A DNA stretch of 64,000 nucleotides from Rhodothermales bacterium (lineage in GTDB: Bacteria; Bacteroidota; Rhodothermia; Rhodothermales; VXPQ01). Shown piece by piece: positions 1 through 64,000 of this stretch. Position 1 is the stretch's first letter; every line of letters begins with the position of its first letter. Both the position numbers and the translations under genes were made by a program. The notes under the pieces are model-generated. The model had not been told where the DNA came from and searched no databases. It was given only the letters and a program-made list of their open reading frames with translations. The DNA is taken from the NCBI GenBank assembly GCA_951812335.1, contig OX638293.1:2377584-2441583 (forward strand), given 5' to 3'.

Positions 1-1780
1 ACTCAAGAAAGGAGTAGGCCATCCAGCCGTTAAAGCGCGTACGAAGAAAAGCCCCGTACTTGGCGAATACGTCTATTCCCCGCGCCATTCCCTCACCGCC
101 ATTGGTGTGGTTGAACTCGGGATGACGCAAGACCAGATTACGGTAAGGCTTGTGATAAGCTTCCAGTCGCAGCATGAGCAAGTCGCGCTCGTGGCTCAAC
201 CCGGCAATGAAATGCTGAGCACGCTGGGGACCCAGCGCCGGATTTCCGCTGGCGGTGTTGTATTCGAAGGGAGCAGGAAACTGATGGTATAGGCCCCAAG
301 CGAGCCGCACATCCGTATTTTTGGACAACGCATAGCGTAGGGAAATACGCGGATCAACGACGACTGTACTGGCCAGGCTGTGATAATCGGTACGCACGCC
401 CGTGTTGGCTGCAATCCGCCGCGTAGGCTTCATTTCGACTTCCGCGTAGGCGCCGGTGCGCGTAGCGCTATACACCTCGTCGAGTTCGAAAACGTCCGCC
501 GCAGGGTCAAGAATGTCCTCCTGAAACGGAACGGTGCCACGGAAGCGGCTCCTTGTGCGTTCGGCCTCGGCACCGAAACGGATACTCGCTCGCTCGCTTG
601 AAGCACGCTCGACATCGGTGCGGAGCTTATAGGTGTCGTCGCCCGGTTCCAGATCCAAATTGCCCATTTGCTGGTGTGCTGCGTACCGATTCAGCGAGGC
701 GCTTGTTTGCACGAGCCAACCCTTGTAAATATCGATCCACTGGACATTGTGAAGCCAACTGGTAGTCTGGCCTCGGTAAACGCCGTCGAATGAGGGCTGA
801 TCTACATGCACGCCCAACCGGTCGTCCGTTGTGAAGTTGAAAAACTTGAGTCGCCCGGTAGGCGAGTATTGATAGATAAGGCTCAGGTTTCCGTCATAAC
901 CACGCGGAGAGATCGTGAATTGATCATGCTGGCCATTAAACCGAAACATGAGCTCCGTGAAGCTTCGGTTCCCCGTAAAGCGCAAGCCGAGCTTGCCGGG
1001 AACGACTGGCACATTGACGCCCAGTGACGCTGCGGCGAGACCGAGGTTGAACGAATAATTCTGCTGCTGCGGCATGTTTTGGCTGTCCATGGATAGTACT
1101 GCCGAAAGGGCATTGCCATAGCGAGCCGGGAAGCCCCCGGATGAAAACACCGTGCCGCGTACCATGAAAGGAGGAATGATCCCGAACACTCCTCCGGTGG
1201 GAGACTCAAATTTATAGGGATGGGTAAGCGTGGCCTGGTCGAGCAGTATGACGGTTTCACTCACATCGCCACCGCGGACGAAAAGACCAGCTCCTTCGTC
1301 TACCATCGACACACCCGGAAATGTCTTGATGGCCCGAAAAATATCTGCTGCGGCTCCAGGTGTCGTAACCACTTCCAACGACTGCAGAGTGGCAGTCTCT
1401 GCTTCCCCAGTGGAATACGCACTGGCCGTTACCTCCACTTCGTCAAGGGCGATAAGCGCTTCTCGAAGCACAAGACGCACCGTTACGGTGTCTCCCGGCG
1501 CCAGATGAAGGACGCGTTTCGCAGGCTCGAAGCCGATCATAGTCGCCTGAATCACCTGTCTCCCCCGATGTTGGGTGGCGAATTCAAAACGTCCATCTCG
1601 CTGCGTTGCCGCTCCATCGGTTGTACCTGTAATCTGCACATTGACGAACGGCATTGGCAATCCGCCAGCATCTACGACTTCGCCAAGCAAAACAGCCCGC
1701 TCCGGTATTTGCGCCTGAACTACCGTCAGGAAACACAGGCCGCAAAGAAAAGTCGTGATCGAGGCTTTTGTGAAGAACAT
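1..1780 (-). CDS. TonB-dependent outer-membrane receptor (partial, C-terminus outside the window)
   Basis: The minus-strand frame is open from an ATG at 1780 to the window edge, about 593 codons with no stop. It begins with a signal peptide ending VVQAQ, then a carboxypeptidase-regulatory-like beta-sandwich (about residues 27-105, GEVVDAGGLPMPFVNVQITG), then a plug domain (about 125-225, with IFRAIKTFPGVSM and GLFVRGGDVSETVILLD). The rest reads as beta-barrel strands. This is the Bacteroidota architecture for energised import of a nutrient or siderophore across the outer membrane; the substrate cannot be told. An in-frame ATG at 1804 would add eight residues before the signal peptide. Neither start has a clear ribosome-binding site, which is usual in this phylum. 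No SusD-like partner lies upstream within the window. Confidence 0.85.
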   Translation of the reverse strand, partial: MFFTKASITTFLCGLCFLTVVQAQIPERAVLLGEVVDAGGLPMPFVNVQITGTTDGAATQRDGRFEFATQHRGRQVIQATMIGFEPAKRVLHLAPGDTVTVRLVLREALIALDEVEVTASAYSTGEAETATLQSLEVVTTPGAAADIFRAIKTFPGVSMVDEGAGLFVRGGDVSETVILLDQATLTHPYKFESPTGGVFGIIPPFMVRGTVFSSGGFPARYGNALSAVLSMDSQNMPQQQNYSFNLGLAAASLGVNVPVVPGKLGLRFTGNRSFTELMFRFNGQHDQFTISPRGYDGNLSLIYQYSPTGRLKFFNFTTDDRLGVHVDQPSFDGVYRGQTTSWLHNVQWIDIYKGWLVQTSASLNRYAAHQQMGNLDLEPGDDTYKLRTDVERASSERASIRFGAEAERTRSRFRGTVPFQEDILDPAADVFELDEVYSATRTGAYAEVEMKPTRRIAANTGVRTDYHSLASTVVVDPRISLRYALSKNTDVRLAWGLYHQFPAPFEYNTASGNPALGPQRAQHFIAGLSHERDLLMLRLEAYHKPYRNLVLRHPEFNHTNGGEGMARGIDVFAKYGAFLRTRFNGWMAYSFLE

Positions 1781-1961
1781 GAACCAATGCGCTGAAGCAA
1801 ACATGGAACGGTCAGCAATAAGTTAAACTGGTGGCCGTATCCGGTGATTCCGGCCTCGGCCCCTCATTCAAGCGGGGTCTCATATGCATGATGCTTCCTT
1901 GCCCCTCCTACTTCCATTTCACCGTTATGCATTCCCGGCTTCAGGAATGCAAAGCCAGGTA

Positions 1962-2864
1962 TTAATTTGACTCAGCTGCTTCTTGTGCCTCCAGGCTTGG
2001 CAAGAGTGCATACCTGACCCATCCGAAGTCAGGGTCCACTTCAAGGGCTTTTTCGAAAGCCTCCCGGGCCTTTCGGAGCTGACCCCGGTCCATATAGGCA
2101 ATTCCTGTCCAGGCATACGTTTCGTTGTGTCCCCAAGAGGGTAGCAGGGGATCTGCAAGCTCTTCCTGAGTAAATAGCAGGGCTGCACGCTCGAATCCCT
2201 CCATAGCCTTATCTGGACTACCGCCCCACATTCTGGGTGTGTTCCAGTTACTGATCGCTTCAATCAAAACCACGCGAGGATTGTCGGGATCCAGTTTTTT
2301 GGCTCTATTGATTGCCCTGCCCGACTTAAGGCCCAGCACTGCACCCATCAAAGGCCTAGCGCCGATTATCTGTCCATAGACGCTGGATAATAGTGCGTGC
2401 GCATCGGCCGAGGTTTCGTCACGCTCAATTGAGATCTCCAGTTGCTCCACCGCACTTTGAAGGCGCACTAATATTTCTCCTTCCCGATCTGTTCCATCTT
2501 CCTGGCTTCCGCTTCTCAAGAGATTAACAAGTTGATATTCGGTATATGCGATATAATAATGCGCCAGTGCGGCTCGAGCGGCATCAGCGGTGACACGTTC
2601 AAACGTAGCACGTGCAGTGAGCAGCTGGTCCATATCTCCTTGGGCGAGTCCCGCTTCCAATATCTGTTTTCCCCTGAGAAGCAGCGTGTCCGCAGGTTGC
2701 GCCTGTATGGCTGTCGTGAAGAGTAGGCCCATCACGAGCGACCACAAAAAAACTACCCGTTTCGTCGATTTTTCCGGAATGCGATCCCTGTCAAACATTG
2801 CAGTAAAACGGGGAAGATGGCTGGGAAATGCATGGTTATGTAGTCGTAGGCTTGATGCTCTCAT
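1962..2864 (-). CDS. Exported TPR-repeat protein
   Basis: A 300-residue protein. A hydrophobic segment (FLWSLVMGLLFTTAIQAQ, about residues 39-56) looks like a signal peptide, so the true start is probably an internal Met such as residue 23 (2798). Helical TPR-like repeats follow, clearest at the C-terminus (RKAREAFEKALEVDPDFGWV, about 262-281), with others around 130-250. The arrangement resembles TRAP-transporter T-component-like periplasmic TPR proteins, but no TRAP genes are nearby, so I infer only a periplasmic scaffold. It is read in the same direction as the TonB receptor gene downstream, separated by 180 bp. Confidence 0.6.
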   Translation of the reverse strand: MRASSLRLHNHAFPSHLPRFTAMFDRDRIPEKSTKRVVFLWSLVMGLLFTTAIQAQPADTLLLRGKQILEAGLAQGDMDQLLTARATFERVTADAARAALAHYYIAYTEYQLVNLLRSGSQEDGTDREGEILVRLQSAVEQLEISIERDETSADAHALLSSVYGQIIGARPLMGAVLGLKSGRAINRAKKLDPDNPRVVLIEAISNWNTPRMWGGSPDKAMEGFERAALLFTQEELADPLLPSWGHNETYAWTGIAYMDRGQLRKAREAFEKALEVDPDFGWVRYALLPSLEAQEAAESN

Positions 2865-2951
2865 GGAGCTTACGTTGCAAATTAATGTTAGAAATGGTCC
2901 GAAAAAACCGGACAGTTTTTCCAGCGTTTTTACGTGTAGCGCTGCATCGGG

Positions 2952-3200
2952 TTATGCCGCCTTGGGCAGCGGTTTTCGTTTGTAGAATACGTCGTCGGGG
3001 GTTCGGTTGTCAAGGCCCTGGTGCGGGCATTCCTCGTTGAAGTAGCGCAGGTAGTCGGCAATTCCCTTTCTGGCCTCGGCCACCGTCTCGTACGCACGCC
3101 GGTAAACTTCTTTCTGTTTAAAGCTGCGCCAGAAGTGCTCCACGCCCCGTTCATTTCCCTGAGCGGATAAGCAATACATCCTGTGCCCCCTCCAGGCGAA
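2952..3200 (-). pseudogene. IS3-family transposase remnant (OrfB integrase C-terminus)
   Basis: About 75 residues match the end of IS3-type OrfB integrases: EHFWRSFKQKEVYRRAYETV, then a segment with FNEECPHQGLDNRTPDDVF and a stop at 2952. The catalytic DDE core and OrfA are absent. The sequence upstream of about 3190 loses similarity just before the acylase stop codon, so this is a truncated relic and not a working element. No terminal inverted repeats of the parent insertion sequence could be recognised. Confidence 0.8.
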
Positions 3201-3244
3201 ACATATGCCCGATAGGGATAAAATACCATGCAAAGATAGTCCTT

Positions 3245-5764
3245 CTACGGTTTCCGCCCAGGATAAAGCTCCAGCAAATACTCAGGGGAAGTCAACTCTT
3301 CTCCCGGAGAAATTTCCACCAGAAAACCCTCCACCCAGCGTGCGGCCATGTCCCGGTAATGACGGTCCAGCGGATTGCCGGATTGGCCGGTGGGGAGAAA
3401 AAAGTACCCGCGCGGCGCTTGCGGCGCCATCCGGGCCACAAAGCGCTGGGAAACGCCTGCTTCGCCGACCCACGGGATGCTCCACGAGGTGGAGTCGAGC
3501 GGAGACCAACTGGAGCGGTCGGCGGCCCGCAGCGTGTAGGGGCCGCCGCGGGCGGGATACGGACCGACATGAAACGAGAAGAGCCGGTCGAGCATCTTTA
3601 CGCTGCCCAGCGGATGGGCCGAGCGCTCGAAACGCGCCTCCTCCCAGCGGACCTCTGCAAGGCCTGCCGCCGTACGGGCCGCTTCTTCCTCCCATTGCGC
3701 AAGGGTTTCGATTTCGGGCGTGCGCACGTCGTCGGCCCAAAGGGACAACTGGGTTCCCGGCGCATCGCCTTCTTCAAGCATCTGCACAAAGGCGAAGGCC
3801 GGAAAAGCGGCGTCCTCCACAAGTTCGTCTGCCGCAATCAGGGTGCGGAGGCGGTAGAGCCAGGCGAAGAAAGGAACGGGACCGAGCGAGCGGGGCTCGA
3901 TGGTGAGGTCCCAATCTTCAAGCACGGCGGCAAGCTCCTCCGCACCGATACGGCGGGCGGCGTCCACGGCCCGCTGTCGGGTAAGTCCGGCCCACAGGCT
4001 CCGCGAGTCGAGCTGCAGGCTTCGCATGTCGTCCACCGTCCATTCCGAAGCGCGCGAAAGCACATCATGAATGCGCCTCGCCCGAAACGGAGGGATATAC
4101 TCCTCCCCGATTTGTCCGAATGCGGCCCAACTCTGAAGGTTGTTGGCTGTGATAAGGTAATCGGAAGGGGGATCGATCCATGCAGGCGCCGAATCTTCAT
4201 CCCGGAGCTCCGTCCAGCCATGCGGCCACGTTTCGAGGGACAAAACGGTCGCGCCGACCACACCGGCGGGACGCAACGGGACCGAACCAATCAGGCGGTA
4301 CCCCAATCTCCCCTCGGTTGAAGCATAGACGAGGTTCTGGTGCGGCTGACTGAAGCCCCGCGCGGCCACGTCCATCTCTTCCACCGTGCGGGCATGATTC
4401 ATATTCACGAGCGTCTGGAAAGGGCCCCGCTCCAGAAATCCGGTCCAGAGCATGGACAGGACAAGCCCGCCCGCAGGCATCACGTCGGTAATAATCGGTC
4501 CCCGAACGGTGCGGCGGACGTCCCATTCCAGGGGTTGCTCCCGCCCGCGTACCCCGATGAGCTCGCGCCGGACATCGAGCGGGCGCCAGACGAAGCCATC
4601 CAGATAGCTGCGACCGTCCTCGCCGATGGTCTCGGCGATGAAATCGGCGCCGTCGATGGATCCGTTGGTGAACCCCCACGCAATGTGCCGAGAAAGACCT
4701 ATGACCACGCTATGGGCTCCCGGAATCGAGAAACCGGCCACATGGTGATCGGAATCTTCGACGGAGATGGCATTCAGATACCATGTCGAGGGCGCCCGGA
4801 GGTTAAGGTGCGTGTCGTTGGCAAGCAGCGGATACCCGTCCGCTGTTCGGGAAGGGCCGATCGCCCACGAGTTGGACGCTGGTAAACCAAGCCCTGCAAG
4901 CAGGCCCAGCGGATCGAGCGGCTCGCGAGGCGCCGGGGCAGCTTGAGCGAGGCGGGTTCGATACGCATCGGGAAAGACTGCTTCTCTGTTCTGCGCCGAT
5001 GTTTCGGACCCTGTCTCGTCGTCCGATGTCTCCGGTTCGCCGGGACGATCCTGCAAAATCGTGGGGCCCCAGGCAGGATAACGCGGCGTCAGCGCAGGGC
5101 GGTGCGTTTCGGGAAGACGGGCGAGCGCCTCGATACGATCCAGTTCCCCCTGCCACTTGGACAAATCGAACGTCATGCTGCGGGAGATGGAAAGCGAGGC
5201 CTGCGGAGTCCACGGCTGGGGATCGATGCCCAGAATCACGAACTCGGGCGGCCACGGGCCGCGCCAGCTTGCCAGTCGCGCGTTCACCCCCTCCGCATAG
5301 GCCCGGAGGGTGTCGAGCATGGACTCCGGCAGCGTGGCCATCTCCCGTTCCGCCGCTCCCCAAAAATCAAGGGTCCGGAGCAACTTGTCGGCCCCGATGG
5401 CAGGCTCGCCGAACAACTCGGCGAGACGTCCTTGCGCCACCCGTTGATACATTTCGAGCTGCCACAAGCGCTCGGAGGCATGGATAAAACCCTGCCCCCG
5501 TATGGCGTCCAGTTCGTTCTCGGCCCGGATGCGGGGAATGGCCCAGTCGTCGAAGGCAATGGTTACCGGGGCGGACAGACCGGGTACCTCCACGGCGCCC
5601 GACCGGGGCTGGATCGATTTACGCAGATACAAGCGCGCTCCGAGAACCGTGATACCCAGCAGGAACAGCACGTAAACCAGCGCCCATACCACGATGCGGC
5701 CGATCGCCTTGCCCCGGCGAACCGGCCCGGAGGAATCCGGCACAGCAGTTTGTTGCGGGTTCAT
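3245..5764 (-). CDS. Penicillin-acylase-family (S45) N-terminal-nucleophile amidohydrolase
   Basis: An 839-residue protein. A membrane-anchor/signal helix lies at about 22-43, followed by the alpha-chain region (GFIHASERLWQLEMYQRVAQ), a spacer, and the autoproteolytic site ASNSWAIGPSRTADGYPLLA. Ser297 there should become the N-terminal nucleophile of the beta chain. The following NDTHL and the later GVVGATVL/HGWTELRD segments fit the family, as does the length (750-850). Members hydrolyse amides such as penicillins, acyl-homoserine lactones or cyclic lipopeptides in the periplasm; the substrate cannot be told here. It lies 57 bp downstream of the CRTAC1-like gene on the same strand. The start is the first ATG, which keeps the anchor helix. 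Confidence 0.85.
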   Translation of the reverse strand: MNPQQTAVPDSSGPVRRGKAIGRIVVWALVYVLFLLGITVLGARLYLRKSIQPRSGAVEVPGLSAPVTIAFDDWAIPRIRAENELDAIRGQGFIHASERLWQLEMYQRVAQGRLAELFGEPAIGADKLLRTLDFWGAAEREMATLPESMLDTLRAYAEGVNARLASWRGPWPPEFVILGIDPQPWTPQASLSISRSMTFDLSKWQGELDRIEALARLPETHRPALTPRYPAWGPTILQDRPGEPETSDDETGSETSAQNREAVFPDAYRTRLAQAAPAPREPLDPLGLLAGLGLPASNSWAIGPSRTADGYPLLANDTHLNLRAPSTWYLNAISVEDSDHHVAGFSIPGAHSVVIGLSRHIAWGFTNGSIDGADFIAETIGEDGRSYLDGFVWRPLDVRRELIGVRGREQPLEWDVRRTVRGPIITDVMPAGGLVLSMLWTGFLERGPFQTLVNMNHARTVEEMDVAARGFSQPHQNLVYASTEGRLGYRLIGSVPLRPAGVVGATVLSLETWPHGWTELRDEDSAPAWIDPPSDYLITANNLQSWAAFGQIGEEYIPPFRARRIHDVLSRASEWTVDDMRSLQLDSRSLWAGLTRQRAVDAARRIGAEELAAVLEDWDLTIEPRSLGPVPFFAWLYRLRTLIAADELVEDAAFPAFAFVQMLEEGDAPGTQLSLWADDVRTPEIETLAQWEEEAARTAAGLAEVRWEEARFERSAHPLGSVKMLDRLFSFHVGPYPARGGPYTLRAADRSSWSPLDSTSWSIPWVGEAGVSQRFVARMAPQAPRGYFFLPTGQSGNPLDRHYRDMAARWVEGFLVEISPGEELTSPEYLLELYPGRKP

Positions 5765-5821
5765 GGCACGGAATCTATGCGCATCGCCGGTTCGGAGGGC
5801 TTCCAGGAAAACAACCCCTGC

Positions 5822-7627
5822 TCACCACGCGGTCAGCCGGGCGGCGCCTTCCACGACCCGGTACTGCCGGTTGCCCTCGACATTGGCGAAGCGATCCACG
5901 GCGCCGCTGGACCATCGGACAATAAGGCTGTCGGCAGCAAGGCGTTCTCCCAATCCGAACGTGACCGGCAGTTCGCTCTGGGACAGGTAGCTAGACCCGG
6001 TGCGAACGCGGCGCTCCATTCGGAGGTCGCCAAGCACCACTTCCACGGAAGACGAAAGGCCTTCGCGGTTGCTGGCGCTTCCCTCCAGCATCACGCGAAG
6101 AAAAACGGGGTTATCGCCGGAGCCGACGACTCCATTCTCCAGCAAACCGTTTCTCCACAGGTGGGCGCCGCCCCCGTTTTCGACCATCAGCACGTCCATG
6201 TCGCCGTCGCGATCGTAATCCGCAGCGGCTGCTCCCCGGGCCACGAATTCCTCAGCGAACACCCCGCCCAGCGCGGGAGCCGCATCCTCGAAGGCGCCGT
6301 CCCCCCGGTTCAGAAAAAGGTGCGGCTTCTCTTCGTAGCCGACATTATCCTGTACCGTCTCGATTTCCGGCTGCACGTGGCCATTCGCCGCAAACAGGTC
6401 GAGGTCCGTATCGAGATCGAAATCCGCAAGGAAAAGAGAAAAGGTGAGCGTCATCAGCGAAGGGCGCCCGATCTGCGAAAGCGCGGCCCGGTCTATGAAC
6501 AGCCCGTCGTGCAGGTGCCGGTATACCCCGATCATCTCCGAAGAAAAATTGCCTACGAACACGGACGCCTGCCCCGTGCTGTCCACAATTCCTGCATCCA
6601 CGCCCATCCCGGCACGCGCTTTCCCGTTCTCGTCATAGGCGACGCCGCTCAACGCTCCCCTTTCGGAAAACGTACCGTCCCCGTTGTTTACATACAGATA
6701 GTCCGGCTGCGTGTCGTTCGCCACCATCAGGTCGGGCCAGCCATCCCGGTTGAAATCCAGCTCCGCCACGCCAAGCGTCTTGCCCGCGGCCGGCAGAAAA
6801 CCCGCAGCGGCGGTTTCGTCTGCAAACGTGCCGCCCCCGTGGTTGCGATAGAAGCGTCCGGCAACGCCCTCGTAAGTTTCCGGGGTGCAATATGCCTTGT
6901 TCACCCCGTCGAGCGAGCAGTAAATATCCGTCTCCGGAGACCATGCCACATAATTCCCCACGTACAGGTCGAGATCCCCGTCCCGGTCCGCATCGAAGAA
7001 AATAGGCGAGGAACTCCACACGGCCTCGCCGGCCACGCCGGCTTCGCGACCCACCTCGACAAAAACCCCGCCTTCGTTGCGGAAAAGCAGGTTTTCGGCC
7101 AGCGCGGAAAGGTAGATATCGAGGTCCCCGTCCCCGTCGTAGTCCGCAGCAGCGATACCGAGCCCGTACACCTCGCGCACCCCGCCAAATTCTGCCAGCC
7201 CCACCGCTTCCGTCACCTCCGAGAAGGTCCCATCGCCGAGATTCCGGTAAAGCCGGAGAGGAAGCACCTCCTGTTGTGCCTCACTGCCCATCGCGGAACC
7301 TCCCGAATCGGACCAGCGCCCCCCACCCGCCAGCGAAATATCCTGCCAACCGTCCCCGTCGTAGTCGAAAAAGGCGGCGCCTGACCCCATAGACTCGGGA
7401 AACCAGATCTGTCCGAACGCTCCTGTTTCGTGGCGGAAGCCGGAGAGGCCCGCAGACTCCGTTACATTCTCAAACGAAAGCCGGTCCGAAAAAACGCGCG
7501 CCGGGGCTTCGTCCGTCTCTGCCGGCGATCCGCCGCAGGCCGACCATATGCCCGCAAGCAGCACCACGGCCAGTGCAGCGCCTGGGGATATGGAAAAAGC
7601 GGCGGCGGGGGCGCCCGGATCCTTCAT
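5822..7627 (-). CDS. FG-GAP/VCBS-repeat lipoprotein with ASPIC/UnbV domain (CRTAC1-like)
   Basis: Starting at the ATG at 7627 (GAGGAA nine bases upstream) gives about 601 residues with a lipoprotein-type signal, AVVLLAGIWSACGG. The frame stays open upstream but that part has no protein-like character. Several Asp-rich calcium-binding repeats follow (DYDGDGWQDISLAGGGRWSD, DYDGDGDLDIYL, DADRDGDLDLYVGNY, DFDLDTDLDLFAANG, DYDRDGDMDVLM), forming an integrin-like beta-propeller. The last ~100 residues are an ASPIC/UnbV domain. The start lies 10 bp after the stop of the multiheme cytochrome gene, so the two are probably co-transcribed. It is likely a surface or periplasmic partner of that cytochrome; the function is unknown. 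Confidence 0.85.
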   Translation of the reverse strand: MKDPGAPAAAFSISPGAALAVVLLAGIWSACGGSPAETDEAPARVFSDRLSFENVTESAGLSGFRHETGAFGQIWFPESMGSGAAFFDYDGDGWQDISLAGGGRWSDSGGSAMGSEAQQEVLPLRLYRNLGDGTFSEVTEAVGLAEFGGVREVYGLGIAAADYDGDGDLDIYLSALAENLLFRNEGGVFVEVGREAGVAGEAVWSSSPIFFDADRDGDLDLYVGNYVAWSPETDIYCSLDGVNKAYCTPETYEGVAGRFYRNHGGGTFADETAAAGFLPAAGKTLGVAELDFNRDGWPDLMVANDTQPDYLYVNNGDGTFSERGALSGVAYDENGKARAGMGVDAGIVDSTGQASVFVGNFSSEMIGVYRHLHDGLFIDRAALSQIGRPSLMTLTFSLFLADFDLDTDLDLFAANGHVQPEIETVQDNVGYEEKPHLFLNRGDGAFEDAAPALGGVFAEEFVARGAAAADYDRDGDMDVLMVENGGGAHLWRNGLLENGVVGSGDNPVFLRVMLEGSASNREGLSSSVEVVLGDLRMERRVRTGSSYLSQSELPVTFGLGERLAADSLIVRWSSGAVDRFANVEGNRQYRVVEGAARLTAW

Positions 7628-7637
7628 CGGTCGTTCC

Positions 7638-10463
7638 TCAATCCCCCGCGATCCGATAACGAACCGGATGCAATCCATGCTCGTGCAGCGCCTGGGCCTC
7701 CCGGTTATCCATGGGATGCGCCTGCTTGTACGGCGACGCGACCGCGGGCGCATTTTCATCGTCCTTGTGATATTCGTACCGTTCACGAGCCTCTCCAAAT
7801 GCTTCGGTTCGTCCCAGCGCACCGAGCGCCAGCATCCTGTTGTACAAGGCGCCGACATTTTCGGGATCGATGATCAATACCCGGTCGAACCACGGAAGCG
7901 CCTCTTCGTAACGGCCCGCAAGATAATGAATCCGGCCAATACCGAGCAGCAGCACGCGGTCGTCGGGATAGGTGTCCACCACGGCCAGCCACTCGTCCAG
8001 CGCCTCGTCGTACTCTGCGGTCGCCTTGTGCACCTCTCCGCGCAGCCAGGCTGTCTTCAGATAGCCAGGGCGGCGGCGCTCGGCTTCCTCAAGCGCCTCG
8101 GTCGCGCGGTCCAGTTGCCCTTCCGCGATATACGCACGGGCCATATTGATAGGCCCTTCCGGGTTGTCCGGCGCCAGCTCCGCAACCCGCTCGAAGGCTT
8201 CGATCGCCCCGCGCGTATCCGTTTCGAGGAGACGCCCTATGCCGAAATCGTTCCACCGCTCCCATAGCGGACGGGACGACGTCGCAGAAAGCGAATCGGG
8301 CGCAGCGCCCCCGGCCCGGCGCTCGTGGACGGCCATGTCGGTCAGCGGCAACACGGGCGCGGTCTTGTCCGGATCCAGGACCCACGGATGCCCGTCCGGC
8401 GCATCGCCATACTCTCCTTGCTGATCCGCTCCATAACGCACACCGCGAAACGTCCATTCGTTCAGGTACCACTTGAACTTCCGGTGTCGAAGCGTCGCTT
8501 TCAGCGCGGTGATCGAAGCGTCCGGAGGCGCCACAAAATCGTAATGGACGTTGCGCGCCGCGCCCGGCCCGATCACATTCGCATACACATTCGTCACCCA
8601 GTCCTGCACGTTGCGCCGGTCGATGATCCGGCTCTGCCGATCCACCAGCACACTTCCGAGAAAATGGGCCGTGGAATCGACGCGCCCGGCATCGTCAAGC
8701 AATCCGGAAGCCAGCACCGTCTCCCCGGTGGCATCCTGCGCAAGAAACTCCACCCACAATTCGTTGGAATCGTTCGTGCCGCCGGGCAGCGTATGGCCCA
8801 CGCCCTTGTTGCGGATCACGACATCCACCTGCACGCGGTCGCCCGCACGCAAGACAGGCAGCGGGCGATCCGGGCCGTACGTACGCCCGTTCACCCGGAC
8901 CCGGAAGATGTCAATGAGCACAATGCCCTTGGACAGATTCTCCTGGGCCTCGGCCAGTTGCACAGGATGCCCGTTAACGAACGGAACCGCCGTATTGGCG
9001 GCGGCGAACCGGTGGCTGCGTATGAACCCGCCGTCGTTCCCCATATCGTTCGAGGGTTCGAGCGGCATATGGCACGAGACGCAATTGGAGGGGGCCTCGG
9101 GGAGGTAGAACGACCGGACGATGTTGCCGCTGACGCCGCTGTTGTGCCAATTGTCGTATTCGTCCTGCCCGCGCTTCCAGCGATAGCTGTTCACTTCCGG
9201 AGGAATGCCCACCTTGTGGCATGTGCCGCAAAATTCGGGCGTTTTGTGAACCGGCTTCAGCATGGCCTGGCGGTGCGGTTCGGGCTTGGCCCGCACCAGT
9301 ACATTATGCACCCACCGGCCCAACCCCTCTTCGGCGCGCGCAAACGGATATTCGTCCGGCGCAGCGATCGCATAGCGGCCATTGCCCCGCACATCGCGCA
9401 ACCCCTCTACGGCATGGCAGGACAGGCATGTAAGGCCCTCGTGCGCCGTCCAGTGGTCCATATCCACAGGCGCCTCATCGAACCGCCCTGCGAACAGCAC
9501 CACCGGGTCGTGGCAGGATGCGCACCAGCGCGCAGGTTCGGCGCCGATCTCGGCAGTCATCGCCTCGATGGTCTTCTTATACCACGGGTTATTGAAGGAC
9601 GAGAAGCGGTGCATCGACTCGGACCACTGCGTATATATGTCGGGATGGCATCCCTCCTGTCCGCAGCGCGCGGATCCGGCCAATGCCTCGTCGGGCAAAA
9701 GCTCTTCCCCCACAATGACCGACTGCGACTGCGCCAGCGGCACAGCTGTGAGCGCAGCGGCGTAGCTAAGGACAGCACCTTCCTCATCTGCGCCCTCCAC
9801 AGCCGCTTCTCCCGGCGGGGCCTCCTGCACGAACACTCCCGTGCGCGTCGTCGCCCAAGGCACCACGATAAATCCGGCCACGAGCACCGCCCCGCCGAGC
9901 GCCGTCAGGCTCAACGGGTGCCGGAGCGCCGCGGTCGGTCCCTGTTTCCATCTGTCGCCCCATTGCAGGAAATGATAGCGCACCCCGCGCTTCAGCGACA
10001 CGTGCAGGATAAAGCCCCCCACGGACGTCACCGCCGTCACGATATGCGTCCACAGGATCCACCGGTACGACGCGCCGACGGCCACCAGCGCAATGCCCGT
10101 CGCAAACAGGGCGATCAGCGACAGCGCCGTAAACACGCCCGCCCTCGTCGCGCGCCGGTTCATCCGGAGCGGCATCTTCATGAGATGCATGACGAGGAAG
10201 GCGATGGCGGGCGCTATCAGCAGAATCCCCAGGCAAATATGCAGCAGCACATTGCTCATATAGACGAGCGCCGTGGAGCGGTCGAACAGCAACAGAAAAA
10301 TGCTGTTGACCAGCAGCACCGCATACCCGCCCAGGACCACGCTCACCATCTTGCGCTGTATCTGCGGCAACCGCGTATACCGGCGCCCCGGACCCTGCCT
10401 GTCCGGCCGGGGTGACCGTGGAAGCGAGGGAGAAGTACTATCATACTCGCCATCCGTATCCAT
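7638..10463 (-). CDS. Membrane-anchored multiheme c-type cytochrome with C-terminal TPR domain
   Basis: About 940 residues. The N-terminal ~215 residues hold about five membrane helices (VVLGGYAVLLVNSIFLLLF onward), resembling a cytochrome-b561-like anchor. A periplasmic cytochrome-c554-like module then has four CXXCH sites (CASCH, CLSCH, CGTCH, CVSCH) plus an unusual CX4CH (CGQEGCH). The C-terminal ~200 residues are TPR repeats (AIEAFERVAELAPDNPEGPI and others). A start seven codons further upstream (10484) is also possible. The architecture suggests periplasmic electron transfer linked to protein-protein contacts; donor and acceptor are unknown. The CRTAC1-like gene follows after 10 bp. Confidence 0.85.
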   Translation of the reverse strand: MDTDGEYDSTSPSLPRSPRPDRQGPGRRYTRLPQIQRKMVSVVLGGYAVLLVNSIFLLLFDRSTALVYMSNVLLHICLGILLIAPAIAFLVMHLMKMPLRMNRRATRAGVFTALSLIALFATGIALVAVGASYRWILWTHIVTAVTSVGGFILHVSLKRGVRYHFLQWGDRWKQGPTAALRHPLSLTALGGAVLVAGFIVVPWATTRTGVFVQEAPPGEAAVEGADEEGAVLSYAAALTAVPLAQSQSVIVGEELLPDEALAGSARCGQEGCHPDIYTQWSESMHRFSSFNNPWYKKTIEAMTAEIGAEPARWCASCHDPVVLFAGRFDEAPVDMDHWTAHEGLTCLSCHAVEGLRDVRGNGRYAIAAPDEYPFARAEEGLGRWVHNVLVRAKPEPHRQAMLKPVHKTPEFCGTCHKVGIPPEVNSYRWKRGQDEYDNWHNSGVSGNIVRSFYLPEAPSNCVSCHMPLEPSNDMGNDGGFIRSHRFAAANTAVPFVNGHPVQLAEAQENLSKGIVLIDIFRVRVNGRTYGPDRPLPVLRAGDRVQVDVVIRNKGVGHTLPGGTNDSNELWVEFLAQDATGETVLASGLLDDAGRVDSTAHFLGSVLVDRQSRIIDRRNVQDWVTNVYANVIGPGAARNVHYDFVAPPDASITALKATLRHRKFKWYLNEWTFRGVRYGADQQGEYGDAPDGHPWVLDPDKTAPVLPLTDMAVHERRAGGAAPDSLSATSSRPLWERWNDFGIGRLLETDTRGAIEAFERVAELAPDNPEGPINMARAYIAEGQLDRATEALEEAERRRPGYLKTAWLRGEVHKATAEYDEALDEWLAVVDTYPDDRVLLLGIGRIHYLAGRYEEALPWFDRVLIIDPENVGALYNRMLALGALGRTEAFGEARERYEYHKDDENAPAVASPYKQAHPMDNREAQALHEHGLHPVRYRIAGD

Positions 10464-10577
10464 ATGTTTTCCGGAACCTTTCACGGCTCGTCGGAAGATA
10501 GCTTCACAGAATGGTACATCTGTATTTCATGCAGCGGCTCGCCGGAACGTTCCGCGAAGCGTACGGTATATGCGCTC

Positions 10578-11030
10578 ATGAGCAAAAAGTACCTTATCGT
10601 TGCATTTTTACTGGCCGCCGTCGTCACATGCGGCGTACTCATCGCCCGCACTTCCTCTGCAGGACAGCGCGCCACCGTGTACAAGACGCCCACGTGCGGG
10701 TGCTGCGCCAAATGGGTGGATCATCTCGAGGCAAACGGATTCCGCGTCAAGGTCGTGGACCTCGCCGACGTGACGCCCGTGAAGATACGATACGGTATTC
10801 CCGCCGATCTGGGCTCCTGCCATACGGCGCTTGTGAGCGGATATTTTGTAGAAGGCCATGTCCCGGCGGAGGAAATCCACCGCATGCTGGAGACAGACGA
10901 ACCCATTGCAGGTCTTGCGGTACCCGGCATGCCGATGGGCTCTCCCGGTATGGAAGGCCCCCGCAGCGATCCGTACGATATCGTCGCCGTAGAGAAAGAC
11001 GGGGGACGGCGCATCTTCGCTTCCCGATAA
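10578..11030 (+). CDS. DUF411-family metal-binding exported protein
   Basis: A 150-residue protein with an N-terminal signal/anchor helix (about residues 4-25) and then the DUF411 signature YKTPTCGCCAKWVDHL, whose Cys triad is a likely copper or other metal site. It also has GIPADLGSCHTALV and EGHVPAEEI, both typical of the family. The start at 10578 sits at the hydrophobic signal; longer frames upstream look non-coding and would overlap the divergent cytochrome gene. The family is often linked to metal handling in the periplasm. It precedes the symporter by 36 bp. Confidence 0.85.
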   Translation: MSKKYLIVAFLLAAVVTCGVLIARTSSAGQRATVYKTPTCGCCAKWVDHLEANGFRVKVVDLADVTPVKIRYGIPADLGSCHTALVSGYFVEGHVPAEEIHRMLETDEPIAGLAVPGMPMGSPGMEGPRSDPYDIVAVEKDGGRRIFASR

Positions 11031-11066
11031 GGCGCCTGCTGTTCCCCGCTCCCTGTACCCCCCGCC

Positions 11067-12590
11067 ATGGCGCTGCACCCGATCGACATCGTCACGTTCT
11101 GTGCGTTCATTGCGGTCGTCATCGGAATCTCGCTGTACGCCTCCCGGCACGAAAGCACCACGGAAGACTATTTCCTTGCAGGACGCAAACTGTCCTGGTG
11201 GCTGATTGGCTTCTCCCTGATCGCTTCCAACATCTCGACCGAGCAGTTCGTGGGAATGGCCGGGCGCGGGTACGATCTGGGCCTTGCCATCGCCAGCTAC
11301 GAGTGGACGGCCGCCATCGCGCTGGTCATTACGGCTCTCTTCTTCCTCCCGAAGTTTCTGAAAGCGGGCATCTACACCATTCCCGAATACCTCGAATACC
11401 GTTTCGACGTCGGGACGCGCACGATCATGGCCACGTTCATGATGCTCGCGTACGTGTTCGTGGCGCTGGCAACGGTGCTCTACGCCGGCGCCCTCGCCCT
11501 CGGCACGATCTTCGAAATAGACATGCTCCTGGGGATCTGGCTGATCGGGATCACGGCGGGCGCCTACACCATCTACGGCGGTCTCGGGGCCGTGGTCTGG
11601 TCGGACCTCCTCCAGGGCATAGCCCTTCTGCTGGGCGGGGCGCTCGTCACGATCCTCGGGTTCCGGGCCATCGGGGGCGTGGAACCGTTCATGGCCGCCG
11701 CCGGCGACAAACTGCATACGGTGCTGCCGTGGAACCACGACGAAATGCCCTGGGTGGCGGTCTTTATAGGCGGTCTCTGGATTCCCCAGATTTTCTACTG
11801 GGGCCTGAACCAGTTCATCACGCAGCGCACGCTCGCCGCCCGCAGCCTTGCCGAGGGGCAGCGCGGGATTTTTCTTGCGGCGGGGCTGAAGCTGCTGCTC
11901 CCCTTCCTGATCGTTTTCCCCGGCATCATGGCCGCCCAACTCTTCCCCGGGCAGGTAACGACCGCCGACGAGGCGTATCCGGTGATGATCCGCGAATTGC
12001 TCCCTGCCGGGCTGAGCGGGATCATGTTCGCCGCACTGTTCGGCGCCATCATGAGTTCGCTCGACTCCATGCTGAACTCCGCCGCCACCATCTTCACGAT
12101 CGACCTGTACAAGCGGTACCGGCGCACCGAGGAAGCCCCAAGGCACTACGTGAAGATCGGGCGCATCGCCACGGCCGTACTGGTGGTCGTCGGCTGCCTC
12201 TGGGCGCCCGTTGTGGGTTCCGCCGAAAGCATTTTCGGATATATTCAGATGTTCTGGGGATTCATTTCTCCTGGAATCGTGGCCTCCTTTGCATTCGGGC
12301 TCATTTCGAAACGCACGCCTCCCATTGCGGCCAAAGCCGCCATGATTCTCGGCATCCCCGTCTACGGCTTCCTCCTGTGGCGGCTGCCGGATGTCGCGTT
12401 CCTTCACCACATGATGATCACCTTTGTGGCGCTTGTGATCTTCATGACCTCCGTCCGGCTGCTGCTTCCCCTGCGCGAGCCGAAGCGTCTTCCTGTTTCG
12501 GACCTGAACCTGGAGCACGCCCGCGGTGCGAAATGGATGGCTGTGGCGGTGGTGCTGGCCACGATCACGCTGTATGTGATCTTCTGGTAA
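11067..12590 (+). CDS. SGLT-type sodium:solute symporter (SSS family)
   Basis: A 507-residue polytopic inner-membrane protein with about 13-14 helices. The family signature is GRKLSWWLIGFSLIASNIST followed by EQFVGMAGRGYDLGLA, as in Vibrio SGLT; later segments such as GLNQFITQRTLAARSLAEGQ also fit. These proteins couple sodium influx to sugar or other solute uptake. Galactokinase lies about 840 bp downstream on the same strand, so galactose uptake is a reasonable inference, not shown. The stop codon TAA (12588-12590) directly touches the first base of repeat copy A. Confidence 0.88.
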   Translation: MALHPIDIVTFCAFIAVVIGISLYASRHESTTEDYFLAGRKLSWWLIGFSLIASNISTEQFVGMAGRGYDLGLAIASYEWTAAIALVITALFFLPKFLKAGIYTIPEYLEYRFDVGTRTIMATFMMLAYVFVALATVLYAGALALGTIFEIDMLLGIWLIGITAGAYTIYGGLGAVVWSDLLQGIALLLGGALVTILGFRAIGGVEPFMAAAGDKLHTVLPWNHDEMPWVAVFIGGLWIPQIFYWGLNQFITQRTLAARSLAEGQRGIFLAAGLKLLLPFLIVFPGIMAAQLFPGQVTTADEAYPVMIRELLPAGLSGIMFAALFGAIMSSLDSMLNSAATIFTIDLYKRYRRTEEAPRHYVKIGRIATAVLVVVGCLWAPVVGSAESIFGYIQMFWGFISPGIVASFAFGLISKRTPPIAAKAAMILGIPVYGFLLWRLPDVAFLHHMMITFVALVIFMTSVRLLLPLREPKRLPVSDLNLEHARGAKWMAVAVVLATITLYVIFW

Positions 12591-12852
12591 TTAAGGATAC
12601 TCTGACCAAAACCGCTTCGCTCAGCGCGTCGCGTTCGCAAGTACAGGTTATCATGATTCCATCGTTGGAATCAGGGGAAGCACTGCGAATTCGGCGCGTC
12701 GCGGACGTGACGCGCCCTTCGGGAGGCTGCGAGAAGCACGCTGGCTGCGTCATTCCTCATTGTGTGGGGCCTGCCACACTGCTTCGTCACTCCTTGCCAG
12801 CCCGCCCCTCGCAAGCCTCTGAGCTTTGCGGACGTAGTCAGAGTATCCTTAA
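12591..12852 (+). repeat. TIR-bounded ~260-bp element, copy A
   Basis: It begins TTAAGGATACTCTGAC and ends GTCAGAGTATCCTTAA, a 16-bp perfect inverted repeat. Internally it carries GTGTGG (12762-12767) and CCACAC (12774-12779), which pair around a GGCCTG loop, and the CCCTTCGGG tetraloop hairpin. Orientation is called plus by the order CCCTTCGGG then the GGCCTG-loop hairpin. It starts on the base after the symporter stop codon. A T6 run (12862-12867) follows ten bases later. Confidence 0.93.
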
Positions 12853-12936
12853 GGCAGGTTTTTTATATTGAATCACTCCCTGTGATTGCCGCAGCCATCC
12901 CTTTCGTTTCCATCCCAACAAAAGGATCTCCGGACC

Positions 12937-13365
12937 GTGCAATGGTATCTTAAGGCCCTGAGGAATTATGTCGGCTTCGAGGGCAGAGCGCGCAGGAAAG
13001 AATACTGGTTCTTTCAATTGTTCTATGGGCTGGGAGGACTATTTATCAGCGCTCCCTTCTGGATCGTCGCCCTGACATGGATAGCTACGGGCACAACCCC
13101 TGACCTGAGCGGTGGTTTGGCTTTGGGCACTCCGGAAATAGTGCTTGGCATCCTGTCCTTGCTTTGGGGGTTGATCCATCTGCTGCCCCTCATTGCCGTG
13201 ACCGTCCGCCGCCTGCACGATACCGGTCGCAGCGGCCTATGGTATCTCCTGGCGATTTTCCTTCCTGTGATCGGTCCCATCTGGCTGCTCGTTTTGACGG
13301 TGCTGGATAGCGAGCCGGGCGAGAACAAATATGGCGCCAATCCCAAGGAGGCGCTTGCGTGGTAA
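12937..13365 (+). CDS. DUF805 family inner-membrane protein
   Basis: A 142-residue protein. The start is a GTG at 12937, chosen because AAAGGA lies ten bases upstream and the product then begins (M)QWYLKALRNYVGFEGRARRK, exactly like family members. Membrane helices are at about 24-52, 65-88 and 105-128, with the conserved VRRLHDTGRSGLWYL motif between the last two. The family's function is unknown. The gene lies between repeat copy A and galactokinase. Confidence 0.88.
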   Translation: MQWYLKALRNYVGFEGRARRKEYWFFQLFYGLGGLFISAPFWIVALTWIATGTTPDLSGGLALGTPEIVLGILSLLWGLIHLLPLIAVTVRRLHDTGRSGLWYLLAIFLPVIGPIWLLVLTVLDSEPGENKYGANPKEALAW

Positions 13366-13427
13366 TCGCCGCCCTGCTGCGCGAACATGGCGGCGTTGCA
13401 ACGGAATGACATGATCGCGACCTTTCT

Positions 13428-14609
13428 TTGGCAGGCAATACGTACGACAAGGCCGTGAAGGTGCTTTCCTCATTTCGGGCCGCTTTCGGCAAGACGGACG
13501 CAAACGATATCCTTATTGTTCGAGCTCCCGGGCGCGTCAACCTGATCGGAGATCACACGGATTACCACGAGGGGTTCGTGCTGCCGATGACCATCGACCG
13601 GTGTGCATACGCGGCGCTGCGGGCGCGCAACGACGACACGGTGAACCTGTACGCCGCGCAGTTCGACGAGTGGATAACGTACCCGCTTTCCGAACGCCCC
13701 GAAACCGAGCCGGGGGCATGGGCCGCCTATGTAACCGGAGTCGTCAGCGAGCTTCGGGACCGGCTGCCCGGCGGATTCGAGATGCTCGTCGAGAGCGATG
13801 TGCCCATCGGCGCCGGTCTGAGTTCGTCGGCAGCCCTCTCCACAGCGGTCATCTACGGCCTCGACCAGTTGTTCGGCCTCGGGATCGACCCTATCGATGC
13901 GGTGCACCTGTCTCAGCAGGTAGAACACCGCTACGCGGGCGTCTCCTGCGGCATCATGGACCCGTTCGTATCCCGGCTGGGGCGCCGCAGGCACGCCTTG
14001 CTGCTCGACTGCCGATCGCTTGCCTGCGAACACGTGCCCCTGACTAATACGGAACGAGACCGGAACGACGCCTTCGAGATCGTCATCGTCGATTCGGGGG
14101 TGCGGCGCGAACTGGCTTCCTCCAGCTACAATACCCGGCGCAGCGAATGCGAGCAGGCCCTCGAAACGATCCGGGAAGCCCGTCCCGATATACGGAGTCT
14201 GCGCGACGCCAAGCCCGAAGACTTGTGGCTCCTCCCGTCCCTCCAGCACCGCCGGGTCCGGCATGTCCTGGAGGAAAACGACCGCGTACTGCAGGCGCGG
14301 GACGCCCTGAGAAACGGGGATTTCGAGGCGTTCGGGATATTGATGAACCAGTCGCACGACAGCCTGCGCGACCTGTACGAGGTAAGTTGCGAGGAACTGG
14401 ATACGCTGGTTGCTGCCGCCCGGAACGTGGATGGCGTGGCAGGCGCCCGGATGACCGGGGGCGGTTTCGGGGGCTGCACGGTGAATCTGGTGCGTCAGAC
14501 CGCCGTGCCCGCCCTTCGCGAGGCGCTTTGCGAAACCTATGCGAAAACGTACAGGCGCACCCCTGTGATCTACGTGGTCCGGGAGAACCATCGGACGGAA
14601 CGGATGTAG
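13428..14609 (+). CDS. galK: Galactokinase
   Basis: A 393-residue GHMP kinase that phosphorylates galactose at C1 in the Leloir pathway. Motif I is GRVNLIGDHTDYHEGFVLPM (about 32-51), the ATP-binding motif is GAGLSSSAAL (about 126-135), and motif III is ARMTGGGFGGCTVNL (about 341-355). The length is normal. The proposed start is TTG at 13428; a GTG nine codons later is an alternative and no ATG precedes motif I. No galT or galE is adjacent. The SGLT-type symporter upstream is a plausible partner for uptake. Confidence 0.9.
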   Translation: MAGNTYDKAVKVLSSFRAAFGKTDANDILIVRAPGRVNLIGDHTDYHEGFVLPMTIDRCAYAALRARNDDTVNLYAAQFDEWITYPLSERPETEPGAWAAYVTGVVSELRDRLPGGFEMLVESDVPIGAGLSSSAALSTAVIYGLDQLFGLGIDPIDAVHLSQQVEHRYAGVSCGIMDPFVSRLGRRRHALLLDCRSLACEHVPLTNTERDRNDAFEIVIVDSGVRRELASSSYNTRRSECEQALETIREARPDIRSLRDAKPEDLWLLPSLQHRRVRHVLEENDRVLQARDALRNGDFEAFGILMNQSHDSLRDLYEVSCEELDTLVAAARNVDGVAGARMTGGGFGGCTVNLVRQTAVPALREALCETYAKTYRRTPVIYVVRENHRTERM

Positions 14610-14645
14610 GATCCGCTTCTTTGACCAGACCGCATTCCGTGCGCC

Positions 14646-15926
14646 ATGACTATATTGCACGGAGCCGAAGAGAAGCTCTCTGCGCTTGATTTTACAAGCG
14701 GGCTCCTTACGAAAACCTACCTCGAACTGCCGCTTCTGCTCGACGAAATCGTGCGCGTCACGACGGAGGCGATGCATGCGCGGGCCTGCGCCATCCGGCT
14801 GCTCGACAAGCATTCGGGCGAGATGGTGCTCAAGGCTTCTTCCGGCCTCAGCGAAGAATACCTGTACGCACACCCGCTCACGGCGGCCAGCAGCATCTTC
14901 CGGCAGTTCGCCGCAGGAAACCACGAACCGATCGCGATCATGGACATTGCGAGGGACCCGCGAACGGACTATGTGCGCGAAGCAGCAGGCGAAGGCGTCC
15001 ATTCCTTCCTGTCCGCTCCACTCGTGCAGGATGGCGAGGCGATCGGTACCCTCTCGATGTTCAGCCCCGGACCGCACGATTTTACTCTGGACGAACGGCG
15101 CCTATTCAGCACCATGGCCAACCAGGCGTCTGTTGCTATCTCACTGGCCTGGCTCTACAAGGAGCAAATCGCCCTTCGGCAGATCGAACACGAACTGGAA
15201 ATCGCTGCCGACATTCAGCGCAAGCTCATGCCGGAAAGCGCCCCCTCCATTCCTCCTTTCGACATCGCAGGCGCCTGCCACCCCTGCTATGAGATCGGCG
15301 GAGACTTCTTCGACTTCATCGAACTGCCCGGAGGCAATCTCGGCATCGTCGAGGGGGACATCTCCGGCAAGGGCGTTCCGGCGGCTCTCCTCATGGCCAC
15401 CGTCCGGACGGCGCTCCGGGTGCAGGCCGAGAACATCTTCTCCATACAGGATGTGCTGCGCAAAGTGAACCGCGCCGTCTGGGAGGATACGAGCCCCGAA
15501 GAATTCGTCACCCTGTTCTACGGCGTACTCGACACGCAGGCAGGCGTGCTGACCTATGTGAATGCGGGACACAGCGCCGCGCTGCTCGTGCGCGAGGGAA
15601 CGGTCACGCCGCTTCCCCCGGCAAGCCCGCCCATCGGCATTCTCCCGGACCTCCTCCCCGAACAGGAAACGCTGCAATTCCTCGAGGGAGATGTGCTCGC
15701 CATCTGTACGGACGGGTATTCGGATACGGAAGGGGCAGACGGCGAACCGCTCGGCGAAGAGGGTATCGCGGAGACGCTTCGCCAACATGCCGACCTGTCA
15801 GCCAAAGCGATCATCGAAAAACTGGAAGAAACGGTTGCAGCCTTCCAGCCCGACCCGACCGCCGCATACTGCGATGATCGGACGGCGATCGTGGCGAAGC
15901 GGCAGGAGGCTTGTTCACGACCGTAG
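14646..15926 (+). CDS. GAF-domain PP2C-type serine phosphatase (RsbU/SpoIIE-like)
   Basis: A 426-residue cytoplasmic protein. A GAF sensor domain occupies about residues 25-165 (AMHARACAIRLLDKHSGEMV). A short helical linker (EHELEIAADIQRKLMPESAP) follows, then a SpoIIE phosphatase domain with the metal-binding YEIGGDFFDFIELPGGNLGI, GDISGKGVPAALLMA and YVNAGHSAALLV motifs. Such proteins usually dephosphorylate an anti-anti-sigma factor in a partner-switching pathway. No such partner genes are adjacent. The gene starts 36 bp after galK. Confidence 0.88.
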   Translation: MTILHGAEEKLSALDFTSGLLTKTYLELPLLLDEIVRVTTEAMHARACAIRLLDKHSGEMVLKASSGLSEEYLYAHPLTAASSIFRQFAAGNHEPIAIMDIARDPRTDYVREAAGEGVHSFLSAPLVQDGEAIGTLSMFSPGPHDFTLDERRLFSTMANQASVAISLAWLYKEQIALRQIEHELEIAADIQRKLMPESAPSIPPFDIAGACHPCYEIGGDFFDFIELPGGNLGIVEGDISGKGVPAALLMATVRTALRVQAENIFSIQDVLRKVNRAVWEDTSPEEFVTLFYGVLDTQAGVLTYVNAGHSAALLVREGTVTPLPPASPPIGILPDLLPEQETLQFLEGDVLAICTDGYSDTEGADGEPLGEEGIAETLRQHADLSAKAIIEKLEETVAAFQPDPTAAYCDDRTAIVAKRQEACSRP

Positions 15927-16196
15927 CGGCTATTCGCTCGCTGCTTTGTCGGCTTAGCTCGCCAGAATGCGTTGGGTGCCGAATACGCGTATCGGCGCCA
16001 TACTGTACCTCGTCCCTCGACGCAGTGCGCTTTTTGTGTTCGAAGTGATGGTCAGGCGTGCAACTGAATCCCCGATGACGTATTGTACAAATGGAAACCG
16101 TTTGCCAAAGCGGTATAGCCCGGCGTCAGGACACGTATAGCACTATGCACCTTTTATGGCGCCCCGCTCCTCTTACTCTCACAAACCTGACAGGCC
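15927..16196. other. Intergenic region with nothing recognised
   Basis: About 270 bases between the PP2C gene and the LRR gene. I see no coding frame with protein-like character, no strong terminator and no RNA gene. The promoter of the LRR gene presumably lies here, but no -35/-10 or Bacteroidota -7 element is convincing. Confidence 0.5.
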
Positions 16197-18905
16197 ATGA
16201 AAATGCCATACTCTGCCATAAAATGCTTGACCTCTCAGCTGCTCCTCGGCATCGCCTGCCTCCTCGCGTTCCCCACCCTGGTCGCAGCCCAGGGCTCGGT
16301 AGAGACAGATCGTGCTGCGCTGGTGGCGTTGTACGACTCAACGGGAGGAGATAACTGGAGAGGCAATACCAACTGGAAAAGCGATAAGCCTCTTGGAGAG
16401 TGGTATGGTATTACTACCAATGAAGACGGGCGAGTAGAATCCATTGATTTTAATCATCATAATAGACTGACCGGTTCTATACCCCCTGATATAGGGGATC
16501 TTGTGTATTTAAGGAAAATTAACCTTGAAGGAAACGATCTCACCGGTTCTATACCTTTCGAAATAGAAAATCTTATCCATTTAGAGATTTTAAACCTTAG
16601 ATTCAACGAACTGACCGGCCCTATACCTCCTGGGATAGTCAATCTTGTGAATTTGAAAGAAATAGATCTCGACGTTAATGATATAAACGGCCATATTCCT
16701 TCAAATATAGGTGACCTTGTTAATTTGGCCCGCATTAGTTTAGCACAAAATGAGTTAACCGGCCCTATACCTCCTGGGATAATAAACCTGGTGAATCTGA
16801 AAGAAATAAATCTCGGTGCCAACGATATAAATAGTGGTATTCCTTCAGGGATAGGTAATCTTATCAGTCTAACGTCTGTCAATTTGGGAAACAATGGATT
16901 AACCGGTTCGATTCCTCCAGAAATAGGTAATCTCGTGAACCTGACCCTTCTCATTTTCTCTGGCAATCAATTAACGGGACCGATTCCTGTCGAGATAGGA
17001 AATCTGGTAAATCTCACATATCTTGGTATGAGTTCTAATCTGCTTAGGGATCCGATACCTCCGGAAATAGGCAATCTCGTGCATCTAACCGAGCTTTATC
17101 TTGGATCCAATCAATTAACAGGACAGATACCTTCCGAGATAGGAAATCTGGTAAACCTGAGAGGGCTAAGCCTTAGTTCTAACCGGTTGACCGGCTCCCT
17201 ACCCCCCGAAATGGGTAATCTTGTGAACCTGAAGACACTTAGCCTTCGTTCCAATCGATTGACTGGTGAAATACCTTCTGAAGTATGTAACATTTTATTA
17301 CTCCCTCAGATAAGGGTTCTGTTGGACGACAATCCAGGATTGATCAATAATTGTCTCCGGGTACCTGAGGAATTTGTCAATAACAGGAGGCAAATTTTTG
17401 AAATACTTCAGGAGGATGACCCTCCTACTATAAGACCTGTTGAATTCATATTAATACAAGAAAATTCTTATGGGAGGGTATGGATTTCGGACGAGGCGTT
17501 TCAAACAATAAATATTTCTGATGAATCTATGGAGAATTTTTTGACCTATATTTTTTCTTCGATACCTGCAGATTCTACAAAGGGCATTTTTGAATATGGA
17601 AGAGATCTTTTAGGAACAGTTCGAGAAAATCATGTGAATGATAATAATGGCGAAAGAATCGTGGATATGCTTTGTCATATTTATCATTGGAAATACTTAG
17701 GACTGGCTTTCACTCATTCCAGCAGTATAAATATCTTCCAATATAACTCTTCTCCGTTTGGACCAGGACATCTGGTATATTCTCAAGTCATCGCACATGA
17801 ATATGTACATAATATACATAATGTATATGGCACATATTTGGACATTGATTTTTTTATTGAAGGTTTAGCCGAATGGGCGGCTGATAACATAATGTTTGCT
17901 GAGGGAGATAGTCTGTTTACTTTTCCGTATAACAATCCTTCATCCCCTGGTGAGCCTCTCTTTCCTCCACGCCCTTTCGATTATGATAACGCCAGGATAT
18001 TCGCAACGTATCTTGCTGATCGTATTGGGTCAGATAATATGAAATATCTTATACAGGTATGTAAGCCTGGGGGTGTTTGCGATCCGGATAATCCGGACAA
18101 TGGTGACTGGTATCAGGGTATTGACGGACTGGACTATGCCCTCTCCTCGCTCGATTCTTCTCTTACTCTTTCGAATATTGTGGTGGATTATCACACTACA
18201 AATCTCGTTAATGACCCTACTGTTTTTCTTAATGGAGTAAATCATGGCTATGAAACAACAAGATATGCGAATAAGGAGATGTGGCCCCTAAACGTTGTGG
18301 TTGTCAATTTTTCAGATAATTCATTTTCGGAAAAAGAGCTTCAGATACATCCAGGAGGGTTTGGTTACATCACCTACGGAAGTTCCTCCGACATGCATCT
18401 CTCAATTGATACCAATCATAATACAATCACATCGCTTCGGTTATTCAAGGAACGGGATAACACAAAAGAACTTGTGGAAATTGACAGCGATGTTAGTGAA
18501 TACACGGTTACCGGGGATTACGACCGTGTAACGCTTATCGCCGTACATAACAACCCGAGGCCGGATCAACCTGTAATCACCCTTAACATAGCAGCCTCTC
18601 AGAACTATGATCCCATGTCTACGGAAGATGAGGAGATCCCTGTAGCCCTCTCTCTTGCGCAGAATTACCCCAATCCCTTCAATCCGTCTACGTTCATCCG
18701 GTGGGCGCAACCGCAAACCGGGCAAGTTCGTCTTTCCGTGTACAATATGCTTGGGCAGGAAGTAGCCACATTGGCCGACGAGGTTCGACCCGCAGGAACG
18801 CACGAAATCCGTCTCGACGCTTTAGACTGGACAAGTGGCGTGTATGTGTACGTGCTGGAAGCAGGCGAGCAAACGCTGACGCAAAAAATGATCCTGCTGA
18901 AGTAA
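16197..18905 (+). CDS. Secreted LRR protein with HEXXH metalloprotease domain and type IX-like sorting tail
   Basis: A 902-residue protein. A signal peptide ends LVAAQG (about 1-32). About eleven plant-type leucine-rich repeats of 24 residues follow (about 85-385; pattern LTGSIPPEIGNLVNLTLLIF). Next is a domain with HEYVH at 534-538 and a downstream EGLAEW whose Glu559 fits a gluzincin third ligand, as in M9 collagenase-like peptidases. The last ~85 residues begin NYPNPFNPST and end QKMILLK, a C-terminal secretion and sorting domain. The LRR/protease core is AT-rich with many ATA and AGA codons, while both ends are GC-rich like the genome, suggesting an acquired cargo between native export modules. 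It is predicted to be exported and surface-bound or released. Confidence 0.85.
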   Translation: MKMPYSAIKCLTSQLLLGIACLLAFPTLVAAQGSVETDRAALVALYDSTGGDNWRGNTNWKSDKPLGEWYGITTNEDGRVESIDFNHHNRLTGSIPPDIGDLVYLRKINLEGNDLTGSIPFEIENLIHLEILNLRFNELTGPIPPGIVNLVNLKEIDLDVNDINGHIPSNIGDLVNLARISLAQNELTGPIPPGIINLVNLKEINLGANDINSGIPSGIGNLISLTSVNLGNNGLTGSIPPEIGNLVNLTLLIFSGNQLTGPIPVEIGNLVNLTYLGMSSNLLRDPIPPEIGNLVHLTELYLGSNQLTGQIPSEIGNLVNLRGLSLSSNRLTGSLPPEMGNLVNLKTLSLRSNRLTGEIPSEVCNILLLPQIRVLLDDNPGLINNCLRVPEEFVNNRRQIFEILQEDDPPTIRPVEFILIQENSYGRVWISDEAFQTINISDESMENFLTYIFSSIPADSTKGIFEYGRDLLGTVRENHVNDNNGERIVDMLCHIYHWKYLGLAFTHSSSINIFQYNSSPFGPGHLVYSQVIAHEYVHNIHNVYGTYLDIDFFIEGLAEWAADNIMFAEGDSLFTFPYNNPSSPGEPLFPPRPFDYDNARIFATYLADRIGSDNMKYLIQVCKPGGVCDPDNPDNGDWYQGIDGLDYALSSLDSSLTLSNIVVDYHTTNLVNDPTVFLNGVNHGYETTRYANKEMWPLNVVVVNFSDNSFSEKELQIHPGGFGYITYGSSSDMHLSIDTNHNTITSLRLFKERDNTKELVEIDSDVSEYTVTGDYDRVTLIAVHNNPRPDQPVITLNIAASQNYDPMSTEDEEIPVALSLAQNYPNPFNPSTFIRWAQPQTGQVRLSVYNMLGQEVATLADEVRPAGTHEIRLDALDWTSGVYVYVLEAGEQTLTQKMILLK

Positions 18906-18916
18906 ATATAGAGCGC

Positions 18917-19039
18917 ATGCGCCTGTCCTGGAATGAAATACGCTCCCACGCGGCGGCGTTCGCCCGCAAGCGGGAATGGCCCCGGAACAAGACCATCCTC
19001 GACCTGCTGCACGCGGTGGACCGGATCGCCAATCCCTGA
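18917..19039 (+). pseudogene. Remnant of an MmeI-like restriction-modification gene start
   Basis: The first ~19 codons (MRLSWNEIRS, then FARK) are nearly identical to the start of the truncated MmeI-like gene at 27789, differing at only a few bases, and then similarity stops. The frame ends after 40 codons. It begins 11 bp after the stop of the LRR protein gene. The short tail (NKTILDLLHAVDRIANP) is not recognised. It is a relic and not expected to make a working enzyme. Confidence 0.7.
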
Positions 19040-19297
19040 ACGAGCCGGGCATCGACGCACCCGCTGAGACCTCAAGCACAAGCCCAACACGTATCAGTCC
19101 GTTCTTGTTTAATCGAATCGAACTTCTTCCGATCGTCACGTGGAACTCACATGTACGGCAAGTGCGTCTCATGCGCACCGGGAACTTCAGCGACTCGACA
19201 CGCTCGGAATGCCAGGAGGATCAGTCAGGAACAAAGCGTTGGCGAATTGGGAGATCGGGATCGAAATTTCGATACAGAGTCAGGGATTGGGGCACTA
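19040..19297. other. Intergenic region carrying a scar-like leader repeat
   Basis: Bases 19053-19090 (ACCCGCTGAGACCTCAAGC core) resemble the leaders found at 24476, 26183 and 27757, placed close to relics or accessory genes. The rest, up to the IMPase start, shows no recognisable feature. The frame is open upstream of the IMPase start but does not look like protein. Confidence 0.55.
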
Positions 19298-20062
19298 ATG
19301 GCGACCAGATTTGAACATGCAATTGAGATTGCGAAAATCGCATCTGAAACCGCACTGAGATATTTCAGGAGAAAAACTGACGTCGAGTTCAAATCGGATG
19401 AGAGCCCTGTAACCCAGGCTGACCGCAACATTGAGTACCGAATTCGCGAGATCCTGGGCGAGCGCTACCCCGAAGACGGAATCTTCGGAGAGGAGCACGG
19501 TATTGAACGGGCCGATTCGGAGCACATGTGGGTCATTGATCCGATCGATGGAACCCGATCCTTCATAGCCGGGAGCCCGCTCTTTGGGTTCCTTCTCGGA
19601 CATCTATCCGGCGGAGTGCCGGATATCGGAATCATCGGAATGCCCGCTCTGGGCGAAATCTTTGCCGCCGAGGCCGGATCAGGCGCCACGATGAACGGCA
19701 TTCCGATCAAAACATCGGGCCAAAGGCAACTCAACCAATCAATACTCTATATCAATGAAGGAGGGAAAATCTTCGCCGAACATCCCGGGAAGTTTGCTCG
19801 CCTTGTCCATTCGGGACAGACGCGGCGGTTTGCCCACGACTGCTATTCACACGCCCTGGTTGCCGCCGGATTTGCGGACGCGGTGGTCGATTTTGACCTG
19901 AAACCCTATGACTACCTGCCGATATCGACGGTGGTGCAGGCGGCGGGTGGTTCGATATCGGATTGGTCCGGACAGCCACTGAGTCTGAAGTCGAACGGTA
20001 CAATAATCGCGGCGGCAACCCCGGAACTGCATGCGCAAGTTCTGGAACTGCTGCGGGACTGA
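19298..20062 (+). CDS. Inositol-monophosphatase-family phosphatase (HisN-like histidinol phosphatase)
   Basis: A 254-residue metal-dependent phosphatase. The metal-binding residues are visible: GEEHG (Glu65, Glu66), WVIDPIDGTRSFIAG (Asp81, Asp84) and the C-terminal LKPYDYLPISTVVQAAGG. The spacing and VTQADRNIEYRIRE region are typical of the HisN branch, which removes phosphate from histidinol phosphate, but inositol-phosphate or other substrates cannot be excluded. The ATG at 19298 follows a GGGG run. It is the first of four same-strand genes (to 24448) that look like a transferred cassette. Confidence 0.82.
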   Translation: MATRFEHAIEIAKIASETALRYFRRKTDVEFKSDESPVTQADRNIEYRIREILGERYPEDGIFGEEHGIERADSEHMWVIDPIDGTRSFIAGSPLFGFLLGHLSGGVPDIGIIGMPALGEIFAAEAGSGATMNGIPIKTSGQRQLNQSILYINEGGKIFAEHPGKFARLVHSGQTRRFAHDCYSHALVAAGFADAVVDFDLKPYDYLPISTVVQAAGGSISDWSGQPLSLKSNGTIIAAATPELHAQVLELLRD

Positions 20063-20247
20063 ATGATGTTTGCATAACCCACTTTCGCCTTGCAGCCGAT
20101 AGTGTTTATCGTATTGCCGGTGAGACATTACAACTGCCGGGGCCGGCGGTAAGGGCTGTTCCGGCTGACTATCAACCAAAATCGCAAAACTTGCCGGTTG
20201 GTTTGTGATGAACCGGTCCGAGTACCACCAAGAAGGGGGTGACGCCG

Positions 20248-21609
20248 ATGTCTGAAGTATTGACCTTTGAGGAATTGAAAACGGCCGTGTCCGATGGATC
20301 GGTAGATACGGTCCTTGCGTGTCTCGTCGACATGCAGGGCCGGCTGATGGGTAAACGCTTTGTCGCCCGACACTTCGTTGATAGCGCCTGGGAAGAAACG
20401 CATTGCTGCGACTATCTGCTGGCAACCGACCTGGAGATGGCCACGCCGGACGGCTACGCCTCGACCAGTTGGCAAAGCGGCTATGGCGACTATGTCATGA
20501 AACCGGATTTGAGCACGTTGCGGCCCCTGCCCTGGCTTGAGGGGACGGCTATGGTGTTGTGCGACATTCTCGATCATCACACCCATAAAGAAGTCGCCCA
20601 TTCGCCAAGGGCGGTACTGAAAAAGCAGGTGGCCCGGCTCGAAGCGATGGGGTTGACGGCGATGATGGCAACCGAGCTTGAATTCTTTTTGTTTGAGAAG
20701 AGCTTCGATGATATCCGCAAGGAGGGATTCCGCAGCCTGGAGCCGATTTCGGGCTACAATCAGGATTACCATATCCTGCAAACCACCAAGGAAGAGGATA
20801 TCATGCGCCCGGTGCGCAATTATCTGGTCGCGGCCGGCGTACCCGTGGAGAATTCCAAGGGGGAGGCGGAGACCGGTCAGGAAGAACTCAACATCAGGTA
20901 TGCTCCGGCTCTGGAAACAGCAGACCATCACACCATCGCCAAGCATGCGGTCAAGGAAATCGCCTGGCAAAAAGGGCGGGCGGCGACGTTTTTGTCAAAA
21001 TGGCACCACAACAAGGTCGGCTCCTCATCCCACGTCCACCAATCGATTTGGAAAGACGGTAAATCAGCATTTTTCGATGCGAACGACGAATTGGGCATGT
21101 CCGCACTCATGCGCAACTATCTGGCCGGGCTGTTGAAATACGCCGTCGAATGCACCTGTTTTCTCGCGCCCTATGTCAACAGCTACAAACGGTTTCAAAA
21201 AGGAACGTTTGCCCCGACACGGATAATCTGGTCTGTCGACAACCGTACCGCCGGTTTCCGTTTATGCGGCGACGGAACCGAGGCGGTGCGGGTTGAATGC
21301 CGCATCGGCGGTTCGGACATCAATCCTTATCTGGCCCTTGCCGCCCAGATCGCGGCCGGCGTCAAGGGGATCGAGGAGGCGCTCGAGCTTGTTCCGCCCG
21401 CCAAAGGCGATGCGTATGAAGGCAGCAGCGGAATGATTCCAAAGAACCTTCGCGATGCCCGCGAAGCGCTCAAGGGATCCGCAATGCTGCGTGAGGCATT
21501 CGGCGATGAAGTGATCGATCACTACTGCCGGGCAGCCGAGTGGGAGTTGGAAGAGTTCGACCGTGTCGTAACCGATTATGAGGTCGCACGCGGGTTTGAG
21601 CGGTCGTGA
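20248..21609 (+). CDS. Glutamine-synthetase-family ligase (gamma-glutamyl-amine synthetase-like)
   Basis: About 453 residues with the GS fold: an N-terminal beta-grasp (VLACLVDMQGRLMGKRF), then ATELEFFLF, GSSSHVHQSIWKDG (nucleotide/metal site), NRTAGFRLCG and VECRIGGSDINPYLALAA. The start is the ATG at 20248, nine bases after AAGAAGGGGG; a GTG three codons earlier is possible. It is more like amine or polyamine gamma-glutamylating enzymes than housekeeping GlnA, and the aldehyde and alcohol dehydrogenases that follow support a role in amine or amino-alcohol catabolism. The exact substrate is inference. An imperfect AACCAA/TTGGTT inverted repeat lies upstream near 20175-20200. Confidence 0.82.
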   Translation: MSEVLTFEELKTAVSDGSVDTVLACLVDMQGRLMGKRFVARHFVDSAWEETHCCDYLLATDLEMATPDGYASTSWQSGYGDYVMKPDLSTLRPLPWLEGTAMVLCDILDHHTHKEVAHSPRAVLKKQVARLEAMGLTAMMATELEFFLFEKSFDDIRKEGFRSLEPISGYNQDYHILQTTKEEDIMRPVRNYLVAAGVPVENSKGEAETGQEELNIRYAPALETADHHTIAKHAVKEIAWQKGRAATFLSKWHHNKVGSSSHVHQSIWKDGKSAFFDANDELGMSALMRNYLAGLLKYAVECTCFLAPYVNSYKRFQKGTFAPTRIIWSVDNRTAGFRLCGDGTEAVRVECRIGGSDINPYLALAAQIAAGVKGIEEALELVPPAKGDAYEGSSGMIPKNLRDAREALKGSAMLREAFGDEVIDHYCRAAEWELEEFDRVVTDYEVARGFERS

Positions 21610-21669
21610 GACCGGGATGAACAAACGGTAAACCCCACCAGCATTCATTTGCAGGACAAGAGGTTTGTG

Positions 21670-23046
21670 ATGACCAGGACACTTACCTGTGTGTCCCCTA
21701 TCGACGGCTCTGTGTATGCAGAACGGAACTGCATGACGCTTGAGGAGGCCAGCGCGGCAGCCATCAGAGCCAGAGAAGCGCAGATGGACTGGAGACAGCG
21801 CCCACTGTCGCAACGCGTGGAACTTGTGATGGCGGGGGTGGCCGGCATCGGCGATATGGACGATGAAGTCGTGATCGAACTGGCCCACATGATGGGCCGT
21901 CCGGTGCGCTATGGCGGCGAGTTCCGCGGCGTCAACGAACGCGCCGGCTACATGGCGGATATTGCCGAAGAGGCTTTGCAAGCCATCGAAATAGAGGACA
22001 GCAACACCTTCCGTAGGGTAATAAAACGAGAACCGCAAGGCCTGGTGTTCGTGGTTGCCCCGTGGAACTACCCATACCTGACGGCAATCAATTCCGTAGC
22101 GCCGGCGCTCATTGCAGGCAATGCGGTCATGCTGAAACATGCAACCCAAACCCTGCTGGCGGGCGAGCGCATGGTACGGGCATTCACCGAAGCAGGCATA
22201 CCGGCGGATATCTTTCAAAACGTGTTTTTGGATCATGAGACGACCGCGGAGTTGATTGCGCAGAACGCTTTTGACTTTATCAACTTCACGGGTTCGGTTG
22301 GCGGCGGCAGAACGATGGAAATCGCAGCCGCCGGAACGTTCACCGGCGTAGGCACCGAGCTGGGCGGAAAGGACCCGGGCTATGTGATGGACGATGTCGA
22401 TCCGGATGCCGCAGCTGAATCCTTGATCGACGGAGCCATGTTCAACTCCGGTCAATGTTGTTGCGCCATAGAACGCATCTATGTGCACGAAAGCCTGTTT
22501 GACGAGTTTGTCGAGAAAGCGGTTACGATTGTCAAAGGCTATAAGCTTGGTAACCCGCTGGATAAGAACACCACCCTTGGGCCAATGGCAAGTATACGTT
22601 TTGCCGAAGAGGTGCGAACGCAAATTGCCGAGGCGATCGAGCAGGGCGCCAGGGCGCACATAGCAACGTTTGCCGAAGATGACGGCGGCGCCTATCTGTC
22701 TCCGCAAATCCTGACCGGTGTTACGCATGATATGCGCGTGATGCGCGATGAGAGTTTTGGGCCGGTTGTCGGCATCATGAACGTGTCGTCGGACGAAGAG
22801 GCGATCGAATTGATGAACGATTCCGAGTTCGGTCTCACCGCTTCGCTTTGGACCAAAGATCCGGCACGCACAGAAGCCATTGGCGCACGGCTTGAAACCG
22901 GTACGGTATTCATGAACCGCGCGGACTATCTGGACCCCGCACTTTGCTGGACCGGCTGCAAAAACACCGGCAGAGGCGGCGCCCTGTCCGTTATCGGCTA
23001 TCACAACCTCACCCGACCCAAATCATATCATTTAAGGATACTCTGA
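21670..23046 (+). CDS. NAD(P)-dependent aldehyde dehydrogenase; stop codon supplied by a repeat
   Basis: About 458 residues. It has the ALDH cofactor motif FTGSVGGGRTMEIAA, the general-base GTELGGKDPGYV and the catalytic Cys in FNSGQCCCAIERIYV. The start at 21670 follows AAGAGG by six bases; GTG 21667 or ATG 21649 are alternatives. It oxidises an aldehyde to the acid, probably downstream of the adjacent glutamine-synthetase-like ligase. The last three codons (RIL) and the TGA stop lie inside the terminal inverted repeat of repeat copy B, so insertion replaced the native end. Confidence 0.85.
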   Translation: MTRTLTCVSPIDGSVYAERNCMTLEEASAAAIRAREAQMDWRQRPLSQRVELVMAGVAGIGDMDDEVVIELAHMMGRPVRYGGEFRGVNERAGYMADIAEEALQAIEIEDSNTFRRVIKREPQGLVFVVAPWNYPYLTAINSVAPALIAGNAVMLKHATQTLLAGERMVRAFTEAGIPADIFQNVFLDHETTAELIAQNAFDFINFTGSVGGGRTMEIAAAGTFTGVGTELGGKDPGYVMDDVDPDAAAESLIDGAMFNSGQCCCAIERIYVHESLFDEFVEKAVTIVKGYKLGNPLDKNTTLGPMASIRFAEEVRTQIAEAIEQGARAHIATFAEDDGGAYLSPQILTGVTHDMRVMRDESFGPVVGIMNVSSDEEAIELMNDSEFGLTASLWTKDPARTEAIGARLETGTVFMNRADYLDPALCWTGCKNTGRGGALSVIGYHNLTRPKSYHLRIL

Positions 23047-23289
23047 TCAAGTCCACTTCGATCAGCGCTTTACTTTCACGCATAAAGCAACGACATGCTT
23101 GTATCCTTAGCGAAAAACACGGCAGATTCGGGCCGTCGCGGTCGTGAAGCGCCCTTCGGGAGGCAGACAGGGGCACGCTGGCTGTGTCATTCCTCATTAT
23201 GTGGGGCCTGCCACATTGCTTCGTCATTCCTTGCCAGCACACCCCTGTCAGCCTCTGAATCTTTGCGGACTTGATCAGAGTACCCTTAA
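23032..23289 (+). repeat. TIR-bounded ~260-bp element, copy B
   Basis: It begins TTAAGGATACTCTGATCAAG and ends CTTGATCAGAGTACCCTTAA, with one mismatch between the arms. The outer stem pairs GACAGGGG (23166-23173) with CCCCTGTC (23242-23249). The inner hairpin pairs ATGTGG (23199-23204) with CCACAT (23211-23216) around GGCCTG. It separates the aldehyde dehydrogenase from the alcohol dehydrogenase, and the alcohol dehydrogenase start lies 14 bp beyond its end. Confidence 0.93.
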
Positions 23290-23302
23290 AGAAAGCAACA
23301 TC

Positions 23303-24448
23303 GTGAATCTCGTCGGAAACTGGTCCTATCCCACTGCAATCAGGTTCGGCGCGGGTCGTATCGAGGAATTGCCGTACGCCTGCGCGCAAGCCGGCATTAA
23401 AAAACCGCTTCTTGTAACGGACAGCGGGCTTGCCGAGCTTCCGATCACGGCCCGGGCGCTCGACATTCTGGAAGCGGCAGGGCTGGGAAGGGCTTTGTTT
23501 TGCGAAGTCGATCCTAATCCGAACGAAAAGAACCTCGACGCCGGCGTCGCCGCCTACAAGGCAGGCGGCAACGACGGCGTCATCGCTTTTGGCGGAGGGT
23601 CCGGCATGGACCTGGGCAAAATGGTGGCGTTCATGGCGGGACAGACGCGTCCAATATGGGATTTTGAAGACATTGGCGACTGGTGGACGCGCGCCGACGC
23701 CCATGCAATCGCGCCAATTGTCGCGGTTCCCACAACCGCCGGGACCGGTTCGGAAGTCGGCAGGGCGTCGGTAATCACCAATTCCGAAACGCGCGTGAAG
23801 AAAATTATCTTTCATCCGAAGGTCCTGCCTTCTGTGGTCATCTGCGATCCGGAACTGACGGTTGGCATGCCCGGATTCATTACCGCCGGCGCCGGGCTCG
23901 ACGCGTTCGCGCATTGCGTCGAGGCATTCTCCTCCCCCCATTATCACCCGTTGTCCCAGGGAATCGCGCTCGAGGGCATGCGCCTGGTCAAGGAATATCT
24001 TCCGCGAGCCTACCGGGACGGTTCCGACCTGGAAGCGAGAGCCCATATGATGAGCGCGGCCGCCATGGGCGCCATCGCGTTTCAGAAAGGCCTCGGCGCA
24101 ATTCATGCTCTCAGCCATCCGGTGGGCGCGACGTTCAATACCCATCACGGCACCACCAACGCGGTCTTCATGCCCGCGGTACTGGACTTCAACGCTCCCG
24201 CAATCCGCGGCCGGTTCGATCAGGCCGCTGCCTATCTCGGCATAGAGGGCGGCTTCGCCGGCTTCCGTTCTTTCGTCGGCGATTTTAACGACAGCCTGGG
24301 CATTCCGCGCAGGCTATCGGAAATGGGCGTCGTTGCCGACCGTATGGATGAACTGGTTAAGGGAACGCTTGCAGACCCTTCCTGCGGCAGCAACCCGATT
24401 GAACTTAATGCCGAAAACGTAAAACAGCTGCTGGAGGCCTGTATCTGA
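23303..24448 (+). CDS. Iron-containing (group III) alcohol dehydrogenase
   Basis: A 381-residue protein. It has the NAD site GVIAFGGGSGMDLGK, the PTTAGTGSEVGRASVI segment, and metal ligands in GLDAFAHCVEAFSS and HALSHPVGATFNTHHGTTNA. It interconverts an alcohol and an aldehyde or ketone, likely with the upstream aldehyde dehydrogenase. The start is taken as the GTG at 23303, 14 bp after copy B; the longer open frame upstream is repeat sequence, so the native upstream region has been displaced and any promoter would now lie in the repeat. Confidence 0.86.
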   Translation: MNLVGNWSYPTAIRFGAGRIEELPYACAQAGIKKPLLVTDSGLAELPITARALDILEAAGLGRALFCEVDPNPNEKNLDAGVAAYKAGGNDGVIAFGGGSGMDLGKMVAFMAGQTRPIWDFEDIGDWWTRADAHAIAPIVAVPTTAGTGSEVGRASVITNSETRVKKIIFHPKVLPSVVICDPELTVGMPGFITAGAGLDAFAHCVEAFSSPHYHPLSQGIALEGMRLVKEYLPRAYRDGSDLEARAHMMSAAAMGAIAFQKGLGAIHALSHPVGATFNTHHGTTNAVFMPAVLDFNAPAIRGRFDQAAAYLGIEGGFAGFRSFVGDFNDSLGIPRRLSEMGVVADRMDELVKGTLADPSCGSNPIELNAENVKQLLEACI

Positions 24449-24475
24449 GAGGCATTAAGCAACTGAATTGGCGGG

Positions 24476-24545
24476 ATTGCGACCTTGTTTCGCGTCGACG
24501 GACCCGATGAGACCCCAGGCACGAGCGCATGCGCCTGTACTGGAC
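24476..24545 (+). repeat. Repeated leader scar with MmeI-like start remnant
   Basis: The segment ATTGCGACCTTGTTTCGCGT followed by CGACGGACCCGATGAGAC is shared with 26183-26230. It is followed by GAGCGCATGCGCCTGTACTGG, the leader and first codons of the MmeI-like gene seen intact at 27789 and as a relic at 18917. Only about six codons of that gene remain here. It appears to be a deletion scar. Confidence 0.65.
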
Positions 24546-24552
24546 GCTTCGT

Positions 24553-24648
24553 CAATAGATAACTGACAAAAAATCAATTGCCTATATGACATAAAAGCAA
24601 TTAGGTATATTTCATAATATCAATTGAGTATATTGCAAAAAGTCAATT
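24553..24648. promoter_or_regulatory. Five 22-23-bp spaced CAAT(T) iterons upstream of fic
   Basis: CAATAG (24553), CAATTG (24575), CAATTA (24598), CAATTG (24621) and CAATTT (24643) recur at 22, 23, 23 and 22 bases, mostly preceded by A/G-T. Three of them share a following TATAT six or so bases on. The AT-rich block ends 16 bp before the Fic start. The about-two-turn spacing would put each site on the same helix face, so it looks like an operator array for a cooperative repressor, perhaps the winged-helix C-terminus of the Fic protein itself. That regulator is inference. Confidence 0.6.
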
Positions 24649-24664
24649 TCAAACCGATCTGACT

Positions 24665-25834
24665 ATGTTATTCACGTATCCTGCACTGGACGATGCGGAA
24701 AAGCGGGTAGAGTACGCAACAACCGGGATACGGGCCGCTCTGCGCCGCTACATCGCTGCGGAACCGCCCTGCTGGGCGGATTTGCTGGCCCGCATGACCC
24801 GGGCGCGCGCCCTTGCCGCATCCGCCAGCGTGGCAGGCGTCCACGTGTCCGACGAGGACGCCATCGCCGCAATCGACCGGGAGGAGCCCGCGGACACGGA
24901 TCGCGACGCCTGGCGGGCCGTGGTCGGTTACCGCCAGGCGATGGAGTACATTTTCCAGCGCCACCGGAATCCCTCTTTTACCATCACGGAGGATATGCTG
25001 ATGGCGGTTCATTTCATGATCTGCCAGTCGGACAGGGAGGCGAACCCGGGTCGGTACACCCCCGGATGGGTTTGCGTGCGAAATACCAGCACCGGCGACG
25101 TGACGTACGAAGGGGTAGACCGCGACCGCCTGGAACCCTTAATGCGCGAACTGCTGGACTACGCGAACGAGGGGCAGGGCGAATCCGTCTTGCTGCGCGC
25201 GGCCATGACCCACCTGAATCTGGTGCTGCTGCACCCGTTCACGGACGGCAACGGACGGACCGCCCGATGCATGCACACCGCCGTGCTGGCGCGCGACGGC
25301 ATGGCGGCGCCTGCATTCTCTTCCATCGAAGCGTATATCGGTCGCAATCGACAGACCTATTACGACGTACTGGCGGAGGTGGGCGGCAGCGGATGGCGTC
25401 CGGAGCGTGACGTCAAACCGTGGGTGCGCTTCTGCCTGCGCGCCCATTACCGGCAGGCGCAAACGCTCCTGCGCCGTACGCGCGAAATGGAAAGAGTGCA
25501 TGCAGAACTTGCGGAACTGGTGGAAACCTGCGGGTTCCCCGACCGGACGGTGCTGGCGCTCCTTCAGGCCGCTTTTGGAATCAGGGTTCGCAATGCGTCC
25601 TACCGGGCAAGCGCGGACGTATCCCAAAGCATAGTCAGCCGCGAACTGGGCGCGCTTGTGGACGCAGAACTTCTTATCCCGGAGGGGAACAGGCGGAGCC
25701 GCTCGTATAGCGCATCGCCCATGGTGGCGGAAATCCGCCAGAGACTGCGCCTCCCCGATGAAGAGGACGATCCTTTCGCGGAGGACGGGCGGGGCGGGGC
25801 TGCCGGGGATTTGCAGGACCGTCTTTGCGATTGA
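24665..25834 (+). CDS. Fic-domain AMP-transferase-like protein with C-terminal winged helix
   Basis: A 389-residue protein. The Fic catalytic motif HPFTDGNGRTAR starts at His190. The C-terminal ~110 residues read as a winged helix-turn-helix (YRASADVSQSIVSRELGALV). Fic enzymes transfer AMP or other groups to target proteins. The usual N-terminal inhibitory motif (S/T)xxxE(G/N) would align with Ser53-Ala-Ser-Val-Ala57-Gly58, where the inhibitory Glu is Ala. The start ATG at 24665 follows the CAATTG iteron array. Repeat copy C follows 78 bp after the stop. Confidence 0.83.
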   Translation: MLFTYPALDDAEKRVEYATTGIRAALRRYIAAEPPCWADLLARMTRARALAASASVAGVHVSDEDAIAAIDREEPADTDRDAWRAVVGYRQAMEYIFQRHRNPSFTITEDMLMAVHFMICQSDREANPGRYTPGWVCVRNTSTGDVTYEGVDRDRLEPLMRELLDYANEGQGESVLLRAAMTHLNLVLLHPFTDGNGRTARCMHTAVLARDGMAAPAFSSIEAYIGRNRQTYYDVLAEVGGSGWRPERDVKPWVRFCLRAHYRQAQTLLRRTREMERVHAELAELVETCGFPDRTVLALLQAAFGIRVRNASYRASADVSQSIVSRELGALVDAELLIPEGNRRSRSYSASPMVAEIRQRLRLPDEEDDPFAEDGRGGAAGDLQDRLCD

Positions 25835-25912
25835 GATAATATTGCGTGGTTCAAGCAGATGCTCTGTCGGGGTAGTGGCGCTTCGGCCCGCTTCGACAAA
25901 TTCCGAAGCAAT

Positions 25913-26174
25913 TGAAGGATACTCTGATCAAAATCGCTTAGATCAGCGCTTCACGTTCGTGCGTAAAGGATATCATAATTGCATCGTTGAAATTAGCGAG
26001 AAACGCTGCGGATTCGGGGCAGTGCGGGCGTGAAGCGCCCTTCGGGAGGCTGCGAGAAGCACGCTGGCTGCGTCATTCCTCATTATGTGGGGCCTGCCAC
26101 ATTGCTTCGTCATTCCTTGCCAGCGCACCCCTCTCAGCCTCTGAACTTCGCGGACTTAATCAGAGTATCCTTAA
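25913..26174 (+). repeat. TIR-bounded ~260-bp element, copy C
   Basis: It begins TGAAGGATACTCTGATCA and ends TAATCAGAGTATCCTTAA. CTGATC (25924-25929) and GATCAG (25941-25946) form a side hairpin. The outer stem pairs CGCTGGC (26062-26068) with GCCAGCG (26119-26125). The inner hairpin pairs ATGTGG (26085-26090) with CCACAT (26097-26102). The CCCTTCGGG tetraloop is kept. It occupies most of the 435-bp gap between the Fic and AlbA_2 genes. Confidence 0.93.
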
Positions 26175-26182
26175 GGCGCAGG

Positions 26183-26230
26183 ATTACGACCTTGTTTCGC
26201 GTCGACTAACCCGATGAGACTCCAAGCCCA
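26183..26230 (+). repeat. Repeated leader scar
   Basis: ATTACGACCTTGTTTCGCGT then CGACTAACCCGATGAGACTC nearly duplicates 24476-24519, and the distal part resembles 19053-19085. It starts 8 bp after the end of copy C and lies 39 bp before the AlbA_2 gene start. Confidence 0.65.
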
Positions 26231-26269
26231 AACATACAGCGTTCAGTAAACACTCAGTGGGGAAAGCGC

Positions 26270-27619
26270 ATGAATGAAGACCAGAACACCGAATGGAAAG
26301 AGTCCTGGCACGATAAGTACATAGAGTGGCTGTGCGCTTTCGCTAACGCGCAGGGCGGCGTACTGGAAATTGGCCGCAACGACAAGGATCAGGTAGTGGG
26401 TCTCGACAACGCTGAACAGTTGATGAAGGATTTGCCCAACAAGCTCCGCGACCTGCTCGGAATTGTGCCCGACATTAATCTTCTGGAGGAGAAGGGGCTA
26501 TCGTACGTACAGATTGTGGTCGAACCGTATCCGGTGCCGATCAGCTACCGCGGCAAGTATCACTATCGAAGCGGCAGCACCAAGCAGGTGCTCACAGGCG
26601 CGGCTCTTGATCGCTTCCTGCTGGGCAAGACGGGGAAGCGCTGGGATGCCGCACCGGTTCCGGGCGTGGGGGTTGGCGACCTGGATGCCGGAAATTTGAC
26701 CGGATTCCGTGAACGGGCGACCCGCACCAATCGCTTGGGAAAGGATATACTCGACGAGGATAATGTCGGGCTGATTGAGAAGTTGCGTCTGGCAGAAGGT
26801 CAATATCTCAAACGAGCGGCTATCCTCCTGTTTCATCCTGATCCTGAACGCTTCTTTACCGGGGCAGCAGTCAGGATTGGCTATTTTGAGAGCGAGACCG
26901 ACCTGCGCTATCAGGACGAGATATGCGGCGATCTGTTCACGCAGGTCGATACAACGATGGACCTGTTGCTGACCAAGTACCTGAAGGCCGCCATTAGTTA
27001 CGAAGGTATCCAGCGCATTGAGACCTATCCGGTGCCGGAAGGGGCGCTGCGGGAAGCGGTGTTGAATGCTATCGTCCACCGTGATTACGCCATTCCCGCA
27101 CAGATACAAATTCGGATATACGCCGACCGGTTACAGATATGGAATCCCGGGGAATTGCCCGAGGATTGGTCGTTGGAAAAATTACTGGGCCAGCATCCTT
27201 CCCGACCCTTCAATCCGGATGTGGCGAATGCCTTTTTTCGAGCTGGAGAAATCGAAACCTGGGGGCGAGGGATTCAGCGTATCCTCGAGGCCTGTCGCGA
27301 GGCGGGTACGCCCCAGCCGGACATACAGGTGGAATCGGACGGATTATGGATCGATTTTCCGTTTTCAAAGGCTTACCGTGACAGCATTGAACCCGGTGAT
27401 GGCCCTTTCGAAGCATCGGAGGCGACTACCCAGGAAAGGATTCTCGCCTTATTGCGCGAGGATCCGGAACTCACAGGAAAAGCCCTGGCAGACCACATAG
27501 GAATCACTGCTGCTGGCGTCAGATATCATCTTGATAGTCTCAGGAAAGCAGGTCACATCCGCCATGTCGGACCGACCAAGAAGGGGCGCTGGGAGGTTAT
27601 GGATGACGACCATGTATAA
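26270..27619 (+). CDS. Schlafen AlbA_2-domain ATP-binding protein with winged helix
   Basis: A 449-residue protein. An AlbA_2 domain (TEWKESWHDKYIEWLCAFAN, GGVLEIGRNDKDQVVGL) occupies about residues 5-125. The middle carries a GHKL-type ATPase region (LREAVLNAIVHRDYAIPAQI, ETWGRGIQRILEACREAG). A C-terminal helix-turn-helix (ELTGKALADHIGITAAGVRY) follows a TTQE linker. Proteins of this type are annotated as transcriptional regulators or RecG-like and are frequent in accessory and defence islands; the function is uncertain. The gene lies between copy C and a truncated MmeI-like gene. Confidence 0.82.
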   Translation: MNEDQNTEWKESWHDKYIEWLCAFANAQGGVLEIGRNDKDQVVGLDNAEQLMKDLPNKLRDLLGIVPDINLLEEKGLSYVQIVVEPYPVPISYRGKYHYRSGSTKQVLTGAALDRFLLGKTGKRWDAAPVPGVGVGDLDAGNLTGFRERATRTNRLGKDILDEDNVGLIEKLRLAEGQYLKRAAILLFHPDPERFFTGAAVRIGYFESETDLRYQDEICGDLFTQVDTTMDLLLTKYLKAAISYEGIQRIETYPVPEGALREAVLNAIVHRDYAIPAQIQIRIYADRLQIWNPGELPEDWSLEKLLGQHPSRPFNPDVANAFFRAGEIETWGRGIQRILEACREAGTPQPDIQVESDGLWIDFPFSKAYRDSIEPGDGPFEASEATTQERILALLREDPELTGKALADHIGITAAGVRYHLDSLRKAGHIRHVGPTKKGRWEVMDDDHV

Positions 27620-27641
27620 TAGCGAAACCTCTATGAACGTA

Positions 27642-27733
27642 GAGACTACCCAAGAAACTAGCTAAGAAACTACCCAAGAAACTAGCTAAGAAAACTAGCC
27701 TATAAACTGGCCTATAAAACTATCCTATAAACA
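27642..27733 (+). repeat. Decayed 12-bp and related tandem repeats
   Basis: Units alternate GAAACTACCCAA and GAAACTAGCTAA, then drift to AAACTGGCCTAT and AAACTATCCTAT. In one frame this reads ETTQETS-stop twice, matching the TTQE linker inside the AlbA_2 protein just upstream. I infer that it is a degenerate, no longer translated copy of that linker, left by slippage or by a lost paralogue. Confidence 0.7.
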
Positions 27734-27756
27734 GAGGCGCTCCGGCCCGCTTCAAC

Positions 27757-27788
27757 ACACCCGATGAGACCCCAACAAACCCCAACGC
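27757..27788 (+). repeat. Leader sequence upstream of the MmeI-like gene
   Basis: ACCCGATGAGACCCCAACAA is the same core found at 24509, 26208 and, more weakly, 19058. Here it sits directly ahead of the longest surviving MmeI-like gene, which suggests it is that gene's native leader. Confidence 0.6.
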
Positions 27789-28442
27789 ATGCGCCTGTCC
27801 TGGAATGAAATACGCTCCCGCGCGGCGGAATTCGCCCGCAAGTGGGAAGGGGCGGGCTACGAAAAGGGCGAAACGCAACTTTTCTACCGGGACTTCTTCG
27901 ACGTATTCGGGATGTCCGTGCGGCGGGTGGCGACGTTCGAGGAGCCCGTGAAACTTCTGGGCGAGAAGCGCGGCTTCATCGACCTCTTCTGGAAAGGCGT
28001 CCTGCTCGTGGAGCAGAAAAGCGCGGGGCGCGACCTCGGGAAGGCCAAAACGCAGGCCCTCTCCTACTTCCCCGGCCTCAAGGATACCGATCTGCCGCGC
28101 TATATCCTGCTGAGCGATTTCCAGACGTTCGAACTCTACGATCTGGACGAAGACGAGCAGGTATCCTTTGCGCTCGAAGACCTGCCCGCGCATGTGGAAA
28201 AATTCGGTTTCATCCTCGGCGTGCAGAAGCGCTCGTTCAAGGATCAGGACCCGGTCAACATCGAGGCCGCCGAGCGGGTGGGCAAACTCCACGACGCGCT
28301 CGAAGCCTCCGGCTACAAGGGACACGATCTGGAGCAGTTCCTGGTCCGCATCGTTTTCTGCCTCTTCGCAGACGATACCGGCATCTTCGAACCCCGGGAC
28401 ATCTTCCTCGATCTGCTGGAAAACGCTACGCCCAGGCGATGA
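27789..28442 (+). pseudogene. Truncated MmeI-like type IIL restriction-modification enzyme (N-terminus only)
   Basis: 217 codons match the N-terminal nuclease region of MmeI-family fused endonuclease-methyltransferases: QLFYRDFFDVFGMSVRRVAT, EKRGFIDLFWKGVLLVEQKS, GLKDTDLPRYILLSDFQTF and LVRIVFCLFADDTGIFEPRD. The D...EQK nuclease-type core is present. Full enzymes are about 900-1000 residues; the methyltransferase and target-recognition domains are missing. The homology ends near 28430, where an oppositely oriented truncated gene begins, marking a deletion junction. Probably non-functional. Confidence 0.85.
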
Positions 28443-28678
28443 CGGTTTTCAACCCCCGGATGGCGCCGGTTTTCCCTGTTCGCGATATACCAGGTAAACG
28501 CAGCCGAGAGACCGGTGTACGCGAATACGTCCGTATCGAGCACGCCCGGCGCATTGTGCTTGACGCCCCCGGCCCCGGACACCGTAAAATCGACCCCGTG
28601 CAGCAGAGGCGGCTCCTGGCCCTGCGCACAGGGAACCGCCAGAAACAGCAACAAAGACAATACGAACACGCGCTTCAT
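28434..28678 (-). pseudogene. Truncated exported protein gene
   Basis: From the ATG at 28678 the product has a clear signal peptide (RVFVLSLLLFLAVPCAQGQ) and about 60 residues of mature protein (HGVDFTVSGAGGVKHNAPGV) resembling the start of an outer-membrane beta-barrel. After about 28434 the frame runs antisense through the MmeI-like fragment and loses protein character. The true 3' part has been lost. Confidence 0.6.
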
Positions 28679-28720
28679 GAGTCCGGGGCGGATTCGACGG
28701 CTTGGGCACGGACGAAAATA

Positions 28721-28798
28721 TAGGATACTCCGAGTACGTCCGCAAAGATCAGAGGCTGAGAGGCGCGCGCTGGCAAGGAATGACGAAACAGTGTGGCG
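28721..28798 (-). repeat. Partial element, copy H
   Basis: TAGGATACTCCGAGTACGTC begins a minus-oriented copy whose sequence runs as far as the inner hairpin (GGAATGACGAAACAGTGTGG) and then ends. The right half is missing. It lies between the truncated exported gene and the thiolase stop codon. Confidence 0.85.
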
Positions 28799-28814
28799 GC
28801 CGGAAGTTTTGCCC

Positions 28815-30005
28815 CTACGCCGCTTCCAGCGCCACAGCCGTCCCCCCTCCCATCCCGTGGCAGATGGCGGCCATTCCGGTCCGTTCGCCCCGCCGGCGCA
28901 GAGCGTGCAGCAATGTGGTCACGATACGCGCGCCGGAAGCCCCGATGGGATGGCCGAGCGCCACAGCCCCGCCCTGCACGTTGATCCGCTCCAGGGGAAT
29001 GTCCAGCATCCGCCCGAAAAGCAGGTTGTTGAGCGCAAACGCCTCGTTGTTTTCGAACAGGTCCACCTCCGAAAGCGCCAGGCCCGACCTTTCGAGCACG
29101 CGCCGCACGGCGGGAACGGGCGCCTCGGGAAACCGCCACGATACGCCCGCCGACCAAGCCGAATCGATCCATCGGGCCATGGGCGCAAGCCCGTGCGCGG
29201 CCACGGCCTCGCCCGAAGCGATCACCAGCGCCGAGGCGCCGTCGCTGATCTGGCTGCTGTTGCCCGCCGTAAACACCCCGTCCTTTCGGAACGCCGGGCG
29301 TAGCGAAGCCAGTTTCTCCACCGACGTATCCGGGCGAATCCCCTCGTCCGCATCCACGACCACGGGCTTTCCCTTGACGAGGCGCTCCACGGGAACGATC
29401 TCCTCCGCAAAGAACCCCTGCTCGCGGGCCTCCGCAGCGCGCCGGTGCGAAAGTACGGCCATTTCGTCCAGTTCGCCGCGCGTGACGCCGTGCTCCGCCG
29501 CAAGCCGTTCCGCCTGCTCGCCCATCGCCTCCCCGCTCAGGGGGTCCGTCAGGCCGTCGCGCAGCATCAGATCGACCATCGGTTCGCCCCCGGCGGGCAG
29601 CAGGCCGTAGCCCCAGCGTGCGCGGGACGACAGGAAAAACCCCGCCCCGGACATCGACTCGACGCCGCCGCACAACACAATATCCGCGGCGCCCGCCTTG
29701 ATGAACGCTGCCGCCGTCATCAGGCTCATCATGCCGGAAGAACATACCATGTCGAGGGCGAACCCGTCCACGGAATCCGATATGCCGGCCTGCGCGGCCG
29801 CCTGGCGCGGAACGAGTTGCCCGTGCCCGGCTCTCAGTACATTGCCGAACGCATAGAAATCCAGCGCCTCTCCGGGGACCTGCGCCCGCTCGAGCGCAGC
29901 CCGCATTGCATACGCAGCCAGATCGGCCGGGGAACGATCCTTCAGCGCCCCCCCGAAACGCCCGATGGGCGTACGCACCGCAGAAACGACATATACGTCA
30001 CGCAT
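28815..30005 (-). CDS. Thiolase-family acetyl-CoA acyltransferase
   Basis: A 396-residue protein. It has the nucleophilic Cys88 in ALDMVCSSGMMSLM, the GHPIGASGAR His motif and a C-terminal active-site loop CHGMGGGTAVALE, slightly different from the usual CGGGG form. It condenses or cleaves acyl-CoA (beta-oxidation or ketone-body type reactions). The ATG at 30005 overlaps the outer end of repeat copy I, so its upstream region has been replaced by repeat sequence. No beta-oxidation partner is adjacent. Confidence 0.87.
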   Translation of the reverse strand: MRDVYVVSAVRTPIGRFGGALKDRSPADLAAYAMRAALERAQVPGEALDFYAFGNVLRAGHGQLVPRQAAAQAGISDSVDGFALDMVCSSGMMSLMTAAAFIKAGAADIVLCGGVESMSGAGFFLSSRARWGYGLLPAGGEPMVDLMLRDGLTDPLSGEAMGEQAERLAAEHGVTRGELDEMAVLSHRRAAEAREQGFFAEEIVPVERLVKGKPVVVDADEGIRPDTSVEKLASLRPAFRKDGVFTAGNSSQISDGASALVIASGEAVAAHGLAPMARWIDSAWSAGVSWRFPEAPVPAVRRVLERSGLALSEVDLFENNEAFALNNLLFGRMLDIPLERINVQGGAVALGHPIGASGARIVTTLLHALRRRGERTGMAAICHGMGGGTAVALEAA

Positions 30006-30081
30006 GGGATACGCTGATTACGTCCGCAAAGCTCAGAGGCTGAGAGGGGTGCGCGAAGCGGTTTCGATCAGAGTATCCCAT
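30004..30081 (-). repeat. Internally deleted element, copy I (about 78 bp)
   Basis: It starts ATGGGATACGCTGATTACGT and ends GATCAGAGTATCCCAT. The outermost 9 bp (ATGGGATAC / GTATCCCAT) are a perfect inverted repeat even though they differ from the family consensus. The middle ~180 bp, including the inner hairpin, is gone. It lies between the thiolase start and the stop of the LRR-cytochrome gene. Confidence 0.88.
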
Positions 30082-30086
30082 ATTCC

Positions 30087-31589
30087 TCATGGAGCGCTTG
30101 TAGTGTCCTCATCCACAGAAGGCAGCACCCAACCCAGTACTATTTCCGTGTCGGGCAAGGCCTGCTTCAATCTTTCGACGCCATCGGGCGTCACCTGGGT
30201 TTCCCATAGATAGAGCGAACGCAGCGAGGGCAGCGCGCTCAAGTGCTGTAGCCCGCTGTCGCTCACACTGGTGTCATAGAGATTCAGATATTCAAGATAC
30301 TGTAGCCCGGGCAGATGGACGAGAGCCTCGTCCGAGACGGAGGTGCTTTCCAGATGCAGGCGGGTCAGGTGCGGCAGCGTAGTCAGGACCGCCAGCGCGG
30401 AATCGCCGACCGCAGTGCGCCCCAGATGCAGCCACGCCACCTGCGATGCGATAAGGCCCAGGGCTGCGATCTGCTCGGCGTTCAGACAGTCGCTCGCCGA
30501 AGCGCACCGGACCTGTAGGAAAGGCTCGTTTTCCCCGAGGGAAGTCACCGCCATACCGGCGGCCCGCGCCGCCTGGATGGCTGTCGAATCCGCAGCGGCG
30601 ATCTCCAGAGCGAATATCCCTGTCTCGCGTTCGGACAGCTCCAGTCCTGCAAAGATTTGCTCCACCAGGGGGGACGGCGTAACCTCGGCGACCTTCTGAT
30701 CGAAGGAGGCGCCCTCGTCGATCCACCACCGGATCAACGCCGCCTCGGCAACAGTGAGCGGGTCCTTGCCTTCGGGCGGCATATGACCTTCATGATCGGG
30801 AGGAAGCAGGATCCGCCGCATGATTTCGCTTTCGGAGGAGCGCCCCGCAACAAGAACAGGTCCGTCGCCCCCTCCTTTTTCAATGCCTTCCGGCGTATCC
30901 AGCGCAAGCTGCCCCCGCTGCTGGCCCGCATTGTGACAGCTGATGCACCGGCTGTCGAGAATGGGTTGGACAAGATCGGAATAAACCTCTGCGTCTTCGG
31001 CCGTAGCCATGCGAACCGCCCAGCCCTGCGCAGGCGAACCCAGACCCAGCATGCTTCTGAATGTCTGGGGCATGTAGCGCGTCAGGTATCCGGAGCCGTG
31101 CGTAAGCACGCTACCCAGGTGCCCGCCGACCATCACGAAACTGCACAGAACAACCAGCACGCCGGCATACACGCGGTAGATCGTCGTTCCGGGTTGGCCG
31201 TCAAGCAGGCGGACGCCGTAGGCTACAAAGGAAAGGATCGCGATCGCGATCCCCAGACGCTTATGCCAGAAGAGCGTGTCCGCTTCGTAGCCCGGGGCCA
31301 TCTCCAGATAAAGACCGGCAAGGACCGCCGCCACGGCCCCCGCAGCGCCCGCCAGCAAGAGCAGCTTTATCGTGGAAGAAAAATGTTCAATGCGGAATAC
31401 CCGAGCAAGCGCTTCCAGTAGGACCGCCAAAAGAAGCAGTCCGATCGGAAAATGCACGACCATCGAATGAAAGCGCCCGATGAACAGGGCTGCGTTCGGC
31501 GGATTGGCAGGGTCGATAAAAACCCTAAAGAGCAGGCCGAGCCCAATGATTCCAAACGGGGCGATCCGCCAATACGCAGATTTTTTCAT
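30087..31589 (-). CDS. Membrane c-type cytochrome with C-terminal leucine-rich repeats
   Basis: 500 residues. About four or five N-terminal membrane helices (FHSMVVHFPIGLLLLAVLLE onward) resemble a DUF2231-like membrane module. A planctomycete-type cytochrome c site (CISCH, near residue 219) follows with the family's MPPEGKDPLTVAEAALIRWW. The C-terminal ~160 residues are leucine-rich repeats (LTRLHLESTSVSDEALVHL, LEYLNLYDTSVSDSGLQHL). It is last in a likely operon with the DUF1501 and PSCyt1/DUF1553 genes. Its TGA stop is 6 bp from copy I. Confidence 0.85.
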   Translation of the reverse strand: MKKSAYWRIAPFGIIGLGLLFRVFIDPANPPNAALFIGRFHSMVVHFPIGLLLLAVLLEALARVFRIEHFSSTIKLLLLAGAAGAVAAVLAGLYLEMAPGYEADTLFWHKRLGIAIAILSFVAYGVRLLDGQPGTTIYRVYAGVLVVLCSFVMVGGHLGSVLTHGSGYLTRYMPQTFRSMLGLGSPAQGWAVRMATAEDAEVYSDLVQPILDSRCISCHNAGQQRGQLALDTPEGIEKGGGDGPVLVAGRSSESEIMRRILLPPDHEGHMPPEGKDPLTVAEAALIRWWIDEGASFDQKVAEVTPSPLVEQIFAGLELSERETGIFALEIAAADSTAIQAARAAGMAVTSLGENEPFLQVRCASASDCLNAEQIAALGLIASQVAWLHLGRTAVGDSALAVLTTLPHLTRLHLESTSVSDEALVHLPGLQYLEYLNLYDTSVSDSGLQHLSALPSLRSLYLWETQVTPDGVERLKQALPDTEIVLGWVLPSVDEDTTSAP

Positions 31590-31672
31590 CGGGTCATGAT
31601 TTGTGCTACCGCAAGTTCGGGCAACCCGTCAGGTCGACCGGCGCCCCTGAAAAAAATACGCGCGGCGTTCGA

Positions 31673-33130
31673 TCATGTCAGAATAGCCCGGACCACATGC
31701 CCGTGCACGTCCGTCAGGCGATAGCGCCGGCCCTGATGCCGGAAGGTAAACCGTTCGTGGTCGATGCCCAGAAGGTGCAGCAGGGTCGCCTGGAAGTCAT
31801 GCACATGCACCGGATCGCGTGCAATGTTGTACCCGAACTCGTCGGTCTGACCGAATGAAAAACCCTTTTTGACGCCGCCCCCGGCCATCCAGATGGTAAA
31901 GCACCGCGGATGGTGGTCCCGACCGTAATTGTCCTCCTTAAGCTTGCCCTGGGAATAGTTGGTGCGCCCGAACTCGCCGCCCCAGATAACCAAGGTGTCG
32001 TCGAGCAGGCCGCGTTGTTTAAGGTCCATCACCAGGGCTGCCGAGGGTTGATCCGTGTCTTTGGCCAGTACGCTGATTTCGCGGGGGAGGTTGGCGTGCT
32101 GATCCCATCCCTGGTGGTAGAGCTGGATAAAGCGCACGTCGCGCTCGGCCAGACGACGCGCCAGGAGGCAATTGGCCGCAAACGTTCCGGGTATGCGGGC
32201 CGCTTCGCCGTAGAGATCGAACACATAGTCGGGCTCCTCGGAAACATCCATCGTGACGGGTACCGAAGTCTGCATCCGGTAGGCCATTTCGTATTGGGCG
32301 ATCCGCGAGTTGATCTCCGGGTCCATCACACGTTCATGCTGGCGCTGGTGCAATTCCCGCAGATAGTCGAGCATGCGGCGCCGGGTGGGTTGCTTTACGC
32401 CGGGCGGGTTGTTCAGATACAACACCGGATCCTTTCCTGATCGAAACTGCACGCCCTGGTGCAGCGAAGGCAGAAAGCCATTTCCCCAGAGACGGGAATA
32501 CAAGGGCTGGTCGAAGTCGTTGCTGCGCGAAAGCAGCACGCAGAAAGTAGGCAGGTTGTCGTTTTCGGACCCGAGGCCGTAGCTCAGCCAGGAGCCGATG
32601 GACGGGCGGCCTGTCTGCTGCGATCCCGTCTGGAAAAACGTGATGGCGGGGTCGTGGTTGATGGCCTCCGTATACATCGAGTTGATAAAACAGAGTTCGT
32701 CGACGATCTGAGAGGTGTACGGCAGCAACTCGCTGACCAGGCGGCCGCTCTTGCCATAGGAAGAAAAACTGAATCGCGAGCCCGCCAGGGGAAAAGATTT
32801 CTGATGAGCGGTCATGCCTGTGAGACGCTGCCCCTTGCGCACCGACTCGGGAAGCTGCTCGCCATTCATCCGGGCCAACGTCGGCTTGTAATCGAACAAA
32901 TCGAGATGGGAAGGGCCTCCGCTTTGAAACAGGTAAATGACCCGCCGGACCCTGGGCGTGAAGTGGGGTTTAGCCAGAATCCCCCCCATGGGATCGTCCG
33001 GAGCAGGACCCGCCATCGCGGACCAGGGATTCAGCATGCTCGCCAAGGCGGCCGAGCCGATGCCCAGGCTCGTGCGGGACAAAAAATGCCGCCGCGTGCA
33101 GTTGTATTTCAGGTCGCAAAGTTCGTTCAT
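31673..33130 (-). CDS. DUF1501 family protein with Tat-like signal
   Basis: 485 residues. The N-terminus TRRHFLSRTSLGIGSAALAS carries a twin-arginine-type signal. The body has the DUF1501 hallmarks: FLFQSGGPSHLDLFDYKP-like YLFQSGGPSHLDLFDYKPTL, WDQHANLPREI and WGGEFGRTNYSQG. The family belongs to the alkaline-phosphatase/sulfatase superfamily, but its reaction is not established. It is usually encoded beside PSCyt1/DUF1549/DUF1553 proteins, as here (45 bp after that gene's stop), and the two probably act together on a secreted or surface substrate. Confidence 0.87.
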   Translation of the reverse strand: MNELCDLKYNCTRRHFLSRTSLGIGSAALASMLNPWSAMAGPAPDDPMGGILAKPHFTPRVRRVIYLFQSGGPSHLDLFDYKPTLARMNGEQLPESVRKGQRLTGMTAHQKSFPLAGSRFSFSSYGKSGRLVSELLPYTSQIVDELCFINSMYTEAINHDPAITFFQTGSQQTGRPSIGSWLSYGLGSENDNLPTFCVLLSRSNDFDQPLYSRLWGNGFLPSLHQGVQFRSGKDPVLYLNNPPGVKQPTRRRMLDYLRELHQRQHERVMDPEINSRIAQYEMAYRMQTSVPVTMDVSEEPDYVFDLYGEAARIPGTFAANCLLARRLAERDVRFIQLYHQGWDQHANLPREISVLAKDTDQPSAALVMDLKQRGLLDDTLVIWGGEFGRTNYSQGKLKEDNYGRDHHPRCFTIWMAGGGVKKGFSFGQTDEFGYNIARDPVHVHDFQATLLHLLGIDHERFTFRHQGRRYRLTDVHGHVVRAILT

Positions 33131-33174
33131 GGCAACAGAGAAAGGATGCAGCCGCGGGGATCGGCCGTCAGTCC

Positions 33175-36100
33175 TTAACGTTTGATTACGGCCTCGTCGA
33201 AATTCATCAGGGTGTTGGCGACCACCGTCAAGGCGGCCAATTGCGCCGGATCGAAGCGTTCGTCGCGTGGATATTCGCCGACGCTCAGCAGATCGAGCGC
33301 GCTCTTGCGGTCGGCTCCGAAAGCGTTCAGTTCCTCTTCGTACAGCCCGGCGAGCAGCTCCACCTCTTCGTCGTCGGGCAGGCGGCTGGTGAGAAGCCGG
33401 TAGCCCAGAGCGATTTGCGCTCGCGCGTCGCCCTGCTCTTCGCGCAGCAGACGCTCGGCCAGCAGGCGGGAGGCCTCGACATACTGGGGATCGTTCAACA
33501 ACACCAGCGCCTGCAGAGGCGTGCTCGTGCTTTGCCGGCGGACGGTGCAGATGTTGCGCTCCGACGTGTCGAAACTCATCATCGACGGCGGAGGCGTGGT
33601 TCGCTTCCAGATCGTGTACATGCTGCGCCTGTACAAATTATCCCCCTGATCCTGCGCGTATTCCGTCGCATTGCGCGTGGCCAGTTCCTTCCATAGCCCT
33701 TCCGGCTGGTAGGGTTTGACGGGAGGCCCTCCGATGTCGTCCACGAGCAGACCGCTTGCAGCCAGCGCGTGATCCCGTATCATCTCGGCAGGCATGCGGT
33801 AGCTGGGACCTCGCGCCAGCAGGGTATTATCCGGGTCTTTTTCGAGTAGGGCCGGACCGGCTATGGAGCGCTGCCGGTACGCAGCGGAGGTGACGATCAG
33901 TTTTTGCAGGGCCTTGACGTCCCAATCCAGGTCCACGAACGTGATGGCAAGCCAGTCGAGGAGTTCGGGATGGGTGGGCAGCGCGCCCTGGCTGCCAAAA
34001 TCGTCGGGGGTGGACACCAGTCCGTTGCCGAAATACATCTGCCAGTACCGGTTCACGGTCACCCGCGCGAACAGCGGATGGTCCGGGTCGGTCAACCACT
34101 CGGCAAGGCCCCTGCGGTTCGGGGGAAGATCCTCCGGAAACGCCATGATGGAGACCGGCGTGGCCCGCTCCACGCGCTCGGCAGGCGCGTCGTACTGCCC
34201 GCGGTCCAGAATGTAGGTGGGGCGCGGCCTGGACATATCCCGCATCGCCATGACTTCGGGCAGCAGAGACACGATCTCGTTTTCTTCGCCCCGCACCCTG
34301 GTCAACGCAGCGAAATCCTCCGCATACTGCGGCGCCGAGGTGGTGACATAGTAATCGCGGAGGGCTGCGCGCCGGTCGTCGGGATGGGTTGCCGCAGGCG
34401 TATCCGCAATGCCGCCCGGCAGGTCCGTCGAGCCGTGCACCGCCGCCACCTCCAGCGTCGTCAGGCGCCGGTCGTAGATGCGGAATTCATCGACCGCCAC
34501 GCTATCGAGCCGGGGCGAGTTACCCCCGAAAAAACCGATCCGCAGGTTGCCCGACCGGGCCGGCTCCGTCGGCTCTCCCGTGGTGGGATCGATGGTGAAC
34601 AGGATGCTTTGTTTCAGGTTGTCCACCTCGACTTCGGAGGCTATACGCTCGCCGTCGAGATAGAGCGCCAGCCCTTGCGCGCGGCTGGACCCGTCGTACG
34701 TCATCACGATGTGGTTCCACCTGTCCGCGGGAATCGCATCGAGCGATCGGATCCGGATGGAATTGTCCGGGGCTACGCGGTTGACGCTGACCGAGATCGT
34801 GCCGTCTTCCTCCAGCACGCAGAGATAGCCCTGGCGTCCGTTAAAAAGGCCATCGGTCTTTGTAAAAAGCGGCCCCGACACGTCCTCGCCGAGGATCCTG
34901 AACCACAGGCTGACGCTGAAGGGCTCGTTGCGCTCGAAGTAGTAGCGGTTCGGTCCCATGTCGAGCTGCCCGTCGCCCTGCAACACCAGCGCCGAATCGA
35001 AGCGGCCCGGCTCGGATACGGGAAGCTTGTCTATATCTCCGGAAAAATAGCCGGGGCCATCCGGATCCAACCGGTTTTCCAGATGGAAGATATCGTCTCC
35101 GTTGTCGTTGACCCCTTCCTCGAAACCATCGAGCGGGTAATAGCCAATGAGTCCCTGGGGCGCGACCTGCCGCGATCCGGACTCGAAATCGGCCAGCCAG
35201 CGCTCGAAGCCTTCGTCGAAAGTCGGGTTGTCTATGGCCGTTTTTTCTTCATAGGCCGCGATCTGCGCACGCAGCGGAGCGAGTTTTTCCCGCGCCTCCT
35301 CGTCCTCCAGAATCACGGTAGGACTCGCCACACCGGAGTACGGAGAGGCGCCGGATTCGTTTACGCTGTTGAAGAAATCGAAAAGCTGGTAATACTCCTT
35401 TTGGCTGATGGGATCGAATTTGTGGTCGTGGCAGCGCGCGCATTCCATGGTCAGTCCCAGGAACGCCGTTCCGAAGGTGTTGGTGCGGTCGGCTACGTAT
35501 TCGACGCGATACTCTTCGAGAACGATGCCGCCTTCCTGACTCTGCAAGTGGTTGCGGTTGAAGCCGGTGGCCAGTCGCTGCTCGACAGTCGGATCGGGCA
35601 GCAAATCCCCGGCAAGTTGCCAGGTCACGAAATCGTCGAAGGGCAGATTCTCGTTGAAAGCCTCGATGACCCAGTCCCGCCAGGGCCACATACTGCGCAA
35701 GCCGTCATCCTGATAGCCGTGGCTGTCGGCATAACGGGCCACATCCAGCCATTCTGTGGCCATACGCTCGCCGTAGGCCGGCGAGGCCAGCAGACGGTCC
35801 ACGACGTTTTCGTAGGCGTCCTCGCCGGTATCGGTCAGGAAAGCATCGACTTCTTCGAGCGCAGGGGGCAGCCCGGTCAAATCGAAGGTCACGCGGCGAA
35901 TCAGGGTTTCCTTTGCAGCCGCCGTCGAAGGACTCAATCCTTCCCGTTTCAGACGATCGAGAATAAAATAGTCGATGCCGTTGCGGGGCCAGGCCGGGTC
36001 GTCGATTTCGGGCAGTTCCGGCTTGACGGGCGGGATGAGCGACCAGTGCGGTTTGTATTCGGCGCCTTGTTCGATCCATTTGAAGATCATGGCGGCTTCT

Positions 36101-36468
36101 TCCGGCGTGACATTCAGGTTGGACTCCGGCGGCGGCATCCTGTAGTCCGGATCGTCGGAGGTCAGGCGATGAAAAATCTCGCTCTTTCCCGGACTGCCGG
36201 GCGCCAGAGCGAATTTGCGGCGGCTCTCGCTGAGGCGCATAAAAGCGCCGCTCTCGGTGTCGAGCCTGAAATCCGTCGTACGGGCGTTGTCGTCGGGTCC
36301 GTGGCACGGGAAACACCGATCGGACAAGATGGGCTTCACATGGAAATTGAAATCGACCCGCTCCGGCAGTTTATCCTGACTGTCGGCGATCTCGGCGGGC
36401 ATATTGGGCCCGCACCCCGCCAGATAGAAGAAAACCGGAAGCAGTGTAACGCGGAGAAGCGTGGACAT
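33175..36468 (-). CDS. PSCyt1/DUF1549/LamG/DUF1553 multidomain lipoprotein
   Basis: 1097 residues. A lipobox FYLAGCGPN ends the signal (about residue 19). A planctomycete cytochrome c domain follows (CFPCHGPDDNARTTDFRLD), then DUF1549 (about 155-375, TEWLDVARYADSHGYQDD and RCHDHKFDPISQKEYYQLFD). A LamG-like concanavalin insert covers about 470-690, and DUF1553 covers about 800-1060 (NRYWQMYFGNGLVSTPDDFG). It is common in Planctomycetes, Verrucomicrobia and some Bacteroidota. The role is unknown but a redox-coupled periplasmic enzyme is plausible. It is the first gene of the operon. Confidence 0.87.
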   Translation of the reverse strand: MSTLLRVTLLPVFFYLAGCGPNMPAEIADSQDKLPERVDFNFHVKPILSDRCFPCHGPDDNARTTDFRLDTESGAFMRLSESRRKFALAPGSPGKSEIFHRLTSDDPDYRMPPPESNLNVTPEEAAMIFKWIEQGAEYKPHWSLIPPVKPELPEIDDPAWPRNGIDYFILDRLKREGLSPSTAAAKETLIRRVTFDLTGLPPALEEVDAFLTDTGEDAYENVVDRLLASPAYGERMATEWLDVARYADSHGYQDDGLRSMWPWRDWVIEAFNENLPFDDFVTWQLAGDLLPDPTVEQRLATGFNRNHLQSQEGGIVLEEYRVEYVADRTNTFGTAFLGLTMECARCHDHKFDPISQKEYYQLFDFFNSVNESGASPYSGVASPTVILEDEEAREKLAPLRAQIAAYEEKTAIDNPTFDEGFERWLADFESGSRQVAPQGLIGYYPLDGFEEGVNDNGDDIFHLENRLDPDGPGYFSGDIDKLPVSEPGRFDSALVLQGDGQLDMGPNRYYFERNEPFSVSLWFRILGEDVSGPLFTKTDGLFNGRQGYLCVLEEDGTISVSVNRVAPDNSIRIRSLDAIPADRWNHIVMTYDGSSRAQGLALYLDGERIASEVEVDNLKQSILFTIDPTTGEPTEPARSGNLRIGFFGGNSPRLDSVAVDEFRIYDRRLTTLEVAAVHGSTDLPGGIADTPAATHPDDRRAALRDYYVTTSAPQYAEDFAALTRVRGEENEIVSLLPEVMAMRDMSRPRPTYILDRGQYDAPAERVERATPVSIMAFPEDLPPNRRGLAEWLTDPDHPLFARVTVNRYWQMYFGNGLVSTPDDFGSQGALPTHPELLDWLAITFVDLDWDVKALQKLIVTSAAYRQRSIAGPALLEKDPDNTLLARGPSYRMPAEMIRDHALAASGLLVDDIGGPPVKPYQPEGLWKELATRNATEYAQDQGDNLYRRSMYTIWKRTTPPPSMMSFDTSERNICTVRRQSTSTPLQALVLLNDPQYVEASRLLAERLLREEQGDARAQIALGYRLLTSRLPDDEEVELLAGLYEEELNAFGADRKSALDLLSVGEYPRDERFDPAQLAALTVVANTLMNFDEAVIKR

Positions 36469-36484
36469 GCGGAAGAACAGGCAT

Positions 36485-36778
36485 TTACCATCTTACATGG
36501 GGGCAATATAGGGAATGTGAGTGTTCCGTGAAGCGTATTAGCATATGGTAGAGCACGCCCGGCCTGGCCTTACGGGCACGCCAGGCGTGGCTGAGCGGCT
36601 GCCACGATTGGTCCGCCGAATCCGTCCGTGTGCGAAAGCGCTCCTCGACAACGGCCTTCCCATCCGCGGCGATAGCCTTCATGAAAAACCGCAGGGCGTG
36701 CACGATTTCTACGCCGCCGAACCCGGAAACATGGCGTGATTCGGGTACCATGCAGTACGCAATACGTACATTATGCAA
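36485..36778 (-). CDS. Possible small protein, phage virion-morphogenesis-like fragment
   Basis: A 97-codon frame (start TTG at 36778, or ATG at about 36751). Its middle, GKAVVEERFRTRTDSADQSW then QPLSHAWRARKARPGVL, recalls Mu-like phage morphogenesis proteins, but the match is short and unsupported by neighbours. The frame starts inside the palindrome pair at 36771-36825. No ribosome-binding site is visible. It could equally be chance; the rest of this 390-bp gap (36469-36858) shows nothing else. Confidence 0.25.
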   Translation of the reverse strand: MHNVRIAYCMVPESRHVSGFGGVEIVHALRFFMKAIAADGKAVVEERFRTRTDSADQSWQPLSHAWRARKARPGVLYHMLIRFTEHSHSLYCPHVRW

Positions 36779-36825
36779 TTATTGCATAATACATGTCTTG
36801 TCTATGCATTAATTGCATAGACAAG
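36771..36825. promoter_or_regulatory. Two adjacent AT-rich palindromes
   Basis: TTATGCAATTATTGCATAA (36771-36789) is a near-perfect palindrome. CTTGTCTATGCA (36797-36808) pairs with TGCATAGACAAG (36814-36825) around TTAAT. Both contain an ATGCA...TGCAT core and their centres are about 31 bp apart. This suggests a dimeric regulator's operator or a bidirectional terminator; neither stem is followed by a T-run. They stand 34 bp from the egtD stop and upstream of the possible small gene. Confidence 0.6.
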
Positions 36826-36858
36826 GAAAAGTGGACCTAATCCACTCACGCAGATCCC

Positions 36859-37920
36859 TCACAAAACAGTCAGGTACTGCACGCTGAACAGGCGGTTCGC
36901 ATCCATCCAGACATTCCGTACGGAAAACCCGGCGCGCTTGGCAAGGCCCCGGAAACGTTCCAGCGTGAACTTGTACGAATACTCGACACAGATGGGCTCG
37001 CCCTCCTCGAAACGGATACGATGCCCGTTCACGCGCACGGTCTGATCGCATGCGCTCACCAGACACATTTCGATCCGCCCCTCGTCAAGGTTATAGACGG
37101 CCCGGTGCCGGAAAGCGTCCAGGTCGAACGTCGCCCCCAGTTCCCTGTTCATGCGGCGCAGCAGGTTCTTGTTGAACGCCGCCGTAACGCCTTGCGAGTC
37201 GTTGTACGCCGCCTCGACTGTAGCTCGGTCCTTTTCGAGGTCTACCCCGATCAGCAGCCCACCGCCGGGACCCGCTGCCTGCGCCATACGTGCAAGAAAG
37301 GCATGCGCCTCGTGCGGCTCGAAATTACCTATGGTGGATCCGGGGAAATAGACCGCCGTACGCGCCGCATCGAACCCGTTGGAGGGAACCGCAAAGGAGG
37401 TCGTATAATCCGCGGGAACGGCGCGCATGGGAATACGCGGGTACATTTCCTGGAGGCGTCGCATCGAGGCGCTCAGATGCTCCTTGGAAATGTCGATGGC
37501 CACGTAGCCGGCCGGTTCCGGCATGCGGTCCAGCAGAAGGCGCGTCTTCAGGCTGCTTCCGCTACCGTATTCGAGAAGCAGGCAACGGGAGCCGAGGCAG
37601 GCGACGATCTCGTCGAGATGCTCCTCCATGATGGCAAACTCCGTACTGGTCGGATAATACTCCTCCAGTTCCGTAATCCGATCGAAGAGGCGCGAACCGC
37701 GGGCGTCGTAGAGGTATTTGCATGGAAGAGACTTGGGCGTACGCCCCATCCCCTCCAGGACGTCCGCAAGCAAGGCATCGGAAGAGGAGGGTGGACTGCC
37801 CCCTCCTTCGGCCGGTTCCCCGACGTTACCGGCATGGTTTCCCCCCGGGGAGGCGGATGCATGTTCCTCGCCGGAGGAAGCGGCAGCACTCCCTGCGGGA
37901 GCAGATACAGAACGTTTCAT
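36859..37920 (-). CDS. egtD: L-histidine N-alpha-methyltransferase (ergothioneine biosynthesis)
   Basis: 353 residues. It methylates histidine three times to hercynine, the first step of ergothioneine synthesis. The SAM-binding core is LLLEYGSGSSLKTRLLLD (about 114-131), with KYLYDARGSRLFDRITELEE upstream and TAVYFPGSTIGNFEPHEAHA downstream, all typical of EgtD. The first ~45 residues are a low-complexity Ser/Gly/Ala stretch not expected in the family, so the start may be further in, though no better start is evident. It is on the same strand as egtB, 215 bp downstream of it. Confidence 0.9.
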   Translation of the reverse strand: MKRSVSAPAGSAAASSGEEHASASPGGNHAGNVGEPAEGGGSPPSSSDALLADVLEGMGRTPKSLPCKYLYDARGSRLFDRITELEEYYPTSTEFAIMEEHLDEIVACLGSRCLLLEYGSGSSLKTRLLLDRMPEPAGYVAIDISKEHLSASMRRLQEMYPRIPMRAVPADYTTSFAVPSNGFDAARTAVYFPGSTIGNFEPHEAHAFLARMAQAAGPGGGLLIGVDLEKDRATVEAAYNDSQGVTAAFNKNLLRRMNRELGATFDLDAFRHRAVYNLDEGRIEMCLVSACDQTVRVNGHRIRFEEGEPICVEYSYKFTLERFRGLAKRAGFSVRNVWMDANRLFSVQYLTVL

Positions 37921-38135
37921 GACTTCGGTGGCGGATAGCGTTCGGACAATATACCTGAAAGCGCCGCCGAGGGTGTAGCGATGTTCGTACGAAAACGTTG
38001 GGCCAGGGTTGCACGGAAAGATATTATCTTTTCTCCCGCTAACGGCATGGATCGATGTACGAGTCCGGTAGATATCGTCCGGTATACATCCGACGATCCG
38101 GACAAATCTTTTCGGCAGGAAATGTACACCGCTTG

Positions 38136-39488
38136 TTACGGATCGCGGGCCAACCGGAATCCCGTGAATTGCCAGGCAGCTTCCGGCGGAAAGAAATTAC
38201 GATACGTGGGGCGTATGTGCGTCCCGGGGGTGGCGCACGAGCCGCCGCGCAGCACGAACTGGTTGCACATGAACTTGCCGTTGTACTCCCCGAGCGCCCC
38301 TTCGGCAGGAGCATAGCCGGGATAGGGAGCATACTGACTGCGCGTCCATTCCCATACGTCGCCGTAGAGTTGCCGCAGCATCGCAGCTCCTGCGCCGGTC
38401 GATCCGTTCGTTCCGGCTGCACTGTGCGGGCGAGCGGGCCTGGGATGCATGGGGGCATCTTCCAGAAAATGTGCGTCCCCTTTGGATGGAGAGCAGGCGG
38501 ACGCCGCCACCTCCCATTCCTGTTCCGTGGGGAGCCGGGCGCCTGCCCAGCGGGCATAGGCATCCGCCTCGAAATAACTGATGTGCGCGACCGGCTCGTT
38601 CGGGGCCACGGGCCTCATTCCGCCCAGCGTGTAGGTCCACCAGGCGCCGTCCCGCCGCTCCCAGTAAAAGGGTTCGGTCCATCCGCGTTCCCGGACGGTA
38701 GCCCACCCCATGGACAGCCACCATTCGGGACGCCGGTACCCGCCGTCTTCCATGAACGCCATGAATTCGGCATTCGTAACGGGCCGGTCCGCCAGAAGAA
38801 AATCCTCAAGAAAACATCGGTGCCTCGGCCCCTCGATGTCGAAAGCGAACCCGCCCCCGGCATGGCCGATCTCATATACCCCCGCATCGAACGGGACCCA
38901 TGTCAGGGGCGACGCATCTACCGCTTCGTTTTCGAAGGCCTCGTAGACGGGGCGTAGCGGATTCACCGAAAGCACATGCTTGATGTCCGTCATAATGAGT
39001 TCCTGGTGCTGCTGCTCGTGCTGCATGCCCAACTCGATAACCGGAGCAGCCTTCTGTGCAACATCCGGGTCCGCCTTTTCCATGAACCGGAGCAGGTACT
39101 CGTCCACGTGGCGCCGGTACGCCATCACCTCGGCCACCGTAGGCCGGGAAATATATCCCCGCCGGTCCCGGCAGTGCCGCTCTCCCTCCTGCACGTAATA
39201 GGAATTGAAGAGATAGGAATACTCGTCGTGGTACAAGGCGTACGACGGAGCGAATCCTCGGAGTGCGAACGTCTCGAAAAACCAGCTCGTATGGGCAAGG
39301 TGCCATTTGGTCGGGCTTACGTCCTCCATCGTCTGGATGACGCAATCTTCCACCGCAAGGGGTTCGACCAGGCGCTCCGTGGTCCGGCGTACGCGGCGAT
39401 AGGCTTCGGAGAGGCGTCCGAGCGAATCGCCGGGTTCCTGCCGGGTCCCGGCCGCTCCGTGCGCTATATCCGGTAAAACAGTGGGCAT
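38136..39488 (-). CDS. egtB: Ergothioneine biosynthesis sulfoxide synthase
   Basis: 450 residues. It joins hercynine to a thiol (gamma-glutamylcysteine or cysteine) with iron and oxygen. The N-terminal DinB-like domain carries the iron ligands: HLAHTSW (His63/His66 region) and MQHEQQHQELIM (His157, His161). The C-terminal half is an FGE-sulfatase fold (PVTNAEFMAFMEDGGYRRPE, VLRGGSCATPGTHIRPTYRN). It is transcribed away from malQ with 98 bp between their starts. EgtC and EgtE are not seen nearby. Confidence 0.9.
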   Translation of the reverse strand: MPTVLPDIAHGAAGTRQEPGDSLGRLSEAYRRVRRTTERLVEPLAVEDCVIQTMEDVSPTKWHLAHTSWFFETFALRGFAPSYALYHDEYSYLFNSYYVQEGERHCRDRRGYISRPTVAEVMAYRRHVDEYLLRFMEKADPDVAQKAAPVIELGMQHEQQHQELIMTDIKHVLSVNPLRPVYEAFENEAVDASPLTWVPFDAGVYEIGHAGGGFAFDIEGPRHRCFLEDFLLADRPVTNAEFMAFMEDGGYRRPEWWLSMGWATVRERGWTEPFYWERRDGAWWTYTLGGMRPVAPNEPVAHISYFEADAYARWAGARLPTEQEWEVAASACSPSKGDAHFLEDAPMHPRPARPHSAAGTNGSTGAGAAMLRQLYGDVWEWTRSQYAPYPGYAPAEGALGEYNGKFMCNQFVLRGGSCATPGTHIRPTYRNFFPPEAAWQFTGFRLARDP

Positions 39489-39586
39489 TCGAACAACCCT
39501 CGCAATATGGAATCGGAATACCTGAAGGATACGTGTATTTTACGAGATGTGCGTAAACCTTTCCACTGATTGTATATAGCATATCC

Positions 39587-41305
39587 ATGTCGGCCTTTCG
39601 ATTCGACGACGCCCAGGAAATACTTCCCGTGACCGTCGGATCCTATACAAATCGTCCCGGAGGGGCTCTCCCCTTGCCGCGCTCCAGCGGCGTCCTGCTG
39701 CACATTACCTCGCTACCGGGCCCGTACGGCGCAGGCGATCTCGGGCCGGAAGCCTATCGTTTCGCGGATTTTCTGGCGGAAACGGGCCAGCGTATCTGGC
39801 AGGTGCTTCCGCTCGGCCCGGCGGGCCTTGGGGATTCGCCCTATTCCAGTCCGTCCACGTTCGCCATGGACCCGCTTTTCGCGAGCCCCGAGTTGATGAT
39901 GGAAGACGGCCTGCTGGATCCGGAAGAGGGACACGCCTTCATAAACCCGGCTCTCGATCGACTCGCCGAAGTCGAACAGGGCACAGTGCCTGCCGAGTAT
40001 CTTGCTTTCTATCCCGGCGACATCACCCCTCCCCACGCCTCCTGCGCGGATTTCGACAAAGCCCGGCGCATGAAAACCTTGCTCCTGGAAAGAGCCTTCG
40101 AACGTTTCGAAGCCGGAAAAACTCCCTTCGCCTTCGATCCCGCCGCTTGCGACGCCTTCTGCAGGGCCAATGCGCACTGGCTCGACGACTACGCCCTGTT
40201 CATGGCGCTGCGGGAAATGCACGGCAATGTCGAGTGGACAAAATGGGCCAGGCAGTACGCCATGCGAGATCCGGAAGCGCTCGAAGCGTTCTGCAACAAA
40301 CGAAACGCCCGCATCCGACAGTACAAATTCGCGCAGTTCGTGGCGTACGACCAGTGGAATCGCCTCAAACGCTACTGCAACGAACGGGATATCCTGTTAT
40401 TCGGCGACATTCCCATCTATGTGGCGCACGACAGCGCGGACGTATGGGCGCATCCCGACCTCTTTCGCCTCGACAAAAACGGGCAAAGCGCCTTTTCCGG
40501 GGGTGTTCCGCCCGATTATTTCAGCAAGACCGGACAGCACTGGGACAACCCGACGTACCGCTGGAAAAGGATGCGGAGGAACGATTTCGCATGGTGGGCC
40601 CGGCGGCTCGAAGCGATCCTGAACCAGGTAGACCTGGTGCGGCTGGATCATTTCCGGGGATTCCAGGCCTACTGGGAGATTCCCGACGGGGAAGAAACCG
40701 CCGTGAACGGAAAGTGGAGGGTCGGCCCGGGTCTATCCTTCTTCGAAAGCATGGAGAAGCGTCTCGGCCCCCTGCCGCTGGTGGCCGAGGACCTCGGAAT
40801 CGTCACCGAGGATGTGCACAACCTTATCCGCACGCTGGGCTTCCCCGGCATGGCCGTGCTCCAGTTCGCCTTCTGCCACGACGCCGACAACCCGTTCCTG
40901 CCGCATAACAATCCGCGGAATATCGTGCTGTATACGGGCACCCACGACAACGACACGTTCCTCGGGTGGTGGGAAAAGCTGGCTTCGGATCCGAAAAAGA
41001 AAAACGAGTACGAGTTCGCCCGCGCGTACCTCGGACTGGACGACTGCCCCGAACAGGAGGTGCACTGGGCGGCGCTGCGGACCGTGCTCGCCTCCCCTGC
41101 CGAGTATGTGGTCTTCCCGATGCAGGACCTGCTCGGACTGGGAACGGAGGCGCGCATGAACACGCCGGGCGTGCTTGGAGGAAATTGGGAATGGCGCTTT
41201 ACGCAAGACCAGTTGACACAGGATATCCGGGAACGCCTGAAACATCTTACCGGACTGTACGGGCGGACAGGGGGTACGGACATAACCAAATCAACCAATT
41301 CCTGA
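39587..41305 (+). CDS. malQ: 4-alpha-glucanotransferase (amylomaltase)
   Basis: 572 residues, GH77. It transfers glucan chains between maltooligosaccharides. It shows the family segments SSGVLLHITSLPGPYGAGDL, WQVLPLGPAGLGDSPYSSPS, the nucleophile DLVRLDHFRGFQAYWEIP and acid/base LVAEDLGIVTEDV, plus GTHDNDTFLGWW. A later Met could be the true start, but 39587 is kept because the next good homology begins about 30 residues in. It overlaps functionally with the glg genes that follow and lies 3 bp from the PhoD-like gene. Confidence 0.92.
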   Translation: MSAFRFDDAQEILPVTVGSYTNRPGGALPLPRSSGVLLHITSLPGPYGAGDLGPEAYRFADFLAETGQRIWQVLPLGPAGLGDSPYSSPSTFAMDPLFASPELMMEDGLLDPEEGHAFINPALDRLAEVEQGTVPAEYLAFYPGDITPPHASCADFDKARRMKTLLLERAFERFEAGKTPFAFDPAACDAFCRANAHWLDDYALFMALREMHGNVEWTKWARQYAMRDPEALEAFCNKRNARIRQYKFAQFVAYDQWNRLKRYCNERDILLFGDIPIYVAHDSADVWAHPDLFRLDKNGQSAFSGGVPPDYFSKTGQHWDNPTYRWKRMRRNDFAWWARRLEAILNQVDLVRLDHFRGFQAYWEIPDGEETAVNGKWRVGPGLSFFESMEKRLGPLPLVAEDLGIVTEDVHNLIRTLGFPGMAVLQFAFCHDADNPFLPHNNPRNIVLYTGTHDNDTFLGWWEKLASDPKKKNEYEFARAYLGLDDCPEQEVHWAALRTVLASPAEYVVFPMQDLLGLGTEARMNTPGVLGGNWEWRFTQDQLTQDIRERLKHLTGLYGRTGGTDITKSTNS

Positions 41306-41308
41306 TCG

Positions 41309-42961
41309 ATGGCTCCAGCAAAGAAGGGCGGAGACGTATCCCGCAGAAAATTCATTGCCGCCGGAAGCCAAACGGCGGCTGCGGCTCTCCTGGCCGGGGG
41401 TGTGCCTCAACAAATGGCTGCGCCTGCCGCACTGTCCTCCTGCGATGAAGAACCCGATCCTCAGTATAAGCGCTTCGGCTCCCGGATGATTGCCCGCCTC
41501 GTTGACGGCAAAGCGGACGAGGTCATCGAATGCGCGTCAGCCCACATGGAAGGAAACCCGATGGACCCGGAGCAGCACTATCTGCTGGCGCTGGCGTATG
41601 CCCAGAAAAACCAACTCGCACAAGCCGCAAATTATCTGCAACGGGCTATAGACGCAGGCATGCCGGTCAGCCGATTTCGAGCGGGCCCTCGGGAATGGAC
41701 CGCCTTGCTGGAAACGACGGATACGTTCAGAAAGCTGTCCGGTCAACAAGCCACCGCATTGGTCCATGGCCCCCTGCTCGGGTCGGTGACCGACCGCAGC
41801 GCCCGCTTCTGGGTGCGTACCGCCCGCGAGGCCGCCGTGCAGGTGCGTATCGGAACCGGGGCAATAGAACACACCTCGGAAGTTGTGCATACCCGTTCCG
41901 ACAAAGACTATACGGCCGTGCTGAACGTGGATAATCTTGAGGCAGATACGCTGTACACGTACGATATTGCGGTAGAAGGCCATGTCGAAGAACGAACCTG
42001 GTCTTTCAAAACATTCCCCGGGCAGGGCGCGGAGGCTCGTTTCGACATCGGGTTCGGTGGGTGCGCGGGATACACTCCCTGGCACGAGCGGATGTGGCGC
42101 ACGATCGCCTCGCATCGCCTCCCCCTCTTTTTGCTCACGGGCGACAACGTATACATCGACGACCCCACACGGCAGGCCGTACATCGCTATTGTTATTACC
42201 GGCGTCAGTCCCGGCCCGAATTCCGCGATTTCGTTGCATCGACCTCGATAGCGGCTATCTGGGACGATCACGACTTTGCGGACGACGACAGTTGGGGAGG
42301 TCCTCTCGTGGACGAACCCTCCTGGAAGCGACCTGTGTGGCATACGTTCCGGAATAATTGGAACAACCCGGCCTACGGAGGGGGCGAGGAACAACCCGGA
42401 TGCTGGTTCAAAGTATCGGTGGCCGATGTGGACATCTTCATGCTGGATGACCGCTATTATCGAACCGATCCCTCCCGGACCCCTGCCACCATGCTTGGGC
42501 CTGCCCAAAAGAGGTGGCTCTTCGACAGCCTGCACAGCGCAACAGGGACGTTCAAACTGCTTGTTACGTCCGTCCCGTGGGCCTACGGCGTAAAGCCGGG
42601 CAGTAAAGACCCCTGGGAGGGGTATGGAGAAGAACGCGACGAACTTTTTTCATTTCTTGCCCGGAATCGGATCGAAGGCGTGGTGCTCCTTTCAGGCGAT
42701 CGGCATCGGGCGGACATCTGGAAAATAGAAAGGCCGGACGGGTACGCCCTGTACGATTTCGAAAATGCCCGCCTCACCAACATCCATACACACCAAGTCC
42801 TGCCGGGCGCACTCTTCGGGTACAACGAAAAATGCACCTTCGGCAAACTGCGCTTCGACACACGAAAAGCAGACCCCGAAGTGACGTACGAAATCATTAC
42901 CATCGACAACGAGCCGGTTCACGCCTTCACTGTGAAACGTAGCCAGTTGCTGCATGGGTAA
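41309..42961 (+). CDS. PhoD-family alkaline phosphatase with Tat signal
   Basis: 550 residues. A twin-arginine signal (VSRRKFIAAGSQTAAAALLA) directs export of the folded enzyme. Residues about 50-125 look like a TPR-like helical pair (DPEQHYLLALAYAQKNQLA) that is unusual for PhoD. The phosphatase domain follows with LLTGDNVYIDDPTR, AIWDDHDFADDDSWGG and LSGDRHRADIW. The PhoD family hydrolyses phosphomonoesters or diesters outside the cell, with iron and calcium. The stop is 18 bp from the convergent glgX stop. Confidence 0.86.
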   Translation: MAPAKKGGDVSRRKFIAAGSQTAAAALLAGGVPQQMAAPAALSSCDEEPDPQYKRFGSRMIARLVDGKADEVIECASAHMEGNPMDPEQHYLLALAYAQKNQLAQAANYLQRAIDAGMPVSRFRAGPREWTALLETTDTFRKLSGQQATALVHGPLLGSVTDRSARFWVRTAREAAVQVRIGTGAIEHTSEVVHTRSDKDYTAVLNVDNLEADTLYTYDIAVEGHVEERTWSFKTFPGQGAEARFDIGFGGCAGYTPWHERMWRTIASHRLPLFLLTGDNVYIDDPTRQAVHRYCYYRRQSRPEFRDFVASTSIAAIWDDHDFADDDSWGGPLVDEPSWKRPVWHTFRNNWNNPAYGGGEEQPGCWFKVSVADVDIFMLDDRYYRTDPSRTPATMLGPAQKRWLFDSLHSATGTFKLLVTSVPWAYGVKPGSKDPWEGYGEERDELFSFLARNRIEGVVLLSGDRHRADIWKIERPDGYALYDFENARLTNIHTHQVLPGALFGYNEKCTFGKLRFDTRKADPEVTYEIITIDNEPVHAFTVKRSQLLHG

Positions 42962-42979
42962 GGGGGTAGCGCCTACCCC

Positions 42980-45205
42980 TCACCGCAGCACACGCAACAC
43001 CGCCGTCGAAAACGCCTCCACGGTAATCCGTCCGTCCTCGATCCGATCCCCCTCCCGGAAGCCTTCGTCCCCGGAGGCAGAAGACGCCCCTTCCAGTACA
43101 GGCATGTCCATGCCGGACACGAACTCCCAGGGGCCTTGCGACGAACCCGCCCCGGCGCAAAGCAGCGTTTCGGGAGCAGGAAGGGCAAAGGTCACGTCGT
43201 GCCCTCCGGCATTGAACAGGACCAGCATGGTATCGTCCTCGCGCTTGCGTCCCTCCGGATCCATACCGTGCAGGCCGCCTCCGCAAAGCAGTACGCCGAA
43301 CGAATGCAACCCGTGATTCGTCCAGTCCCCATGATCCATCTCGCGTCCGTCCGGATGCCACCAGAACACGTCGCGCGCGCCCTGCTCGTCCGTCTCGCCC
43401 CGCAAAAAGAAACGCCGCCGGAAACTCGGGTGCGCCCTGCGAAGCGCCACCATCTTTTTCGTGAATTCCAGGAAGGCCCGCTTCCGGTCGTCGAGCTCCC
43501 AATCGTACCAGGTCAGTTCGTTGTCCTGACAGTAGGGATTGTTGTTGCCTTCCTGCGTATTCGAGAGTTCGTCGCCGCCGAGCAGCATCGGTACTCCCTG
43601 GGAAAGCAACAAGGTCGCCACCATGCTCCGCTTGCGCCGCTCGCGCATATTCAGCACGTCGGGCCGATCGGCAGGACCCTCCTCGCCGCAGTTGGCGCTG
43701 TAATTGGGTTCGTGCCCGTCGCGATTGTTCTCCCCGTTCGCGTGGTTATGCCTGTGCTCGTAACTGACGAGGTCCTCCAGCGTGAATCCGTCGTGGGCCG
43801 TAACGAAATTGACGGACGAAGAAAGGCGACGCTCCGGCGCCCGGTACAGGTCGTTCGATCCCGCGTACCGGGTCGCGAAAACCCCCTGCAAACCCGCATC
43901 GCCCCGCCAGAACCGTCGCACGATGTCCCGGAAGCGCCCGTTCCACTCGGACCAGAGCCACGGGAAGCCGCCGACGCGGTACCCTCCCGGCCCCACGTCC
44001 CACGCCTCCGCAATCAGCTTCACACGGCTGAGCACAGGATCCTGTTCGACAAGCGTGAAAAACGTGGAGGCCATGTCCACATCGTAGTGCTGACGCGCCA
44101 GCGTAGTGGCCAGATCGAACCGGAACCCGTCCACATGCATGTCGTGCGCCCAGTACCGCAAGCTGTCCATGACGAGGCGGAGCACCTGCGGGCATCCGGC
44201 GTCGAGCGTGTTGCCGGTGCCCGTATAATCCGCAAGATAACGCGGCTGGCCCGGATTGTTTTTGTAGTAGGAAAGATTGTCCAGCCCCCGCAGGGAAAGC
44301 GTGGGGCCTAACCGGTTCCCTTCCCCCGAGTGGTTGTATACGACATCCAGAATGACCTCGAAGCCGGCGGCGTGAAGCCTCCGGACCATTTCCTTGAACT
44401 CGTGCACGGCCCCCGCAAGACCGGCCGCAGCATATCCCGGCTCCGGGGCGAACCAGCCGAGCGTATTGTATCCCCAGTACTGAGCCAGCCCGGCCTCGAA
44501 GAGGCGGCGGTCATACACATGCGCATGTACGGGCAGCAACTCGACGGTCGTGACGCCAAGGCCCCGCAAGTGATCCAGCACAGGCTCCGAAGCAAGCCCC
44601 GCATACGTACCGCGCAGGTGCGGAGGCACATCCGGGTGTCGCTTGCTGATCCCCTTCACATGCGTTTCGTACAAAATGGTATCTTCCCACGGGATGTCCG
44701 GCGGGCGGTCGTCTCCCCAGTCGAACCGCTCGTCCGCTACGGACCCGAGCGGAGCATACGGGGCGCTGTCGAGATTGCTGAAAGGAAGGTCTTCTTCATT
44801 CGTTCCAGGAACATAGCCGAAAAGACTATCGTGCCAGGAAAGCGGCCTCCCGACGGCTTTCGCATAGGGATCGAAAAGCACCTTGTTCGGATTGAACCGG
44901 TGGCCGTGTTCGGGGTCGTAGGGGCCATGTACACGGTACCCGTAGCATTGACCCGGCGCCAGCCCGGGAACATAGCCATGCCACATAGGGCCCGTGCGTT
45001 CGGGGAGAGCAAGCGTTTCCGACGGCGCATCCGCCTCGCTATCCTCGAACAACACCAGTTCCACCTGCTCCGCATGACGGCTGAACACAGAGAAGTGCAC
45101 GCCGTCGCCGTCCCAGTGCGCACCAGGAGGATTTGGCGCACCAGGCCATATCCGGGCCTGATTTTCCGAGTGCGATCCTGCCGATTTCAATGTACCTTTC
45201 GACAT
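42980..45205 (-). CDS. glgX: Glycogen debranching enzyme, isoamylase type
   Basis: About 741 residues from the ATG at 45205; the longer open frame would start in non-coding sequence, so 45205 is preferred. The GH13 features are CBM48 near the N-terminus ([19 protein letters not shown]), [11 protein letters not shown], the nucleophile [20 protein letters not shown], the acid [20 protein letters not shown] and [20 protein letters not shown]. It cleaves alpha-1,6 branches. It is convergent with the PhoD-like gene and divergent from glgE, with copy D lying between. Confidence 0.92.
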
Positions 45206-45209
45206 GGTA

Positions 45210-45223
45210 TAGAGTATCCCTAA
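45210..45223. repeat. Isolated inverted-repeat-end-like sequence
   Basis: AGAGTATCCCTAA reads like the right end of the element family (AGAGTATCCTTAA) with one base changed. Only 13 bases match, just upstream of the glgX start. It may be a solo end or chance. Confidence 0.3.
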
Positions 45224-45310
45224 TATATAAACGAACATCCGAAGGGCATTCCGAAACCCTGGAAACCCGCGCCCGTTCCGATATCTCCTTTGAAACACTG
45301 CCAGCGGCGT

Positions 45311-45572
45311 TTAAGGATACTCTGATTAAGTTCGCGAAGTTCAGAGGTTGAGAGAGGTGCGCTGGCAAGGAATGACGAAGCAGTGTGGTAGGCCCCACAC
45401 AATGAGGAATGACGCAGCCAGCGTGCTTCTCGCAGCCTCCCGAAGGGCGCTTCACATCCGCGATGCCCCGAATCTGCAGCGTTTCCGCTAATTTCAACGA
45501 TGCAATTATAATATCTTTTACACACGAACGTGAAGCGCTGATCGAAGCGGTTTTGATCAGAGTATCCTTAAA
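45311..45572 (-). repeat. TIR-bounded ~260-bp element, copy D
   Basis: It begins TTTAAGGATACTCTGATTAA and ends TTGATCAGAGTATCCTTAAA; including GCGGCG flanks the inverted match extends to about 26 bp. The inner hairpin is GTGTGG/CCACAC with loop TAGGCC and the CCCGAAGGG tetraloop complement is kept. It sits in the divergent gap of glgX and glgE, ending 32 bp before the glgE start, so it is next to both genes' presumed promoters. Confidence 0.93.
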
Positions 45573-45604
45573 CGCCGCCCTCACCTTTTCGACAAACATC
45601 GTAC

Positions 45605-47560
45605 ATGGACGATCTGAATTTACCCGAACGGTGGTCTTGCCCGGTGCTTACCGGGCTCGCACCGCAAACGGACGGGGGCAGATGGCCCGTTCGCAGGTTT
45701 ACGGGAGACGAAATGACCGTCCAGGCCAACCTGATCACCGAGGGCCACGAGCGTATTGCCGCAGAACTCCTGGTTCGCCACGAGCACGACGAACGGGAAA
45801 CGATCCACCGCATGGGGCTGCGCCACAACGACGAATACCTCGCATCGTGGAAACTGGACCGGCCGGGTACGTGGTACTTCCGGGCGCGGGCATGGGCGGA
45901 TCCCTTCACGACGTGGCAAGACCGGTTTGCACGCCGGGTCGAAAGCGATGACCCGGAGATCGGAAGCGAGCTCCTCGTGGGCGCAGAGCTTCTGAAGCGA
46001 TCGGCGCAGGTTGCCAAGGGCAAGGACCGGAAAGCGCTGCTGCGCTACGCCGAAGCGATGGAAGCGGGCGACGCCGAGGCGGCGCTGGAAGACAAGGCGA
46101 CCGCGCTCGCGCAGTCGAACGATCCGCGCCCGAGCATGATAGAGAGCGACACGTACGCCGTGGTAGTGGACCCCGTGCTGGCCCGCTTTGCCGCATGGTA
46201 CGAATTTTTCCCCCGCTCCGCACCCCGGGGGAAAGACAGCGGGAAAAACAACGCGCCCCACGCCACGCTCGACGATGCGGCGGAGCTGTTGCCGCGCATC
46301 AAGGACCTCGGGTTCGACATCGTATACCTGCCCCCCGTGCATCCGATCGGACATACGCACCGGAAAGGCAAGGATAATGCGCCGGAAGCCGGGCCTGGCG
46401 AACCGGGCAGCCCCTGGGCGATCGGCTCCGAGGCGGGCGGGCACAAGGCCGTACACCCCGACCTGGGCGGGCTGGACGCCTTCGACCGGTTCGTGGCGCA
46501 GGCCCGGAAACTGGACCTGCATGTGGCTATCGATATTGCTTTCCAGACATCCCCGGATCATCCCTGGGTCCGCGAGCACCCCGACTGGTTTCTGCAGCGG
46601 CCCGACGGCTCCATCCGGTATGCGGAAAATCCACCCAAGAAATACCAGGATGTCTACCCGCTCGATTTTCTGTCGGAGAACCGGGAGGCCCTGTGGCGCG
46701 AACTGAAAAGCGTGTTCGAATTCTGGATCGACCGGGGGGTGCTGGTATTCCGCGTGGACAACCCCCATACGAAGCCCTTTGCATTCTGGACATGGTGCCT
46801 CCGGGAGTTGCGGAAACAACATCCCGAACTGATCTTCCTGTCCGAAGCGTTCACTCGCCCTAAAATCATGTACGAACTGGCCAAGTTGGGTTTCAACAAT
46901 TCGTACACCTATTTCACCTGGCGCAACACGAAGGATGAACTCGTTTCTTACTGCCGCGAACTGTACGATTCGGAGGTAGGCGAATTTTTTCGCCCCAACT
47001 TTTGGCCGAATACGCCGGATATTCTGCACGAATACCTGGTCAAGGGCGAACGCCCCGCACATATCGTCCGGCTGGCGCTTGCCGCCACCCTGTCGTCGGC
47101 GTACGGCGTCTACGGCCCCCCGTTCGAACACGTGGACAATGTGCAGCACCCGGACCGCGAGGAATATGCGGACAATGAAAAATACGAGGTCCGGTCCTGG
47201 AACTGGAACGATCCGGATTCGCTGCAACCGTTCATGCGCCGGTTGAACCGTATCCGGCGGGAGAATCCGGCCTTGCAGCACATGCGGAACCTGCGGTTTC
47301 ACGATACGGATAATCCACAGTTGCTGGCCTACTCGAAAACGTTCGGCGACAACCGGATCGTCGTGGTCGTCAACCTGGACCCGCATCATGAACAGCGGGG
47401 ATGGCTTTCCCTCTCCCCCGGCGATCTCGGCCTGCCGGAAGACCAGCCCTGGGATATGCACGACCTGTTCGGCAGCCGGCACGCCTCCTGGAAAGGATCG
47501 ACCCACTATATGCGGCTCAGCCCGCAGAAAACGCCGGTGAGGATCTTCCGCGCCGGATAG
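45605..47560 (+). CDS. glgE: Alpha-1,4-glucan:maltose-1-phosphate maltosyltransferase
   Basis: 651 residues, GH13_3. It extends alpha-glucan from maltose-1-phosphate. The features are an N-terminal beta domain, [50 protein letters not shown], the nucleophile [15 protein letters not shown], the general acid [20 protein letters not shown] and [12 protein letters not shown]. Length and motifs are normal. It usually acts with trehalose synthase and maltokinase, which are not in this window. glgB follows 59 bp downstream. Confidence 0.93.
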
Positions 47561-47619
47561 TAAGCGCAGGCATGACCCCGAGTCGCGCCATCAGGTACCC
47601 TTGGCAACTTTCAGAAATA

Positions 47620-49510
<1,891 letters not shown>

Positions 49511-49512
<2 letters not shown>

Positions 49513-49548
49513 GATACTCCGGGCTTTGCGGACTTAATCAGAGTATCC
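49511..49548 (-). repeat. Internally deleted element, copy J (about 38 bp)
   Basis: GGATACTC (49512-49519) and GAGTATCC (49541-49548) form an 8-bp inverted repeat around CGGGCTTTGCGGACTTAATC, which is end-proximal element sequence (compare the right end of copy A). The whole interior has been lost. The first base overlaps the glgB stop codon. Confidence 0.85.
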
Positions 49549-49664
49549 GATAGCAGAAAACATCTTGCGGACAGATCGCGTACGATCTCGATGCTTCGCC
49601 GGGAAACGCCGCCCTGCGCGAAATGAATCCTTCAGTTTTTTCACACGTAACGAATAAAAACATT

Positions 49665-50276
49665 ATGGCACACCAACTTCCCGATCTGCCCTATGCCTTC
49701 GATGCGCTGGAACCCACCATCGACGAGCGGACGATGCGCATTCATCACGGCAAGCACCATCAGGGATATGTCAACAAACTGAATGCCGCCCTGGACGGCC
49801 ATGCGGCGTTACAGGATATGTCGGTGGAAGACCTGCTGCGCGGCATCGACAACGTGCCCGAAGCCATCCGGGGCGCAGTCCGCAACAACGGTGGCGGACA
49901 CGCCAACCACACCTTGTTCTGGAGCATTATGTCGGGGAACGGCGGGGGCGCGCCCACGGGCGATCTCGCGGCGGCCATCGACGCTGCGTTCGGTTCGTTC
50001 GATGCGTTCCAGACGACGTTCGCTGCAGGCGCGGCGGGACGGTTCGGGAGCGGATGGTCCTGGCTCGTCGTGAACGGCAACGGGGGTCTGGAAGCATACT
50101 CCACGGCCAATCAGGACAGTCCGCTCATGCAGGGACACACTCCGATTCTGGGTATCGACGTCTGGGAACATGCGTATTACCTGAACTACCGGAACGACCG
50201 CGGCGCCTATGTGAACGCCTGGTGGAATGTGGTCGATTGGGATCAGGTCGCCAGCAATTTCGACGCCGCGCGCTAA
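49665..50276 (+). CDS. Iron/manganese superoxide dismutase
   Basis: 203 residues. It converts superoxide to hydrogen peroxide. Metal ligands and signatures are visible: [16 protein letters not shown] (His), [11 protein letters not shown] (His), [13 protein letters not shown] (Asp, His). The typical [20 protein letters not shown] follows. Metal choice (Fe or Mn) cannot be settled by eye. The start at 49665 ([18 protein letters not shown]) is chosen over an earlier ATG because family members begin there. Confidence 0.92.
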
Positions 50277-50321
50277 CGGTCGACCCACATACCTTGCGCA
50301 TCCGGCGGCGCCATCGAGAAC

Positions 50322-50954
50322 GTGTCGTACAGCGTCAAGGAAATACAGTACACCATCCAGGGAGAGGGCGCCCGCACGGGGCGTCCGGCGGTCTTTCTGC
50401 GCTTCGCCGGGTGCAATCTCTGGACCGGGCGGGAAGCGGATCGGTCCACTGCCGTATGCCAATTCTGCGATACCGATTTCGTGGGGGTGGATGGTCCGGG
50501 AGGAGGACGGTTCGACACGGCGCCCCGACTGGCGCGGACCGTGGCCGCCCGCTGGCCTGCGAGAAAAAACGCCCGCTATGTGGTCTGCACGGGGGGCGAG
50601 CCGCTCCTGCAACTGGACGAACCGCTGGTTGCCGCCCTGCATAGAGAGGGGTTCGAGATAGCTATCGAAACGAACGGCACGAAAACGCCCCCGGCGGACA
50701 TCGACTGGATTTGCGTCAGTCCGAAAGCGGGAGCCGAACTGGTGCTGAAGGAAGGCGACGAACTGAAACTGGTGTATCCGCAGGAGCACGCGCCGCCAGA
50801 AGCGTTTACCGGCCTCCCGTTCCGGCACTTTTTCCTGCAACCGATGGACGGCCCCGATCTGGAGAAATACACGAGGCAAACCATCGCGTATTGTCTGGAG
50901 CACCCGATGTGGCGCCTTTCGCTCCAGACCCACAAACTGCTGGGAATTCCGTAG
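50322..50954 (+). CDS. queE: 7-carboxy-7-deazaguanine synthase
   Basis: 210 residues. A radical-SAM enzyme of queuosine synthesis. The N-terminal YTIQGEGARTGRPAVFLRFA is followed by a widened cluster motif, C-NLWTGREADRSTAV-C-QF-C, typical of one QueE type (CX14CX2C). VCTGGEPLLQLDEPLVAALH and FFLQPMDGP also fit. The start is GTG at 50322, 45 bp after the SOD stop. No other queuosine gene lies in the window. It converges with the unknown gene at 50968. Confidence 0.88.
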   Translation: MSYSVKEIQYTIQGEGARTGRPAVFLRFAGCNLWTGREADRSTAVCQFCDTDFVGVDGPGGGRFDTAPRLARTVAARWPARKNARYVVCTGGEPLLQLDEPLVAALHREGFEIAIETNGTKTPPADIDWICVSPKAGAELVLKEGDELKLVYPQEHAPPEAFTGLPFRHFFLQPMDGPDLEKYTRQTIAYCLEHPMWRLSLQTHKLLGIP

Positions 50955-50967
50955 GGGTCCGGCGACC

Positions 50968-51579
50968 TCAACCGGACTCTCCGGTATCCGTATCCGTATC
51001 CGGAGAAACGCCTATGGCATGCAGCATGGCGCGCAGATCGGAAGAGGACAATACGCCTCGCAGGCGCAGCGCGTCCAGGGCGGCGCGCACCTCGACCGGA
51101 TCGGTCGAGACATCTCCGGTACGGGCGTCTCCTTCCGCACCGCCTTCCCGCCCCTCCTCGTCGAGGACACGCAGCATCGCCTCCTGCAAAAAGGCAACCA
51201 CATACGGGCACGCCCCTGGCCGTCCGGAAAAATCCAGCGTGACGTCGAAGGTGGCCCGTCCGCGGTTTACCTGCAAGGTTATGCTCCGCCCGCCCATGAG
51301 TTTGCGCTTCCCCTCAACGCCGACGATATCGGCATAGCGTACATCCTGGACCGGCGAAAAATCGTTGTTCTCGAAGACGAGGCGCTCTGCCGTAAATACG
51401 GCCCCATCCTTCGCATTGCCGATGCGCGTAGCATCGTACAGCGCCAGCACTTCCGACTCCGGAACATCTTCCGCATAATCACGGAGCGCATTGCGCACTT
51501 TTTCCCTCGGAATACGCGGCGCCACATACAACCCGAGCCCAGGGTCGTGCGGAATGAGCGTATGTACGAGTTCTTTCAT
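50968..51579 (-). CDS. Uncharacterised protein, PH-like fold suggested
   Basis: 203 residues, not recognised with confidence. The central stretch LALYDATRIGNAKDGAVFTA and ERLVFENNDFSPVQDVRYAD is reminiscent of bacterial PH-like domains (YokE/bPH type). The C-terminal ~60 residues are acidic and end TDTDTGESG. No signal peptide or membrane segment is seen. Neighbours give no functional hint. The start lies 22 bp from copy K. Confidence 0.55.
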   Translation of the reverse strand: MKELVHTLIPHDPGLGLYVAPRIPREKVRNALRDYAEDVPESEVLALYDATRIGNAKDGAVFTAERLVFENNDFSPVQDVRYADIVGVEGKRKLMGGRSITLQVNRGRATFDVTLDFSGRPGACPYVVAFLQEAMLRVLDEEGREGGAEGDARTGDVSTDPVEVRAALDALRLRGVLSSSDLRAMLHAIGVSPDTDTDTGESG

Positions 51580-51601
51580 ACAGAGAGGCCATGAAGTCCC
51601 T

Positions 51602-51641
51602 GAAGGAAACTCTGATTAAGTCCGCAACGATCAGTATCCGG
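51602..51641 (-). repeat. Internally deleted element, copy K (about 40 bp)
   Basis: GAAGGAAACTCTGATTAAGT runs into CCGCAACGATCAGTATCC, i.e. a left end directly joined to a right end. One base is missing from the right arm (CAGTATCC for CAGAGTATCC). The nuoN stop codon (51631-51633) lies inside its right arm. Confidence 0.8.
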
Positions 51642-53124
51642 CCGCCATGCCGGACTCAAAAAACGACCCGGTTACATCAAGAAGCCCCGGCGCAATGCCC
51701 AGGACAAGCAGCGCCGCCGCACATGCAACCAGCACGACCCGCAAAACGAGAGGCGTCGGGAAGGCGGCGTCCATTGCGGACGCAGCCTCCGGGGTATCTT
51801 CCGGAGAGCGCATGAAAAAGACGTACAGCACACGCAGATAATAAAAAGCCGATACGACGCTGGCCAGTACCCCGACCACTACCAGCCAGGTATAGCCGGC
51901 GTCCACGGCGGGCGCAAACACCGCGTACTTGCCCAGAAAACCGCCGAATGGAGGAAATCCTGCAAGACTGAACATGAAGCATCCCATCGTAACGCCAAGT
52001 ACGGGCTTGCGGAGACCTACTCCCGCCAGCGAATCGAGGGTTTGCTCCCGCCCCGCCTTGCCATCCCATTCCAGAAACGCCATCACGCCGAAAGCGCCGA
52101 TATTCATCAGGGTATACACGAGCAGGTAGTAGAGCGCACCCGACCAGGCGGCAGCTCCTCCCGCAGTCAACCCGACCAGGATATAGCCTCCGTGCGCAAT
52201 GGACGAATAGGCCAGCATGCGTTTAACGTTATTCTGCATGACGGCAAGCAGATTCCCCAGCACCATCGTCACAAGCGCAACGGACGCCAGAAGGGGCGCC
52301 CAGCCGTCCGCGGGCATGATGTCGCGCAGAATCAGAATCAGGGCTCCGAATGCCGCCGCTTTCGAGGCCGTGGACATATAGCCCACCATCGTGGTCGGCG
52401 CACCCTGATACACATCAGGGGTCCACATATGAAACGGTACGGCGCCCACTTTGAAAAAGAATCCGACCAGAAGCAACGCCACGCCGGCCCGAAACAACAT
52501 GACTTGGCCGCTGGCCTCGAGGCCCGAAGCCATCTCCGGGATATACATCGTGCCGGTCGAGCCGTACAGCAAGGCGATCCCGTATAAAAAAAAGCCGGTG
52601 GCGAACGCTCCCAGCAGGAAATATTTGAGGGCGCCCTCCGCGCTTCCCTCGTCCCCTCGAAACAACCCCGCCATGACGTACAGCGATACGGACATCGTTT
52701 CGAGGCCGACAAAAACGGCCACCATGTTGTTCGCCGTCCCGAGCACGATCATCCCGGCGGTAGCCAACAGAATCAGCGAATAGACTTCTCCATACTCCTG
52801 ACCCGTTCTCTTCCAGTACGCCGGAGACAGCGCCACGGTAAGCAACCCGCCAGACAGGATCACGATATTCACGAAAGACGCGTATCCGCCCGTACGCACC
52901 ATCCCGTAGAACGCCGTCCCTGCTTCCGCATCGAGTTGCAATGCCTCCAGGACAATCCCGACTGCGAGGGCGCCGCCGGAGATCCAGGCCAACTCGCGAA
53001 TGCTGTTTCGGAAAGCATCCCAGACGACAAGAAGAACCCCCACCCCCGTAGCAAGCATCAAGGGCAAGGTCTTGACCATATCCCCCGGAAGGGCGTCAAA
53101 AAACCGGATCAGTTCTGTTTCCAT
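51631..53124 (-). CDS. nuoN: NADH-quinone oxidoreductase subunit N
   Basis: 497 residues with about 13-14 membrane helices. It is an antiporter-like proton-pumping subunit of complex I. Typical segments are GLETMSVSLYVMAGLFRGDE, SAEGALKYFLLGAFATGFFL, PFHMWTPDVYQGAPT and LAYSSIAHGGYILVGL. The last codons (GY-stop) fall in repeat copy K, so the native C-terminus may be slightly changed. It follows the pterin dehydratase gene instead of nuoM. Confidence 0.92.
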   Translation of the reverse strand: METELIRFFDALPGDMVKTLPLMLATGVGVLLVVWDAFRNSIRELAWISGGALAVGIVLEALQLDAEAGTAFYGMVRTGGYASFVNIVILSGGLLTVALSPAYWKRTGQEYGEVYSLILLATAGMIVLGTANNMVAVFVGLETMSVSLYVMAGLFRGDEGSAEGALKYFLLGAFATGFFLYGIALLYGSTGTMYIPEMASGLEASGQVMLFRAGVALLLVGFFFKVGAVPFHMWTPDVYQGAPTTMVGYMSTASKAAAFGALILILRDIMPADGWAPLLASVALVTMVLGNLLAVMQNNVKRMLAYSSIAHGGYILVGLTAGGAAAWSGALYYLLVYTLMNIGAFGVMAFLEWDGKAGREQTLDSLAGVGLRKPVLGVTMGCFMFSLAGFPPFGGFLGKYAVFAPAVDAGYTWLVVVGVLASVVSAFYYLRVLYVFFMRSPEDTPEAASAMDAAFPTPLVLRVVLVACAAALLVLGIAPGLLDVTGSFFESGMAAGY

Positions 53125-53181
53125 GGTATCGGGATCATGTCATCTCCGGGCGCGGCCGCGAAAATGCGCATATAACGCCGT

Positions 53182-53466
53182 TTACAAACGGTCTATCTTC
53201 TTCGCCAGCGCGACGTCGAAGGCGGTCACCTTGCCGCCTGCATCGTGCGTATTGAGTGCAAGGGTCACCCGGTTGTACACATTGTGCAGGTCCGGATGAT
53301 GGTCGAGCGCTTCGGCTTCGAACGCCACCCGGACGAGGAACCCCATCGCCTCCCGGAAATCGCCGAACGCGACCTGCTTGACAAGCCGGTCGTTTTCGAA
53401 CGTCCACCCGTCGAGCTCCTGCAAAGCCCGGGCGATTTCTTCTCTGGAAAGCGGTTCTCGAGACAT
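53182..53466 (-). CDS. Pterin-4-alpha-carbinolamine dehydratase
   Basis: 94 residues from the ATG at 53466. It dehydrates 4a-hydroxytetrahydrobiopterin, recycling pterin cofactor, or has an alternative role where no aromatic hydroxylase exists. The motif DHHPDLHNVYNRVTLALNTH then GGKVTAFD is diagnostic. The start overlaps nothing and lies 9 bp after the antiporter stop. It is placed between nuoM and nuoN in the operon with no obvious functional link. Confidence 0.9.
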   Translation of the reverse strand: MSREPLSREEIARALQELDGWTFENDRLVKQVAFGDFREAMGFLVRVAFEAEALDHHPDLHNVYNRVTLALNTHDAGGKVTAFDVALAKKIDRL

Positions 53467-53474
53467 AGGCAGCC

Positions 53475-55124
53475 TTACAGTTGGATGATCCACCCGCTGT
53501 AGAAAATGACCCAGATCACGAAATATACGGGGACCAGGATCGGCAACGAGTATTTCACGAGATACCCGACGAAGCTGGGCACATCGACGCCGCTCGACTC
53601 TGCGATGGCTTTCACCATGAAGTTCGGGGCGTTGCCGATATAGGTCATCGCGCCAAAGAACACAGCCGCCACGGAAATGGCCTGCAGGAATATCCAGGAG
53701 TCGATTCCCTCTGCGGGCAGTGCAAATTCCACAACCTGGGACGCCACGCTCACATCCATCCCGAATTTACCCATTGCCGCCGCAAGGAAATTGAGGTATG
53801 TCGGGGCATTGTCCAGAATGCCCGAAAGGGCTCCCGTAGCCCAGTAAAACATGCCCACGGAAAGCGACTCGGAGTTCTGGCTCGCAAACTCGCTGATGAG
53901 TTGGAGAGCCGGCTGCATCGTCGCAAAAATGCCGAGAAACAGCCAACCCACTTCCCGGATAGGCTCGAACGTAAACTCGTTCTTTTTAAGGGCGGTCTTG
54001 TCGGCGGATACGAAGGCGAGCACGCATACCGAAAACATAACGATCTCGCGAATGCCGAACGGCAGGTGAACATCGCCTATATGCAACCGGGGCACCCATC
54101 CGAAAACCTGCGGATCGATGAAAACGGAAATAATGACCACCACGATCCATATGAAATTCTTCCGGCCTACGATACCCATCAGGCCGCTGGAGGCGTCGAT
54201 AGCCTGCCCTGTTTGCTTGTTGCGCGCATCGATGACGTAAAAAATAGCCAACAGGAGCAGTATGGTCGGTAGCCAGATATACCAGACGTGCGTGAACGTC
54301 CAAAAAAAAGGCACGCCGCGCAGAAAACCCAGAAAGAGCGGCGGATCGCCTATAGGGGTGAGACCGCCGCCGACATTGGCGACAAGAAAAATGAAAAAGA
54401 CAATATGGTAGGGTTTCAGGCGGCCCTTGTTAAGACGCATGTAGGGCCGGATGAAGAGCATCGCCGCCCCGGTCGTAGCAATCAGGTTGGCGATAAGAGA
54501 ACCCACGAACAATAGCACGGAATTGGTCCATGGGGTGCCGCGCGCATTCAGGCTCAGGAAAATACCCGAAGCAGCGATAAACAGGGATGCGACCAGCGCA
54601 ATGAAGGACAGATACTCGGCCAGCGCATGCATAATGGGGACCGACGATTCCAGCACGAACAGATAATAGATCACCACGATGGCGCCGAGCGCTACCGCAT
54701 ACTTCGGATAATGTTGGTGCCAGTGGTGCGCATAGAAAAGCGGCCCCGTCGCGATCATAATCAACAGGCCGAGAAACGGCAGGACGAGCCATACGGGAGG
54801 CAACGGGCCATGGTGGTCGCCTTCCCCCGCATCGCCGTGCTCCGCCGCACCGGCATGGGCATCGGCAGGAGCATGACCCCCGGCCTCCTGCTCATCGTGC
54901 GCCGCCTCTTGCTCATCGTGCGCGGCCCCGGCGTGGTCGTCAGCAGCCTCGGCGTGATCGTCAGTGACCTGTTCCACACCGGATTCCTGCGGCAAAACGG
55001 GCGACGCCGACCATGCCGCGCCCGGCAGCAGCAGGCACCCCGCCAGCAAACTTGCCGCCGCAAGCGGCAGACAACGGGAAAACCCAATGCATTTCGGGAA
55101 ACGAAGAGAGAAAACGAAGGACAT
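53475..55124 (-). CDS. NhaD-type sodium:proton antiporter with His-rich N-domain
   Basis: 549 residues. A signal-like N-terminus is followed by a histidine- and acid-rich segment (about 50-105; HAGAAEHGDAGEGDHHGPLP), and then about 12 membrane helices with NhaD features: IVALGAIVVIYYLFV-like helix, ATTGAAMLFIRPYMRLNKGR, TPIGDPPLFLGFLRGVPFF and FGAMTYIGNAPNFMVKAIAE. It exchanges sodium or lithium for protons. It sits 15 bp after nuoM, inside the nuo operon. The His-rich region may bind metal or sense pH, by inference. Confidence 0.88.
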   Translation of the reverse strand: MSFVFSLRFPKCIGFSRCLPLAAASLLAGCLLLPGAAWSASPVLPQESGVEQVTDDHAEAADDHAGAAHDEQEAAHDEQEAGGHAPADAHAGAAEHGDAGEGDHHGPLPPVWLVLPFLGLLIMIATGPLFYAHHWHQHYPKYAVALGAIVVIYYLFVLESSVPIMHALAEYLSFIALVASLFIAASGIFLSLNARGTPWTNSVLLFVGSLIANLIATTGAAMLFIRPYMRLNKGRLKPYHIVFFIFLVANVGGGLTPIGDPPLFLGFLRGVPFFWTFTHVWYIWLPTILLLLAIFYVIDARNKQTGQAIDASSGLMGIVGRKNFIWIVVVIISVFIDPQVFGWVPRLHIGDVHLPFGIREIVMFSVCVLAFVSADKTALKKNEFTFEPIREVGWLFLGIFATMQPALQLISEFASQNSESLSVGMFYWATGALSGILDNAPTYLNFLAAAMGKFGMDVSVASQVVEFALPAEGIDSWIFLQAISVAAVFFGAMTYIGNAPNFMVKAIAESSGVDVPSFVGYLVKYSLPILVPVYFVIWVIFYSGWIIQL

Positions 55125-55139
55125 GGCGTATACGATCGA

Positions 55140-56801
55140 TCAGTTGCTTACATCCGAAAAACCCGTTCCGGGCGTCCCGTCGGAGTGCGAATCCGTTGCC
55201 GTCTCCGAATCGGGTGTCGGAGACGAATATCCGAAAAAACGAGGGGCGTCCCGGGTGCTGCGGACATCCTCCGCAGCTATGCGTTTTGCCTGAATCGACT
55301 CCAGCAGAAACTGCGTGGCCGGTTCGCTTTTTTGCAAAAACCGGTTCGGAGCAAAACCCAGTACAAACATAAGCACCACCAGTGGAACCATGAGCGCGAT
55401 CTCACGGCCCGTCATATCCTGCATGGTGCGGTTCGCTTCCTTGTCGAGCGGCCCGAAAAACGTCTTGTAGACCATCCACAAAAGATACACGGCCGCCAGG
55501 ATGACGCCTGTTGTCGCCGCGGCAATCAGCACGGGATACCCGATCAGGTCGCTCCGGAATGCCCCGAGGAGGATCATAAATTCACCCACAAAACCGTTCA
55601 ACCCAGGCAGCCCGGCGGATGCAAGCACCGAGAAGATCATAAAGAACGTGAGGATGGGAACGGTCCGGGCGATCCCGCCGAAATCGTCCATTTCGCGGGT
55701 GTGGCGGCGCTCGTACAACATGCCGAGGAGCAAAAAGAGCGCACCTGTGGATAATCCATGATTGACCATCTGAATGACGGCGCCCTGCATAGCCTCCATC
55801 GTGAACGCAAAAATACCGAGCACGACGAAACCGAGATGGCTGATCGAAGAATAGGCCACAAGCTTCTTCGCGTCGGACTGTACCCTGGAAACAAGCGCGC
55901 CGTAAATAATGCCGATGACCGCAAGGATGGCGAAAGGAAGTGCGTAATCGTACGCGGCATTAGGAAAAAAGGGCAGGCAAAAGCGCACGAGTCCGTAGGT
56001 GCCCATCTTTAGAAGCACGCCGGCAAGAATCACCGATCCGCCCGTCGGAGCCTCCACGTGCGCATCCGGCAGCCAGGTGTGCAAGGGAAAAATCGGCACC
56101 TTGACCGCGAACGCAAGGGCGAAAATCGGGAACAGCCAGGCTTGCAGACCCACCGGCGTATCGAACGCCAGCAGCTTGTACCAGTCTGTCGTGAAAACGC
56201 CGCCGTTCACGGCGTCGCCCGCCGCATATCCGAGATAGAGAATCCCGACCAGCATGAGCAGCGAGCCGGTCAGCGTAAACAGTACGAACTTGACAGCGGC
56301 GTAGATGCGCCGGGGGCCGCCCCATATCCCGATGATGAAATACATCGGGATCAACGTGAGCTCGAAAAAGATGTAGAACAGAAATACGTCGAATGCGCAG
56401 AAAACGCCGGTGACTCCGGTCTGGAGAATGAGCAGCAGCGTGTAATATCCCTTGCGCTGCTTGCCTATGTAATGCCAGGAAGAAAGCACGACGATGGGGC
56501 CAAGCAGCGTCGTAAGCATGACAAGCAGCAGGCTGAGCCCGTCAATGCCGACAAAGTACTTGATATCTACGCTGTCCGGGAACCAGGCAAACCTGTCGAC
56601 CAACTGGGGTGTCCCGGCCAACTCCGCGGAAGCGTCGAACGCCGCAAAAAGCACGATGGATAGCAGGAACGCGATCGTCGTCGTCCCCAGCGCCATCCAC
56701 CGCACAACGCGATCGCTGCGCGCCATAAGGGTCAGCAGCGCACCCGCAAGGGGCAGGAAAATAACAAGAGACGTGATATACGGGATCGACATGGCGTCCA
56801 T
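55140..56801 (-). CDS. nuoM: NADH-quinone oxidoreductase subunit M
   Basis: 553 residues with about 14 membrane helices, an antiporter-like subunit. Signatures are FFELTLIPMYFIIGIWGGPR, PLHTWLPDAHVEAPTGGSVI and LVAYSSISHLGFVVLGIFAF. The start is the ATG at 56801, 5 bp after the nuoL stop; ATG 56792 is an alternative. The C-terminal ~50 residues after FLQKSEPATQFLLES are polar and Ser/Thr/Asp-rich. Confidence 0.92.
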   Translation of the reverse strand: MDAMSIPYITSLVIFLPLAGALLTLMARSDRVVRWMALGTTTIAFLLSIVLFAAFDASAELAGTPQLVDRFAWFPDSVDIKYFVGIDGLSLLLVMLTTLLGPIVVLSSWHYIGKQRKGYYTLLLILQTGVTGVFCAFDVFLFYIFFELTLIPMYFIIGIWGGPRRIYAAVKFVLFTLTGSLLMLVGILYLGYAAGDAVNGGVFTTDWYKLLAFDTPVGLQAWLFPIFALAFAVKVPIFPLHTWLPDAHVEAPTGGSVILAGVLLKMGTYGLVRFCLPFFPNAAYDYALPFAILAVIGIIYGALVSRVQSDAKKLVAYSSISHLGFVVLGIFAFTMEAMQGAVIQMVNHGLSTGALFLLLGMLYERRHTREMDDFGGIARTVPILTFFMIFSVLASAGLPGLNGFVGEFMILLGAFRSDLIGYPVLIAAATTGVILAAVYLLWMVYKTFFGPLDKEANRTMQDMTGREIALMVPLVVLMFVLGFAPNRFLQKSEPATQFLLESIQAKRIAAEDVRSTRDAPRFFGYSSPTPDSETATDSHSDGTPGTGFSDVSN

Positions 56802-56806
56802 GAAAA

Positions 56807-58837
56807 TCACAGGGCGAGCATGATCGCTACAACGAAAACAGCGCCCAGCACGATGATTGTGGCGTAGTGCTGCACACGGCCGGTTTGTATCCGGCGCACG
56901 AGACGGCTTACCGAAGCAATCAGGTGTGCAAGACCGTTTACCGCGCCATCCACCACCCGGGCATCGAAAGCAGCGCAACCCTGCTTGGCCAACCGCAAAA
57001 CGGGACGGACAACGACACGATCGTACAACCCATCCCAGAAGTACTTACCCTGCCATAGCCGGTAGAGGCCGCCCAGGCGCCGGGCGATGCGCGCGTCAAA
57101 AGCCAACCCGTGCGCGCCATAGGCCCGTATGGCGAAACCGAGGCCCGCCACGGCAATGGTCGCTCCGACAATCAGCAGCGCCCATTCAATCCATATAAAC
57201 CCGGCGCCATGTTCAACGGCAGGCGGCTCCGCTACCGGCCCCCCGTATGGCGCGCCCAGCCAGTGATGAATCCAATTGAATTTGCCGTGCCCGAGCACGG
57301 CAGGCAAACCGATAAACCCGCCCAGTACGGACAACGCGGCGAGGATCCACAATGGAAGCGTCATGGTCCAGGGCGATTCGCTCGGCTGTATCCGGTCGGA
57401 TGCAGGCCATCGCGACCTCCCCTCAAACGTGAGCATATACGACCGCATCATGTAGAACGCCGTCAGAAATGCCGTAACGATCCCGATCCCCCAGACAAAC
57501 CAGGCATACGTATGGCCGTCGTACCCGTACTCGAACACCCGGAAGAGGATTTCGTCCTTGGAAAAGAAGCCGGCAAGCGGTGGCAAACCCGCAATGGCAA
57601 GGGTCGCGATAAGGTACGTCAGGCCCGTGGCCGGCAAATACCGGGAAAGCCCTCCCATGGTTCGCATGTCCTGCGGATCGAACGGATGAGCGATGCCCTC
57701 GGATTCGTCATCGTCCGGATCCGAGAGTAACCCTTCTTCCTCCAGATCATGCTCGACGGCATGCATCGCATGAATGACGCTTCCGGACCCCAAAAAGAGG
57801 CATCCCTTGAAAAAGGCATGCGTAACCACGTGAAAAATCGACACGAAAAAAGCCCCCACGCCCGCTGCCGCAAACATATATCCAAGCTGAGAGACCGTCG
57901 AGTAGGCGAGCACTTTCTTAATATCGTTCTGCACGGCCGCCACGGTGGCCGCCATAATGGCCGTCAGTGCGCCGACGATGGCGATAACCGCCATGACGGT
58001 CGGCGCTTCCAGTACGACGGGCGAAAAACGGGCAAGCAGGTACAGCCCGCTCGTAACCATCGTGGCGGCATGAATGAGCGCGGACACGGGGGTCGGTCCC
58101 GCCATCGCGTCCGGCAGCCAGGTAAACAGAGGGATCTGAGCGCTTTTACCCGTTGCGCCGATGAAAAGCAACAGTACGACCCAGTTGAGTACATGCTGCG
58201 GAAGCGTATCGACGGCCTGAAGCAGGCTGCCGAAATCGAGCGCACCGACTTCCCGGTAGAGCAGAAATATGGCCAGCAGGAAGGCGAAATCGCCTATCCG
58301 GTTCATGATGAAGGCCTTGTTCGCCGCAGCGCTATTCCTGAAGTTCTCGTACCAGAATCCGATCAACAGCCAGGAGCACAATCCGACTCCCTCCCAGCCC
58401 AGAAAAAGCACCGGCACATTGTCAGCCAGCACCAGGTTCAGCATAGCGAAGATGAACAGGTTCAGATAGGCGAAGAACCGCCAGTATCCCCTGTCGCCGT
58501 GCATGTATCCGACCGAATACAGATGAATGACGCCCCCGACGCCCGTGACGACCAGCGTCATGAGCAGGGAAAGGGCATCGATGCGATATGCGAACGAAAG
58601 CTCGAAATCGCCCGCCGACATCCAGGTGTAATAGTCGACGACCAGCGGCTCTCCTCCATAGCCGACAAAAAGATAGACGGTTATGGCGAACGGGATAGCA
58701 ACCATCGCCGTAGCCAGCCCTCCGATAAGCCCTTCGTGAGGGCGCAGGTCCGGCATGAACAGGCCGCTCAAGCCAATGCAGACCGCTCCTGTCAGCGGCA
58801 ACAGAACAATAAGACCTACCAGCAGGTCCGCTTGCAT
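56807..58837 (-). CDS. nuoL: NADH-quinone oxidoreductase subunit L
   Basis: 676 residues with about 16 helices. It is the distal antiporter-like subunit with the long lateral helix at the C-terminus. It shows WEGVGLCSWLLIGFWYENFR, RIGDFAFLLAIFLLYREVGA, FTWLPDAMAGPTPVSALIHA and STVSQLGYMFAAAGVGAFFV. An acidic insert (EHDLEEEGLLSDPDDDESEG, about 365-385) is common in this phylum. Repeat copy E lies between this gene and nuoK upstream, so they are not directly contiguous. Confidence 0.93.
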   Translation of the reverse strand: MQADLLVGLIVLLPLTGAVCIGLSGLFMPDLRPHEGLIGGLATAMVAIPFAITVYLFVGYGGEPLVVDYYTWMSAGDFELSFAYRIDALSLLMTLVVTGVGGVIHLYSVGYMHGDRGYWRFFAYLNLFIFAMLNLVLADNVPVLFLGWEGVGLCSWLLIGFWYENFRNSAAANKAFIMNRIGDFAFLLAIFLLYREVGALDFGSLLQAVDTLPQHVLNWVVLLLFIGATGKSAQIPLFTWLPDAMAGPTPVSALIHAATMVTSGLYLLARFSPVVLEAPTVMAVIAIVGALTAIMAATVAAVQNDIKKVLAYSTVSQLGYMFAAAGVGAFFVSIFHVVTHAFFKGCLFLGSGSVIHAMHAVEHDLEEEGLLSDPDDDESEGIAHPFDPQDMRTMGGLSRYLPATGLTYLIATLAIAGLPPLAGFFSKDEILFRVFEYGYDGHTYAWFVWGIGIVTAFLTAFYMMRSYMLTFEGRSRWPASDRIQPSESPWTMTLPLWILAALSVLGGFIGLPAVLGHGKFNWIHHWLGAPYGGPVAEPPAVEHGAGFIWIEWALLIVGATIAVAGLGFAIRAYGAHGLAFDARIARRLGGLYRLWQGKYFWDGLYDRVVVRPVLRLAKQGCAAFDARVVDGAVNGLAHLIASVSRLVRRIQTGRVQHYATIIVLGAVFVVAIMLAL

Positions 58838-58876
58838 ATCGGATTCGCCTCGTCATGAGGCGTGTGGGTCGTTACC

Positions 58877-59141
58877 TAAAGGATGCTCTGATTAAGTCCG
58901 CAAAGCTCAGAGGCTTGCGAGGAGTGCGCTGGCAAGGAATGACGAAGCAGCGTGGCAGGCCCCACGTAATGAGGAATGACACAGCCAGCGCACTCCTCGC
59001 CAAGCCTCCCAAAGGGCGCGTCACGTCCGCGACGCCCCGAATCCGCAGTGTTTTCCGTTGATTTCAACGATGCAATCATGATGTTCTGTACGTGCAAACG
59101 TGACGCGCTGAGCAAAGTGGACTTGATCAGAGCATCCTTAA
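58877..59141 (-). repeat. TIR-bounded ~260-bp element, copy E
   Basis: The arms read AAAGGATGCTCTGATTAAG and CTTGATCAGAGCATCCTTAA: the shared T-to-G-type change (GATGC/GCATC) is present on both sides. The outer stem is perfect over 17 bp, 58917-58933 with 58984-59000 (GCGAGGAGTGCGCTGGC). The inner hairpin is CGTGG/CCACG. It lies inside the nuo operon, and its TTAA end provides the nuoK stop codon. The usual tetraloop CCCTTCGGG is CCCTTTGGG here. Confidence 0.93.
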
Positions 59142-59443
59142 AACTTGAACAGATTGAACCGGCTGAGATCGACCGTCTCTTTCTTCCGGAACAACGCAAT
59201 GACGATGGCCAGACCTACGGCGGCTTCCGCCGCAGCTACCGCCATCACGAAAAAAACCAGCATTTGCCCCGCCACATCGCCCATGGACCGACTGAATGCC
59301 ACAAGCGTGATATTGACGGCGTTGAGCATCAATTCGATCGACATGAATACAACGATCGCATTGCGGCGCAGAAGCACGCCGAGGGTACCGATCGTAAACA
59401 GTACGGCGCTCAGCGACAAATACCATGAAAGAGTCAATTCCAT
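59138..59443 (-). CDS. nuoK: NADH-quinone oxidoreductase subunit K
   Basis: 101 residues with three membrane helices. The conserved glutamates appear in [20 protein letters not shown] and in [19 protein letters not shown]. The TAA stop (59138-59140) falls on the TTAA end of repeat copy E. The end FNLFKF appears intact against the family, so the element inserted at or just after the stop. It is 5 bp from nuoJ. Confidence 0.92.
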
Positions 59444-59448
59444 AACGT

Positions 59449-59952
59449 TTACTCGAACTTCCTCCGGGCAAGCAGCACAGCTCCGATCGTGGCTACCAGC
59501 AGCAGAATACCTGTGATCTCAAGGGGCAATGCATATCTCGTCAATAATTCCTGACCAAGCGCCGAAGCGGACCCGGAAGCGGCGTCCGGCATGGTCGGTT
59601 CCGGCAAAAGATCCAGGCTACCGGCCAATACGTACATCAGTTGGGCGAGTACGAACATGCCCAGCAAAAAAGCAACGACAAGTCTCCAATTCACGCTCTG
59701 CATCTTCGGGAGCGCCGCCAGATTCAGCAGCATGATCACAAACAGGAAGAGCACCATGATCGCCCCCGCGTACACGAGGATCTGAATCACCCCGATAAAC
59801 CGGGCGTTCATCGTGATGTACAGAGCCGCCACACAGAACAGGTTGAGCACAAGCCACAGCGCCCCGGAAACGGGACTTCTGGAAACGATCAGCCCGATCC
59901 CCGAAGCGATCGCCACCGCGGCGAAAAAGAAAAAGAAAAGCTGGGAAAACAT
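59449..59952 (-). CDS. nuoJ: NADH-quinone oxidoreductase subunit J
   Basis: 167 residues with five membrane helices ([60 protein letters not shown]). It contains the complex I TMH3 region near the E-channel. It is the first nuo gene in the window; the subunits A-I are not seen here. Upstream there is a truncated phosphatase gene, so the operon's other half must lie elsewhere. Confidence 0.9.
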
Positions 59953-60085
59953 ATAATGAAATCGGAGCGGCGGCAGACGAACCCGGAGCGCAGTATCTAC
60001 CCCTGACGGAAAAAGGTAGACAAAATGCCGCGACGGGACAAGATAGTATCCCGTAAATCCCTCGTGAATACGTACGCCGAAGCGC

Positions 60086-60430
60086 CTATGGCGTCTGACC
60101 GTTCACAGGAAGAACTACCGGCTCCAGAGCCAGCGCCTCGAACAGCCGCTTCCCGAAATCCGTATTGTCGAGATGCCCGCGGAGCCGGCCGCTACCGGGG
60201 CCGTATGCATACAGATTCACGTCCGTTGCGGTATGCCCGAGCGTAGTCCATGCCACACCGGCCCGACGCGCAACGATCTCGCCCAGCACGTATGCAAGCC
60301 GGTTTTCTTTCCGGGCTACCTCGATCGCTGCCCGCTCGACTGACGTCAGGTCCTCGACGGCAGCCATAGCGGCAAGCACATCACCGGCTTCCGCCCCATG
60401 CTCCAGGGCGCTTTCCCGCCAGATCGTCTT
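60086..60430 (-). pseudogene. C-terminal remnant of a PhoA-type alkaline phosphatase
   Basis: About 115 codons match the end of alkaline phosphatases: VLAAMAAVEDLTSVERAAIE, then VAWTTLGHTATDVNLYAYGP and GHLDNTDFGKRLFEALALE. The His of GHTATDVNLYAYGP is a metal ligand region. The serine nucleophile and most of the enzyme are absent, and the frame upstream of 60430 loses similarity. It is a truncated relic between nuoJ and mdh. Confidence 0.75.
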
Positions 60431-60551
60431 TCTGCATAAAACTTTCGCAAAGACTCCACCCCCTACGCGGCGTATATTGTCGCCACATCGCCCCACCTCC
60501 TTCGGGCAGAAGCAATGTACGCCTTTTATCTATCCAACACTGTAAAAAGTC

Positions 60552-61487
60552 ATGGCTAAACTCACTGTCATCGGAGCCGGCAATGTCGGAGCCACTGTTG
60601 CCGATTGCGTCGCCAGAAAAGATATAGTGAACGAAGTCGTCCTTATCGACATCATCGAGGGCTTGCCGCAAGGAAAAGCGCTCGACATGCAGGAATCCGC
60701 GCCCGTGCACGGTTTCGACACCCTCATCACCGGGACCAATGCCTATGAAGACACGGCCGGATCGGACATTTGCGTGATCACGGCGGGACGGCCGCGCACA
60801 GCCGATATGTCGCGCGACGACCTGCTGGAACTGAACGCCAGCATCGTCCGATCGGTTACCGAACAATTCGTGGCAGGCAGTCCCGACGCTATCATCGTTG
60901 TCGTCTCGAATCCTCTCGACGCCATGACGTCCGTAGTGCATACGGCCAGCGGATTGCCCGCCAAACGCGTAATGGGTATGGCCGGCATGCTGGATACGGC
61001 GCGGTACCGCACCTTCATTGCTCTGGAACTGGGTGTGTCGATGCGTGATGTGGAGGCGCTCCTCCTTGGCGGGCATGGCGATTCGATGGTGCCGTTGCCC
61101 AGTTGCACGACCGTGGGCGGCATTCCTCTGCCCGAACTGCTTTCCGCGGAAAAGATCCATGCGATCGTCGAGCGGACAAAAGGCGGAGGAGGCGAAATCT
61201 CCAAACTCATGGTAGCCTCGGCCTGGTACGCGCCGGGCGCCTCCGCCGCAGCAATGGTTGAATCCGTCATGAAAAATCTTTCCCGTGTGATGCCCTGCGC
61301 CGTGCAACCCTCCGGACAATACGGCCTGACCGACCTGTTTATCGGCTTGCCGGCCCGGCTTGGACGAAACGGCGTGGAGGAAATTCTCGAAGTCGGGCTC
61401 TCCGACGAGGAACAAGCTTTACTCGACGCCTCTGCAGAACATGTGCGACGAAACCTGGAGACGCTCCGGCAAAAAGAATTCGTTTAA
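60552..61487 (+). CDS. mdh: Malate dehydrogenase (lactate/malate family)
   Basis: 311 residues. It oxidises malate to oxaloacetate with NAD. The Rossmann GAGNVGATVADCVARKDI and ITAGRPRTADMSRDDLLELN (mobile loop with substrate Arg), NPLDAMTSVVH, and the catalytic His in LGGHGDSMVPL are present. The LDH-like MDH type of Bacteroidota and Chlorobi is a good fit. The TAA stop (61485-61487) is inside the TTAA end of repeat copy F. The leader 60431-60551 shows no clear promoter. Confidence 0.92.
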   Translation: MAKLTVIGAGNVGATVADCVARKDIVNEVVLIDIIEGLPQGKALDMQESAPVHGFDTLITGTNAYEDTAGSDICVITAGRPRTADMSRDDLLELNASIVRSVTEQFVAGSPDAIIVVVSNPLDAMTSVVHTASGLPAKRVMGMAGMLDTARYRTFIALELGVSMRDVEALLLGGHGDSMVPLPSCTTVGGIPLPELLSAEKIHAIVERTKGGGGEISKLMVASAWYAPGASAAAMVESVMKNLSRVMPCAVQPSGQYGLTDLFIGLPARLGRNGVEEILEVGLSDEEQALLDASAEHVRRNLETLRQKEFV

Positions 61488-61748
61488 CGATACTCTGATT
61501 AAGTCCGCGAAGTTCAGAAGCTGCGATGGGTGGGCTGGCAAGGAATGACGAAGCAATGTGGCAGGCCCCGCATAATGAGGAATGACGCAGCCAGCGTGCC
61601 CCTCTCTGCCTCCCGAAGGGCGCTTCACACGCCCGCACTGTCCCGAATCCGCAGCGTTTCCCGCTAATTCCGACGATGCCATTATGGTATCCCTATACGC
61701 ACGAACGTGAAGCGCCGGTCGAAACGGTTTCGATCAGGGTATCCTTAA
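61484..61748 (-). repeat. TIR-bounded ~260-bp element, copy F
   Basis: It begins TTAACGATACTCTGATTAAG and ends TCGATCAGGGTATCCTTAA. The inner hairpin ATGTGG/CCGCAT has a G-T pair. It supplies the mdh stop codon. Its left end (TTAACGATACTC) matches the far end of adjacent copy G (GAGTATCGTTAA) better than its own right end. Confidence 0.92.
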
Positions 61749-61828
61749 TTCCGACGATGGAATCATGACGTCCTTTATGCACGAAAGTAAAGCGCCGGGC
61801 GAAGCGGTTTTGATCGGAGTATCGTTAA
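61749..61828 (-). repeat. Partial tandem copy G
   Basis: It repeats about the last 80 bp of copy F (TTCCGACGATGGAATCATGA onward) and ends GAGTATCGTTAA. The whole F+G block is therefore 345 bp, bounded by a perfect 12-bp inverted repeat. Confidence 0.85.
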
Positions 61829-62048
61829 GGCCTTGCCGGTTCCGAACCGGACGTTCCGACGAACAGACGAATCAAGCAGGCGAATGGGGAAGCAGATTGC
61901 CTGCCTGCATAAAGTTCCCTATAGCCGGTGGCTTGAATCTGCACCGGAATTGCCTTATATTAGCAGGATAGACTTGTTTCTGCCTAACGGAAGCAACCAT
62001 CGAACACCGGGGCAAGGTATTCCCCGGAAAAACCTGACAGAACAGAAC
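61829..62048. other. Leader region of the sigma-factor gene
   Basis: About 220 bases. CCGGTTCCGAACCGG (61836-61850) is a near-perfect palindrome, and CCGGGG (62007-62012) pairs with CCCCGG (62022-62027). Neither is followed by T residues. A promoter for the sigma factor is likely here but no confident element is seen. Confidence 0.4.
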
Positions 62049-62711
62049 GTGGCGGTATTGCAGAAAAAGATCGTAACGAAAACTTCGCGGAGCGTTGCAG
62101 GAAAACGGCAGTCGGTCCTCGCCGAAATGACGGACGAGGATTTGATGTCGCAGTTCCAGGCAGGTTCCGTTGCGGCGTTCAATATTCTCGTCGAACGGTA
62201 TTCGGAGCGATTAACCCATTACTTGTACGGTTTTCTTGGGGACATGCGCCGTTGCGAAGACCTGTTGCAGGAAACATTCCTGCGCGTGTACCGCAACCGG
62301 CACTCGTACCGCCGGATCGCCAAGTTCTCGACCTGGCTCTATACGATCGCGGGTAATCTGGCGCGCTCGGAGTACCGCAAGCGCAAACGCCGCCGCCTCT
62401 ACTCGATCCAGAGCGTAAATCGCGATAACGAAGAGTACGAGATGCAGTTGCCGGACGAATCGTTCGCCCCCGACAAGCATGCGGAGAGCATCATTCAGGA
62501 CAAGTACATCCAGCAGGCGCTGGACGATATTCCGGCATCGTTCCGGGAAGTGGTCGTGCTGCGCGATGTGCAACAACTCGCCTACGACGAAATCGCAGAA
62601 ATCACCGGACTGCCTATGGGGACGGTCAAAAGCCGCATCAACCGTGGCCGGACGAAGCTCCAGACGCTCCTGAAGGATGTCTACCCCTTCTACGAGCCGG
62701 CAACGGCCTGA
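62049..62711 (+). CDS. Extracytoplasmic-function-type RNA polymerase sigma factor
   Basis: About 220 residues from the GTG at 62049; upstream codons are open but not protein-like. Sigma region 2 (AFNILVERYSERLTHYLYGF, EDLLQETFLRVYRNRHSYRR, FSTWLYTIAGNLARSEYRKR) and region 4 (LDDIPASFREVVVLRDVQQL, YDEIAEITGLPMGTVKSRIN) are complete. It directs RNA polymerase to a regulon that cannot be told. No anti-sigma gene is adjacent. The sequence is very close to what I recall from Rhodothermales, where it appears widespread. A terminator follows. Confidence 0.88.
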   Translation: MAVLQKKIVTKTSRSVAGKRQSVLAEMTDEDLMSQFQAGSVAAFNILVERYSERLTHYLYGFLGDMRRCEDLLQETFLRVYRNRHSYRRIAKFSTWLYTIAGNLARSEYRKRKRRRLYSIQSVNRDNEEYEMQLPDESFAPDKHAESIIQDKYIQQALDDIPASFREVVVLRDVQQLAYDEIAEITGLPMGTVKSRINRGRTKLQTLLKDVYPFYEPATA

Positions 62712-62737
62712 GGCAAATCGTTTCCCTTTTGTCCCGA

Positions 62738-62771
62738 CCGGCGCTGTCACCCAGGGCAGCGCCGGTTTTTT
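62738..62771 (+). terminator. Rho-independent terminator
   Basis: CCGGCGCTG (62738-62746) pairs perfectly with CAGCGCCGG (62757-62765) around TCACCCAGGG, and TTTTTT follows. It lies 27 bp after the sigma-factor stop and also serves as a block between the convergent sigma factor and 30-residue gene. Confidence 0.9.
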
Positions 62772-62774
62772 ATT

Positions 62775-62867
62775 TCAAGTAAGCACGGCTATAAGCAGCA
62801 TCGCGGCAACAAAGATCGCCAGAATGCCCACCGCGATGACAATTTCTCTTTTGCGGCGCTTGTTCAT
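62775..62867 (-). CDS. 30-residue single-pass membrane peptide
   Basis: A short frame: MNKRRKREIVIAVGILAIFV then AAMLLIAVLT and a stop. A basic N-terminus is followed by one hydrophobic helix, so it should sit in the inner membrane with the N-terminus inside. A strong ribosome-binding site (GGGGGAGG) lies five bases before the ATG, unusual among its neighbours here. No function is known. It is transcribed from the side of the aminotransferase, 45 bp from its stop. Confidence 0.6.
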   Translation of the reverse strand: MNKRRKREIVIAVGILAIFVAAMLLIAVLT

Positions 62868-62912
62868 GAATGCCTCCCCCAAGACGGAAAATCCATGTCG
62901 CGGATAGTAAGA

Positions 62913-64000
62913 TCAAGGTCGCTTTTCCGTCAACGAATCGCAAGCAACGGCGGCACGCACGAAATCTTCGTGTAGTATCCGGTCCAGCGTTTCCACATAC
63001 CGGTCAATCCCGAAAGTTTCTATGACCATGGGAGGTTTGATCTTGAGCACATTGCCGTACGGCCCGTCCACACTGGCAAGAATGCCCGATTCGCGCATCC
63101 GCTCCACTACATAGCAAGCCGCCTGGCCTGCCGGTTCTTTCGATGTCCGGCTGGCAACCAGCTCCACGCCCAGAAAAAGTCCGTGGCCGCGCACGTCTCC
63201 AATCATCTCGTGTATTCCGGCAAGCGCCGTCAACCCATCGAGGAATTGCCCGCCCCTTTCAAACGCACGCTGCATAAGACCTTCCTCCTCGATCGCATCC
63301 AGCACCGCCAACCCCGCCGCACAGGAAGCCGGGCTACCGCCGAAGGTATTGAAGTATTCCATGCCTGTATCGAAGGACCGCGTCAATTCCGGAGTCGTCA
63401 CGACGGCGCCTAACGGATATCCGTTGCCGATGGGTTTACCCATCGTCACGATGTCCGGGATGGCGCCTTGCAATTCAAAGGCCCAGAACGTCTCTCCCAT
63501 GCGCCCGAACCCGGTCTGCACCTCGTCGGCAATGCATACGGCGCCTGCCTCCCGGGCCGCATCGAATGCCTTGCGGAGATACCCGTCGGGGAAAAACACT
63601 TGCCCGGCGCACCCCATTGCCGACTCAGCCATAAAGGCAGCCACTCCGTCAGGCGCATTGGCCAGCGTACGGCGAAGCAGCGTCGCATGATCGTCGGCGG
63701 AACCGGCATGCCGGTACGGGTCGGGAGTGGGCACGATATGTACATGCGCAGGACGCCCCTGCCCGCCCTTCCCATCGAATTTGTACGAACTGACGGCAAT
63801 CAGCGACGACAGGTGACCATGATAGGCCTGTTCTATCGCCGCCACATCCCGGAATCCGGTATGGGCGCGGGCAATGCGCAGCGCCAGATCGTTCGCCTCG
63901 CTCCCGCTGTTTACGAAAAAACACACGGACAGCGGATCCGGGAGCCGGGCCGCAAGACGTTCCGCATAGCGGCTCAGTTCGTCGTAGAGATAGCGCGTGT
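62913..64000 (-). CDS. Class-III (pyridoxal-phosphate) aminotransferase, partial N-terminus
   Basis: The frame runs from the stop at 62913 to the window edge without a start; about 361 residues are visible. It has the class-III PLP features: [70 protein letters not shown] and the lysine in [20 protein letters not shown]. It most resembles AGXT2-like transaminases or ethanolamine-phosphate phospho-lyases; the substrate cannot be told. The true start lies beyond 64000. Confidence 0.87.

Follow-up and report, generated by a model that had tools for sequence, protein, structure and literature searches.

Two described systems come closest to the gene studied here. Lugdulysin, the neutral metalloprotease of Staphylococcus lugdunensis (PDB 7bb8 and 7bb9), represents a family that we take to be peptidase family M30, the hyicolysin family. 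The second system is the T9SS cargo of Porphyromonas gingivalis, in which allelic or domain exchange has swapped the bodies of Kgp and PrtT while their tails stayed native (PMC5266723). The consulted portion of that account concerns exchange between strains of one species and reports no composition mosaic.

We compared these systems with a gene in a window of 64,000 nucleotides (the whole stretch of DNA analysed), taken from a Rhodothermales bacterium whose genome, here labelled G000, is a single contig of 2.69 Mb. The ORF at 16197-18905 on the forward strand starts with ATG and encodes 902 residues. It matches lugdulysin in the catalytic region and, as far as the consulted portion of the P. 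gingivalis account goes, resembles Kgp and PrtT in being a constant CTD protein with a variable catalytic domain or body (PMC5266723). Six genomes of the genus were sampled, including G000, and G001, G002, G003 and G004 were compared with it at the locus. The features of the locus are as follows.

12853-28424, no strand assigned: tract 97-99% identical to G004, with the gene inside; its left neighbour is 92% identical
16197-18905, forward strand: whole ORF, 902 aa, with signal peptide, LRR array, M30-like metalloprotease, beta-rich region and T9SS type A tail
16197-16292, forward strand: putative signal peptide, aa 1-32 (...FPTLVAAQ), called from the sequence; GC-rich codons, GC3 0.70-0.73
16293-17312, forward strand: LRR cap and LRR array, aa 33-372 (Pfam LRR_1, 5.7e-36, 8 stretches); AT-rich from about aa 60
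16338-18503, forward strand: AT-rich body, aa 48-769, GC3 about 0.33, from change-point fits
17436-18119, forward strand: M30 (lugdulysin)-like gluzincin domain, about aa 414-641 (profile against PDB 7bb8, E=1.2e-34)
17796-17810, forward strand: HEYVH zinc-binding motif, aa 534-538; H, E and H invariant in 29 relatives
17859-17861, forward strand: E555 of EGLAEW, likely third zinc ligand; invariant in 29 relatives and aligned with NEALS of lugdulysin
17982-17984, forward strand: Y596, opposite Tyr315 of lugdulysin; invariant in the 29-relative alignment
18060-18119, forward strand: two-cysteine loop insert (C-KPGGV-C ... GDWYQG), common only to this protein and the genus's own M30 T9SS protease
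18666-18893, forward strand: T9SS type A sorting domain, aa 824-899, GC-rich codons (TIGR04183, 9.9e-12; PF18962, 1.2e-9)
18914-19039, forward strand: start of a restriction-modification-like gene, as a scrap fused to a GH18 gene remnant

The assignment of the protease rests on a profile built with 29 relatives within the order, rather than on the single query sequence; this profile matched lugdulysin 7bb8 (and 7bb9) among PDB chains at the E-value given above. H534, E535, H538, E555 and Y596 align with the HExxH motif, the downstream Glu and Tyr315 of lugdulysin (E242/Y315 in the numbering of 7bb9), and all five are invariant across the 29 relatives. On this evidence the core is a predicted M30 lugdulysin-like zinc protease, and a family of T9SS metalloproteases, widespread in Rhodothermales and unnamed, is now linked to a solved structure. 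The initial annotation had proposed an M9-like gluzincin in which HEYVH is followed by a Glu after 20 residues. HEYVH is there, but the invariant Glu is E555, with 16 residues between, while E559, at 20 residues, is not invariant. The M9 assignment fell away: Pfam and NCBIfam scans up to E=1 contained no M9 family, and the PDB profile search returned no collagenase chain. Families M1 and M61 were likewise unsupported by Pfam, NCBIfam or the PDB profile search, where no such chain matched.

The likeness to lugdulysin has its limits. The spacing from HExxH to Glu is 22 residues in lugdulysin as against 16 here, and lugdulysin has neither LRR array, two-cysteine insert nor T9SS tail. A Pfam scan of the query returned no M30 match. 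NF045524 (MXAN_6640 family putative metalloprotease) matched weakly over the HExxH-to-Glu stretch, at 4.5e-5 to 2e-5 in the query and up to 2.5e-10 in LRR-free relatives; membership was rejected at 23-25 bits against a curated cut-off of 140 bits. A single-sequence structure model of residues 382-902 had a mean pLDDT of 38, too low for use.

At the N-terminus, a hydrophobic stretch and an AAQ site, read from the sequence alone, point to a putative signal peptide. The tandem LRRs score 115 bits with LRR_1 (Pfam cut-off 20.6), and the sorting domain is of type A at 44.7 bits with TIGR04183 (cut-off 23). PorU was the component of the T9SS machinery that we looked for, and G000 encodes this sortase (NF033707, 962 bits) together with about 48 sorting tails.

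Relatives of the core occur in 55 of 114 genomes from the order. Where their ORFs were read, they all lack an LRR array, and nearly all carry a T9SS tail. The combination had been flagged as unusual, with the proviso that homologues of the same full architecture might occur throughout the order; we looked for these, and within the searched genomes no other genus combined LRR, M30 domain and tail, an architecture now recorded at two sites. The first is the present locus, in G000, G004 and G003; the second is another locus in G003, whose copy is 54% identical in the core. The sole match in the genome collection was the Rhodothermales MAG OX638295.1. The class, the sample of the phylum and the collections of genomes, plasmids, phages and viruses yielded no closer relative of the core: the plasmid and phage collections gave zero matches, and the viral contigs scanned contained no core relatives.

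Composition along the gene is mosaic, as had been noticed at the outset. Within the gene, GC drops from about 0.58 to 0.30-0.45, then climbs back to about 0.55. For synonymous GC3, a fit with three segments gave 0.73, 0.33 and 0.57, with breaks at residue 48 (interval 35-66; residue 60 with all codons) and residue 769 (interval 710-785). Its log-likelihood gain of 25, against a maximum of 14.6 in 30 shuffles, was the highest among the T9SS-tail genes tested in G000; the runner-up, at 21.0, is a cargo gene whose 5' end is AT-rich and whose body is GC-rich. The body of the query gene, with cut points fixed, has a GC3 of 0.36, the lowest among 45 measurable T9SS cargo genes of G000 (next lowest 0.49, mean 0.67). 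The reported excess of ATA, AGA and TTA-type codons was confirmed against the other cargo genes (Ile ATA 0.52 vs 0.17; Arg AGA+AGG 0.56 vs 0.16; Leu TTA 0.17 vs 0.03), and Pro CCT follows suit (0.64 vs 0.13). The proposed bounds of the core and its native-looking ends stood in part. The AT-rich body does lie between ends with GC-rich codons, but its 3' break falls about 50 residues ahead of the sorting tail, within the body and not at a module edge, and the tail itself has a GC3 of about 0.6, somewhat under the cargo mean of 0.70.

Neither module forces the AT-rich codons, since the large LRR cargo genes of G000 have a GC3 of mostly 0.75-0.79 and its native M30 paralog one of 0.69. GC is normal in the neighbouring genes to either side. 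The AT-rich body recurs in the G003 ortholog and, less strongly, in the second G003 copy (GC3 0.56, 0.35 and 0.54), so the mosaic is no fresh join.

Synonymous divergence also varies along the gene. Between the G000 and G003 orthologs, dS is 0.68 over residues 1-60, 0.51 and 1.29 in two parts of the LRR array, 0.80 in the protease and 0.45 in the beta region, then 0.31 and 0.38 in the last parts, which make up the final 135 codons; two flanking genes have dS of 0.27-0.30. This profile fits an import of diverged bodies. Its contrast between the LRR and protease body on the one side and the last codons and flanks on the other, together with GC3 breaks near both ends, speaks for the origin proposed in the initial annotation, in which a signal peptide and a sorting tail of the host came to enclose a core inserted from an unrelated, AT-rich source. 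The high dS of the 5' end and the position of the 3' break inside the body are at odds with such an insertion, and so is the kinship of the core.

Among LRR-free proteins, the core is most closely related to the genus's own T9SS M30-like HEYQH protease, present in all six genus genomes (in G000, an ORF of 972 aa, core at C1:1088973-1089806, tail ending at 1091225). The tail of our gene is also nearest to the tail of this paralog; identities are 31-36% in the core and 54-67% in the tail. The paralog has no LRR array and normal GC3, and the region between its protease and tail is longer than in the query. Both proteins carry the two-cysteine insert, of 12-14 residues, which is present in none of the 21 other relatives (0/21). 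In the tree, a branch with 96/96 support parts the query clade and the paralog from those 21, with the caution that long branches call for; the branch of the query lineage measures 1.87 changes per column. Forcing the core together with the short HEYTH relatives was 8.7 log units worse, without clear rejection (AU test, p = 0.061). Since insert, tail and best matches agree, protease and tail appear to have come as a single unit from this genus's own lineage, a result that weighs against a foreign core of unrelated origin. That origin, already weakened by the private insert and by a mosaic that is not fresh, we regard as very unlikely. As the closest relatives belong to the same genus, we favour a fast-evolving accessory gene over a foreign core with host export tags. 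A sharp composition mosaic within a gene thus need not mean an unrelated foreign core, given that homology of core and tail points to the same genus.

The source of the AT bias is a separate question. Searches of 244 genomes from the class, of 394 sampled genomes from the phylum and of the collections of genomes, plasmids and phages turned up no lower-GC donor; the homologue search suggested for the core thus yielded many relatives within the order and no foreign AT-rich donor. The empty donor search, the long branch and the tree position beside the genus's own protease would suit a history with no transfer at all, in which a resident duplicate drifted AT-rich under weak selection or local mutation bias while constraint kept its ends. 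The patchy occurrence at two unrelated loci, the normal GC of the neighbours on both sides and the high GC3 of native LRR cargo and of the M30 paralog count against drift, as does the present direction of substitution, which is towards GC. Since the split of G000 and G003, the body has accumulated 43 AT-to-GC against 20 GC-to-AT substitutions, an excess expected if the AT bias is a relic, although these parsimony counts, made with a distant outgroup, are biased towards that same excess and lend weak support. We consider drift alone unlikely. The reading that fits best is that the AT-rich body retains the codon bias of a lower-GC gene pool, the ends of the gene being nearer the host composition, and a lower-GC source of the body is possible. 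Against this reading, the second G003 copy shows the bias to be old, and it ought to have faded further had the gene remained in this host.

Taken as a whole, the gene probably encodes an accessory T9SS-exported zinc endopeptidase with an LRR docking region, descended from the M30 lineage of the genus, with an inserted LRR array and a codon bias from a lower-GC pool. Protease and tail would share a common lineage with the genus's own M30 T9SS protease, the LRR array having been inserted between signal peptide and protease, and the gene would circulate between species as an accessory gene. By established T9SS biology, the protein would be exported by Sec and then directed through the T9SS by its tail; PorU would remove the tail, and the protein would stay on the surface or be released. 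The LRR array may bind a target, either protein or polymer, beside which the M30 domain may cleave protein.

Another way to account for a diverged body between more conserved ends is that T9SS genes or alleles repeatedly swap their cargo bodies by way of shared ends while keeping native tails. Both here and in several further cargo genes, dS is indeed higher in the body than in the tail, and the consulted portion of the P. gingivalis account offers a precedent in catalytic-domain alleles of CTD proteins (PMC5266723). Comparisons across cargo-gene stretches and a few loci of the genome lent the process no generality. Over 31 cargo orthologs of G000 and G004, median dS was 0.14 for bodies and 0.17 for tails (p = 0.50), and a general rule that cargo bodies outpace tails at synonymous sites was dropped. 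Among the other tails of G000, none exceeds 65% identity to the query tail, which speaks against recent tail exchange and excludes a tail freshly copied from another G000 gene. Repeated body swapping seems an unlikely explanation for this gene. We hold as distinctly unlikely the more specific proposal that AT-rich LRR-protease bodies from a lower-GC pool were swapped into the host export frame, with cargo diversifying by homologous recombination at signal peptide and tail.

Some other cargo genes deserve mention in their own right. At G000:C1:184969 (1137 aa), 2161806 and 1327522, body and tail dS against G004 are 1.17 and 0.32, 0.40 and 0.07, and 0.40 and 0.09, so that body dS is about 4-6 times tail dS; the excess may mark body exchange in these individual genes. 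Tails that are 99-100% identical in protein occur at G000:C1:1278232 and 1283603, and at 686119, 1391522 and 2607734, which suggests recent duplication or gene conversion.

Accessory status of the gene is evident from the locus itself. The tract that holds it is 99.1% identical between G000 and G004, against 92% immediately upstream, and the dS of the gene between the two is 0.002, against a cargo median of 0.14-0.17; the tract with the gene was recently exchanged between these two species. After the PP2C gene, G001 and G002 have an ATPase cassette and other genes instead of the query gene, and the second G003 copy sits where G000 has only about 70 bp. The ortholog at this locus in G003 is cut within the LRR array, and its halves lie at two contig ends (L054 1-62 and L052 10780-10837). 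Inverted ends GGGAATTATATATTTAA and an 8-bp duplication TTCGGGAA identify the splitting element as a predicted insertion sequence, presumably IS1595-like. Directly after the G003 ortholog, in the same direction, follows a GH18 gene (PF00704, 2.7e-44) of which G000 keeps only the remnant listed above; this neighbour fits, without proving, a role in polymer or matrix breakdown.

Three further observations concern the surroundings. A dispersed repeat of about 260 bp, which resembles a MITE-type element, lies in the window at 12589-12855, 23030-23289, 25911-26174, 45311-45572, 58875-59142 and 61484-61750, with partial copies at 28722-28801 and 30007-30049. The copies are 77-86% identical to that at 12589, have inverted ends (TTAAGGATACTCTGAT...ATCAGAGTATCCTTAA) and are predicted to form a very strong hairpin (about -140 kcal/mol). 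In G000 an initial scan gave 262 candidates; the best 40 of them were scored, and full-length copies number at least 40. Many copies are also present in the other five genomes of the genus. One copy coincides exactly with the left edge of the tract exchanged with G004. On the tract exchanged with G004, a Fic-domain gene (24665-25831) is followed by an AlbA_2/RecG-like regulator gene (26270-27619). Scraps of the 5' end of what we take to be a restriction-modification-like gene (MRLSWNEIRSRAAEFARKW...) are dispersed across the region and its relatives, at 27789-28442 and 18914-18980 of the window, at 11090-11170 and 12810-12890 of L134, at 8674-8780 of L052 and at 18625-18690 of L149.
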